The translations under genes and the position numbers were made by a program. Below are positions 1 through 38,630 of a DNA stretch of 38,630 nucleotides, piece by piece. The stretch comes from Pelagibacterales bacterium SAG-MED13 (lineage in GTDB: Bacteria > Pseudomonadota > Alphaproteobacteria > Pelagibacterales > Pelagibacteraceae), in assembly GCA_014654165.1 (NCBI GenBank), contig JACWDK010000011.1, forward strand, positions 1 through 38,630. The letters run 5' to 3'. Position 1 is the first letter of the stretch; each line of letters begins with the position of its first letter. A model generated the notes under the pieces. It did no database searches. It saw only the letters and a list, made by a program, of their open reading frames with translations, and was not told the DNA's origin.

Positions 1-43
1 TCAATTCTATAAGCTATTATCTTATGATTCCTTATTTACTTTG
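1..43. repeat. Left copy of a 43-bp inverted repeat
   Basis: These 43 bases reappear, reverse-complemented and without a mismatch, at 3014-3056. Identity stops abruptly after the bases TTACTTTG: here the sequence continues into the rest of tspO, while the other copy continues into msrA. The repeat begins at the first base of the window, so its true length may be greater. It encodes the tspO residues NSISYYLMIPYLL. Perfect identity, including synonymous positions, argues for a very recent duplication or a chimera rather than two old gene copies. Confidence 0.95.
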
Positions 44-92
44 GTGCTGCTATGCCTTATTCCTCAATATAAATTTACTTATATTAAATTAA
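3..92 (+). pseudogene. tspO: TspO/MBR protein, C-terminal fragment (5' part off-window)
   Basis: The open frame from base 3 reads NSISYYLMIPYLLWCCYALF followed by LNINLLILN and a TAA stop at 90-92. This is the last transmembrane helix of the TspO/MBR (tryptophan-rich sensory protein) family, with the usual W..YA..LN pattern near the end. The stop abuts the ATG of the FAD oxidoreductase at 93, so the two genes are naturally adjacent and co-directional. The first 13 residues are encoded identically on the opposite strand at 3016-3056, where the rest of the N-terminal part lies. Joining the - strand piece (144 aa) to the 16 extra residues here gives a 160-aa protein, the normal TspO length. Whether the missing 5' part also exists to the left cannot be seen. 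Confidence 0.85.
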
Positions 93-1196
93 ATGGATGA
101 TGTTGTTATAATTGGTGGAGGAATAATTGGTACTGCAACTGCTTTTTTTTTATCAAAAGAAGGTAGAAAAGTTAAAGTTATAGAGAGAGACCCAACTTAT
201 AAAACTGCTTCTTTTCCATTGTCTTTAGGTGGATTTAGAAGACAGTTTTTTCAAACTGAAAATATTCTACTTGGAAAATTTGCAAGAGAATTTATTTTTC
301 AAATTCCTAATTTACTTAAAACAAAAAAAAATCCAAACCCAACAGCGAGCATGGTTACTAATGGTTACTTGTTAATGTTTGGACCTGAACATGCTGAAGA
401 ACAGTACAAAGCTCTTGAGAATCATAAAGCTTGTGAGGCTGGAACAAAAAATATTGAAGGAACTGAATTATCTAAATTTTTTCCATATATTAATAGTGAT
501 GGTATAGAAACTGCCACATTCACTGATAATCAAAGTGAGGGTTGGATAGATCCATTTATGTTTCATGGTGCATTAAAAAGTAAAGCTATTGAACAAGGTG
601 CAGAATTTATAAAAGGAGAGGTCAAAACACTCTCAGAAATTAAAGCAAAGACAATCATTTCTGCTGCAGGATGTTGGACTAAAGAGCTATTAGATGATAT
701 TCCAGTTGAACCTCAAAAGCACACTGTTTTTAGAATTAAATGTCCAAAACATATTCCTGAAATGCCTTTAACAGGAGATTTAACGACAGGTGTGTATTGG
801 AGACCAGAGGGAAAAGAATATTTAGCTGGATCACCAAAGTCTGTTTTTGACGCAAAAGATTTAGAGCCAGCATGGGAAGATTTTGAGGAATTAGTATGGC
901 CTGCACTTGCTCAAAGAATTCCCGCTTTTGAAGAATTGAAATTAACTGGTGGATGGGCTGGCTACTATGATTGTAATAGGTTAGATAATAACGCAGTGGT
1001 TGGAAAACACCCTAAGTTTGATAATGTTTATTTAGCGACTGGTTTTACAGGAAGAGGTTTAATGCAAGCCCCAGGTATAGGTAGAGCTTTGACTGAATTG
1101 ATAACAACAGGGGCATATCAATCAATTGATATATCTAATATGGCAGTTGAAAGAGTTTTAGGTAAAAAAGCAAGACCAGAGCCTTACGTTCTTTAA
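93..1196 (+). CDS. FAD-dependent oxidoreductase of the DAO family (FOXRED1/sarcosine-oxidase-like)
   Basis: The 367-aa protein opens with a Rossmann dinucleotide-binding motif (VVIIGGGIIGTATAFFLSKE, residues 4-23) followed by the acidic end of beta-2 (VIERD). It therefore binds FAD noncovalently, as in D-amino-acid oxidase, glycine/sarcosine oxidase and DadA. The C-terminal FAD-contact segment (ATGFTGRGLMQAPGIGRALT, about residues 312-331) and the following AYQSIDIS resemble FOXRED1-type proteins. The substrate is probably a secondary or primary amine of a small amino acid, but cannot be read from the sequence. There is no signal peptide, so it is cytoplasmic. It starts directly after the tspO stop, suggesting translational coupling, and its stop touches the convergent selO stop with no spacer. 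Family confidence is high, substrate confidence low. Confidence 0.85.
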   Translation: MDDVVIIGGGIIGTATAFFLSKEGRKVKVIERDPTYKTASFPLSLGGFRRQFFQTENILLGKFAREFIFQIPNLLKTKKNPNPTASMVTNGYLLMFGPEHAEEQYKALENHKACEAGTKNIEGTELSKFFPYINSDGIETATFTDNQSEGWIDPFMFHGALKSKAIEQGAEFIKGEVKTLSEIKAKTIISAAGCWTKELLDDIPVEPQKHTVFRIKCPKHIPEMPLTGDLTTGVYWRPEGKEYLAGSPKSVFDAKDLEPAWEDFEELVWPALAQRIPAFEELKLTGGWAGYYDCNRLDNNAVVGKHPKFDNVYLATGFTGRGLMQAPGIGRALTELITTGAYQSIDISNMAVERVLGKKARPEPYVL

Positions 1197-2651
1197 TTAA
1201 GTTCCACAAAAAGTTTGATATTTTTCATTTCGAGAAGAAGGAATTTGATATTCAATTATTTCTTTATTTTTCTTATAAGGATTTATTAAAATTTCTAACA
1301 GTTTATTAAAAGGATCAAAATTATTTTGATTTGCAGCCTTAAGCGCTTCTTCGATTTTATGGTTTCTGGGAATTACTATTGGATTTACACTTTTCATTAA
1401 TTCTAAACATTTTTCAGATGAATTGTTATTAGTCTCTAATCTTTCATTCCATTTTGATTTCCAAAATTTAAAATCTTTATCTTCATAAATTTTATTTTTT
1501 TGAATTTCATCTCCCATCAAATAGACAAAAGTATTTGTGTAGTCTATTTTTTTATTATGCATCCAAGTCAATAAGTCTAAGATTAAAAATTTATCCTTGT
1601 CATCTTTTCCAGATAAACCTAATTTATTTCTCATCATATTAAGCCATTTATTCTCATATAGTGTTTCAAAGGAATTAATTATTTCTGTGGCTGCTTTAAT
1701 AGCCTTATCTTGATTTTCATTAATTAATGGTATTAGACTTTCAGCAAACCTTGCTAAGTTCCATTTTGTTATCATAGGTTGATTACAATAGGCGTATCTT
1801 CCCATCTTATCTATAGAACTGAAAACTGTTTGAGGATCATAATAATCCATGAAAGCACATGGTCCATAATCTATAGTTTCACCGGAGATACTCATATTGT
1901 CTGTATTCATAACCCCATGAATAAAGCCAACTCTCATCCAATTAATCACTAGATCGACTTGTTTCTCTAAAACAATTTTTAAAAGTTCTAGAGCTTTATT
2001 TTTAGAGTTTAAAATTTCTGGATAATGTCTTGTAATTACGTAATCTAATAATATTTCTAACTCGTCTTTTTTATTTCTTGCTGCAATATATTGAAAAGTT
2101 CCTACTCTTATATGACTCGAGGCTACTCTTGTAAGTATCGCTCCATTCAAAGATGTTTCTCTAATTATCTCCTCACCAGTTTTAACAACTGCTAAACTTC
2201 TTGTTGTTGGAATATTCAAATAATACATTGACTCACTTATGATATATTCTCGTAACATAGGTCCCAATGCAGCTCGTCCATCACCATTTCTTGAAAATGC
2301 AGTCTTTCCAGACCCTTTCAATTGAATATCATGTCTTTTATTATTTCTTGATAAGTGCTCTCCAATTAAAACTGCTCTTCCATCTCCGAGCATTGTGAAA
2401 TGACCAAATTGGTGACCAGCATAAGCTTGAGCGATCGAATTACTATCTAATGGTAATTCATTTCCTGCAAATAAAGCAGATAACGCATCCTTATTTATAT
2501 TAGAAAAATTCAAATTAAGATCTGAGGCCAAACTGTTATTTAATATAATTATTTCAGGATTCTTTACTTTTACTGGTTTGATATTTTCTTTAAAGGAATC
2601 TGGTAATTTTGAATAAGAATTATCAAAATTCCAATTGATATTACTATTCAT
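1197..2651 (-). CDS. selO: Protein adenylyltransferase SelO (YdiU family)
   Basis: The 484-aa protein is full length for SelO/YdiU, a pseudokinase-fold enzyme that transfers AMP to Ser/Thr/Tyr of target proteins and is tied to redox homeostasis. Family hallmarks are visible: QAYAGHQFGHFTMLGDGRA (about residues 74-92), RHDIQLKGSGKTAFSRNGDG (about 106-125), and GVMNTDNMSISGETIDYGPC (about 245-264), which supplies the Asn and Asp metal/nucleotide ligands. It ends TFCGT, placing a cysteine where eukaryotic SelO carries selenocysteine, so no Sec readthrough is needed. The ATG lies 6 nt after the msrA stop, so msrA-selO form an operon of oxidative-stress functions. Its stop abuts that of the + strand oxidoreductase. 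Confidence 0.93.
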   Translation of the reverse strand: MNSNINWNFDNSYSKLPDSFKENIKPVKVKNPEIIILNNSLASDLNLNFSNINKDALSALFAGNELPLDSNSIAQAYAGHQFGHFTMLGDGRAVLIGEHLSRNNKRHDIQLKGSGKTAFSRNGDGRAALGPMLREYIISESMYYLNIPTTRSLAVVKTGEEIIRETSLNGAILTRVASSHIRVGTFQYIAARNKKDELEILLDYVITRHYPEILNSKNKALELLKIVLEKQVDLVINWMRVGFIHGVMNTDNMSISGETIDYGPCAFMDYYDPQTVFSSIDKMGRYAYCNQPMITKWNLARFAESLIPLINENQDKAIKAATEIINSFETLYENKWLNMMRNKLGLSGKDDKDKFLILDLLTWMHNKKIDYTNTFVYLMGDEIQKNKIYEDKDFKFWKSKWNERLETNNNSSEKCLELMKSVNPIVIPRNHKIEEALKAANQNNFDPFNKLLEILINPYKKNKEIIEYQIPSSRNEKYQTFCGT

Positions 2652-2657
2652 AAAATA

Positions 2658-3014
2658 TTATTTGTTCCAAATTTCTTTCAAAGTTTCCTCTCTCTTGCAA
2701 GCCTTTTTATAGCTCAAATAATTTTGAAAATACATTTTATAAAAATTTTGATGACGATTTTCTGCTTTATAAAATATTTCAAACTCCTTAAGGTATGTTA
2801 CTACTTTTTTGTTAAATTTTTTTTCTAATTCTTTAATGTACTTTTTTATTAATTTCTCTTCATCATCATTTTGATAAAATGCAACAGATCTATAACTATA
2901 ACCTTTGTCACAAAATTGACCATAAGCATCAAATGGATCTATGTTTATCCAGAAATTTTTAAGAAGCTCCTCATAAGATATAATCCTTTTATCATAGATA
3001 ATTTCAACGGCTTC
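2658..3014 (-). pseudogene. msrA: Peptide-methionine (S)-S-oxide reductase MsrA, C-terminal fragment
   Basis: A 118-codon frame reads EAVEIIYDKRIISYEELLKN, then FWINIDPFDAYGQFCDKGYS and YRSVAFY, ending at the TAA at 2658-2660. This is the MsrA core after its E-A-V-E strand: ISYEELL..FW..DP, the D..GQFCD.G variant and the YRSAIFY-type substrate pocket. The N-terminal half with the catalytic GCFWC-type cysteine is missing. At 3014-3020 the frame runs without a break into tspO sequence, the junction of the 43-bp inverted repeat. The shared TTTG (possibly TACTTTG) would be the microhomology, since Tyr-Phe-Glu-Ala is also plausible for MsrA. As it stands the fragment has no start codon or active site. 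In the real genome it is probably an intact msrA upstream of selO. Confidence 0.85.
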
Positions 3015-3447
3015 AAAGTAAATAAGGAATCATAAGATAATAGCTTATAGAATTGACAAGTTTAAACCTTAGAATAAGAATAATAATCAAAGAAATTAGA
3101 ATTATTAATACTACTAATGCTAATAAGATTTGATGTAGTCCAAAAAAAACAATACTCCAAGTTGTATTGAATACTATATGTATAAAATAAATATATATGG
3201 TTTTAATATCTCTGTTTTTACTATGCCAAAAAAACCAAATAGCTAAAGTCATCATCAGATATAAAGTTGTCCATACAGGTGCAAAAATCCAATCTGGAGG
3301 ATTATAATTCGACTTAACTAATTCGGAATACCAAGGTTCTTTCAAGCTAATTGTCACTGATCCACCAATAAATGATGCAGAATACGTAATAATTAAAAAT
3401 AGAATGAATGAAAAAAATTTATTTTTAAGCATATAAGTATTATACAT
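3013..3447 (-). CDS. tspO: TspO/MBR family protein, truncated at its C-terminus by a junction
   Basis: TspO is a five-helix membrane protein that binds porphyrins and cholesterol-like ligands and modulates tetrapyrrole and oxygen responses in Proteobacteria. Visible family features are KEPWYSELVKSNYNPPDWIF (about residues 37-56) and APVWTTLYLMMTLAIW (about 57-72), the loop-1/helix-2 signature with its tryptophans, then FNTTWSIVFFGLHQ in helix 3. The frame gives 144 aa and ends in a TGA made by fusion to msrA. The missing last helix is at 44-92 on the other strand. The start may be the sixth codon (MLKNKFF), which leaves a slightly larger gap to the divergent SDR; as annotated only 9 bp separate the two starts. 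Function is confident at family level; whether this truncated form exists in the cell is doubtful. Confidence 0.85.
   Translation of the reverse strand: MYNTYMLKNKFFSFILFLIITYSASFIGGSVTISLKEPWYSELVKSNYNPPDWIFAPVWTTLYLMMTLAIWFFWHSKNRDIKTIYIYFIHIVFNTTWSIVFFGLHQILLALVVLIILISLIIILILRFKLVNSISYYLMIPYLL
3014..3056. repeat. Right copy of the 43-bp inverted repeat, at the tspO/msrA junction
   Basis: This is the exact reverse complement of bases 1-43. On the right it is continuous with the tspO N-terminal coding region; on the left it ends where msrA coding sequence begins. The tspO frame hits a stop two codons after the edge (TGA at 3013-3015) that is created by the junction itself. Confidence 0.95.
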
Positions 3448-3456
3448 CAGTATAAG

Positions 3457-4218
3457 ATGAATAAAAAAACAATTTGGATCACTGGTGGTAGTACAGGTAT
3501 AGGAAAAGCTTTAGCAATTAAATTTGCAAATAAAGGGTGGAATGTAGCAATATCAGCAAGAAGAGAAAACCTTCTTCAAGAAATTGCAGATAAACATGAG
3601 AACATAAGTTCATTTCCACTGGATGTTACTAATAAAGAAAAATGTAAAGAAGTTTTTAACGATATACAAAATAAATTTGAAAATATTGATATTTGCTTTT
3701 TCTCTACAGGAACATGGAATCCAAAAAAAGAAAAGGATATAGACATTGAGCAAATAGAGGATGTATTTAGAATAAATTTTTTTGGGACATTAAATAGTAT
3801 AAAAAGTGTAGAAAAATATTTTAAAAATAAAAAAAGTGGAACAATAACTATAGTTTCATCTATTGCGGGCTATAGAGGACTTCCAAATTCAACAGGCTAT
3901 GGACCATCAAAATCCGCATTAAATAACTTAGCAGAAAGTTTATATTTTGATTTTAAAAAATCAAATGTGAGAATTTGCTTAGTAAGTCCGGGATTTATTA
4001 AAACACCAATGACTGATAAAAATGATTTCAAAATGCCTTTTTTAAAGACCACTGAATATGCGGCTGAAAAAATTTATGATGGTTTAATAAATAATAAAGA
4101 TTTTGAAATTCATTTTCCAAAATCACTTACTTTAATACTTAAAATACTTAGTTTTTTACCAAGTAAAATCTATTTTAGTTTGATAGGAAGAATGACAAAA
4201 TATCAAAAGAATAATTAA
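3457..4218 (+). CDS. Short-chain dehydrogenase/reductase (SDR)
   Basis: This 253-aa classical SDR has the cofactor motif TGGSTGIG (residues 9-16, NADP(H)-type by the Arg pair at about 35-36). The catalytic Ser lies in IVSSIAGYRG (S135), with Y148 and K152 in the YGPSK motif, and it ends the core with LVSPGFIKTPMT. It most resembles SDRs near DUF1365, Cfa-like and FAD genes in Proteobacteria, where an acyl or keto lipid intermediate is the likely substrate; that role is inferred only from context. It converges on the DUF3833 lipoprotein with a 4-nt overlap of the stop codons, and is divergent from tspO across about 9 bp. A C-terminal hydrophobic stretch (LTLILKILSFLPSKIYFSLI) suggests membrane association. 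Confidence 0.88.
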   Translation: MNKKTIWITGGSTGIGKALAIKFANKGWNVAISARRENLLQEIADKHENISSFPLDVTNKEKCKEVFNDIQNKFENIDICFFSTGTWNPKKEKDIDIEQIEDVFRINFFGTLNSIKSVEKYFKNKKSGTITIVSSIAGYRGLPNSTGYGPSKSALNNLAESLYFDFKKSNVRICLVSPGFIKTPMTDKNDFKMPFLKTTEYAAEKIYDGLINNKDFEIHFPKSLTLILKILSFLPSKIYFSLIGRMTKYQKNN

Positions 4219-4763
4219 TCCTTAACAAATACAACTGTCAATTCAGCAACTTTAAATCCAAACTTAGTCATGGTTGCTCTATTAATAGCTACACGTTCAT
4301 CTTGTTTAAAAATCCAATCATCAAATGTAATTTTCATCTCTTTACCTTTAACAGGTACTAATAATACATATTCAAACTTAAAAGCTGATCCATAAGAATA
4401 ACCTTTTGCTTTTCCTACAACATCCCCTGCAGTACCTTCATAGTTATTTTCGTCAATTTTAGTAATTTGCCATTGTCTAGTTTGAACTTCTCCGTCATCC
4501 CAATTAAATTTTTCATCAAGTATCAATTGTTTTCCATCCCATTTTCCATCTAAGTCAGCAGAAAACTGTCTAGTAACTTTTCCAGATCTATTTTGAAGCA
4601 CACCCCATGCCTTAACATTTCCTGTCAAATATTCTTCAATTATTAGTCTTGGTTCTTTATTCTTAAAATCTTCAGGTTTCATAGAACTATTTTTTGAACA
4701 ACTTGTAATTAAGATTATTGAAATTATCAATAAAATTGATCTAAATAATTTAATGTAATGCAT
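4215..4763 (-). CDS. DUF3833 family lipoprotein
   Basis: The 182-aa protein begins with a lipoprotein signal peptide: basic start, hydrophobic stretch, then ITSC with the lipobox cysteine at about residue 22. The mature part carries the DUF3833 pattern: F.G....WG..Q.R.G......F....G.WDG..L.L.E.F.+.DG....R.W, seen here as VKAWGVLQNRSGKVTRQFSA (residues 50-69) and GKWDGKQLILDEKFNWDDGE (residues 73-92). The fold is probably lipocalin-like, so it may carry or modify a lipid at the membrane face. It is the last gene of the run FAD protein - DUF1365 - Cfa-like - DUF3833, 12 nt after the Cfa-like gene. DUF3833 proteins recur next to these genes in other Proteobacteria. Biochemical function is unknown. 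Confidence 0.88.
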   Translation of the reverse strand: MHYIKLFRSILLIISIILITSCSKNSSMKPEDFKNKEPRLIIEEYLTGNVKAWGVLQNRSGKVTRQFSADLDGKWDGKQLILDEKFNWDDGEVQTRQWQITKIDENNYEGTAGDVVGKAKGYSYGSAFKFEYVLLVPVKGKEMKITFDDWIFKQDERVAINRATMTKFGFKVAELTVVFVKD

Positions 4764-4775
4764 AGTTTTGTTTCC

Positions 4776-5954
4776 TTATTTATTTTGAATTGAAAATTGT
4801 ATTAAATCGATATTTTTTGATTTGAATCCAGCCTCACAGTAACATAGGTAAAATTCCCACATTCTCTTAAAAGTTAAATCAAACCCCTGATTTTTTATTT
4901 GATCCCATTTTTTATTAAATTCGTCTCTCCATATAGCAAGAGTATCGGAGTAATGATCGGCATAAGACTCGTAAGATTTAATTGTTAAACCGTTGTCAGA
5001 AACATACTTATTAATGCTATTTTTATTTGGTAAAAACCCTCCAGGAAAAATATATTTTTGAATAAAATCTTCTTTATTTTTATATCTATCAAATAAAGCA
5101 TCATCGATTGTAATAGCTTGGATAGCTGCACTACCATTATTTGATAAATTATTTTTAATAGTCTTGAAATAGCTTTCTAAATAATTTTGACCAACTGCCT
5201 CTATCATTTCAATCGATGCTATAGAATTATATTTATCTTTTAGATCTCTATAATCTTTGATTTCAATGTTAACTTTTTCATTTAAACCACATTTGTGAAT
5301 TCTCTCTTTAGCATATTCAAATTGTTTTTTGGAAATTGTAATGCAATCAAGTTTGACATCGTATTTTTTTCCAAGATATTCAGCAAATCCACCCCATCCA
5401 CATCCAATTTCTAAAACTTTATCTCCACTATTAGGTCTAATCAGATCTATTAATTTTTGATATTTATTATTTTGTGCATCTGATAAATCTTTATTTTTTC
5501 CGTCAAAGATCGCACTAGAATATGTGAGTGTTTTATCAAGCCAAAGAGAGAAAAACTCATTACCTAGGTCATAGTGTTTAGCTATATTTTCTTTACTTCT
5601 ATTTTTAGTATTTTTAATCAAAATATTTTTAAAAAAGTTAATAAATGGTAAATCAAGTAAACCTGAAAATTTGTGAATCTGTTTTATATTTCTTGCTGTT
5701 AATTCTATAAGGTCTGATAAATTTTTAGTTTGAAATTCGTTTCTCATATAAGACTCTGCAAGTCCTACACTTCCACCTTTAATAAGATTAAAAGTAAAGT
5801 TTGATTTTTTTATATCAAGATATGCCTTTAGTGGATCTTTTGGATTACCAAATTTTAATAATTCACCACTATGGTTAGTAATCTCTAAATATCCGAATTC
5901 AATATTTCTTAAAGTATTAAATACAATTTTGTCTGAAATTTTAAATAAATTCAT
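4776..5954 (-). CDS. Cyclopropane-fatty-acyl-phospholipid synthase-like SAM methyltransferase (UfaM candidate)
   Basis: The 392-aa protein has the Cfa/mycolic-acid methyltransferase layout. An N-terminal lipid-binding region is followed by AKHYDLGNEFFSLWLDKTLT (about residues 125-144), the SAM motif LEIGCGWGGF (181-190), the acidic SIEMIEAVG segment (about 247-255), and a C-terminal CYCEAGF. Such enzymes add a methylene or methyl group from SAM to the double bond of a phospholipid acyl chain in the inner membrane. Paralogues beside DUF1365 and FAD genes make methyl-branched unsaturated chains, the first step toward furan fatty acids in Rhodobacter, rather than cyclopropanes. Context favours that here. 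Its start overlaps the DUF1365 stop by one base, so the genes are translationally coupled. Family certain, exact product inferred. Confidence 0.9.
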   Translation of the reverse strand: MNLFKISDKIVFNTLRNIEFGYLEITNHSGELLKFGNPKDPLKAYLDIKKSNFTFNLIKGGSVGLAESYMRNEFQTKNLSDLIELTARNIKQIHKFSGLLDLPFINFFKNILIKNTKNRSKENIAKHYDLGNEFFSLWLDKTLTYSSAIFDGKNKDLSDAQNNKYQKLIDLIRPNSGDKVLEIGCGWGGFAEYLGKKYDVKLDCITISKKQFEYAKERIHKCGLNEKVNIEIKDYRDLKDKYNSIASIEMIEAVGQNYLESYFKTIKNNLSNNGSAAIQAITIDDALFDRYKNKEDFIQKYIFPGGFLPNKNSINKYVSDNGLTIKSYESYADHYSDTLAIWRDEFNKKWDQIKNQGFDLTFKRMWEFYLCYCEAGFKSKNIDLIQFSIQNK

Positions 5955-6718
5955 TAACTTTCAAAAGTGATATTGTTCTTAATTTTAAATTTTTTTTTAA
6001 CAAATTTTATTCCTTTTGCCCATAATTTAAACGCTTCAAAATGTATCGCTGAAATTATCTTAAAAGTCATTAAAGGGTGTTTTAAATATGAATTCATCAA
6101 ATTCATACTTGTCAAATCAGACCTTATGCCATCCTGAGATGCAAAAAGAATTTTACCTTCCTTATCGTATTGCTCAATAATAACCGACAATTTTTCTGCT
6201 GGATTTAACACCCTAAAAAAATAATTACAATCCATCTCAATGAATGGTGATACATGAAATTTTTTTGAACAATTATTTTGAATTAAATTATTTTCATTTT
6301 CTACCCTAAATACATATGTATGTTGCTCTCCAAATGTATTTTTAACCTCATATAAAATAGAAATAAGTCTTTCATCTTTATCGTAAATAAAAAAAACACT
6401 AAGAGGATTAAAGACATAACCAAGTATTCTTGGATAACACAAAAGTTTTATTTCTATATTTTCCGTAATAATATTGTTGGCTTTTAAATTTTGATTCACC
6501 CAATCAACTAAAGATGATCCATCACGTGCTCCATGATCTTCTTCATAAAAACTAATTAGATTGAACTTATTTAAAGAAAAAAAATTTATTTTTTTATCAA
6601 TTTCTTCAAGTTCTGATAAATTAATTAATAAAGAAAATACTTTATATTTGAAATAATGCTCTTTAGGTTTAAATCGTTTATGAATTACAGTTCCGTTATA
6701 TATGTAAGAATTAATCAT
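5954..6718 (-). CDS. DUF1365 family protein (candidate lipid-modification enzyme)
   Basis: The 254-aa protein matches DUF1365 throughout: VIHKRFKPKEHYFKYKVFSL near the start (residues 11-30), the FYEEDHGARDGSSLVDWVNQ block (residues 57-76), LLCYPRILGYVFNPLSVFFI (about 88-107), then YEVKNTFGEQHTYVF. The H..RF.P..H.F.Y and DHG..DG motifs offer His/Asp residues that could bind metal. DUF1365 genes nearly always sit next to the FAD amine-oxidase-like gene and a Cfa-like gene, as here: it overlaps the FAD gene by 8 nt and the Cfa-like gene by 1 nt. In furan fatty acid producing alphaproteobacteria, genes of this neighbourhood encode the desaturase and oxygen-inserting steps (UfaD, UfaO). Which name fits this protein cannot be settled from sequence alone. 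Confidence 0.88.
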   Translation of the reverse strand: MINSYIYNGTVIHKRFKPKEHYFKYKVFSLLINLSELEEIDKKINFFSLNKFNLISFYEEDHGARDGSSLVDWVNQNLKANNIITENIEIKLLCYPRILGYVFNPLSVFFIYDKDERLISILYEVKNTFGEQHTYVFRVENENNLIQNNCSKKFHVSPFIEMDCNYFFRVLNPAEKLSVIIEQYDKEGKILFASQDGIRSDLTSMNLMNSYLKHPLMTFKIISAIHFEAFKLWAKGIKFVKKKFKIKNNITFES

Positions 6719-7949
6719 TAAGGTTTTTCAGCATTTCAATGGATGATTTTATTCCATCTTCATGAAATCCGTAACCAAAATAACTTCCACAAAAAAGCAA
6801 ATCTTTTTGATTTTGTAACTTAACAAGCTCAGATTGAGTATCTAACGCTTTTTGATCATAATAAGGATGTGTGAATGTAACTTTTTTTAATACTTTTGTT
6901 TTATCAATGTCAAAATAAGGATTTAAAGTTAAAAAAATATTTTTATCACACTTTAAGTTTTGGAGTAAGTTCAGCCAGTATGTAATTGAATTTTTTTTAG
7001 GATCTTTATCATCAATTGAAGAGTTCCATGAACACCATGCCTTTTTATTTTTTGGCATCGCTCGCTGATCTGTATGAATGTAGGCTGTATTTTCTTTATA
7101 ACTAAAATTTGATAAGATATTTTTCTCATCTTCTGTAGGGTTTTCAATCAATTTTAAAGCTTCATCAGCATGAGTTGCTAATATTACTTTATCATAATCA
7201 AAGAATTCATTTTCTCCACCATAATACAAATTTAGACCATTAGACTTTCTTTTAATTTTTGTAATTTTATAATTCTTAAAATGTTCTCCACTCACTTTAG
7301 AAATAATCTTATTAACATAAGATCTGCTTCTGTTTGTAACTGTGTACCATTGAGGCCTATTTTTTAACTTAAACAGTCCATGATTTTTAAAAAACTTCAA
7401 AAAAAAATCAATTGGCATGTTACTTGCCTCATATGGAGGCATCGACCAAATTGCAGATACCATTGGTATAATGTGATAATTAATAAATGTTTGAGATAAT
7501 TTATTAATTTTTAAATATTCACCTAAAGTTTTTTTTTTATCTGAAATAGATATTTGATCACTTTTTTTGTAAAATCTAATTATATCAAAAAACATCTTTA
7601 AAAATTCAAAATTAAATAGATTCAATTTATTTGAAAAAATACCACCCAAACCTTTGCCACAATACTCAAAATTTGTATTATCTACTGAAACAGAAAAAGA
7701 CATATTACTTTTTTCAATTTGAATATCATTTTCCTTAAAAAAATTAATTAAATTTGGATATGTTTTATAATTAAAAACGATAAAACCTACATCAACTGAT
7801 ATTTTTTTTGATTCAAAAGTAAGATCAATTGTATATGAGTGTCCACCAAAATGATCATCTTTTTCAAAAATATCTACATGATGTTTTTTAGATAAATAAT
7901 AGGCTGCACTTAATCCTGAAATACCTGATCCAACCACTGCAATTTTCAT
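6711..7949 (-). CDS. NAD(P)/FAD-dependent amine-oxidase-like protein (fatty acid desaturase candidate)
   Basis: The 412-aa flavoprotein starts with KIAVVGSGISGLSAAYYLSK (residues 2-21), the dinucleotide-binding motif, and the FEKDDHFGGHS segment (about 29-39) that follows in the amine oxidase/phytoene-desaturase superfamily. VDVGFIVFNYKTYPNLINFF (residues 53-72) and the C-terminal CGSYFGYGFHEDGIKSSIEM are typical of the subfamily paired with DUF1365. These proteins are not monoamine oxidases; genetics in Rhodobacter tie close relatives to unsaturating a methylated acyl chain. The start codon lies 6 nt after the gcvP stop, with no terminator or room for a promoter, so it should be co-transcribed with glycine cleavage. 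It overlaps the DUF1365 gene by 8 nt. Confidence 0.88.
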   Translation of the reverse strand: MKIAVVGSGISGLSAAYYLSKKHHVDIFEKDDHFGGHSYTIDLTFESKKISVDVGFIVFNYKTYPNLINFFKENDIQIEKSNMSFSVSVDNTNFEYCGKGLGGIFSNKLNLFNFEFLKMFFDIIRFYKKSDQISISDKKKTLGEYLKINKLSQTFINYHIIPMVSAIWSMPPYEASNMPIDFFLKFFKNHGLFKLKNRPQWYTVTNRSRSYVNKIISKVSGEHFKNYKITKIKRKSNGLNLYYGGENEFFDYDKVILATHADEALKLIENPTEDEKNILSNFSYKENTAYIHTDQRAMPKNKKAWCSWNSSIDDKDPKKNSITYWLNLLQNLKCDKNIFLTLNPYFDIDKTKVLKKVTFTHPYYDQKALDTQSELVKLQNQKDLLFCGSYFGYGFHEDGIKSSIEMLKNLND

Positions 7950-7955
7950 TAATGG

Positions 7956-10826
7956 TTACGCTGCATCTTCTTTAAATTCATCCATGCTAGGACAGGTACA
8001 AAAGATATTTTTATCTCCATAAACATTATCTACTCTTGCTACTGGAGGCCAAAATTTATTAGCTCTTAAAAATTTAGCTGGATAAGCTGCTTCTTGTCTG
8101 GAGTATTTGTGTTCCCAGTTATCTGAAGCAAGCTCAGAGTCCGTATGAGGCGCATTTTTAATTGGATTATCAATTTTATCAAATTCACCTAATTTAATCT
8201 TATCTATCTCTCGCTTAATTGTAATTAAAGTGTCACAAAATCTATCTATTTCTGATAAGCTTTCACTCTCTGTTGGCTCGATCATCATAGTGCCAGCTAC
8301 AGGCCATGACATTGTTGGTGCATGAAATCCAAAATCAATTAATCTTTTTGCTATATCTTCTTCGGTTACACCTGTTTCTGATTTAATTGTTCTAATATCA
8401 ATAATACATTCATGAGCAACATTTCCTTGTGATCCTTTATATAAAATTGGGAAATAATTTTTCAGTCTATGTGCAATATAGTTTGCATTAAGTATTGCAA
8501 CTTGAGAAGCAAGCTTTAATCCCTCTGATCCCATCATTTTAATGTACATCCAAGAGATCGATAGAATACTTGAACTACCCCAAGGGGCTGCTGAAACTGC
8601 TCCAATTCCAGTTGTTGGTCCACAATCTTCAATAACTGGATGATTAGGAAGATAAACTTGTAAATGTCTTTTACATGCAATAGGTCCCATTCCAGGACCT
8701 CCTCCACCATGTGGAATACAGAATGTTTTGTGTAAGTTTATATGACAAACATCTGGACCAAAATTTCCAGGTTTAGCGATTCCAACTAATGCATTTAAAT
8801 TAGCTCCATCCATGTATACCTGACCACCATGCTTATGAACTAATTCACAAATATCAGTTATTTTTTCCTCAAATACTCCATGAGTAGATGGGTAAGTTAC
8901 CATTAATGCTCCAAGGTTTTCAGAATGTTGCTCTGCTTTATTCTTCAAATCGTCAAAATCAACATTTCCCTCTTTATCACAATTAACAACTACTACTTTC
9001 ATTCCAGCCATCTGTGCGCTTGCTGGATTAGTACCATGTGCTGAACTTGGAATTAAACATATATTACGATTACCTTCGCCTCTATCTAAATGATACTTTC
9101 GAATAACCATTAAACCTGCATATTCTCCTTGAGCACCTGCGTTAGGTTGTAGGGAAACACCTGAAAAACCAGTTATAGAACGTAACCAATTTTTTAGATC
9201 AGTAAATAGATCTCTAAACCCTTCCATTTGTTCAATTGGAACAAACGGATGCGGTTCTGCAAATTCTTTCCAAGAAATTGGGATCATTTCAGCAGCAGCA
9301 TTTAACTTCATTGTACATGAGCCAAGTGCGATCATTGTTCTATTCAATGCTATATCTTTATCTTCTAATCTTTTTAAATATCTAAGCATTTCAGTCTCGG
9401 AATGATATGAGTTGAAAACCGGATGTTCTAAATATTTTGAAGTTCTTGATAACTTTTTTGGAAGATTGGGTAAACTAACTGATGGATCTTCTTTTTTGAT
9501 TGATTCTGCTGCATTAAAAATTTTTAATAGTTGATTTACTCTATACACATTTTTTCTCTCATCAAATGAAACAGCAAGCATTTCAGAATTTACTTTTCGT
9601 ATATTTACTCTTTGATTCAGGGCATTTTTATAAATTTGATCAGTCTTGTCTTTGGTAATAATCGTAACAGTATCAAAAAAATCATTCGAATAAAGTTCAT
9701 ATCCAGACTGTTTTATTTTATCAGCAAAACTTTTTGCTAATTGAGACACTCTTTCAGAAATATTTTTAATTCCATCTGGTCCATGATAGATAGCATATGC
9801 TGCAGAAACAATTGCTAATAAAGCTTGAGCAGTACAAATATTACTTGTCGCCTTATCTCTTCTGATATGTTGCTCTCTAGTTTGTAAGGATAATCTATAT
9901 GCCTTGTTACCATGTCTATCAACTGATACACCAACAATTCTTCCAGGCATTGATCTTTTATATTCGTCTTTTGTTGCAAAAAAAGCTGCGTGTGGACCTC
10001 CATATCCCATTGGAATTCCAAATCGTTGAGAGCTTCCAACAGCTATATCGGCACCAAGCTCTCTTGGTGTTTTTAGTTTTGCTAATGCCAATAGATCACA
10101 AGCTAATATTGACTTCCCATTTTTTTTATGAATTTTACTAATTGCTTCACTTGGGTCCTTAATATCTCCTAAAGTTCCAGGATATTGTAAAATTCCACAA
10201 ACTAAATCTTCCTTTAACTGGTCTAAAACTTCATCTTCTTTACCAACTAAAACTTTTAATCCCATTGGTTCAGCTCTTGTTTGAATTACATTTATAGTTT
10301 GAGGATGACAATCTTCAGAAACAAAAACTAAATTACTATCCTTTTTATTTAATCTATGACTTAGACCCATAGCCTCTGCTGCTGCTGTACCTTCATCTAA
10401 TAAAGAGGCATTAGCAATATCCATCCCTGTGAAGTCAACGATCATTTGTTGAAAGTTCAGTAACATCTCAAGTCTACCTTGAGCTACCTCAGGCTGATAA
10501 GGTGTATATGAAGTATACCAACCTGGATTTTCTAATATATTTCTTAAGATTACATAGGGTGTATATGTTCCATAATAACCCATACCAATAAAATTTGAGT
10601 AAACTTGATTTTTTTTAGACATTACTCTTAATTTTCTTAAAGCCTCATACTCCGAGTTTGACTCACCAATATTTAGTTCGCCTTTAAATTTTATTTTTTC
10701 TGGAACGGTATTGTCAATTAAGTCATCTAATGACTTATAATTTAATTCTTTTAACATTTTTGATTGGTCTTCTTTAGAAGGTCCAATGTGTCTTTTTAAA
10801 AAATCTTTTTCTGAATTTGGTAACAT
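7956..10826 (-). CDS. gcvP: Glycine dehydrogenase (aminomethyl-transferring), P-protein
   Basis: This 956-aa single-chain P-protein has the usual length. It decarboxylates glycine with pyridoxal phosphate and passes the aminomethyl group to the lipoyl arm of GcvH. The PLP-binding lysine is K700 in INLHKTFCIPHGGGGPGMGP. The N-terminal half carries the paralogous fold (RHIGPS near the start, YTPYQPEVAQGRLE at about 110, DLLALAKLKTPRELGADI), consistent with a fused alpha-beta P-protein rather than GcvPA/GcvPB. It is third in gcvT-gcvH-gcvP, its start overlapping the gcvH stop by one base, and would be controlled by the glycine riboswitch before gcvT. Transcription probably continues into the FAD/DUF1365/Cfa genes downstream. 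Confidence 0.98.
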   Translation of the reverse strand: MLPNSEKDFLKRHIGPSKEDQSKMLKELNYKSLDDLIDNTVPEKIKFKGELNIGESNSEYEALRKLRVMSKKNQVYSNFIGMGYYGTYTPYVILRNILENPGWYTSYTPYQPEVAQGRLEMLLNFQQMIVDFTGMDIANASLLDEGTAAAEAMGLSHRLNKKDSNLVFVSEDCHPQTINVIQTRAEPMGLKVLVGKEDEVLDQLKEDLVCGILQYPGTLGDIKDPSEAISKIHKKNGKSILACDLLALAKLKTPRELGADIAVGSSQRFGIPMGYGGPHAAFFATKDEYKRSMPGRIVGVSVDRHGNKAYRLSLQTREQHIRRDKATSNICTAQALLAIVSAAYAIYHGPDGIKNISERVSQLAKSFADKIKQSGYELYSNDFFDTVTIITKDKTDQIYKNALNQRVNIRKVNSEMLAVSFDERKNVYRVNQLLKIFNAAESIKKEDPSVSLPNLPKKLSRTSKYLEHPVFNSYHSETEMLRYLKRLEDKDIALNRTMIALGSCTMKLNAAAEMIPISWKEFAEPHPFVPIEQMEGFRDLFTDLKNWLRSITGFSGVSLQPNAGAQGEYAGLMVIRKYHLDRGEGNRNICLIPSSAHGTNPASAQMAGMKVVVVNCDKEGNVDFDDLKNKAEQHSENLGALMVTYPSTHGVFEEKITDICELVHKHGGQVYMDGANLNALVGIAKPGNFGPDVCHINLHKTFCIPHGGGGPGMGPIACKRHLQVYLPNHPVIEDCGPTTGIGAVSAAPWGSSSILSISWMYIKMMGSEGLKLASQVAILNANYIAHRLKNYFPILYKGSQGNVAHECIIDIRTIKSETGVTEEDIAKRLIDFGFHAPTMSWPVAGTMMIEPTESESLSEIDRFCDTLITIKREIDKIKLGEFDKIDNPIKNAPHTDSELASDNWEHKYSRQEAAYPAKFLRANKFWPPVARVDNVYGDKNIFCTCPSMDEFKEDAA

Positions 10827-11206
10827 TATGCTGAAGTCTCCTTTGCAAATTTATCATAATCGTCTTTATTCATTAAAGTATCCATTTCTGATTGATCTTT
10901 TATTTTAAGTTTAAAAAACCATGCTGAGTCCTCTGGATCCTGATTAATCTTTGATGGATCATCTATAATCTCTTGATTGGTTTCTACTACTTCCCCACTT
11001 ACTGGAGTATATACATCACTGGCAGCTTTCGTTGACTCAACAACACCAGCAGTTCCATCTTTTTCTACATTAGAACCTTTTTCTGGAAGTTCTGCAAAAA
11101 CTATATCACCTAACATCTCTGTTGCATGTTTTGTAATTCCAATTGTTGCTACATCTCCCTCTAATTTAATCCACTCATGTTCTTTTGAATATTTTACTTC
11201 ACTCAT
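10826..11206 (-). CDS. gcvH: Glycine cleavage system H protein
   Basis: The 126-aa lipoyl carrier shuttles the aminomethyl group from GcvP to GcvT and electrons to dihydrolipoamide dehydrogenase. The lipoylated lysine is K60 in [14 protein letters not shown], preceded by the hairpin-forming GIT.HA...[11 protein letters not shown] segment (about residues 23-42). The length is normal for the family and there is no signal peptide. It overlaps gcvT by 4 nt (ATGA) and gcvP by 1 nt, so the three subunits are made from one message. No L-protein (lpd) gene is in the window; it would be shared with the 2-oxoacid dehydrogenases elsewhere. Confidence 0.97.
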
Positions 11207-12309
11207 TTTGTTGCCCCTTTCACGTAACTTTTTTTATAAAACGGTAATCCACAAATATTTGCTGGATGTTTTTTTCCTCTTACTTCTAAGAAAACTTTTG
11301 TATCTTTTTTTGAAAATTCATTTTCTATATAGCCCATTGCTACAGGTCCATTTACACTTGGTCCAAACGTACCACTTGTAATTTCTCCGATATGAACATC
11401 TGATTGATTAAATATCTTTGTTTTTTCTCTAGCAATTATTCTTCCCTCAGGTTTAATTCCAACTCTAATTTTACTAACACCATTATTTAATTGTTTAATG
11501 ATTATATCAGAGCCAATAAAATCTCCCTTGGATATTCTTTCTTTTGAAATTGCCCATTTTAAATTTGCTTCCACTGGAGTTTTGTCTTTATCAAGATCAT
11601 GGCCATATAAACATAAACCAGCTTCCAATCTCAAAGTATCCCTCGCTCCTAAACCTATTAATTTGGATCCTTTATTGATCAATTCTCTGGTTAATTTATC
11701 TACAAAATCATTTGCAATCGATATCTCAAAACCGTCTTCCCCTGTATACCCAGATCGAGTAATATAAACTTTGTGATCTTGGAATGAAAACCAGTTTCCT
11801 GACATAAAATTTAGATCTTTTACTCCAACAACAACATCGTTTAGGTTTTGAGATGATTTAGGTCCCTGAATTGCAATTAAAGATCTGTTTTCATCTAAAA
11901 CCATTTTGTGCTTTTCTTCTAGTAATTCCTTTAAAATTTTAAAATCATTGTCTTTGCATGCTGCATTAAGGATTATTAAAAAGCCTTCATTTGTTTTTGT
12001 TATAATTAAATCATCGTGTATCCCAGCATCTTTATCCATTAAGAAGCTATATTTTGAATGATTTAGTTTTAAATTTTTCAAATCTAAAGGGAAGATTTTT
12101 TCTAAATCTTTGATTAGGTCTTCACCACCATAAATAAATAATTGACCCATATGAGAAACGTCAAAAATACCAGAATGATTCCTTGTGAATTTATGTTCCT
12201 CTACTATACCTTCAGAATATTGAATTGGCATCTGATAACCTGCAAATTCAACAAATTTTGCATTGCTTTCTTGATGTAATTGGTACAGCGATGTTTTTTT
12301 TATATTCAT
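11203..12309 (-). CDS. gcvT: Aminomethyltransferase, glycine cleavage T protein
   Basis: The 368-aa T protein moves the one-carbon unit from aminomethyl-lipoyl GcvH to tetrahydrofolate, releasing ammonia and 5,10-methylene-THF. Visible family blocks are [20 protein letters not shown] (residues 8-27), [13 protein letters not shown] (about 49-61), [11 protein letters not shown] (about 186-196, with the folate-binding Asp), and [20 protein letters not shown] (about 221-240). [20 protein letters not shown] lies near the C-terminus. The ATG immediately follows the closing strand of the second glycine aptamer, and the only Shine-Dalgarno-like run (AAAGAG) overlaps that strand, so initiation should depend on the leader fold. 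First gene of a probable seven-gene unit ending with the DUF3833 lipoprotein. Confidence 0.97.
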
Positions 12310-12468
12310 ATTAACTCTTTGTACCCATCTGTATATTTGCCTGAGAGTTTTGCTCCTTCGGCGAGAATTAAATCTCTTTCCAGAGTTAATATGTTACGGT
12401 CCATTTTGCCTGAGAGATTCCTGGGTGGTTGCTCCTTCGGCGCTACGATATTCTGTAGTCTCTCCCGT
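12310..12468 (-). ncRNA. Tandem glycine riboswitch (two aptamers) in the gcvT leader
   Basis: Two glycine aptamers are visible on the - strand. Aptamer I (12396-12468) has an ACGG/CCGT closing stem, GAGAGA/TCTCTC, a CTAC/GTAG side stem and the core GCCGAAGGAGCAA followed by CTCAGGCAAAATGGACC. After a 5-nt linker, aptamer II (12310-12390) has the same core GCCGAAGGAGCAA and CTCTCAGGCAAATATACAGA. Its closing helix is a perfect 9 bp, ATTAACTCT with AGAGTTAAT, whose last base touches the gcvT ATG. No poly-U terminator lies between aptamer and gene, so control is likely at translation. Glycine riboswitches on gcv genes are known in SAR11 and many other bacteria. Confidence 0.96.
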
Positions 12469-12475
12469 AAAAAGA

Positions 12476-12504
12476 ATAATCTTACATGTATGTAAAAAAG
12501 TCAA
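12476..12504 (-). promoter_or_regulatory. Candidate sigma-70 promoter for the riboswitch-gcv unit
   Basis: On the - strand TTGACT (12499-12504) is followed after 17 nt by GATTAT (12476-12481), a good -35 and a 4/6 match to -10. Transcription would start about 7 nt further on, just before aptamer I. The -35 box overlaps the stop codon of the upstream permease gene. This is the only well-formed promoter seen for the run gcvT to the DUF3833 gene. Confidence 0.6.
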
Positions 12505-13379
12505 CCAGAAACAATTTTTTTTCGCTTATTTAAAAGTGAATAAAACTGAAGTAATACAGCAAAAAGTATAATTGCACCTCCTATTAATCCAAAGATTGAA
12601 GGTCTTTCACTTACAAAAAGAAATGCCCATATCGGACCAAGTACAGATTCTGAAAGCATAATTATTCCAACTGTAGCAGAAGGAGTTGTTCTTGCTCCAA
12701 TTGTAATAAATATAAATCCAAAACCAACTTGAAAAAAACCAGCTAGAAAACCTAAAAAAATATCATGAGGGGATATCATTATTTTAGTTGAGAGCAAAAA
12801 CCCAACTAAACATGAACAAACTCCAGCTACAAATTGAGCTGGGACCATGTCTACAGTCGGATATTTTCTTATTATTATAATTAAAATTGCAAAAACTATT
12901 GGCATTGAAAATGCTGCTAGGTTTCCAGATAACTCTCCTGGTGTGAGTGAATTTCCAACCATCAACAAAACACCTGTCATTGCTAAAATTATTGAAGTTA
13001 AAGTTGTAGAGCTTATTTTTTCTTTTAAAAAAAAATACCCAAATATTGAAAGAAATAGTATTTGAAGTGAAATTATAAAATTAGTATTTGCAACTGTCGT
13101 ATTATACATTGCAAAAACATAACCACAGAAACCAATAGATAATATTATTCCACCAAAAAATCCGGGTAAACCTGAAACGTAGAATGATTTCAAAGTTTTT
13201 CCTTTATAGCTAACAATTAAGAAAGCTAAAACTGTCAGAGAAAAAAATAAAGATCTCCAAAATAAAATTTGCCATAAAGTTGCACCCTCAAACGATTTAA
13301 CAAGTAATCCACCAAAACTTAAACTTAATGCTCCTAAGAAGATTAATAATGGGCCAGGTAAGTTTCTTATGAAAGTCAT
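12501..13379 (-). CDS. EamA/DMT-superfamily permease
   Basis: The 292-aa protein is built of about ten hydrophobic segments in two EamA repeats; for example GALSLSFGGLLVKSFEGATL and LQILFLSIFGYFFLKEKISS end the first repeat, and IGARTTPSATVGIIMLSESV with PIWAFLFVSERPS lies in the second. DMT permeases of this kind move small metabolites such as amino acids or drugs across the inner membrane; direction and substrate cannot be told from sequence. It starts one base inside the end of pxpC, so it is in the pxpB-pxpC-permease unit and may carry 5-oxoproline, glutamate or a related amino acid. It precedes the gcv promoter. Confidence 0.87.
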   Translation of the reverse strand: MTFIRNLPGPLLIFLGALSLSFGGLLVKSFEGATLWQILFWRSLFFSLTVLAFLIVSYKGKTLKSFYVSGLPGFFGGIILSIGFCGYVFAMYNTTVANTNFIISLQILFLSIFGYFFLKEKISSTTLTSIILAMTGVLLMVGNSLTPGELSGNLAAFSMPIVFAILIIIIRKYPTVDMVPAQFVAGVCSCLVGFLLSTKIMISPHDIFLGFLAGFFQVGFGFIFITIGARTTPSATVGIIMLSESVLGPIWAFLFVSERPSIFGLIGGAIILFAVLLQFYSLLNKRKKIVSG

Positions 13380-14323
13380 TATATTTGTGAAATTAGGTTT
13401 TGAGTCTCTAAGTCATATAGTTTAAATAAAGTTTCTGCGCTAGATAATTCGACTTCTTGGAATTTAATTTTTGAACCAGGCGTAAGCTGCACCAATTTGT
13501 CGTAATCAGCGCTGATAACAACTCCTATTTTTGGATAACCTCCAATAGTCCCATGATCAGAAAGCATAATAATTGGATTTCCATCTGCAGGTACCTGAAT
13601 TACTCCTTTAATTAAACCTTCAGATTTTATATTGGTATCAACAATATTTTCAATTTTTGGTCCATCTAATCTCATTCCCATACGATCTGATAATTTTGAT
13701 ACAACAAATTCCTTATCAAAAAAAATATTTTTTCCCTCATCAGAAAAATAATTAAAATTTGTTCCTTTAATAACTCTAATTTTTTCTATTTTTGTATTTA
13801 TGTAATTTAGCTTTTTATCATTTAAGTTTTTATTTATTTTAGAAATATATATTTTTTGTGTATCTTCTATTCTTTTTCCATTATTGGAACCTATGTTTGC
13901 TTTTGTATTAATAGAACAGCTAGACCATTGATATTTTAAATTAAATTCACCGCTAATTGCTAAATATCCATAAACAGATTTATTAGTTGTTATAATATCT
14001 ATTTCATCACCATTTTCTAATGTGAAAGATTGATAACAGCTCCCCTCAATATCATTATCATTTTTTCTAATTATAAATTTTACATCTCCTGCAATTGCGC
14101 ATTTAATACTGTCACCAAAATACTTTAACATTGGACCTTGATAAGCAAATTCAATTACTGGAGAATTTGTTTCATTCCCAACAAGTTTATTAGAAATTTG
14201 AAAATTTCTATTATCCATTGCCCCACTAAATGGAATGCCAATATGGTAAAGATTACTTCTACCTTGATCTTGAAATGTTGTGTTTATTCCAGCTCTTTTA
14301 ATCTCAAAATAATTTTTATTCAT
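13379..14323 (-). CDS. pxpC: 5-oxoprolinase subunit C (biotin-dependent carboxylase-like, KipA/AHS2)
   Basis: From the ATG at 14323 the protein is 314 aa and begins MNKNYFEIKRAGINTTFQDQ, then GR..LYHIGIPFSGAMD, the AHS2/KipA-domain opening (usually G..TT.QD.GR.G....G.P.SGA.D). A longer frame reaches 14374, but its 17 extra residues overlap pxpB and resemble no family start. Further motifs are VIEFAYQGPMLKYFGD and, near the end, PADGNPIIMLSDHGTIGGYP (the family's P..GQPI.L..D..T.GGYP). With PxpA and PxpB it forms the ATP-dependent enzyme that opens 5-oxoproline (pyroglutamate) to glutamate. It overlaps pxpB by 8 nt and the permease gene by 1 nt. Confidence 0.92.
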   Translation of the reverse strand: MNKNYFEIKRAGINTTFQDQGRSNLYHIGIPFSGAMDNRNFQISNKLVGNETNSPVIEFAYQGPMLKYFGDSIKCAIAGDVKFIIRKNDNDIEGSCYQSFTLENGDEIDIITTNKSVYGYLAISGEFNLKYQWSSCSINTKANIGSNNGKRIEDTQKIYISKINKNLNDKKLNYINTKIEKIRVIKGTNFNYFSDEGKNIFFDKEFVVSKLSDRMGMRLDGPKIENIVDTNIKSEGLIKGVIQVPADGNPIIMLSDHGTIGGYPKIGVVISADYDKLVQLTPGSKIKFQEVELSSAETLFKLYDLETQNLISQI

Positions 14324-14990
14324 TGTAATTATTGTATTGATCTTTTGTAATTTGCTCAAAAGTGACTGTATCACCTGGATTAATTAAATTTGGATTATTC
14401 TCCTTAGAGCTATCAAAAATAACACTTGGTGTATTCCCGATAATATTCCATCCACCTGGACTTTCAAAAGTATAAACATTTGCGAATTGTTCTGTAAGTC
14501 CAACTGAACCTTTTGGTACTTTTACCCTTGGTGTCTCTAAACGTTTCGCTCGCAATTCAGTTTCTAGATCACCCAAAAAAGGCATCCCTGCAATGAAACC
14601 AGTCATGTAACAAAAAAATTCCTTATTAAAAAATTTTTCATAAATTTTATCACGACTTATTTTTAATTTTTCCTCTAGTCTTTCTATGTCTAATGAAAAT
14701 TTTTCATCACAACAGACTGGAATTTTAATTTTGTTATTCTTTAACTTATCATCATTAATAACATTTAAGTTTTCGATTAATTTTTTGATAGTTTGAAAAT
14801 TTTTTTTTCGTAAATCAAATGAAATTATCAATTTATTATAAGATGGAGTTAAATTATTAATGCCATCAATATTTTCTTTTTGAATGCTTTTAAAATATCG
14901 TATTACTTTATTATTTACTTCTTTATTTACCTCAGCTCCAAAATCACAGTATAAAGCTGCGTCACCAAGATTTGATATATTTTTTATCAT
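14316..14990 (-). CDS. pxpB: 5-oxoprolinase subunit B (KipI/AHS1)
   Basis: The 224-aa protein is the AHS1/KipI subunit. Its opening NLGDAALYCDFGAEVN fits the family's GD.AL.V.FG, and the signature block is FCYMTGFIAGMPFLGDLETE, RAKRLETPRVKVPKGSVGLT (about residues 130-170), followed by SPGGWNIIGNTP with the SPGGW motif. PxpB and PxpC together form the ATP-using part of bacterial 5-oxoprolinase. The start is 3 bp from the first possible start of the divergent pxpA, so a shared or overlapping promoter region lies inside the gene ends. The sequence is longer in the N-terminal third than many homologues and Lys/Asn rich, in keeping with the local composition. Confidence 0.92.
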   Translation of the reverse strand: MIKNISNLGDAALYCDFGAEVNKEVNNKVIRYFKSIQKENIDGINNLTPSYNKLIISFDLRKKNFQTIKKLIENLNVINDDKLKNNKIKIPVCCDEKFSLDIERLEEKLKISRDKIYEKFFNKEFFCYMTGFIAGMPFLGDLETELRAKRLETPRVKVPKGSVGLTEQFANVYTFESPGGWNIIGNTPSVIFDSSKENNPNLINPGDTVTFEQITKDQYNNYNE

Positions 14991-15011
14991 GCCATGTTAT
15001 ACTTACAAATA

Positions 15012-15792
15012 ATGAGTATGGAAATTAATATAAATTGTGATTTAGGTGAAAAATCAAAACATCACTCAAATAAATATGATCCAGATTTATTAGAAATCGT
15101 CAATTCAGCCAATGTAGCTTGTGGTTATCATGCTGGGGATGAAGAAACTATGAATCAAGTGGTAAAAATTTCAAAAAATAATGGAGTAAGCATTGGCGCA
15201 CATCCTTCTTTTAAAGACCCAGAAAATTTTGGCAGAGAAAGAATGAATCTTTCTGAAAGTGAAATAAGAAAACTAATAATTGATCAATACGAAATTCTAC
15301 AAAAAATAGCCTTTACCTACGGTGAAATAGTATCTCATGTAAAACCTCATGGAGCATTAAATAATATGGCTTGTGAAGATGTTGAGTTAGCCACAATACT
15401 AGCCAAAACTATTAAGGATATTAATAAAGATATAATATATCTAGTGCCTACAGGATCAAAAATGCAAGAAGCAGCAAAAAAATTTGATATGAAATTTGCT
15501 TGTGAAATATTTGCTGACAGAAATTATGAGGATGATGGTAATCTTGTATCAAGAAAAAAATCTCATGCATTAATTACGGACCCTGAGCAAGCAAAAAAAA
15601 CATGTATTAAAAATGGTTCAAACTCAGTCGCTTAATTGTCACAGTGGGAAGCAAATACCTTGTGAAATCGACTCTGTGTGTATACATGGTGACAATCTAA
15701 GTTCATTAGCTACAGCTAAATCAATAAGAGAAAATTTGATTGAAAATGGTTTAGAACTTAGAACTTTAAACAAAATGAAAAAATTTATTTAA
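15012..15792 (+). pseudogene. pxpA: 5-oxoprolinase subunit A (LamB/YcsF), split by a frameshift
   Basis: The first frame (to a TAA at 15633-15635) has the family blocks INCDLGEKS, NVACGYHAGDEETMNQ, GAHPSFKDPENFGRERM, VSHVKPHGALNNMA and EIFADRNYEDDGNLVSRKKS, then ends in non-family residues. The missing C-terminus lies in the +1 frame up to 15792: HVLKMVQ, then CHSGKQIPCEIDSVCIHGDN and LSSLATAKSIRENL, which is the expected PxpA ending. Dropping one A from the A8 run at 15593-15600 restores a continuous frame (DPEQAKKHVLKMV). So either a single-base insertion/sequencing error or slippage in the run divides the gene. The start is set at MSMEININCDLGE (15012; 15018 also possible; 14994 gives an extra MLYLQI). 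Divergent from pxpB. Confidence 0.88.
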
Positions 15793-15793
15793 T

Positions 15794-16291
15794 ATGAAAA
15801 AAATAATCTTATCTTTGTCTATATTGCTTTTAATTACTGGAAATGTATTTTCAGCAGGTTCCTCCTCTTCTGGCGGAGATAGTGAGTCAACTAAAACTAA
15901 AACAAATTATGAAAAAGCTGTTGCTCACATTAAAGTTGCAAAAAAACATGAAAAAAAAGGGAAACTAGAAAAAGCAAATAAAAGATACGCAAAAGCACAA
16001 AACCTACTGATCAAATCAAATAATAAAAAACCTAACAATGCGGATACCTTAAATTATTTAGGTTTTACTACCAGAAAACTTGGTGATTTTGAAAATGGGG
16101 AAAGATATTATCTTCAGGGTTTAGCTATTGATCCAAATCATAAAGGTATTAATGAATATCTTGGTGAATTATATGTAGCAACAAAAAGGCATAACCTAGC
16201 TATTGAAAGGTTAGAAGTTTTAAAAGGATGCAATTGTGAAGAGTATGAACAATTAAAAGCTGTAATTGCTGGGGAACCTTCTAAGTATTAA
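15794..16291 (+). CDS. Secreted tetratricopeptide-repeat protein
   Basis: The 165-aa protein has a clear signal peptide (MKKIILSLSILLLITGNVFS, cut before AGSSSSGG), then a Ser/Gly/Thr-rich linker. A Lys-rich helical part follows (about residues 45-75) with AVAHIKVAKKHEKKGKLEKA, then two TPR-like units: ADTLNYLGFTTRKLGDFENG with YYLQGLAIDPNHKGINEYLG, and ELYVATKRHNLAIERLEVL. A CNCEE motif follows. It should be a periplasmic scaffold of unknown partner. The ATG follows the pxpA stop by one base, so it is co-transcribed with pxpA; its stop overlaps the convergent dctM stop. No enzyme signature is seen. Confidence 0.8.
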   Translation: MKKIILSLSILLLITGNVFSAGSSSSGGDSESTKTKTNYEKAVAHIKVAKKHEKKGKLEKANKRYAKAQNLLIKSNNKKPNNADTLNYLGFTTRKLGDFENGERYYLQGLAIDPNHKGINEYLGELYVATKRHNLAIERLEVLKGCNCEEYEQLKAVIAGEPSKY

Positions 16292-17598
16292 TTTAAATTT
16301 TTTACCATTTGTTCTGGCATCCACAAAGCGATTTCAGGAAATATAACAACTATAATTACAGCTAATACCATTAATAAAAATAAAGGGAAAGCACTTCTTG
16401 CGATATATCCCATGTCTTTGTTAGCCATCCCTTGTAGTACAAATAAATTAAATCCAACAGGTGGAGTAATTTGCGCCATCTCAACAACAATAACTAAAAA
16501 TATTCCAAACCAAATCATATCAAAACCTGCTTGTCTGATCATAGGTTCTATTATTGCCATCGTGAGAACAACGGCAGATATACCATCTAAAAACATTCCC
16601 AAAATTATATAAAAAATCATTAATACAAATATTAAAACATAAGGAGATAGATCCATACCTTGAATCCAAATTGCTAAATTTCTAGGCAAGCCTGTAAAGC
16701 CCATCGCTAGTGATAAAAAGGTTGAGCCTGCTAAAATAAATGCAATCATGCATGATGTTTTGGTTGCTCCAAGCAAAGATGACTTGAAAGTTTCTGTAGT
16801 TAAACTTTTTTGAAAATATGAGAGAATTAAAGACCCAACAACACCAAGGGATGCTGCCTCGGTGGCGGTAGCTATTCCAGTATATATTGATCCTATTACT
16901 CCTAATATCAAGATTATAACAGGCAAAAGTTGTTTAGATCTTTTAAGTTTTTCAATAAATGTAAATTCTTCTTCAATTTTAGGCATGTCTTTTTTATTAA
17001 TTAATGACCAAATAATTACATATGACATAAATATTAGTGCAATCATTATTCCAGGAATGATTCCAGCTATAAATAATTTTGCTATAGACTCTTGAACAGC
17101 TACTCCATAAATAATTAAGATGATTGAAGGGGGAATTAATAATCCTAAAGTTCCTGAACCAGCAAGACTTCCTAGCAGAATTTTTTCAGGATATTTTCGT
17201 TTTCTAAGCTCAGGAATAGACATTTTTCCTACTGTAGCTACAGTTGCCGCTGATGATCCAGATATTGCTGCAAAAAGAGCACACCCAACTACATTTACAT
17301 GGATTAAACCTCCGGGAAGTTTTTGCATCCAAGGGGCTAAACCTTTAAATAAATTTTCTGATAATTTAGTCCTAAATAATATTTCCCCCATCCAAACAAA
17401 TAAAGGTAATGCTGTTAAAGTCCAAGAGGAAGAAGTTCCCCAAATAGTTGTGGCCATTGCGTCTCCTACAGGTCTTGATGTAAATAACATCATCCCTATT
17501 GCTGAAACACCAATCATGCTCATTGCAACCCAAATTCCAGTTCCTAAAAAAAATAATAGTACACTTATAAAAAATATTGTTAAAAAAATTTCAATCAT
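16288..17598 (-). CDS. dctM: TRAP transporter large permease (DctM)
   Basis: The 436-aa membrane protein is full length for the 12-helix TRAP large subunit, the Na+-coupled transport domain. Family features are PLFVWMGEILFRTKLSENLF (residues 65-84), NVVGCALFAAISGSSAATVA with TVGKMSIPELRKRKYPE (about 102-138), GSLAGSGTLGLLIPPSIILI (about 143-162), and near the end MAQITPPVGFNLFVLQGMAN. These are the conserved SGSSAA, LGLLIPPS and TPPVG.NLF motifs. It is coupled to dctQ by an 8-nt overlap and belongs with dctP. The substrate, a carboxylate or similar, is not predictable from this subunit. Confidence 0.95.
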   Translation of the reverse strand: MIEIFLTIFFISVLLFFLGTGIWVAMSMIGVSAIGMMLFTSRPVGDAMATTIWGTSSSWTLTALPLFVWMGEILFRTKLSENLFKGLAPWMQKLPGGLIHVNVVGCALFAAISGSSAATVATVGKMSIPELRKRKYPEKILLGSLAGSGTLGLLIPPSIILIIYGVAVQESIAKLFIAGIIPGIMIALIFMSYVIIWSLINKKDMPKIEEEFTFIEKLKRSKQLLPVIILILGVIGSIYTGIATATEAASLGVVGSLILSYFQKSLTTETFKSSLLGATKTSCMIAFILAGSTFLSLAMGFTGLPRNLAIWIQGMDLSPYVLIFVLMIFYIILGMFLDGISAVVLTMAIIEPMIRQAGFDMIWFGIFLVIVVEMAQITPPVGFNLFVLQGMANKDMGYIARSAFPLFLLMVLAVIIVVIFPEIALWMPEQMVKNLN

Positions 17599-18082
17599 TA
17601 GATTTTTTGACTAGAGTTAATATTAATTGATGAAAACAACTTATAAAAAAAATAAAAGATCCAATTGCTACACTCGTTTGTGGTATCCAGATTAAAATTT
17701 CATCTGCACCTTCGCTACGTTCTTGAAATTTATAGGAAATGATAAGCATTTTTGTAAAATAAAAAGCTAAATAACCTGAAAAGAAACTGGTCATCAATAG
17801 ACACCAGGTCTCTAAGAATTTTTTCTTAAATCCTGTAAATTTTTCTAAAAAAAGAGTAATTCTTATATGTCCTCCTTCTACAAAGGTGTAAGCTAAAGCA
17901 AAAAAAGATGCTGAAGCCATACAATAACCTGAGTATTCTGCTAGACCTCTTATATAAAAACCAAAAATTCTTGATGAAATACCAAGGAGTATAAATATTG
18001 CAATGAATATTAAAAATATTGCAGCAATATAACCTGAGTATTTATAAAGCCTAAATAAATTATTGTTAATAGTTTTCAACAT
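17591..18082 (-). CDS. dctQ: TRAP transporter small permease (DctQ)
   Basis: The protein is 163 aa from the ATG at 18082 (MLKTINNN). A longer frame could use a GTG at 18097, but that codon lies in the stem of the terminator behind dctP, so the ATG is preferred. Four hydrophobic helices fit DctQ: YSGYIAAIFLIFIAIFILLG, RGLAEYSGYCMASASFFALA, the segment around LLMTSFFSGYLAFYF, and SVAIGSFIFFISCFHQLILT. The middle GGHIRITLFLEK (about residues 75-86) matches the conserved G.HI.V....L. DctQ anchors the large subunit and completes the permease. It overlaps dctM by 8 nt. Confidence 0.92.
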   Translation of the reverse strand: MLKTINNNLFRLYKYSGYIAAIFLIFIAIFILLGISSRIFGFYIRGLAEYSGYCMASASFFALAYTFVEGGHIRITLFLEKFTGFKKKFLETWCLLMTSFFSGYLAFYFTKMLIISYKFQERSEGADEILIWIPQTSVAIGSFIFFISCFHQLILTLVKKSND

Positions 18083-18086
18083 AATT

Positions 18087-18115
18087 AAAAAGGCCACTAA
18101 GATTTTTTAGTGGCC
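18087..18115 (-). terminator. Intrinsic terminator/attenuator between dctP and dctQM
   Basis: A perfect 9-bp stem, GGCCACTAA (18092-18100) and TTAGTGGCC (18107-18115), has a 6-nt loop and, on the - strand, five U residues after it. It sits 20 nt past the dctP stop. It would end most dctP transcripts and let a fraction continue into dctQ-dctM, giving more binding protein than permease. Confidence 0.85.
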
Positions 18116-18135
18116 TAGATTAAAAACTAATTTAA

Positions 18136-19107
18136 TTATTTATACGCTGACAGAACTGCGGCACCTCTTGATCCAGCTTTTTGAGACCATTCAGTGGCCA
18201 TTGTCTTACCAACTTTTTCAAAGTGAGATTGTAATGAAGAATTAACTTTTCCTACAACCATTCCAGCTTCAGCTAAAGCTTTTTTATCAGCAACATTACC
18301 TTGTTTAGATAGTTGCCAGCCTTTTCTCTCTGCTAATGCTGCTTGTTGAATTACCATATCTTGAGTAGCTTTATCTAATTTATTCCAAGAATCTTTGTTT
18401 ACTATAATCATGTTCTTTGGAAACCAGGCTGCGATATCATAAAAATATTTCACACCATTTTCCCAAATCTTTGAGTTTTTTCCTGTGGTTGGTGAAGTAA
18501 TCATACTTTCAACTGCTCCTGTTGAAAATGCCTGGCTAATTTCAGCAGCTTCAATTTTTGTTGGAGTCATACCAGTTAGTTCAGCAATTCGTATAGTTGC
18601 TGAATTATAAGCTCTAAACTTTAATCCTTTAAGATCTCCTACAGAATTAATAGCTTTTTTACTATATAAACCTTGAGCAGGCCATGGAACAGCATACAAA
18701 AATACAAGTCCTTTTTCATCTAACCCTTTAACAATTTCATCTTTTGATGCTTTATACAAATTTAATGCATCAGTGTAAGAAGTTGCTAAAAACGGTTGAG
18801 AATCTATTTCTAGTAAAGGATCTTCTTTTCCTAGGGCAGACATAAATCTTTCACCTATCTGAGCTTGACCAGTTCTTACTGCTCTAAAAATTTCTCCTCC
18901 TTTAAATAGAGATCCACCAGGGTGAGTCACTATTGTTAACTTTCCTCCACTTTTTTCTGTAACATTTTTTGCAAACTCTGTAGCATTCGCTGAATGAAAA
19001 TTACCCGCACCATAGGCTAAAGCCATATCCCATTTTTCTGCAAGCGCTACATTGATTGAAAAAAGTAACGAAACTAAAACACTTATAAAATATTTAACAA
19101 ATTTCAT
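18136..19107 (-). CDS. dctP: TRAP transporter solute-binding protein (DctP family)
   Basis: The 323-aa periplasmic protein has a signal peptide ending SINVALA before EKWDMALAYG. DctP-family blocks include FAKNVTEKSGGKLTIVTHPG (residues 44-63), the FRAVRTGQAQIGERF segment (about 74-88), and DLKGLKFRAYNSATIRIAEL (about 158-177), which carries the arginine that holds the ligand carboxylate in most TRAP binding proteins. The ligand is therefore probably a carboxylate or amino acid. The pxp genes nearby make 5-oxoproline one candidate, but this is only proximity. A strong ribosome site (GGAGGA, 6 nt before the ATG) suits an abundant binding protein. Divergent from terC. Confidence 0.95.
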   Translation of the reverse strand: MKFVKYFISVLVSLLFSINVALAEKWDMALAYGAGNFHSANATEFAKNVTEKSGGKLTIVTHPGGSLFKGGEIFRAVRTGQAQIGERFMSALGKEDPLLEIDSQPFLATSYTDALNLYKASKDEIVKGLDEKGLVFLYAVPWPAQGLYSKKAINSVGDLKGLKFRAYNSATIRIAELTGMTPTKIEAAEISQAFSTGAVESMITSPTTGKNSKIWENGVKYFYDIAAWFPKNMIIVNKDSWNKLDKATQDMVIQQAALAERKGWQLSKQGNVADKKALAEAGMVVGKVNSSLQSHFEKVGKTMATEWSQKAGSRGAAVLSAYK

Positions 19108-19220
19108 TATTCCTCCATTTTTATTAACTCTATTTCATTATGTATCAAAAATTTTATCAATAAAAAAATTGTACTACTTTTAATTGAATTATTAATTTTT
19201 TGTAATAATATAATCATATA

Positions 19221-19832
19221 TTGTTAGAAGAATCACTCATACTACTTCAAATAGTCTTTATAGATATTATCCTTGCAGCGGATAATGCCATAATAATAGG
19301 TCTAATCGCTGCAAACTTTGTTCCAAAAAATAGAAAACAAATAATATTATGGGGTGTAGCAGGAGCTTTAGTATTTAAAGTTATATTTGCATTATTCGCT
19401 ACTTACTTATTTAAATTTTATTTCATTAAAATATTAGGTGGCTTACTTCTTATCTGGATAGTTAACGACTTAAGAAAAGACTTATTTGAAATAAAAAAAA
19501 TTAAATCTCCTTCAAAAAAATCAAAAGAACCATCGTACATACAAAGTGTTTATAAGGTTTTATTCGCAGATATTACTATTAGTTTTGACAATGTAATAGG
19601 AGTTGTGGGTGCTTCTAAAGGCAATTTTGGCTTTATGATTTTCGGTTTGGTTTTATCTGTTGTTTTAACTGGCGCCTTGGCCACTTATTTAGCAAACTAT
19701 ATTCAAAAGCACTTGTGGATAGCTTATGTGGGTTTAGGATTTATTTTACTGATTGCAATACAACTGATTATAGGTGGTCTTGTCGATTTAGAAATATTAG
19801 TTATCAACGAAGAATTTAAAAAATACTTTTAA
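19221..19832 (+). CDS. TerC family membrane protein (YjbE-type)
   Basis: The 203-aa protein has about six to seven helices with the TerC signatures: QIVFIDIILAADNAIIIGLI near the N-terminus (residues 10-29, usually L..DNA..I), and ADITISFDNVIGVVGASKGN (about 117-136), the second membrane-buried D-N motif. TerC-family proteins are linked to metal ion (manganese) efflux at the inner membrane in several bacteria. The gene has a TTG start: no ATG or GTG exists between it and the in-frame stop at 19206-19208, and the family normally begins a few residues before the first helix. It is divergent from dctP across 113 bp and is followed 10 nt later by a DMT permease. Confidence 0.88.
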   Translation: MLEESLILLQIVFIDIILAADNAIIIGLIAANFVPKNRKQIILWGVAGALVFKVIFALFATYLFKFYFIKILGGLLLIWIVNDLRKDLFEIKKIKSPSKKSKEPSYIQSVYKVLFADITISFDNVIGVVGASKGNFGFMIFGLVLSVVLTGALATYLANYIQKHLWIAYVGLGFILLIAIQLIIGGLVDLEILVINEEFKKYF

Positions 19833-19842
19833 TTTTATCAAA

Positions 19843-20700
19843 TTGCCAATTAAACATTTATTAATTTTAATATTCATTATGTTGGCTCATGGAAGTGCTT
19901 TTCCGATTGCAAAATTAGCTTTAAACAATTCAGTTCCCCCAATATTAATGGCAGCGTTAAGAATGGGAATAGTTTTTATAATTTTGATCCCATTTTGGAA
20001 GTTTAAAATTCCTGACAAAGAATATTTTAAGCCATTATTAATATTTTCTATATCAATGGGGGTTATGGTTTATGTGTTTATGAATTTATCTTTATATTAT
20101 TCTTCAATTATCTCTCCAATAATTTTAGGATCACAATTAGCAATTCCTTTCGGAATACTCTCTAGCGCTATTATTCTTAAGGAAAATATTAGTAAAAATA
20201 AATGGTTTTTGATATTTTTGTCTTTTATAGGTATTTTAATTATTTTCTTTGATCCAAAATTAACTGAAAATTATCTTGGTTTATTTTTTGCTAGTTTAAT
20301 GGCTTTATTTTTTGGATTAGCTCAAGTTTATTCAAGACAATTAAAAGTATTAGACACGAGTTTAATAAATGCTAGTACTGGGATTTTTGGATTCACAATT
20401 TTGATTGTTGCTTCATTTTTAATTGAAGGAAATACTTTAACTGAAATCTATAAGATAAACACAGAGTCTTGGCTTCTCATCTCCTATCAAGCAGTTATTG
20501 TTTCTCTATTTGCTCACCTATTAATGTTTTATTTATATAAATTTTACACTGTTGGAAAAATATTTCCTTTTTATTCTTTATTTCCAATTTTTGGTATTAC
20601 TTTGAGTTTTCTAATTTTTGGAGAAATACCATCTCTCATGTTTGTTTTAGGAGGGGTAATAGTGATAAGTTCTGTAATTTTACTTCATAAAATAAGATAA
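19843..20700 (+). CDS. EamA/DMT-superfamily permease
   Basis: This 285-aa permease has about ten membrane segments in two EamA repeats (LILIFIMLAHGSAFPIAKLA and LGSQLAIPFGILSSAIILKE in the first; SLYPIFG-like FPIFGITLSFLIFGEIPS at the end of the second). It begins with TTG (PIKHLL follows), ten bases after terC, so the two are a probable operon; both use TTG starts, suggesting modest expression. Substrate unknown; relatives export amino acids or nucleosides or take up small solutes. Not closely similar to the other DMT permease at 12501-13379 beyond the fold. Confidence 0.85.
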   Translation: MPIKHLLILIFIMLAHGSAFPIAKLALNNSVPPILMAALRMGIVFIILIPFWKFKIPDKEYFKPLLIFSISMGVMVYVFMNLSLYYSSIISPIILGSQLAIPFGILSSAIILKENISKNKWFLIFLSFIGILIIFFDPKLTENYLGLFFASLMALFFGLAQVYSRQLKVLDTSLINASTGIFGFTILIVASFLIEGNTLTEIYKINTESWLLISYQAVIVSLFAHLLMFYLYKFYTVGKIFPFYSLFPIFGITLSFLIFGEIPSLMFVLGGVIVISSVILLHKIR

Positions 20701-20708
20701 ATTGGTTC

Positions 20709-20737
20709 TTGAAAGTTTTCAAAAATAGGATTTAAAT
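20709..20737 (+). promoter_or_regulatory. Candidate promoter with an overlapping small inverted repeat
   Basis: TTGAAA (20709-20714) and TTAAAT (20732-20737) are 17 nt apart and would drive the binding-protein gene at 20777. The -35 box forms half of an inverted repeat, TTGAAA-GT-TTTCAA (20709-20722), a possible operator. A second -10-like TATAAAT follows at about 20746. Confidence 0.45.
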
Positions 20738-20776
20738 TAATTTTTTATAAATTGGTAACAATAAAAGAGGATAATA

Positions 20777-21958
20777 ATGAAAAAACTATTTATTGCTGCA
20801 TTTATATTTGTTTCAACTTTTTCGACAAATGTTTTTGCAGAAGTTAAAATGGGAATTATTTTGGGATTTACAGGTCCAATTGAATCTCTAACACCTGCTA
20901 TGGCAGCATCTGCAGAACTAGCTTTTAAAGAAGCATCAGACTCAGGCTCACTATTAGGTGGAGAAACTATTACTGTAGTAAGGGCAGACTCAACCTGTGT
21001 TGATTCAGCTGCAGCAACTGCCGCAGCAGAAGGTGTTATATCGCAAGGTGTTGCAGCAATTATGGGTGCTGATTGTTCAGGTGTAACAGGAGCAATAGCT
21101 TCAAATGTTGCTATTCCAAATGGAGTAGTGATGATATCACCTTCAGCAACTTCACCAGGATTAACAACTCTAGATGATAATGGGTATTTTTTTAGAACTG
21201 CCCCTTCAGATGCTAGAGGTGGTCAAATCCTAGCTGATATTACTAAAGATAGAAAAGTAAAAAGTGTTGCAATAACTTATACAAATAACGATTACGGTAA
21301 AGGTTTAGCAGATGTTTACGAAGCTGCAGTTAAAGCTCATGGTATCAAAGTTACAACAGTGACTGCTCATGAAGATGGAAAAGCAGACTATTCTTCTGAA
21401 GTTGCCACTTTAGCTTCTGCAGGAGGAGATGCAGTAGCTGTAATTGGTTATCTTGACCAAGGTGGTAAGGGAATTATTCAAGCTTCTTTAGATTCTGGAG
21501 CATTTGATAAATTTATTTTATCAGATGGTATGATCGGTCAATCATTAGTTGATACTTTTGGAAAAGATTTAAAAAAATCCTTTGGATCAATGCCTGGTTC
21601 AACTGGTAAAGGTGCTGGAGTGTTTGGTAAAGTAGCAGGTGCTGCTGGTATTGATAATTCTGGTCCATACACTGGTGAATCATATGATGCAGCAGCTTTA
21701 ATTATATTAGCAATGCAAGCAGGTGGATCTACTGATAGAGCATCTATTGCAAAAAATGTGATGAATGTTGCTAATGCTCCTGGAACAAAAATTTATCCAG
21801 GTGAACTTAAAAAAGGTTTAGACTTATTAGCTAAAGGTAAAAAAGTTGACTACGAAGGTGCAACTGGAGTTACTTTTACTAGCGTTGGTGAAGCTGAGGG
21901 TTCTTTCTTAGAACAAGAAGTTAAAGGTGGAAAGTTTAAAACTAAAAAACAAAGATAA
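20777..21958 (+). CDS. Branched-chain amino acid type ABC transporter substrate-binding protein
   Basis: The 393-aa protein has a signal peptide (MKKLFIAAFIFVSTFSTNVF, cut after FAEV or just before) and a type-I periplasmic binding fold of the LivJ/K family: VKMGIILGFTGPIESLTPAM, then ELAFKEASDSG, AIMGADCSGVTGAIASNVAI, SPSATSPGLTTLDDNGYFFR and SVAITYTNNDYGKGLADVYE. GESYDAAALIILAMQAGG lies near the end. It should bind amino acids or similar ligands for the ABC permease encoded convergently at 22088-25967, which has no binding protein of its own. Ribosome site AGAGGA lies 6 nt before the ATG, and a strong terminator follows. Its Ala/Gly-rich codon content is unlike its Lys/Asn-rich neighbours, typical for a highly expressed periplasmic protein. 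Confidence 0.93.
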   Translation: MKKLFIAAFIFVSTFSTNVFAEVKMGIILGFTGPIESLTPAMAASAELAFKEASDSGSLLGGETITVVRADSTCVDSAAATAAAEGVISQGVAAIMGADCSGVTGAIASNVAIPNGVVMISPSATSPGLTTLDDNGYFFRTAPSDARGGQILADITKDRKVKSVAITYTNNDYGKGLADVYEAAVKAHGIKVTTVTAHEDGKADYSSEVATLASAGGDAVAVIGYLDQGGKGIIQASLDSGAFDKFILSDGMIGQSLVDTFGKDLKKSFGSMPGSTGKGAGVFGKVAGAAGIDNSGPYTGESYDAAALIILAMQAGGSTDRASIAKNVMNVANAPGTKIYPGELKKGLDLLAKGKKVDYEGATGVTFTSVGEAEGSFLEQEVKGGKFKTKKQR

Positions 21959-21978
21959 TTTTTTATCTTAAGAAATTT

Positions 21979-22013
21979 AACCCCTGATATTTTATAATAT
22001 TAGGGGTTTTTTT
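21979..22013 (+). terminator. Intrinsic terminator after the binding-protein gene
   Basis: AACCCCTGATATT and AATATTAGGGGTT form a long stem (21979-22009) with a short loop, followed by a T tract on the + strand. It ends the 20777-21958 transcript. A-rich sequence on the other side is weaker for the opposite direction, but it may also help end the - strand liv transcript. Confidence 0.85.
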
Positions 22014-22083
22014 AAAAAAATAAGTATTTATCTGCTATATACAAAGCCCAAGCTATTGCAGCACCTGTGATAATATATTTCAT
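22012..22083 (-). CDS. Possible 23-residue single-helix membrane peptide
   Basis: Four bases after the livM stop an ATG opens a 23-codon frame, MKYIITGAAIAWALYIADKY LFF, ending in TAA at 22012-22014 next to the facing terminator. It has a Lys near the start, an uninterrupted hydrophobic stretch and an Asp-Lys pair near the end, like small subunits or regulators of membrane complexes. No Shine-Dalgarno is evident; the position suggests translational coupling to livM. It may be chance in AT-rich DNA, but the composition (Gly-Ala-Ala-Ile-Ala-Trp-Ala) is unlike random AT-rich reading frames, which are rich in Lys, Asn and Phe. Confidence 0.35.
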   Translation of the reverse strand: MKYIITGAAIAWALYIADKYLFF

Positions 22084-22087
22084 ACGT

Positions 22088-23458
22088 TTATTTTATTTCT
22101 ATTTTTTCTGGAAGTATACCCTTTGGTCTATACCTCATAATTAATAAAAGACCTATTCCCATCATTAAGAACCTAAAATAAGGTACACTTTCAATCAAAT
22201 GAACCTTTAGAAAATGTGAATCATCTAAACCAACTGTTGTTACATTAACTAAATACAATCCTATTGGTGCTGCTTCAATCCATAAAAACCAAACTACAAA
22301 GCCTCCAAGAATTGCACCAAAGTTATTTCCACTTCCACCAACAATAACCATAACCCAAATTAGAAAAGTATATCGCATTGGTCTATAACTACCTGGAGTA
22401 AACAATCCATCTTGGGTTACTAACATTGCTCCTGCTATTCCAACTATTGCTGAACCTAAAACAAATATTAATAAATGTTGTTTAACTACATTTTTGCCCA
22501 TTGCATTGGCTGCTTCTTCGTTGTCTCTTATAGCTCTCATCATTCTGCCCCAAGGAGAATAAAGAGCTTTCTGTGTTAAAATTAAAAGAATAATCACGAC
22601 TATTAAAAATAATCCTGAGTAACATAGTTTTACAAAAATTGATGATCCTTCGATTACAAACTTATTTAAAGAGGCTTGTCTTTCAGCAAAATCTGTAATT
22701 AAATTCAATTTACCTGAATTAAATTTTTCAACTAAATTAATAAACCACTCAGTTTGTTGCAAATTAACCTCATAGGGTGCAGGTCTTTTTAGTCCAATAA
22801 CATTCTTTACACCCCTAGTTAACCAATCTTCATGTTTAATAATTGCTATCACAATCTCAGAAATTAATAATGTAGCTATCGCTAGATAATCAGCTCTTAA
22901 ACCTAAAGCAACTTTTCCAATAACAAACGCTAATCCACCTGCAAATAATGCCCCAACAATCCAAGAAAAAATAATTGGCATACCAAATCCACCTAGAAAA
23001 CCAGTTTTGGCAGGATTTACTTCTTCAATTGCCTCAATACCAGGCTCAGAAACAAATCGAATAATAATAATTCCTGAGATTATTATTGTTGCAATAATAT
23101 AAGTTCTTAATTTTGATTTTTCATATTTCTTTAAAGCATATCTAATAGCTAAAACCATTACTACAATTAGCAGTAAACTGAATAAAATATTTAAGCCACC
23201 TACACTCCATGCTTCTTGGACCGGATTTACTGAAATTAAAACTGCCGCTAATCCACCTAAAGCTGTATAACCCATTATTCCAAAGTTAATCAGGCCAGCA
23301 TAACCCCATTGAATATTTGCACCCATAGTCATAACTGCTGATATTAAGCATAGATTGAATATTGATAATGCAATATTCCATGACTGGAAAATTCCTACTA
23401 GGATAATTAATCCCATCATAATGCTATAAGCAGTAATTACATTTAAATTTTTTCTCAC
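22088..23458 (-). CDS. livM: Branched-chain amino acid type ABC transporter permease (LivM)
   Basis: The 456-aa permease has the LivM pattern: MGANIQWGYAGLINFGIMGY (residues 45-64, the W.Y.GL.N.G motif), GLRADYLAIATLLISEIVIA (about 185-204), AIRDNEEAANAMGKNVVKQH (about 312-331), and VMVIVGGSGNNFGAILGGFV (about 369-388). It is longer than usual, with an inserted hydrophilic segment (about residues 215-265) before the later helices, probably periplasmic. It works with LivH, LivG, LivF and most likely the convergent binding protein. It overlaps livH by 4 nt. Confidence 0.93.
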   Translation of the reverse strand: MRKNLNVITAYSIMMGLIILVGIFQSWNIALSIFNLCLISAVMTMGANIQWGYAGLINFGIMGYTALGGLAAVLISVNPVQEAWSVGGLNILFSLLLIVVMVLAIRYALKKYEKSKLRTYIIATIIISGIIIIRFVSEPGIEAIEEVNPAKTGFLGGFGMPIIFSWIVGALFAGGLAFVIGKVALGLRADYLAIATLLISEIVIAIIKHEDWLTRGVKNVIGLKRPAPYEVNLQQTEWFINLVEKFNSGKLNLITDFAERQASLNKFVIEGSSIFVKLCYSGLFLIVVIILLILTQKALYSPWGRMMRAIRDNEEAANAMGKNVVKQHLLIFVLGSAIVGIAGAMLVTQDGLFTPGSYRPMRYTFLIWVMVIVGGSGNNFGAILGGFVVWFLWIEAAPIGLYLVNVTTVGLDDSHFLKVHLIESVPYFRFLMMGIGLLLIMRYRPKGILPEKIEIK

Positions 23459-24465
23459 AAAACCTTACCTTTGAATATTCCTGATGGTCTATATAACAAT
23501 ACAATTACCAATATAGAGAAAGAAACCGCAAATTTGTAATCAGTTGAAAGTAGTTGAACTAGACCATCTGGTTCCATGCTTTCTGGCAAAACATACATAA
23601 AAAATTTCTTATAGGCATATGTCAACAGTATTTCTGAGAAAGCTATTACATATCCCCCTAAAAATGCTCCAAATGGATTACCGATCCCACCAACTATTGC
23701 TGCAGCAAATATCGGTAGCATATTGTTAAAATATGTGAATGGTTTAAAGCTTTTATCTAAACCATAAAGAGTTCCACCTATAGTCGCTAGTATCCCAGCA
23801 ATAATCCACGTAGTAATAACTATTTTTTTTGGATCTATGCCTGAGAGTAAAGCAAGATCCTCGTTATCTGAGTAAGCTTTCATGCTTTTCCCAGTCTTTG
23901 TTTTATTCAGAAACCAAAAAAGGATTGAAACTAAAATTAAAGTTACAAAAATAGTAATTACCTGTGTAGATTTAATTGCAAGTCCTTCATTTAATCCAGT
24001 AATATCTTTAAATTCACCTGCTTTAATTATAAATTTTTCCCCATCAAAAAATCTTCTATCTGAGGGGCCAATAATTATTCTTACTACTGCTTGAGTAATA
24101 AACATTACACCTATACTTACCATAGCTAATTGGACTGGTGGGCTTTTTTGATTTCTATAATATTTAAATACAAGTTTATCTATCAGCAGCATATAAAAAA
24201 TCATGAAAATTATAGCAAAAGGAATAGCTATTAAAGCAGTTGGTAAAACACCTAATGTAAGCCCTAAGGATTGAAAATACCAAGTAAATAAAATTGCCAC
24301 CATAGTTCCAAATGACATCATGTCTCCTGTAGCAAAATTAGCAAACCTTAAGATACCATAAATTAGTGTAACAAAGATTGCACCTAGTGCTAATTGTGAA
24401 CCATAAGTTAAGGCTGGCACAAATATATAATTTAACAAAAGAATAATTGCATTTATAAAATCCAT
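23455..24465 (-). CDS. livH: Branched-chain amino acid type ABC transporter permease (LivH)
   Basis: The 336-aa permease carries LivH blocks: GAIFVTLIYGILRFANFATG and DMMSFGTMVAI near the N-terminus (usually N.A.G....G), GKSMKAYSDNEDLALLSGID (about residues 189-208), and GGIGNPFGAFLGGYVIAFSE (about 262-281). Eight to ten hydrophobic segments are visible. It forms the heterodimeric channel with LivM. The start directly follows the livF stop without a gap, and its end overlaps livM by 4 nt, so these subunits are coupled. Confidence 0.93.
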   Translation of the reverse strand: MDFINAIILLLNYIFVPALTYGSQLALGAIFVTLIYGILRFANFATGDMMSFGTMVAILFTWYFQSLGLTLGVLPTALIAIPFAIIFMIFYMLLIDKLVFKYYRNQKSPPVQLAMVSIGVMFITQAVVRIIIGPSDRRFFDGEKFIIKAGEFKDITGLNEGLAIKSTQVITIFVTLILVSILFWFLNKTKTGKSMKAYSDNEDLALLSGIDPKKIVITTWIIAGILATIGGTLYGLDKSFKPFTYFNNMLPIFAAAIVGGIGNPFGAFLGGYVIAFSEILLTYAYKKFFMYVLPESMEPDGLVQLLSTDYKFAVSFSILVIVLLYRPSGIFKGKVL

Positions 24466-25173
24466 TTAACCACCTAAAAAAGAGCTCCTTACTCTTATAT
24501 CGTTCAATAATTCTTTTCCTGTCCCAGCATAACGATTTTCACCAGTAACTAGTACATAACCTCTATCAGAAATATTTAATGCTTGCTTTGCATTTTGTTC
24601 AACCATAAGGATTGCTACATTAGTTTTTTTTACTTTAATTATATGATCAAATAATTCATCCATAACAATAGGCGATACTCCAGCAGTAGGTTCATCTAAC
24701 ATCAGTACTGAAGGCTTTGTCATTAAAGCTCTACCTAATGCTACTTGTTGTCTTTGTCCTCCAGATAATTCTCCAACTAATTGATTTCTTTTTTCTTTTA
24801 AAATCGGGAATAGTTCATAAATATCATCAATTAAACTTGTTAAGTCTTTATCTAACAAAAATGCACCCATCTCTAAATTTTCTTCTACTGTCATACCTGA
24901 AAAAACATTCTTTGTTTGAGGTACAAATGAAATTCCCTCTTTAACTCTATCTTGAGGAGATAAGTTTGAAATATCTTTACTATTTATGATTACTGAGCCA
25001 GATTTTAAACTTATTAATCCTAGCATTGCTTTCATAGCAGTTGATTTACCAGCACCATTAGGACCAAGTATAGAAACAATCTCACCCCTATTTACATTTA
25101 CAGAACATGAATGAATAATATCTGGACCTTTCCCATAACCTCCTGTCATGTTGTTTCCTTCAAAAAAAGCCAT
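24466..25173 (-). CDS. livF: Branched-chain amino acid type ABC transporter ATP-binding protein (LivF)
   Basis: This 235-aa ATPase has Walker A GPNGAGKST (about residues 38-46), the Q-loop FVPQTKNVFSGMTVEENLEM, signature LSGGQRQQVALGRAL (about 140-154), Walker B VLMLDEPTAGVSP (about 161-173), and a His-loop position occupied by MVEQNAKQAL, as in LivF (Glu-Gln instead of His in the loop is normal here). It powers the LivHM channel together with LivG. It overlaps livG by one base. Confidence 0.94.
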   Translation of the reverse strand: MAFFEGNNMTGGYGKGPDIIHSCSVNVNRGEIVSILGPNGAGKSTAMKAMLGLISLKSGSVIINSKDISNLSPQDRVKEGISFVPQTKNVFSGMTVEENLEMGAFLLDKDLTSLIDDIYELFPILKEKRNQLVGELSGGQRQQVALGRALMTKPSVLMLDEPTAGVSPIVMDELFDHIIKVKKTNVAILMVEQNAKQALNISDRGYVLVTGENRYAGTGKELLNDIRVRSSFLGG

Positions 25174-25967
25174 CAGTATTCATCCTTCAATTTTGAACCT
25201 CTACCTAAATAACTTTCTATAACTTTCTCATCCTTTTTTGCATTTTTTACCGAACCTTCAAATAAAACAGAGCCCTCTGCCATAACAATTACAGGGTCAC
25301 ACAATCTTTCTATAAAATCCATATCATGCTCAATCATACAAAAAGTATAACCTTTTTCTTTGTTTAATTTCTCAATTGCTGTTCCTAAGTCTTTCAATAA
25401 TGTTCTATTAACTCCAGCACCAACTTCATCTAATAATACTAATTTAGCATCTACCATCATAGTTCTACCAAGTTCTAAAAGTTTTTTTTGTCCTCCAGAT
25501 AGATTTCCAGCAAGTTCATTCGATAAATGACCTAAATTCAAAAATTCTACGACTTCTTTAGCTTTTTGTTTTATCAAATCTTCCTCCTTATTAATTAAAG
25601 AAGGTTTCAAAAATACATTAGATAATTTTTCTCCTGATTGATTTCCAGGAACCATCATTAAATTTTCTAAAACTGTTAAATTAGTAAATTCATGTGCTAT
25701 TTGAAAAGTTCTTAATAAACCCTTCGAAAATAATTCATAAGCAGGTGTGTTAGTAATATTTTCACCGTTAAAATTTACACTTCCTTTATTTGAGTTAAGA
25801 TTACCGGCAATTAAGTTAAATAATGTAGTTTTTCCTGAACCGTTAGGGCCAATAATTCCGGTAATAGATCCCTTCCTAACGTTAAGTGAACAATTAGAAA
25901 CAGCAGCAAGTCCACCAAAATACTTTGATAGATCTTTTATTTCTAAAATATTTTCAGCCATTGGCAA
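25173..25967 (-). CDS. livG: Branched-chain amino acid type ABC transporter ATP-binding protein (LivG)
   Basis: The 264-aa ATPase contains Walker A GPNGSGKTTLFNLIAG (about residues 40-55), the LivG-type LLRTFQIAHEFTNLTVLENL (about 88-107), signature LSGGQKKLLELGRTMM, Walker B LVLLDEVGAGVNRTLLKDLG and the His loop IEHDMDFIERLCD. Walker B continues as DEVGAGVN where most LivG have DEP.AG.N; the catalytic Glu is kept. It is 7 nt downstream of the P5C-reductase-like gene. Forms the ATPase pair with LivF. Confidence 0.93.
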   Translation of the reverse strand: MPMAENILEIKDLSKYFGGLAAVSNCSLNVRKGSITGIIGPNGSGKTTLFNLIAGNLNSNKGSVNFNGENITNTPAYELFSKGLLRTFQIAHEFTNLTVLENLMMVPGNQSGEKLSNVFLKPSLINKEEDLIKQKAKEVVEFLNLGHLSNELAGNLSGGQKKLLELGRTMMVDAKLVLLDEVGAGVNRTLLKDLGTAIEKLNKEKGYTFCMIEHDMDFIERLCDPVIVMAEGSVLFEGSVKNAKKDEKVIESYLGRGSKLKDEY

Positions 25968-25974
25968 TTTAGAT

Positions 25975-26736
25975 CTATAATCTTTTATGTATTTTGTTAA
26001 CTACTTTTTCTAATTTTTTATAATAACCAGATTTTCTAAGTTCATTTATACCTTCCCAGTTAAGTCCTCCAGGGGTTTGGGATTCTTTTACTAAAACGTC
26101 TAAAGGTGATGATACATTTTTTACTGCTAGATCAGCCAGCGCTGAATACAAGTAAACAACATACTTTTGCGATTCTATTTTATTCAATTTTTTTTTAGCA
26201 AGCCATTTGGACAAAGTATTCAATAATTCAAAAAATGGAGCCATTGTCCCAGAAATTGCCCAAAAATTTTTAGATAATTTCTCATTATTAATTTCAATTG
26301 TTACTCCAATTTTATCAAAGAAATTTTTAACTTTTTTGTTAGGGGGAAAAATTGCAATTGGTCCTTTCCCCAATCGTATTGGGGGCATTGGTATTGCTCT
26401 AACAATTTTCAACCTTTTTTTAATTAATCTTTTTAATCTTAAGTAATTAATTGTTGAAATAAAACTTATTATAATTTGTTTGTTTTTAAATTTAAGTTTT
26501 GGTAATATTTTTTCACCCACTTGAGGTAAAATACCCAAAAATACCCAGTCTGAGTTATCGATTACATCTTGATTGTCTTTAGCTATAATTACTTTTTTGA
26601 TTTTTTTTTTTAAATATTGAGCTTTCTTTTTATTTCTTGGAGAGATAATAATTTTTTTGTATGAAATTTTTGATTTACTAATTCCAGTTATTACGTCCGA
26701 AACAATGTTTCCAGTTCCAATAAATCCTAGTTTCAT
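25975..26736 (-). CDS. Pyrroline-5-carboxylate reductase-like protein
   Basis: The 253-aa protein starts KLGFIGTGNIVSDVITGISK (residues 2-21), the NAD(P) motif of the ProC family, followed by IISPRNKKKAQYL, the serine/arginine region for NADP. The central IVRAIPMPPIRLGKGPIAIF (about 110-129) corresponds to ProC's .R.MPN.P...G.G.....; Asn is replaced by Pro. The substrate loop ESQTPGGLNWEGINELRKSG stands for the usual TSPGGTT...L. These deviations suggest a divergent ProC paralogue acting on another cyclic imine or a related compound. It is the first gene of the liv operon, 7 nt before livG, so its substrate may derive from the imported solute. Very Lys/Ile-rich. Confidence 0.78.
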   Translation of the reverse strand: MKLGFIGTGNIVSDVITGISKSKISYKKIIISPRNKKKAQYLKKKIKKVIIAKDNQDVIDNSDWVFLGILPQVGEKILPKLKFKNKQIIISFISTINYLRLKRLIKKRLKIVRAIPMPPIRLGKGPIAIFPPNKKVKNFFDKIGVTIEINNEKLSKNFWAISGTMAPFFELLNTLSKWLAKKKLNKIESQKYVVYLYSALADLAVKNVSSPLDVLVKESQTPGGLNWEGINELRKSGYYKKLEKVVNKIHKRL

Positions 26737-26773
26737 AATATCTATTATATCAGTAAATCATATATCTATGAGC

Positions 26774-26808
26774 AAAAAAAAAGCCCCCTTAAATAAGAGG
26801 GCTTTTAA
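26774..26808 (-). terminator. Intrinsic terminator after the outer-membrane protein gene
   Basis: The stem AAGCCCCCTT (26781-26790) with AAGAGGGCTT (26795-26804) has one mismatch and a 4-nt loop. On the - strand it is followed by nine U residues (from A9 at 26774-26782), 26 nt past the barrel protein stop. T residues on the + side are few, so it is mainly a - strand terminator. Confidence 0.85.
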
Positions 26809-26829
26809 ATTTTAAATATTAAATATTTA

Positions 26830-27486
26830 TTAGAATGACTTAACTACTGAAATTCTTCCAGTTGCACCCTGCATACCAGTAACTGTTAATTCGTTTTTAT
26901 CAGTAATACCGTTATCTGCAGCTACATCATCGAATTCATGATAAGCTAATTCTGCTCTAATAGACAAGCTATTACCAGCATCATGTTCATAACCTAAACC
27001 TATAGTCATACCATCCGTAGTTCCTGGATCAGCATAAGTTCCTGCATTTTTAGATGAAACATCTATCTCCATACTTGAGAAACCTAATTTACCGTAAATA
27101 CCCATGTCTGATTTAGCTAATAAGTAAATAGTCATAAGATCATTAAAGTCTGCTTCAACAGAAATATCTACGTTTTCTCCAGCACCACCTTCACCGCTGT
27201 TTATGTTAGCTGGTGTAGAGATAGCCATTGGAACGTAATCAACTCCAACTGAAACAACATCACTTACTGCTAATTCTAAAAAAACAGAACCATAAGAATC
27301 TACGAATGCCGCAGATTTTTTAGTTGTTCTTTCTAATGTTCCTCCAGAATCATAGTTTAATTCTTTACCATCACCACCATATATACCGTGATTAGCTGAA
27401 ACTCCAATTTTCAATTGAGAGATGTCTAAAGCAAATGCTGATGATGAAAAAACTAAAGCTATTAAAATTGCTGCAATTTTCTTCAT
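26830..27486 (-). CDS. Outer-membrane beta-barrel protein
   Basis: The 218-aa protein has a signal peptide (MKKIAAILIALVFSSSAFA, cut before LDISQL) and alternating strands with turns rich in Gly/Asp/Asn: LKIGVSANHGIYG, GSVFLELAVSDVVSVGVDYV, MTIYLLAKSDMGIYGKLGFS, TIGLGYEHDAGNSLSIRAEL. It ends TGRISVVKSF, with the terminal Phe of the BAM recognition signal. About eight strands fit an OmpA/OmpW-sized barrel. No peptidoglycan-binding domain is present. Good ribosome site (AAAGGA) and a strong terminator suggest high expression as a monocistronic gene. Function beyond an outer-membrane protein is unknown. Confidence 0.85.
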   Translation of the reverse strand: MKKIAAILIALVFSSSAFALDISQLKIGVSANHGIYGGDGKELNYDSGGTLERTTKKSAAFVDSYGSVFLELAVSDVVSVGVDYVPMAISTPANINSGEGGAGENVDISVEADFNDLMTIYLLAKSDMGIYGKLGFSSMEIDVSSKNAGTYADPGTTDGMTIGLGYEHDAGNSLSIRAELAYHEFDDVAADNGITDKNELTVTGMQGATGRISVVKSF

Positions 27487-27571
27487 TATTTATCCTTTAT
27501 TAATATTAATCGTTTTATATATATAACTCGCTTTTCTAACATAATTAATAATTTTTGGATAAGGTTATTGC

Positions 27572-27591
27572 TGAAAAAATAAATTTTTTCA
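27572..27591. repeat. Short inverted repeat in the 260-bp gap before the barrel-protein gene
   Basis: TGAAAAAAT-AA-ATTTTTTCA is a perfect 9-bp inverted repeat about 90 bp before the barrel-protein ATG. It could be an operator or chance in AT-rich DNA. The rest of 27487-27746 holds no convincing gene or RNA; the AAAGGATAAATAATG ribosome site and TATATATAAAA promoter-like sequence belong to the barrel gene. Confidence 0.4.
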
Positions 27592-27746
27592 TCATTGTGA
27601 TATTATTACAACTTAAAAAAGGTTGAAAATACTAACTTATTTGATGATTATATGTTTGTATATCTTTAGTTGAATTTGACTTAAAAAATAAAGTGAAAAT
27701 GTAGATCTATTGTCTGACCGATTCTTGCATAAATATTTCAAGCATT

Positions 27747-28655
27747 TTAAGAAAAAAAAGAACCTCTTATTCTTAATAATTCTCGTTTCAAATTTTTATT
27801 TTCTTTAAAAGGCTTTCTGCCATGTAACCAAAAGTAATTATTAGCTACAACAGATGAACCGACTGGAAGATTTGTAATTATCTTATTTTTACTCTCTTCT
27901 AAAGCATCAGAAAGCTTTTGTAGAAAATTACCCTGATCCATATTTTGAGGCTCAGGAAATTGATCAATATAAGAAATTTGTGGTTTACCGTTTTTGTCGC
28001 TTGAAAAAACTGGATGTTCGACTTTATAATCTACATTTTTACTTTTGGGCGATCCCCAAATAAAATTTTGTTTCCCTACAGGGTCGTTAAATAATTCTTC
28101 ACAATATTCCCAATCATCTAAATGTAACATGGCTGTTTGTCCACCTTGAACATTTTTTTCCTCTAACTTTGTCATTAATAGCCAGTCAGTTACTTCTTTA
28201 ACATAAGTGCCATCAGTATGAAGATCCATGTTTTTATAAGCTTTTCTTAAATAAGAATCACTCTTGTCTTCATGTTTAACAAGAAATTGTGCATAATATT
28301 TTCCTGCCATAGAATCATGGTTGGGATTTCCAATTAGATAAGAAATTGCAGTTGATAATTTAACAAAGAAATTTTTATCAAGCCTAGAGTTTTTATTTTG
28401 CGGACTAATAATAAAACATCCAGTATTTCTATCTTTAAGGATAGAATTCATTAAATCCCCAAGCTTGCAATCAGTTAAATCATTGAAACTTTTAGCAATT
28501 GTAAATCTTGAAAATGGTTTAAGTTCTAAAGCGGTTAAATCAAACTTATTGAATGAGAATAATAACTTCTCTAATATCTGGTCACTAATATTAATATTAT
28601 AAATTCGTTTTGATTTTTCATGATGGGAAATTTCAAAACCTTTTATTATTTGCAT
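27747..28655 (-). CDS. glaH: Glutarate 2-hydroxylase (CsiD/GlaH family)
   Basis: The 302-aa protein matches Escherichia coli CsiD/GlaH along its length: SYLIGNPNHDSMAGKYYAQF (about residues 105-124), SDSYLRKAYKNMDLHTDGTY (132-151), LEEKNVQGGQTAMLHLDDWE, and the end NNYFWLHGRKPF...LKRELLRIRG. It is an Fe(II)/2-oxoglutarate dioxygenase converting glutarate to L-2-hydroxyglutarate in lysine/glutarate breakdown. Iron ligands are H146, D148 and H278, with a C-terminal arginine for 2-oxoglutarate. The usual partner, L-2-hydroxyglutarate dehydrogenase (lhgO), and gab genes are not in the window. It lies 36 nt after azlD on the same strand, with a TATAAT 8 nt before its ATG. Confidence 0.93.
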   Translation of the reverse strand: MQIIKGFEISHHEKSKRIYNINISDQILEKLLFSFNKFDLTALELKPFSRFTIAKSFNDLTDCKLGDLMNSILKDRNTGCFIISPQNKNSRLDKNFFVKLSTAISYLIGNPNHDSMAGKYYAQFLVKHEDKSDSYLRKAYKNMDLHTDGTYVKEVTDWLLMTKLEEKNVQGGQTAMLHLDDWEYCEELFNDPVGKQNFIWGSPKSKNVDYKVEHPVFSSDKNGKPQISYIDQFPEPQNMDQGNFLQKLSDALEESKNKIITNLPVGSSVVANNYFWLHGRKPFKENKNLKRELLRIRGSFFS

Positions 28656-28663
28656 ATTACTAT

Positions 28664-28669
28664 ATTATA
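28664..28669 (-). promoter_or_regulatory. Candidate -10 box for a leaderless glaH transcript
   Basis: A perfect TATAAT on the - strand ends 8 nt before the glaH ATG, which has no Shine-Dalgarno. The best -35, TTGAAA, is 15 nt upstream, shorter than ideal. If used, transcription would start at or within a base or two of the ATG. Confidence 0.4.
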
Positions 28670-28691
28670 AAGTTTTTTATTCAATTTCAAT

Positions 28692-29015
28692 TCAAACAAT
28701 ATAATTTAAAAAAGATAATATAATTGCTGAAAATATTGTAGGATAAACAAGATTTTTTTTTGTGAAGTAAAACATAATTAATGAAATTGAAATTACAACA
28801 ATTCTAATTAAAAGATCTACCTCAGCTAAGTCTCCGGAGGGAAAAATTATTATTCTTGCTATCAGAGCTGCTAAAGTAGAATAAGCTAAGCAATTAAACC
28901 ATCTAAACATTTTTGAGGTATCTTTAATTTTTTCTGAACTTACAACTCCTAAAAATCTTGATAAGTAAGTCGCAATAGAAGTAACTAATATTGCTAATAC
29001 TACATTAGTTGCCAT
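28692..29015 (-). CDS. azlD: AzlD family branched-chain amino acid exporter small subunit
   Basis: The 107-aa protein has four hydrophobic helices (NVVLAILVTSIATYLSRFLG, the segment around LAYSTLAALIARIIIFPSGD, then IRIVVISISLIMFYFTKKNL and a last short helix). The T..TY..R..G start and the FRWFNCLAYSTLAALIARI region fit the AzlD (DUF-type branched-chain transport) family. AzlC and AzlD together export branched-chain amino acids and analogues. It overlaps azlC by 11 nt. It is the last transporter gene of the liv-azl run. Confidence 0.88.
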   Translation of the reverse strand: MATNVVLAILVTSIATYLSRFLGVVSSEKIKDTSKMFRWFNCLAYSTLAALIARIIIFPSGDLAEVDLLIRIVVISISLIMFYFTKKNLVYPTIFSAIILSFLNYIV

Positions 29016-29712
29016 AATCTTTTTCTCCTATAAAATAAGCAACTGTTCCTGCAACAAGTCCCCCAAATAAAATACACCATTCTGGAGAAACAAAATAAAA
29101 TAAAGGTCCTAATATTGTTCCTAAAATTACCGACAAGCTTATTTGCATTGTTTTCATTGCACCTAACATCATGCAGGTGAAATAAATTGGATTAACAATT
29201 GCTAACCCTATTAAAATATCTTTATTTAAATATTCAGATGCTAAATAACCAATTACTGTTGAAAAAATTGCAACAGACCAAGTTGCTGTACCAATTCCTA
29301 TCCAAAAATCTATTCTATTTTCTTTTTCAATTTCTTTATAATTATCTTTCATAATTAACCAAGATGAAACAGCAATGAAATGACATGATAAATAATATTT
29401 CCATCTAGGTTGAGATTTGTGTATTAATAGCGGCATTAAAGAAACTGTCATTGGATATAGTCTGGCATTTACAAGCCATACAGCTACGAAAATATTGAAT
29501 AATGATGCACCAATAAACATAGACTCAGCCATGACCAATGATCCTGGTAAAGCATAAGTTAAAAAGGTTGAAAAAATACTTTCTTGAATTGAAAATCCCA
29601 AATTTTTTAGTAAAGCCCCTATTGCTACAAAACTTGCACCTAAAGCAATGGCAGGACTACCTACACCTTTGATAGATAAAAAACCTTTAAAGAAATGTTT
29701 GGAGTTTATCAT
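29005..29712 (-). CDS. azlC: AzlC family branched-chain amino acid exporter
   Basis: The 235-aa protein carries AzlC features: GLL-type ALGASFVAIGALLKNLGFSI (about residues 23-42), PGSLVMAESMFIGASLFNIF (about 55-74), and NARLYPMTVSLMPLLIHKSQ (about 81-100), the N.R.....L.P hallmark. About seven to eight helices are visible. With AzlD it would form an efflux pump. Its start overlaps the stop of the second livF by one base, so exporter and importer are on one transcript. Confidence 0.9.
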   Translation of the reverse strand: MINSKHFFKGFLSIKGVGSPAIALGASFVAIGALLKNLGFSIQESIFSTFLTYALPGSLVMAESMFIGASLFNIFVAVWLVNARLYPMTVSLMPLLIHKSQPRWKYYLSCHFIAVSSWLIMKDNYKEIEKENRIDFWIGIGTATWSVAIFSTVIGYLASEYLNKDILIGLAIVNPIYFTCMMLGAMKTMQISLSVILGTILGPLFYFVSPEWCILFGGLVAGTVAYFIGEKDYGN

Positions 29713-30497
29713 TAACCACCCAAGAATAGGCGACCAACATCTGGGTTATTTAAAAGATCATCTCCTTTACCTGCAATTGCAGTTTGTCCGGAAACTAAAA
29801 CGTAACCAATATCAGCAAACTCTAAACCTTTTTTTGCATTTTGTTCTACTAATATTATAGTCTTTTTTTCATTTTGTTGAAGATCTCTCAATATTTCAAA
29901 AACCATATCAATATATCTTGGTTCTAAGCCAATCGATGGTTCATCTACTAATAACACAGATGGTTTCATTACAAGAGCTCTAGAAATTTCTAATAATCGT
30001 CTCTCACCACCAGATAATACTTTTGCTGGTTGATTTCTTCTATTTCCTAATCGTTCGTATTTTTGAAGTATTTTTTCAGCTTCTTCGTAAGATTCCTCTG
30101 TTTTATCTTTAATAAATCCACCCATTAATAAATTTTCTTCCACTGTCATGTCTGGAAACACTGAATTGTCTTGAAGGATGTAGGCAATTCCAACTGATTT
30201 GAGTTTTTCTGCAGGTGAAAGATTTGTAATTTCTTTTCCATCAATTTCAATTTTACCAGAAAAAATATTTGTAAATCCATAAATGGAATGAAGTATTGTA
30301 GATTTACCTGCACCATTGGGACCAATTAAACACAAAGATTGAGCTTTACTCACAAAAAGTTCAAAATTGTGGAGTATCTCCATCTTTCCATAACCAGCAT
30401 TAAGGTTTTTAATTGTTAAATGTACATCACTTGGTGATAAATTTTTTAAATCTTCTGTTCCTGGTGCTTTACCTAAAACTTCATACTGGTTTGACAT
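29712..30497 (-). CDS. livF: Second amino-acid ABC transporter ATP-binding protein (LivF type)
   Basis: The 261-aa ATPase has a roughly 25-residue N-terminal extension before the usual start (VHLTIKNLNAGYGKMEILHN). Motifs are Walker A GPNGAGKST (about residues 59-67), Q-loop YILQDNSVFPDMTVEENLLM, signature LSGGERRLLEISRAL, Walker B VLLVDEPSIGLEP and the loop VEQNAKKGLEFAD. Together with the adjacent LivG-type protein it drives the second LivHM channel. It is coupled by one-base overlaps to both livG (upstream) and azlC (downstream). Confidence 0.93.
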   Translation of the reverse strand: MSNQYEVLGKAPGTEDLKNLSPSDVHLTIKNLNAGYGKMEILHNFELFVSKAQSLCLIGPNGAGKSTILHSIYGFTNIFSGKIEIDGKEITNLSPAEKLKSVGIAYILQDNSVFPDMTVEENLLMGGFIKDKTEESYEEAEKILQKYERLGNRRNQPAKVLSGGERRLLEISRALVMKPSVLLVDEPSIGLEPRYIDMVFEILRDLQQNEKKTIILVEQNAKKGLEFADIGYVLVSGQTAIAGKGDDLLNNPDVGRLFLGG

Positions 30498-31237
30498 TAT
30501 TGTGCTCCCAAGTATGCATCGATTACGCGTTTATCATTTTTAATTTCATCTGGTGATCCATTAGCAAGCATTTTACCATGAGCTAAACAAAAAATATTTT
30601 CTGCTAATTGCATTATTACTCTCATATTGTGTTCAATGACCAAAAGAGTAATTCCAAAATCTTGATTTACTTTAATCAGTCTGTCTATAATTCCATTAAT
30701 TAATGTTGGGTTAATCCCAGCTGTTGGTTCGTCTAATAACAACATTTCTGGCTCATTCATTAATGCCATAGCCAACTCTAATAACTTTTGTTGACCAAAA
30801 GATAAATCACCTGCTCGTAGATTTCTTTTTTGAAATAAACCAACAAAATTTAATAAATTTTCAGCCTTTTCTGTAAGCTCTTTAGGAATTGTTGAAAATA
30901 TTTTCATTAAACTCTCATCACTCCCTTTGTGACTAATAAGCATATTTTCAACACAATTTAACTTTCCATAAATTCTAGTTTGTTGAAAAGTTCTTAACAA
31001 TCCGAGTTTAGCTATTACTGGAACTGGCAGTTCTGAAACTTCTTTGTTATTAAACTTGATAGAACCATTGTCAATTGGATAGGTTCCAACTATTGAGTTA
31101 AACAATGTTGTTTTACCAGATCCATTAGGACCAATTAATCCAACTATTCTACCTTTTTCAACATTCATTGTAATATCAACATTAGCTTTTACACCACCAA
31201 ATGATTTACTTACATTGCTAACCTCTAGAATACTCAT
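30497..31237 (-). CDS. livG: Second amino-acid ABC transporter ATP-binding protein (LivG type)
   Basis: The 246-aa ATPase shows Walker A GPNGSGKTTLFNSIVG (about residues 35-50), the LivG-specific LGLLRTFQQTRIYGKLNCVE (about 83-102), signature LSFGQQKLLELAMAL (Phe-Gly-Gln form common in LivG), Walker B MLLLDEPTAGINP and His loop VIEHNMRVIMQLAE. It pairs with the LivF-type ATPase downstream. It overlaps livM by 4 nt and livF by 1 nt. Confidence 0.94.
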   Translation of the reverse strand: MSILEVSNVSKSFGGVKANVDITMNVEKGRIVGLIGPNGSGKTTLFNSIVGTYPIDNGSIKFNNKEVSELPVPVIAKLGLLRTFQQTRIYGKLNCVENMLISHKGSDESLMKIFSTIPKELTEKAENLLNFVGLFQKRNLRAGDLSFGQQKLLELAMALMNEPEMLLLDEPTAGINPTLINGIIDRLIKVNQDFGITLLVIEHNMRVIMQLAENIFCLAHGKMLANGSPDEIKNDKRVIDAYLGAQ

Positions 31238-32286
31238 TTAAGCTCCACCTGTGCCTTACGATCTTTTTCATCTATAACTTCACCAAATCTTTGAGGGTAT
31301 TTTTCCCTTAACCACCCCATTATCCCCTCTGGGAAATAAATAACTATAACTACAATTAAAACTCCAAGCGCAACATATTGCCAACCTAAGAAGAATGTCC
31401 AAAAACCTTCTTTAAAAATATGAAACACTGTTGCACCAATTATTGGTCCCCAAAGAGTTCCTTTTCCACCTAGGATTGCCATTAAAACCATGAAAACTCC
31501 CATCTCTCTTCCATCAAAAGCAACATCTGTTGAGTCAATGTATCCAACTAGACCGCCCATGATTCCTCCAGCAAGACCACAAAAGAAGGCTGATATCATC
31601 CAGCCAACTATTTTATACTTCATCGTTTGAATCCCCATGGCTTCAGCCTTATCTTCATTATCCCTAATTGCATTTAATATTAATTTAAATCTAGTTGAGT
31701 AAATTCCTCTAACAGCGATGAAAGTCATTATTAAAACAAAAAAACTTAGAAAATAAAAAAATTCACCTCGCGACTCTAAACTCCCGACATTAGGAAATGG
31801 TGGGGTAGTGAAACCTTGACCAGCTCCAATAATTTCAATTCCTCCAGAAATTTCACCAGCTGCAACTCCTAATCCCAACGTACAAATTGCAAAATAATGT
31901 CCTCTAAGTCCTAAAATAGAATATCCAATTAAACCTGCTACAATGGTTGGTATCACTGCAGCAACAATCAAACCAACAGCCATACCTTGAAAAAATTGTT
32001 CAGGGGTATGTACAAATGTTTTTTCACCACCACTTTCTGTCCACTCAGCTAGTGGAAAAAACATTCCAACTTGTACTGAGGCACAAAGATACATGCCAAG
32101 ACCATAAAAGAGTATATTTCCAAATGAATTATATCCCATTTCACCACCTTGGATATTCCAAGTTGTAGCAAGAACAATTAATACACAGAGAATAGATAAC
32201 TGTACTTTAAAAGCTGGAAATATAAATGGTGCGGCTATACCAAAAGTTAAAATTCCAATATATAAAATTAAGTTGTTTTTGTTCAT
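31234..32286 (-). CDS. livM: Second amino-acid ABC transporter permease (LivM type)
   Basis: The 350-aa permease has NIQGGEMGYNSFGNILFYGL (residues 44-63, the family's W...GG..G..S.G...F.G), YSILGLRGHYFAICTLGLGV (about 122-141), AIRDNEDKAEAMGIQTMKYK (about 207-226), and ILGGKGTLWGPIIGATVFHI (about 270-289), with a C-terminal IYFPEGIMGWLRE. A periplasmic loop (about 78-105) is longer than average. It forms the channel with the LivH-type permease, from which it is separated by 2 nt. Confidence 0.93.
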   Translation of the reverse strand: MNKNNLILYIGILTFGIAAPFIFPAFKVQLSILCVLIVLATTWNIQGGEMGYNSFGNILFYGLGMYLCASVQVGMFFPLAEWTESGGEKTFVHTPEQFFQGMAVGLIVAAVIPTIVAGLIGYSILGLRGHYFAICTLGLGVAAGEISGGIEIIGAGQGFTTPPFPNVGSLESRGEFFYFLSFFVLIMTFIAVRGIYSTRFKLILNAIRDNEDKAEAMGIQTMKYKIVGWMISAFFCGLAGGIMGGLVGYIDSTDVAFDGREMGVFMVLMAILGGKGTLWGPIIGATVFHIFKEGFWTFFLGWQYVALGVLIVVIVIYFPEGIMGWLREKYPQRFGEVIDEKDRKAQVELK

Positions 32287-32288
32287 GA

Positions 32289-33182
32289 TTATTTTAAATA
32301 CTCTCTTTTTCTTGAAAGTTTAAATCTTCTATAAACAAGTATTAAAACTAGTAACAAAAATACTGAACCAATTCTAAATTCTGTTCCTAATATATAATCA
32401 GCAAACTCCTCAAATACACCAAGACCCATACCTGACATTGCAACACCAGGTAAATTTCCTAAACCTGCAACAATAACAATCATGAAAGATCTAATTGTGT
32501 ATGGAAGTCCCATATATGGGTGAATTGTAAAAGTAATGGATATTAGCGCACCAGCAACACCACAAAGAGCTGCATTAATACCAAAAGTAGCTGCATAAAC
32601 TTTTTCTGTATCTACGCCTAAAATCTTTGCTGCTCTTGAATTTTGTGCCGTAGCTCTAATTGCTCGACCAAGCTTAGATTTTTTCATGTAAATTACTAAA
32701 CAAATTGCAAATAAAATGCTTATGAAAGCTGAAAATATTTTTGAATTTGGCAACACAACGTTGCTATTAAATAACATAGTTGTTCCATAATCTGAATTTG
32801 CAAGAACAACATCAGCTCCAAACGCAAAGTTCATTAATTGCATGAAAAGAATACTTATTCCAAATGTGGCTAAGATAGATATGAACAGGTCTCTATCTAC
32901 AACTTTATTAATTACAAGTTTGTAAATTGCTATACCTACAAAATACATTATTATTGGAGATACAATGACTCCCCACGCAGGATGTATTCCATAAAGATAC
33001 ATAAAATAAGCAATGTAACCTCCTAAAATCACTAGATCCCCTTGAGCAATATTAATTATATTCATTACTCCCCATTGAAGTGCCATGCCATATGCAATCA
33101 ATGCAAATAAAATTCCAAGTAAAATTCCATCCAAACATGCTTGAACAGAAATCATTGGATATTGGAAGACCATGAAATCCAT
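32289..33182 (-). CDS. livH: Second amino-acid ABC transporter permease (LivH type)
   Basis: The 297-aa permease shows the LivH pattern: GILFALIAYGMALQWGVMNI then INIAQGDLVILGGYIAYFMY (about residues 22-60), GRAIRATAQNSRAAKILGVD (about 173-192), and VIVAGLGNLPGVAMSGMGLG (about 236-255, the V.GG.G...GA..GG equivalent). Eight helices or so. It is separated from the binding-protein gene by a terminator hairpin, so it is made at a lower level than that protein. Lies 2 nt upstream of livM. Confidence 0.93.
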   Translation of the reverse strand: MDFMVFQYPMISVQACLDGILLGILFALIAYGMALQWGVMNIINIAQGDLVILGGYIAYFMYLYGIHPAWGVIVSPIIMYFVGIAIYKLVINKVVDRDLFISILATFGISILFMQLMNFAFGADVVLANSDYGTTMLFNSNVVLPNSKIFSAFISILFAICLVIYMKKSKLGRAIRATAQNSRAAKILGVDTEKVYAATFGINAALCGVAGALISITFTIHPYMGLPYTIRSFMIVIVAGLGNLPGVAMSGMGLGVFEEFADYILGTEFRIGSVFLLLVLILVYRRFKLSRKREYLK

Positions 33183-33194
33183 ATAGAACCCTTT

Positions 33195-33233
33195 AAAAAA
33201 ATACCCCCTATGTATAATATATTAGGGGGTATT
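33195..33233 (-). terminator. Intrinsic terminator/attenuator between the binding protein and livH
   Basis: An 11-bp perfect stem, AATACCCCCTA (33200-33210) and TAGGGGGTATT (33223-33233), has a 12-nt loop and is followed on the - strand by a run of U (from A7 at 33195-33201). It lies 12 nt after the binding-protein stop, the same layout as behind dctP, and should lower readthrough into the permease genes. Confidence 0.85.
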
Positions 33234-33245
33234 TATAGATTTGTT

Positions 33246-34484
33246 TTATCTTTTAGACCAAGAAGGAATTGGATGTATCAACTTAGCTGATGCCCATTTA
33301 GTTGGAGCAACAACTTTGTTTTCACATTTTCCTCCATCATCACACATTACTTGGAAAAGTACCATTGGCTTGTCAACATTCTGACCGCCAGGTGCGAATT
33401 TAATATTTCCATAGAATGTTTGCATATTAGTAGCTGCAAGAGCATCTCTAACTTTCTTTTGATCAAAAGAATTTGCTCTCTCAAAAGCATCTTTAAATAC
33501 CAATAGAGCAGCTGATGATTCTGCTGCTTGATATGGAGGCGCATAACCAAACTCTTTTGTAAAGTCTGCGTCATAAGTCATACCATCTTTAAAGAACTTA
33601 TCTTTATATGTTAGAGTTTTGTGCCACTGAGAAGCACATAAAGCATATTGTGAGTTTTTACCATGTTGCTTTGATAATTTAGCTGCATCACAGTGAGTCA
33701 TTGCTAACATTGGGACATCTACTTTCATCTCAGAAATTTGCCTGATAGCAGTTAGTGCACCTTTTGTATGACCTGAAACCACTAAAACATCAGGTTTCAT
33801 TTGTTTCACTTTTACTAAAGTAGCAGCCATATCGTTTAGTTCTTTTGGTAATTTATCATCTATTACTTTTTTTGAACCAGTTCTCTTAATCGCATCTAAA
33901 ACTCCCAGTCTTACGTCTTGAGAAAATGCATCCTGTTCAAACGCCATTGCAACAGAAACCCCTTTTCCATTATTCTTTTCAACTGCTAAATCTATAGCAA
34001 CATCAAGATATAAATTAGCTGGGGCTAAAACTGCAAATAGATATTTGTAACCTTTAGTAAACAAAGATCTAGAAGCACCATTTGCCTCAACCATTGGTAC
34101 GCCATATTTTTCCGTTACAGGAGCAATTGCTTTTGTTAATCCTGAACTGTATGGACCAAGCATAAATTCAACACCATCTTGTGAAATTAATCTTTCAGCA
34201 AGTTGAGCTGCTCTTTTAGGGTTAGACTCATCATCGTAATAGATAATGTCAAATTTATAAGTTTTACCACCAACTTTTACTCCACCCATGTTGTTAATTC
34301 TATCTACGGCCATATTGTAACCGTTCTGAGTATGAACACCATTTGAAGAGTATTTTCCAGTTAATGAAATTGCTGCACCTAAAATAATTTTATCACCTAC
34401 TACTTTTGCAAAAGATACAACAGAAGTTGACAATAAGATTACAACTGCAGAAACAAAACTTATGATTATTTTATTTATTTTCAT
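33246..34484 (-). CDS. Amino acid/amide ABC transporter substrate-binding protein (HAAT family)
   Basis: The 412-aa protein has a signal peptide (hydrophobic stretch IISFVSAVVILLSTSVVSFA, residues 7-26). The mature domain is a LivJ-like type-I binding protein: KIILGAAISLTGKYSSNGVH, NMAVDRINNMGGVKVGGKTY, IIYYDDESNPKRAAQLAERL, VEFMLGPYSSGLTKAIAPVT and YQAAESSAALLVFKDAFERA. Four cysteines in the second half may form disulfides. It feeds the LivHMGF proteins encoded downstream. The ribosome site AAAGAGGAAATAAA before the ATG is strong. Ligand not readable from sequence; the neighbouring exporters suggest an amino acid. Confidence 0.92.
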   Translation of the reverse strand: MKINKIIISFVSAVVILLSTSVVSFAKVVGDKIILGAAISLTGKYSSNGVHTQNGYNMAVDRINNMGGVKVGGKTYKFDIIYYDDESNPKRAAQLAERLISQDGVEFMLGPYSSGLTKAIAPVTEKYGVPMVEANGASRSLFTKGYKYLFAVLAPANLYLDVAIDLAVEKNNGKGVSVAMAFEQDAFSQDVRLGVLDAIKRTGSKKVIDDKLPKELNDMAATLVKVKQMKPDVLVVSGHTKGALTAIRQISEMKVDVPMLAMTHCDAAKLSKQHGKNSQYALCASQWHKTLTYKDKFFKDGMTYDADFTKEFGYAPPYQAAESSAALLVFKDAFERANSFDQKKVRDALAATNMQTFYGNIKFAPGGQNVDKPMVLFQVMCDDGGKCENKVVAPTKWASAKLIHPIPSWSKR

Positions 34485-34571
34485 TTTATTTCCTCTTTAA
34501 TTAATTAATTAATGGTTGATTTAATAAAGAAATCTCATCATTTGCAAGTGACAAAACGTGCAACAAGTCGT

Positions 34572-35186
34572 TTAATATTGTTGAGAAATAATAATTATCA
34601 TAGCTATTAAAACTAAAACACTCGCAGAGATTGTATTAATTGTTTTTGGATTTGCTTTTATCCAAACAACTAACTTTTGTGCAAGTAATGCATAACCAAT
34701 TAAAGATAGAAAATCTAAAAAGATATAAGTTGTTATCAAAATAAAAAATTGAGCAACATAATTTGCATTAAAGTCAATAAATTGTGGGAATATTAAGGGA
34801 AAAAATAACCATGCCTTGGGGCTTGTTCCTGCAACTAAAAAACCATCTTTAAAAAAAGAAAATAAACTTTTTGAAGTTGTTGTTTTTGAATTTACACTAT
34901 TTGGCGTAGATTTATAAACATCATAAGCTAAATAAAATAAATAAATAACTCCAGCCCATTTAAAAAAATTTAAAAAATTTGGATTATCAGAAAAAAAAGT
35001 TCCTAATACAAAAATAACCAAGGTTGCCTGAATAAAATTTGCTGTAATATCCCCTAATGCAGTCCATACACATTTATTAACTCCATAATTCATTGAATAT
35101 GAAATAATTACAATTCTAGGAGTGCCAGGAGTTATAAAAAGAAAAATTATGATTTGTAAAAAAAGAAAAAAATCTAAGGGGAGCAT
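34572..35186 (-). CDS. LysE/RhtB family amino acid exporter
   Basis: The 204-aa protein has six helices and the LysE hallmark near its N-terminus: FLFITPGTPRIVIISYSMNY (residues 15-34, usually TPGP....), then GVNKCVWTALGDITANFIQA (about 35-54, G...G...A.G...G). GFLVAGTSPKAWLFFPLIFP (about 114-133) is the N.L.NPKA..FF..F.PQF segment. Such proteins export basic, neutral or hydroxylated amino acids. The ATG is immediately preceded, on its own strand, by nine U and a 12-bp hairpin, so expression may be attenuated. It is 87 bp upstream of the binding-protein gene in the same direction. Confidence 0.9.
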   Translation of the reverse strand: MLPLDFFLFLQIIIFLFITPGTPRIVIISYSMNYGVNKCVWTALGDITANFIQATLVIFVLGTFFSDNPNFLNFFKWAGVIYLFYLAYDVYKSTPNSVNSKTTTSKSLFSFFKDGFLVAGTSPKAWLFFPLIFPQFIDFNANYVAQFFILITTYIFLDFLSLIGYALLAQKLVVWIKANPKTINTISASVLVLIAMIIIISQQY

Positions 35187-35244
35187 AAAAAAAAAGATAG
35201 TCCTTAAAAACCGGGAGCTAAAGATGGCTAAGAAGGACTATCTT
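35187..35244 (-). promoter_or_regulatory. Hairpin leader with poly-U directly before the lysE ATG
   Basis: A perfect 12-bp inverted repeat, AAGATAGTCCTT (35194-35205) and AAGGACTATCTT (35233-35244), encloses 27 nt. On the - strand it is followed by nine U (35187-35195) and then the ATG of the exporter. A TATATT -10 box at 35249-35254 would start transcription at the hairpin's first arm. It looks like an intrinsic terminator placed at the gene start, so an attenuator or riboregulator; an operator for the divergent genes is the alternative. I do not recognise it as a known riboswitch class. Confidence 0.6.
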
Positions 35245-35305
35245 AGACAATATATCAGATTTAAAAAAAAATGCATTATAGATTTTTTTCAAATATAAAG
35301 GATTA

Positions 35306-35602
35306 ATGAAAAAAAAAGGTCACACCCCAATTACCCGGGTAAAAAATGCTGAGCCAAATATCACTGATCCAGATTGGGTCATTTGGGCTGCCTGGGCAGA
35401 TAGAATCACTTTTGAGGAGATAGAAGAAAAAACAGGAAAGACAGAATCTGAGGTTATAAAAATAATGCGAAGATCTCTTAAACCATCCTCTTTTAGACTA
35501 TGGAGAAAAAGAGTTAATCAAAAAAGTATTAAGCATAGAAAAAAGTTCGAATATTCTAGAAAACAAATTACTAGTAAATTAAAAAAAGGTGATTATCTTT
35601 AG
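35306..35602 (+). CDS. DUF2805/TIGR03643 family small basic protein
   Basis: The 98-aa basic protein matches DUF2805: DPDWVIWAAWADRITFEEIE (residues 22-41) and EKTGKTESEVIKIMRRSLKP with SSFRLWRKRVNQKSIKHRKK (about 42-81). The pattern F..IE...G.+E..VI+.MR+ looks like a helix-turn-helix, so DNA or RNA binding is possible; function is not established. It starts with a good ribosome site (AAAGGATTAATG) and is followed by glutaredoxin after 3 nt. A 12-bp GC-centred palindrome lies in its first codons. Divergent from lysE. Confidence 0.85.
   Translation: MKKKGHTPITRVKNAEPNITDPDWVIWAAWADRITFEEIEEKTGKTESEVIKIMRRSLKPSSFRLWRKRVNQKSIKHRKKFEYSRKQITSKLKKGDYL
35331..35342. repeat. Perfect 12-bp palindrome at the start of the DUF2805 gene
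   Basis: TTACCCGGGTAA is fully self-complementary and has a GC core in DNA that is otherwise AT-rich. It lies 25 bp after the ATG, at codons 9-13. It may be a protein-binding site or coincidence. Confidence 0.5.
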
Positions 35603-35605
35603 TGA

Positions 35606-35860
35606 ATGAAAAATATTACGATTTATACAGGTCCAAGATGCAATTATTGTGAAGCAGCTAAAAGATTATTAACTAGAAACAATGCACAATATAATGAAAT
35701 AGACATTGGAAAAGTTGAAGGAGCGATGGAGGAAATGATAAGTAAAGCTAATGGAAAAAGAACAATCCCTCAAATATTTTTCGATGATCTACACATCGGT
35801 GGTTATGATGAAGTTAGAGCTTTAGAAAAAGAAAATAAACTTCAAGATTTATTAAAATAA
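35606..35860 (+). CDS. grxC: Glutaredoxin (GrxC type)
   Basis: The 84-aa protein is a classic small dithiol glutaredoxin with active site CNYC (C12, C15; usually CPYC), the cis-proline loop RTIPQIFFDD (about residues 52-61, T-I-P) and the glutathione-binding GGYDEVRAL (about 65-73; GG.D). It reduces disulfides and mixed glutathione disulfides in the cytoplasm with glutathione as donor. It is coupled to the DUF2805 gene and converges on msrB. Replacement of Pro by Asn in the active site is seen in some alphaproteobacterial homologues and may shift its redox potential. Confidence 0.94.
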   Translation: MKNITIYTGPRCNYCEAAKRLLTRNNAQYNEIDIGKVEGAMEEMISKANGKRTIPQIFFDDLHIGGYDEVRALEKENKLQDLLK

Positions 35861-35865
35861 ATATT

Positions 35866-36237
35866 TTATTTCTCTTCCTTAAATATTAAGCAAATTCCAT
35901 TATTACAAAATCTTTTACCTGTAGGCTTAGGTCCATCATCAAATATGTGACCATGATGACTACCACAATTTTTACAATGATACTCTGTCCTCGCATAACC
36001 TAATAAATTATCTGTTTTAGTCTCAAAAACTTCTGGTAATGACTTGTAAAATGATGGCCAACCTGAACCACTTTCATATTTTGTTGATGAACTAAATAAT
36101 TTTACCCCACAATTTGCACAATGATAACTTCCTTCTCTTTTCTCGTTATTTAACTCACTAGTTCCAGGTGGTTCTGTTCCTTCTTCAAACATAACTAGTT
36201 TCTGCTCTGCAGTAAGATTTGGATTTTTTTTTGTCAT
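35866..36237 (-). CDS. msrB: Peptide-methionine (R)-S-oxide reductase MsrB
   Basis: The 123-aa enzyme reduces methionine-R-sulfoxide in proteins. Zinc-site cysteines are C40/C43 (YHCANCG) and C88/C91 (YHCKNCG); GSGWPSFYKSL (about residues 57-67) and CGSHHGHIFDDGPKPTGKRF lead to the catalytic C111 in RFCNNG. The residues after it (NNGICL instead of NSASL) are slightly unusual. Length is that of a single-domain cytoplasmic MsrB. It is 4 nt after the HDAC-like gene, probably one operon, and faces glutaredoxin. MsrA, the partner for the S isomer, is at the other end of the window as a fragment. Confidence 0.95.
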   Translation of the reverse strand: MTKKNPNLTAEQKLVMFEEGTEPPGTSELNNEKREGSYHCANCGVKLFSSSTKYESGSGWPSFYKSLPEVFETKTDNLLGYARTEYHCKNCGSHHGHIFDDGPKPTGKRFCNNGICLIFKEEK

Positions 36238-36241
36238 TCAA

Positions 36242-37135
36242 CTATAATAATTTAGCACATGATTGATGTAAAAAAGAATGTAATTCAATAAGTTTATAAA
36301 AATCTTTATTATATCCGCCCCCTAAAACTCCGCATAGAGGAATACCATTGGAAAAAAAATTTTCTGTAACAAGCTCATCTCTTTCTTTAATTCCATCATC
36401 AGATATTTTTAGTTTACCTAGACGATCATTAAAATGAATATCAACACCAGCTATATAAAATACATAGTCAAAGTTTTCCTCATTTAATTGATTTAAATAA
36501 AATTTAAGTAATTTTATATATTGTTTATCTTCCATGTTATCTTCAAGCTCAACATCAAGATCGCTTAGAGACTTTTTAACTGGATAATTAGATTTTGAAT
36601 GCATGCTAAAGGTAAAAACATTTTTATTATCTTTAAATATATCTGAATTTCCATTTCCTTGATGAACATCTAAATCAATAATTAAAATTCTACCAGCCAA
36701 ACCTCTTTCAAGCAAATATTGCGCAGCAACAGCCACATCATTAAAAACACAGAAACCAGCGCCTCCACCGAAATTTGCGTGATGACTTCCACCAGCTGTA
36801 TTACAAGAAAGGCCATACCTAATTGCTAGTTTAGAAGATAACACTGTTCCACCAGTTGCTATAAAGGATCTTTTTACAACACTATCTACTAAAGGAAATC
36901 CAATTTTTTTAACTTGTTGTTTATCAAGTGTTTTATTTTTTATATGATTAATATAATTTTCAGAATGAGCTCTTTTTAAAGTTTCCTCAGAACACGGGTA
37001 AGGTTTATGAAATTTTTCTACAACTTTTTTCTCAATCAAAAAATTTGCCAATTCACTAAATTTATTTATTGGAAATTTGTGGTCATCACCAATCTTTGCA
37101 AAATAATCTTTATGGTTAACAACAGGTAGCTTCAT
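36242..37135 (-). CDS. Histone-deacetylase-superfamily hydrolase
   Basis: From the ATG at 37135 (MKLPVVNHKDYFAKIGDDHK) the protein is 297 aa. A start at 37177 would overlap the upstream gene by 35 nt and adds 14 unrelated residues, so it is rejected. Motifs of the arginase/HDAC fold are NTAGGSHHANFGGGAGFCVF (the HH pair), ILIIDLDVHQGNGNSDIF (zinc Asp-x-His) and AGVDIHFNDRLGKL (second zinc Asp and the D..GKL motif), then GVLGGGYN. These are Zn-dependent deacetylases; bacterial members act on acetylpolyamines, acetylated lysines or related amides. Substrate here unknown. It lies in the run hydroxyacid dehydrogenase - FkbM methyltransferase - HDAC - msrB. Confidence 0.9.
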   Translation of the reverse strand: MKLPVVNHKDYFAKIGDDHKFPINKFSELANFLIEKKVVEKFHKPYPCSEETLKRAHSENYINHIKNKTLDKQQVKKIGFPLVDSVVKRSFIATGGTVLSSKLAIRYGLSCNTAGGSHHANFGGGAGFCVFNDVAVAAQYLLERGLAGRILIIDLDVHQGNGNSDIFKDNKNVFTFSMHSKSNYPVKKSLSDLDVELEDNMEDKQYIKLLKFYLNQLNEENFDYVFYIAGVDIHFNDRLGKLKISDDGIKERDELVTENFFSNGIPLCGVLGGGYNKDFYKLIELHSFLHQSCAKLL

Positions 37136-37142
37136 GATTAAA

Positions 37143-37874
37143 TTAATATAAAGTATTTTTATAAATTGAGTTAACACCTATCTTTTTTAAAAATTTAAAT
37201 TTATTTTTTTTTAGAATTTGTTTAATTTTTTTACTTTTATTTTTAGACATATTATTATGATTTAAAATTTCTATACAAATTAAATTAATTTTATATTTTT
37301 TAAAATTTATACTTTGAATAATTTCACTCTCTAATCCCTCTAAATCAATATTTAGAAAATCAATCTTATAAAATTTGTATTTTTTTAATATATTGTTTAT
37401 ATTTTCAGTCTTTACTTTTTTTATACTAAAATTATCTTTATTTAATGAAAAGTTTTTTTTGAGAAAATTCAAATGATTTGGGTCTATTGTATTTAAAGGA
37501 GAAAAATCATTTACAAAATAAAGTTTTTTATATTCTTTTTTATTACTTATTGCGCAATTGATGTTTATATCCTTTGATCTAAAAAAATTAAAAAGTTCTA
37601 TCGTAACAGGATTTAAATCTACATTAATCCCTTTCCAATTTTTTTTATAAAATTGAAATGTGTTATTATGTCTTGTAGGATGAAAACAACCTAAATCAAC
37701 AAATTGACCTCTATAGTCTTCTTTAAAAAAATTATTAAAATATTTATCCTCATTAAATTGAGTTCCCCCATTAAGATACTTAAAATTTCTTAAATAAATA
37801 TTATAAAAAAAATAAATTTTTCTTAACAATAAAAATTTTGAATTCAGTAAAAATTTGAAACTTCTAGGTCTCAT
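37143..37874 (-). CDS. FkbM family methyltransferase
   Basis: The 243-aa protein carries FkbM-type signatures: QFVDLGCFHPTRHNNTFQFY (about residues 57-76, a SAM-binding FVD.G with the H...N..), KGINVDLNPVTIELF (acidic end of beta-2) and DFLNIDLEGLESEIIQSINF (about 174-193, the D.E..E motif). These enzymes methylate hydroxyls of sugars or small molecules, often in surface polysaccharide synthesis. The sequence is exceptionally Lys/Asn/Phe-rich and AT-rich, even for this window, a hint of weak selection or recent transfer. It overlaps the dehydrogenase gene upstream by 4 nt. Alternative: a methyltransferase-like protein without known substrate. Confidence 0.82.
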   Translation of the reverse strand: MRPRSFKFLLNSKFLLLRKIYFFYNIYLRNFKYLNGGTQFNEDKYFNNFFKEDYRGQFVDLGCFHPTRHNNTFQFYKKNWKGINVDLNPVTIELFNFFRSKDININCAISNKKEYKKLYFVNDFSPLNTIDPNHLNFLKKNFSLNKDNFSIKKVKTENINNILKKYKFYKIDFLNIDLEGLESEIIQSINFKKYKINLICIEILNHNNMSKNKSKKIKQILKKNKFKFLKKIGVNSIYKNTLY

Positions 37875-38630
37875 TCAATAATTCTTATGGGTTTATTCTC
37901 TACGCAAGCCTCTAAATTTTCTAACATTTGAGTAAAAAAAATACTGTAATTTTCAGCAGTAACATAACCTAAATGTGGAGTCAGTAACGCATTAGGTAAG
38001 AATCTTAATTTATTATTTTCAGATAAAGGTTCTTTATCATAAACATCTATTCCAGCTCCAGCTATTTCATTAGTTGATAAAGCGATTATTAAATCATCTT
38101 CATTTACAATGTGTCCTCTTGAGGTGTTAATTAAAAATGAACTCTTTTTCATTTTATCCATTTCTTTTATAGTGATGCAATCTTTATAACGCTCACCTCC
38201 TTGAACATGGATTGATAAAAAATCTGAATTTCTAATCAAATCTTCCTTGCTACTTGGAAGAACATCTAGTTCTTTGCAGGAATCTAAGTTAAGATTTTCA
38301 CTCCATGCCATAACTTGCATTCCAAAAGCTTTTCCAATTTTTGCTACCTGTGAGCCAACTTTTCCTAAACCAATTAAACCCAGTATTTTTCCCTTAAGTT
38401 CGACACCCAAAGAGGTTTGCCAATATCCTTGATACATATTATCTATTTCTTCCTTAAAATTTCTAGCCAATCCAAGTATTAAACCCCAGGTTAATTCTGG
38501 AGTTGGATTAGTATTCATTTCGGTTCCAGATACTATAATATTTTTTTTTTTTGCTGCTTCTAAATCAATTGATTTATTTCTTAAACCACTGGTGATAATA
38601 AATTTTAATTTAGTGAGATTCTGAATTATA
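37871..38630 (-). CDS. D-isomer-specific 2-hydroxyacid dehydrogenase, N-terminus off-window
   Basis: An internal ATG at 38518 opens a shorter frame, but the same frame continues upstream without a stop to the window edge and encodes family residues (LKFIITSGLRNKSIDLEAAK, then KNIIVSGTEMNTNP), so the gene is partial. Visible domains are the end of the substrate domain, the NAD-binding motif GLIGLGKVGSQVAKIGKAFG, LIRNSDFLSIHVQGGERYKD, LINTSRGHIVNEDDLIIAL (catalytic Arg region), and GAGIDVYDKEPLSENNKLRF with the catalytic Glu, then LTPHLGYVT with the catalytic His. It reduces 2-oxoacids or oxidises D-2-hydroxyacids with NAD(H). It overlaps the FkbM gene by 4 nt. Confidence 0.92.
   Translation of the reverse strand, partial: IIQNLTKLKFIITSGLRNKSIDLEAAKKKNIIVSGTEMNTNPTPELTWGLILGLARNFKEEIDNMYQGYWQTSLGVELKGKILGLIGLGKVGSQVAKIGKAFGMQVMAWSENLNLDSCKELDVLPSSKEDLIRNSDFLSIHVQGGERYKDCITIKEMDKMKKSSFLINTSRGHIVNEDDLIIALSTNEIAGAGIDVYDKEPLSENNKLRFLPNALLTPHLGYVTAENYSIFFTQMLENLEACVENKPIRIIE

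Follow-up and report, generated by a model that had tools for sequence, protein, structure and literature searches.

Known furan fatty acid genes and SAR11 glycine riboswitches

UfaM, UfaD and UfaO are each needed for furan fatty acids in Rhodobacter sphaeroides (Lemke 2020, PMC7380195), and deletion of RSP1087, RSP1088 or RSP1089 left the fatty acids of this species unchanged (PMC7380195). The ufa genes are grouped in the genome of Rhodopseudomonas palustris (RPA2569-2571; PMC7380195) and are consecutive in Halomonas sp. YLGW01 (PMC12089945). Expression of the Halomonas ufaM in E. coli gave 11-methyl-18:1, and the Cfa of the same organism gave cyclopropane acids (PMC12089945). Furan fatty acid genes are part of the sigma-E/ChrR (ECF11) singlet-oxygen core regulon (PMC6852236). 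Furan fatty acids are thought to soak up reactive oxygen; they are found in fish and other organisms, and their marine makers are poorly known.

SAR11 bacteria are among the commonest cells of the surface ocean. A glycine riboswitch has been published at 649763-649953 of strain HTCC1062, where it precedes gcvT (SAR11_0666), the same riboswitch-gcvT pair as in the present locus. SAR11 glycine-riboswitch transcripts in situ extend mainly into gcvT (PMC5069720). SAR11_1144 is given in the SAR11 literature as a cyclopropane synthase.

Organization of the locus

The window analysed here is a 38,630-bp stretch of DNA from Pelagibacterales bacterium SAG-MED13. An initial annotation, made without database searches, had described five grouped genes at 3457-7949 as a candidate furan fatty acid set of a SAR11-like genome. 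The grouping held, as all five reading frames lie where they had been placed and the Pfam families agree. The SAR11 assignment fits as well, with an exact match in the genome to the SAR11-441R 16S probe.

Four of the five genes lie on the minus strand, where they make up the 3' end of a longer run beginning with gcvT at 12309. The order on this strand is glycine riboswitch, gcvT, gcvH, gcvP, ufaD, ufaO, ufaM and DUF3833. The riboswitch aptamer (RF00504, 12477-12387, minus strand) lies upstream of gcvT and scored 67.7 bits by cmscan against a gathering threshold of 32; a second aptamer-like stretch between it and gcvT could be seen by eye in the alignment. The open reading frames of gcvT (11203..12309), gcvH (10826..11206, overlapping gcvT by 4 bases) and gcvP (7956..10826) follow on the minus strand; gcvT was named by reading the sequence and by conserved synteny, and gcvH by synteny. 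The gcvP stop codon lies 6 bases before the ufaD candidate (6711..7949, minus strand), which encodes a 412-aa FAD amine-oxidase-like protein (Pfam NAD_binding_8, 3e-16; Amino_oxidase, 3e-14). An 8-base overlap leads into the ufaO candidate (5954..6718, minus strand; 254 aa; DUF1365, Pfam 7e-77), which is followed by the ufaM candidate (4776..5954, minus strand; 392 aa; Pfam CMAS, 1e-83), by trees and active-site columns very likely a UfaM-type, SAM-dependent methylase of fatty acyl chains. An accessory DUF3833 lipoprotein-like gene (4215..4763, minus strand; Pfam 7e-62) ends the run, and the gaps from gcvP to DUF3833 are +6, -8, -1 and +12 bases. The fifth gene, an accessory SDR oxidoreductase (3457..4218, plus strand; PF00106, 7e-44), is convergent with the run. 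By the aptamer and the tight same-strand spacing, ufaD, ufaO, ufaM and DUF3833 are predicted to belong to a glycine-riboswitch operon; co-transcription and glycine response are inferred from sequence, and promoters within coding sequence are not excluded.

Beyond the SDR end of the cassette lies a shortened tspO (3013..3447, minus strand; Pfam TspO). The MsrA neighbour named in the initial annotation could not be upheld as an intact gene: only a C-terminal piece is present (Pfam PMSR 50-151 of 153), the N-terminal third is missing, and its reading frame differs from that of the end of TspO.

The methylase is of the UfaM type

A total of 129 CMAS sequences were gathered, of which 93 were used in a large, quick tree and 36 in a careful one. 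The rows omitted were duplicates, partials, the weak short L270 and L271, the second CMAS of L110 and the opposite-strand weak matches in L068, L094 and L116; some linked rows were also thinned out. The UfaM anchors were Cereibacter relatives close to the tested R. sphaeroides, not the tested protein itself. Among them, C. johrii (ChrR 96%) stands in for R. sphaeroides, which was absent from the 80 loci retrieved and was not recognised in 295 family genomes (best ChrR identity 70%).

In the careful tree, the window protein and the UfaM-type set formed one clade with support of 100/100, and joining the window protein to Cfa was rejected by the AU test (p-AU 9.8e-5). The quick tree placed all 48 UfaO-linked rows used and the only full-length CMAS of three Cereibacter species in a single clade. 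Cfa position 266 was Q in 57/57 UfaM-type rows and H in 36/36 Cfa-type rows. Compared with E. coli Cfa, the window methylase carries H266 to Q, H240 to A and C139 to S, while both C139 and H266, bicarbonate-site residues of E. coli Cfa, are present in all 36 Cfa-type rows. The window protein was 38.6% identical to C. johrii UfaM, and a separate Cfa-type gene (L001) is located elsewhere in the same genome. Identity as a cyclopropane synthase was rejected by the tree, the AU test and the active-site residues. The protein is very likely a UfaM-type methylase, with its catalysis inferred.

UfaD, UfaO and the accessory genes

Full-length homologues of both UfaD and UfaO are present in the window; their enzyme activity is inferred. 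The window ufaD product was 35% identical to the C. johrii homologue located near ChrR, and it keeps every strictly invariant residue in an alignment of 137 sequences. Its nearest solved relative is LkcE (2.5e-29). The ufaO product was 32% identical to its C. johrii homologue and likewise keeps all strictly invariant residues; H13, R15, Y135, K152, V156-F159 and Y166 are common to 148/148 sequences. Frames of 500 aa or more were excluded from the residue counts of both proteins. No solved relative of UfaO was found by sequence search, which gave two chance matches (E >= 1.5). Its structure model is a beta-barrel (pLDDT 88), and the best solved matches in the fold search were nitrobindin-like barrels at Z 7.4 (rmsd 4.1, 133 aligned), below the caution level of 8, with a Foldseek query TM of only about 0.3. 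No claim on a cofactor is made from these fold matches.

UfaD and UfaO homologues of C. johrii lie near ChrR, together with SDR and DUF3833 genes. The window DUF3833 protein (31% identical to that of C. johrii) and SDR (30%) are counterparts of these genes of the Cereibacter ufaDO cluster; their equivalences to RSP1088 and RSP1087, respectively, rest on gene order. The Cereibacter methylase lies outside the ufaDO neighbourhood and adjoins a photolyase gene, and the three-gene cluster of the window is therefore closer to that of Rhodopseudomonas or Halomonas.

Conservation of the set

UfaO and UfaD were each found in 109/147 sampled SAR11-family genomes, the same 109 for both; UfaD had internal stops in two of them (G001 and G002). 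Within loci selected for holding UfaO, UfaD, UfaO and CMAS were contiguous in 20/20 from the SAR11 family, and across the class UfaD adjoined UfaO in 58/59 and UfaO adjoined CMAS in 51/59. The contiguity and adjacency argue that the grouping is not due to chance.

UfaO was missing from 38/147 family genomes, eight of which were examined. Five of these also had no gcvP, and gcvP was cut by a contig end in two; in one of these two (G027), a contig also begins with a UfaM-type gene. In UfaO-less G042 (4% contamination), one gcvP is followed directly by a DAO gene and a second ends at the contig end. For most of the eight, the absence probably reflects an assembly gap.

Separate origins of the SAR11 I/II-type and III-type sets are no more than a possibility: the two did not come together in a joint UfaD+UfaO+UfaM tree (53 rows kept; 19 loci dropped as redundant or fused reading frames), although forcing them together was not rejected (p-AU 0.39). 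No similar DNA was found in the phage records searched.

The gcvP-ufaD join and the glycine riboswitch

The join of gcvP to ufaD was present in 37 of 42 distinct SAR11-family genomes inspected and in 16/20 loci across seven genera; where it is present, ufaD starts 2-18 bases after the gcvP match ends. The RF00504 aptamer was detected in 10/10 SAR11 loci scanned (the window and 9/9 others). The joined genomes include G026, G035 and G078, which we take to be HTCC1062, HTCC7211 and HIMB5, respectively; G040 is taken to be IMCC9063. In the genome taken to be HTCC1062, ufaD starts at 654309, about 4.4 kb after the published riboswitch. This is the length expected of gcvTHP and is consistent with these genes lying between.

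Five genomes were exceptions. Four, probably of subclade III, have the order photolyase-ufaD-ufaO-ufaM, and in three probable subclade III genomes gcvTHP is followed directly by a TspO-like gene (one of three Pfam-checked). The fifth, G105, belongs to the same genus and has no gcvP on its 3,032-base contig; the 257 bases 5' of its ufaD read as the end of the transporter gene normally found before the riboswitch and gcvT. Either gcvTHP was lost there or the contig was misjoined; both are possible.

Promoter-like sites were not commoner in the region than in shuffles (35 vs 48.9). Some matches lie on the minus strand inside gcvP, and an internal promoter is not excluded. Terminator-like stems numbered 4 against 2.1 expected, including two weak minus-strand ones inside gcvP and ufaO. 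None of the other bacteria examined showed the ufa set placed directly behind gcvTHP and a glycine riboswitch. The open-access literature searched held no link between ufa genes and the glycine operon, and its sections bearing on the riboswitch name gcvT or gcvTHP alone.

Sigma factors

Eleven single-contig SAR11-family genomes each encode exactly two Sigma70_r2 proteins, of RpoD and RpoH size, and exactly two were also found in the source genome (86% complete). A search for ChrR in three SAR11-family genomes (G000, G003 and G009) and in 20 SAR11 loci gave no match. A ChrR-like gene beside a third sigma gene was present in the genome taken to be HIMB59. With only two sigma-70-family factors in each of these SAR11 genomes, sigma-E control as in Rhodobacter appears to have been lost. 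It is likely that the ufa genes, apparently without this control, joined the glycine cleavage operon; co-transcription is inferred.

These results bear on the remaining claims of the initial annotation. Its candidate furan fatty acid set is supported by full-length homologues of UfaM, UfaD and UfaO, with the lipid product inferred. It had proposed that grouping of the Cfa-like protein with true cyclopropane synthases would refute the idea; this was checked, and neither trees nor residues showed such grouping. Its statement that control must differ or lie elsewhere held, with no extra sigma factors and with a glycine-riboswitch run that it had missed. The claim of a Rhodobacter-like neighbourhood held only in part, as the Cereibacter methylase is not in it. 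Use against reactive oxygen in the sunlit ocean remains a possibility, inferred and without supporting SAR11 data.

Proposed explanation and alternatives

We propose that the genes from 7949 to 4776 are the SAR11 ufaD, ufaO and ufaM and that their products would turn acyl chains of phospholipids into monomethyl furan fatty acids. With SAM, UfaM would convert cis-vaccenate, if this organism has it, to 11Me-12t-18:1, UfaD would turn this into a conjugated diene, and UfaO would insert oxygen derived from O2 and close the furan ring. The SAR11 lineages of the window would have lost the sigma-E/ChrR and photolyase setting, and the ufa genes would be read from the gcvTHP glycine-riboswitch promoter as its 3' part; the furan lipid set is therefore proposed to rise with glycine. 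The gene identities rest on family, tree and active-site columns, and the conserved order and spacing, the riboswitch and the absence of extra sigma factors are also observed. The combined explanation, a SAR11 furan fatty acid set under the gcvTHP glycine riboswitch, is considered likely; its chemistry, transcription as one unit, response to glycine and protective role are inferred. No SAR11 lipid data were found in the literature searched.

A possible alternative is that the pathway products are made but the position behind gcvP has no regulatory meaning, ufaD having its own promoter inside gcvP. Short spacers are widespread in SAR11, and streamlined genomes pack genes. The minus-strand promoter-like matches within gcvP, the location of the ufa genes elsewhere in probable subclade III and the G105 ufaD without a preceding gcvP also favour this reading. 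Against it stand the retention of the join at such short spacing across the seven genera and the promoter-like sites being no commoner than in shuffles. That the Cfa-like protein is merely a standard cyclopropane synthase with functionally unrelated neighbours is very unlikely. The best NCBIfam matches are indeed Cfa models, although far under the cut-off (262.7 vs 600), and the tree, AU test, active-site columns and separate Cfa-type gene all oppose it.

The set might also stop before furans and supply 11-methyl, methyl-diene or other chains as a membrane-fluidity system, which appears unlikely. In its favour, the window proteins share only 32-39% identity with their C. johrii counterparts (the comparison did not include sequences from R. 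sphaeroides or R. palustris), so that the chain or double-bond position may differ. The pelagic roseobacter RCA has C19:1 among its major chains (PMC7779409), which by inference would fit 11-methyl-18:1. However, UfaO, the furan-closing protein, occurs in the same genomes as UfaD, and the window UfaO retains its invariant residues.

If SAR11 does make furan acids, a very large share of surface-ocean bacterial membrane would carry a built-in scavenger of reactive oxygen, and lipid surveys would gain a new target. The gcvTHP-ufaDOM join, if true, would be a clear case, in genomes left with two sigma factors, of a stress-lipid pathway that exchanged its dedicated sigma factor for control by a metabolite riboswitch. 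A bolder reading holds that most SAR11 cells make furan fatty acids on a glycine signal, the riboswitch having replaced the singlet-oxygen sigma circuit during streamlining; this is inferred, and we lean slightly against it. Were it true, glycine from photorespiring phytoplankton and glycine betaine would be a daylight proxy setting the membrane antioxidant content, and the same glycine would also feed one-carbon units.

Comparison with known systems

The window methylase shares the Pfam family CMAS with E. coli Cfa (NP_416178.1) and retains E239 and Y317, but has S, A and Q in place of C139, H240 and H266. Like the window organism, Halomonas sp. YLGW01 (PMC12089945) has Cfa and UfaM in one genome, with UfaM beside ufaD and ufaO; it is, however, a gammaproteobacterium, and the sections bearing on it make no mention of a glycine operon. 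The riboswitch-gcvT unit is the same as that described among the SAR11 glycine-riboswitch units glcB and gcvT (PMC2704228, PMC5069720), whose downstream ufa genes go unmentioned in the sections bearing on it. Furan fatty acid genes are members of the sigma-E/ChrR regulon, whereas the SAR11 ufa set occurs without a third sigma factor in the genomes examined. The three enzymes are common to the window and the R. sphaeroides and R. palustris pathway (PMC7380195), and the SDR and DUF3833 accessory genes are shared with the Cereibacter cluster, but the window cluster has no MFS transporter and, in SAR11, the ufa genes lie instead behind gcvTHP, putatively under its glycine riboswitch.

Gene content of the cluster and type of the methylase

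The source assembly is fragmentary (1.01 Mb, 49 contigs, 86% complete), and the window (38,630 bases) represents its contig C3. Pfam analysis of the reading frames revealed an SDR gene on the forward strand, followed on the complementary strand by DUF3833, CMAS/Cfa-like methylase, DUF1365, and FAD amine-oxidase-like genes; the initial annotation had claimed these five frames at 3457–7949, which held exactly, including the gene types. Its label of a SAR11-like genome was also fair, as the SAR11-441R 16S probe matched exactly in the genome itself; the same probe was found at ≤1 mismatch in 18 of 41 SAR11 family genomes. Compared with Cereibacter johrii, the stand-in for the tested R. sphaeroides, the sequence identity was 35% for UfaD (candidate gene at 6711–7949), 32% for UfaO (5954–6718), 38.6% for UfaM (4776–5954), 31% for DUF3833, and 30% for SDR. 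No MFS gene was present in the window cluster; one sits between the CMAS and DUF3833 genes of another locus, L066.

Phylogenetic analysis of 93 CMAS rows placed all 48 UfaO-linked rows used, including that of the window, on one side (SH-aLRT 100). The Cereibacter proteins fell there too, as did further copies from Rhodobacteraceae and a single unlinked copy from genome G154. The opposite side contained E. coli Cfa and the second copy of the source genome (locus L001, contig C10). A careful 36-row tree supported the UfaM clade at 100/100 and rejected a grouping of the window methylase with Cfa (p-AU 9.8e-5). In E. coli numbering, the UfaM-type rows (n = 57) revealed H266 replaced by Q (57/57), H240 by A (56/57), G236 by E (56/57), and C139 by S (46/57), while these four residues were retained in 36/36 Cfa-type rows; E239 and Y317 were retained in both types. 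The window methylase carries Q, A, E, and S at the H266, H240, G236, and C139 columns, and the C10 copy carries the Cfa set. The Cfa residues are known to hold the bicarbonate base. Because they are altered in the UfaM type, it is plausible, by inference, that a displaced base deprotonates the chain and not the new methyl group, giving an alkene instead of a ring.

The Cfa-type gene on C10 comes after a gene reading like dihydrodipicolinate synthase. No Cfa-type copy was found in seven searched genomes of probable subclade III genera. The UfaO-linked CMAS was the sole CMAS in G005, G007, G009, G012, G022, and G040, and G028, from the probable subclade III genera, had no CMAS at the cut-off used.

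The structural model of UfaO was confident (pLDDT 88), with a many-stranded sheet and helices near the C-terminus. The solved structures matching it best, at Z about 7, were a spirocyclase and barrels of the nitrobindin type, too weak a similarity for a cofactor to be named.

Proposed glycine operon and riboswitch

The genes gcvT (11203–12309), gcvH (10826–11206), gcvP (7956–10826), ufaD, ufaO, ufaM, and DUF3833 all share the complementary strand, with gaps of −4, −1, +6, −8, −1, and +12 bases. A glycine riboswitch (12387–12477, complementary strand; 67.7 bits) is located 77 bases upstream of gcvT, and a glycine aptamer could be detected in 9/9 further SAR11 loci scanned. A second glycine-aptamer-like stretch at about 12330–12386 (complementary strand), conserved in other SAR11 loci, points to a tandem riboswitch; the Rfam scan reported the first stretch alone. 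Elsewhere in the window, an rhtB sRNA (RF01814; 85 bits) was observed at 35178–35260 (complementary strand), at the start of gene 34572–35186, which, judged by sequence reading alone, resembles a LysE/RhtB-type transporter.

Of the 20 family loci fetched, 16, covering seven genera, had the gcvP-ufaD join, as did 29 of 30 short loci; with eight genomes shared by the two sets, this amounts to 37 of 42 distinct genomes. Because the short loci had been taken from the top-scoring UfaO matches, probable subclade III was under-sampled among them. The five exceptions were L053, L055, L057, L059, and L012 of genome G105. In the latter (contig C18, 3,032 bases), the end of a transporter gene, the counterpart of window 12501–13379, directly precedes ufaD, and both the riboswitch and gcvTHP are missing from this junction; gcvTHP may have been lost or the contig misjoined. 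Among class-wide loci with UfaD, gcv genes were seen in 0/58 within the fetched stretch.

The join was also present in the genomes G026, G035, and G078, which we take to be those of the cultured strains HTCC1062, HTCC7211, and HIMB5. The HTCC1062 glycine riboswitch has been reported at 649763–649953, before gcvT (SAR11_0666) (PMC2704228), and ufaD of G026 occupies 654309–655550 of the riboswitch strand. Provided that G026 is HTCC1062, this is where a gcvTHP as long as the one seen here would be expected to finish. Transcripts of SAR11 glycine riboswitches in Red Sea water mainly extended into gcvT (PMC5069720).

Distribution of the cassette

UfaO was present in 109/147 family genomes, 47/53 good family genomes, and 129/241 genomes class-wide. 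UfaD gave identical family tallies in the same genomes, with internal stops interrupting it in G001 and G002. Eight UfaO-less family genomes were checked, and the absence in most of them looks like assembly gaps because gcvP was also missing in five and cut by the contig end in two. The eighth, G042, represents one apparent true loss, having one gcvP copy without the cassette and a second gcvP at a contig end. On its contig C8 (L284), gcvP is directly followed by the DAO gene (counterpart of window 93–1196), without ufa cassette, SelO, or TspO between.

In three photolyase-type genomes, G005, G009, and G040, gcvTHP lies elsewhere in the genome, with a TspO-like gene (checked with Pfam in one of them) coming after gcvP. 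We take G005 to be LSUCC0530 and G040 to be IMCC9063, both of subclade III. Since tspO of the window is just beyond the cassette, the cassette occupies what is the gcvP-tspO gap in these genomes. At 2650–3447 of the window (complementary strand), tspO ends at 144 aa and runs into a piece of MsrA that is read in a different frame and is without its N-terminal third (PMSR 50–151 of 153); either a deletion or an assembly join is possible at this junction. In a HIMB5-like locus (L044), the TspO-like frame is 160 aa long and the DAO gene comes next.

Proposed working and rival explanation

In the working that we regard as most likely, glycine would open the riboswitch, and gcvTHP and ufaDOM would be read together as one unit, for which no RNA data are available. 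UfaM, then UfaD, then UfaO would act on phospholipid chains; no lipid data are available, and the vaccenate supply is assumed. Two untested ideas may account for the use of glycine: it may track photorespiration and the use of glycine betaine, and through them daylight and phytoplankton; alternatively, glycine cleavage, which supplies methyl groups, may be coupled to UfaM, which uses them.

The plain rival is gene packing, where the place behind gcvP has no regulatory meaning. The exception in G105 weighs one way and the coordinate agreement in HTCC1062 the other.

Comparison with known systems

In R. sphaeroides, vaccenate chains are converted to furan fatty acid by UfaM (RSP2144), UfaD (RSP1091), and UfaO (RSP1090, DUF1365), deletions of RSP1087, 1088, or 1089 leave fatty acids unaltered, and in R. 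palustris the three ufa genes are RPA2569–2571 (PMC7380195). Halomonas genes expressed in E. coli produced 11-methyl-18:1 from the UfaM gene and cyclopropane acids from the Cfa gene (PMC12089945). The anchor search began with the solved R. sphaeroides ChrR (2Z2S) and led to C. johrii, C. azotoformans, and C. changlensis. The C. johrii ChrR was 96% identical to it, and the gene line-up was SDR, DUF3833, UfaO, UfaD, and ChrR. The record searched for each of the three species (chromosome 1 only, 3.1 Mb, in C. azotoformans) yielded a single full-length CMAS protein, and a photolyase adjoins its gene in C. johrii and C. azotoformans. RSP2144 is known to sit beside phrA, which matches this place.

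A photolyase directly precedes ufaD in L053, L055, L057, and L059 and in 22/59 class loci; Pfam confirmation was limited to those of L053 and L118. In two loci of SAR11 genus g4 (L051 and L052), a sequence 7–8 kb from ufaD weakly resembles photolyase (28%, E about 1e-12). ChrR occurred within the fetched stretch in 27/59 class loci compared to 0/20 SAR11 loci. G171, which we take to be HIMB59, has photolyase-ufaD and a ChrR-like gene adjoining a third sigma gene, and in each of 11 single-contig SAR11-family genomes the Sigma70_r2 proteins numbered exactly two, with the sizes of RpoD and RpoH. A single origin of the I/II and III sets within SAR11 received a p-AU of 0.39, which does not decide between one origin and separate origins. 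As an interpretation of these locus comparisons, we propose a series from sigma-E/ChrR with photolyase, through photolyase alone, to the glycine operon.
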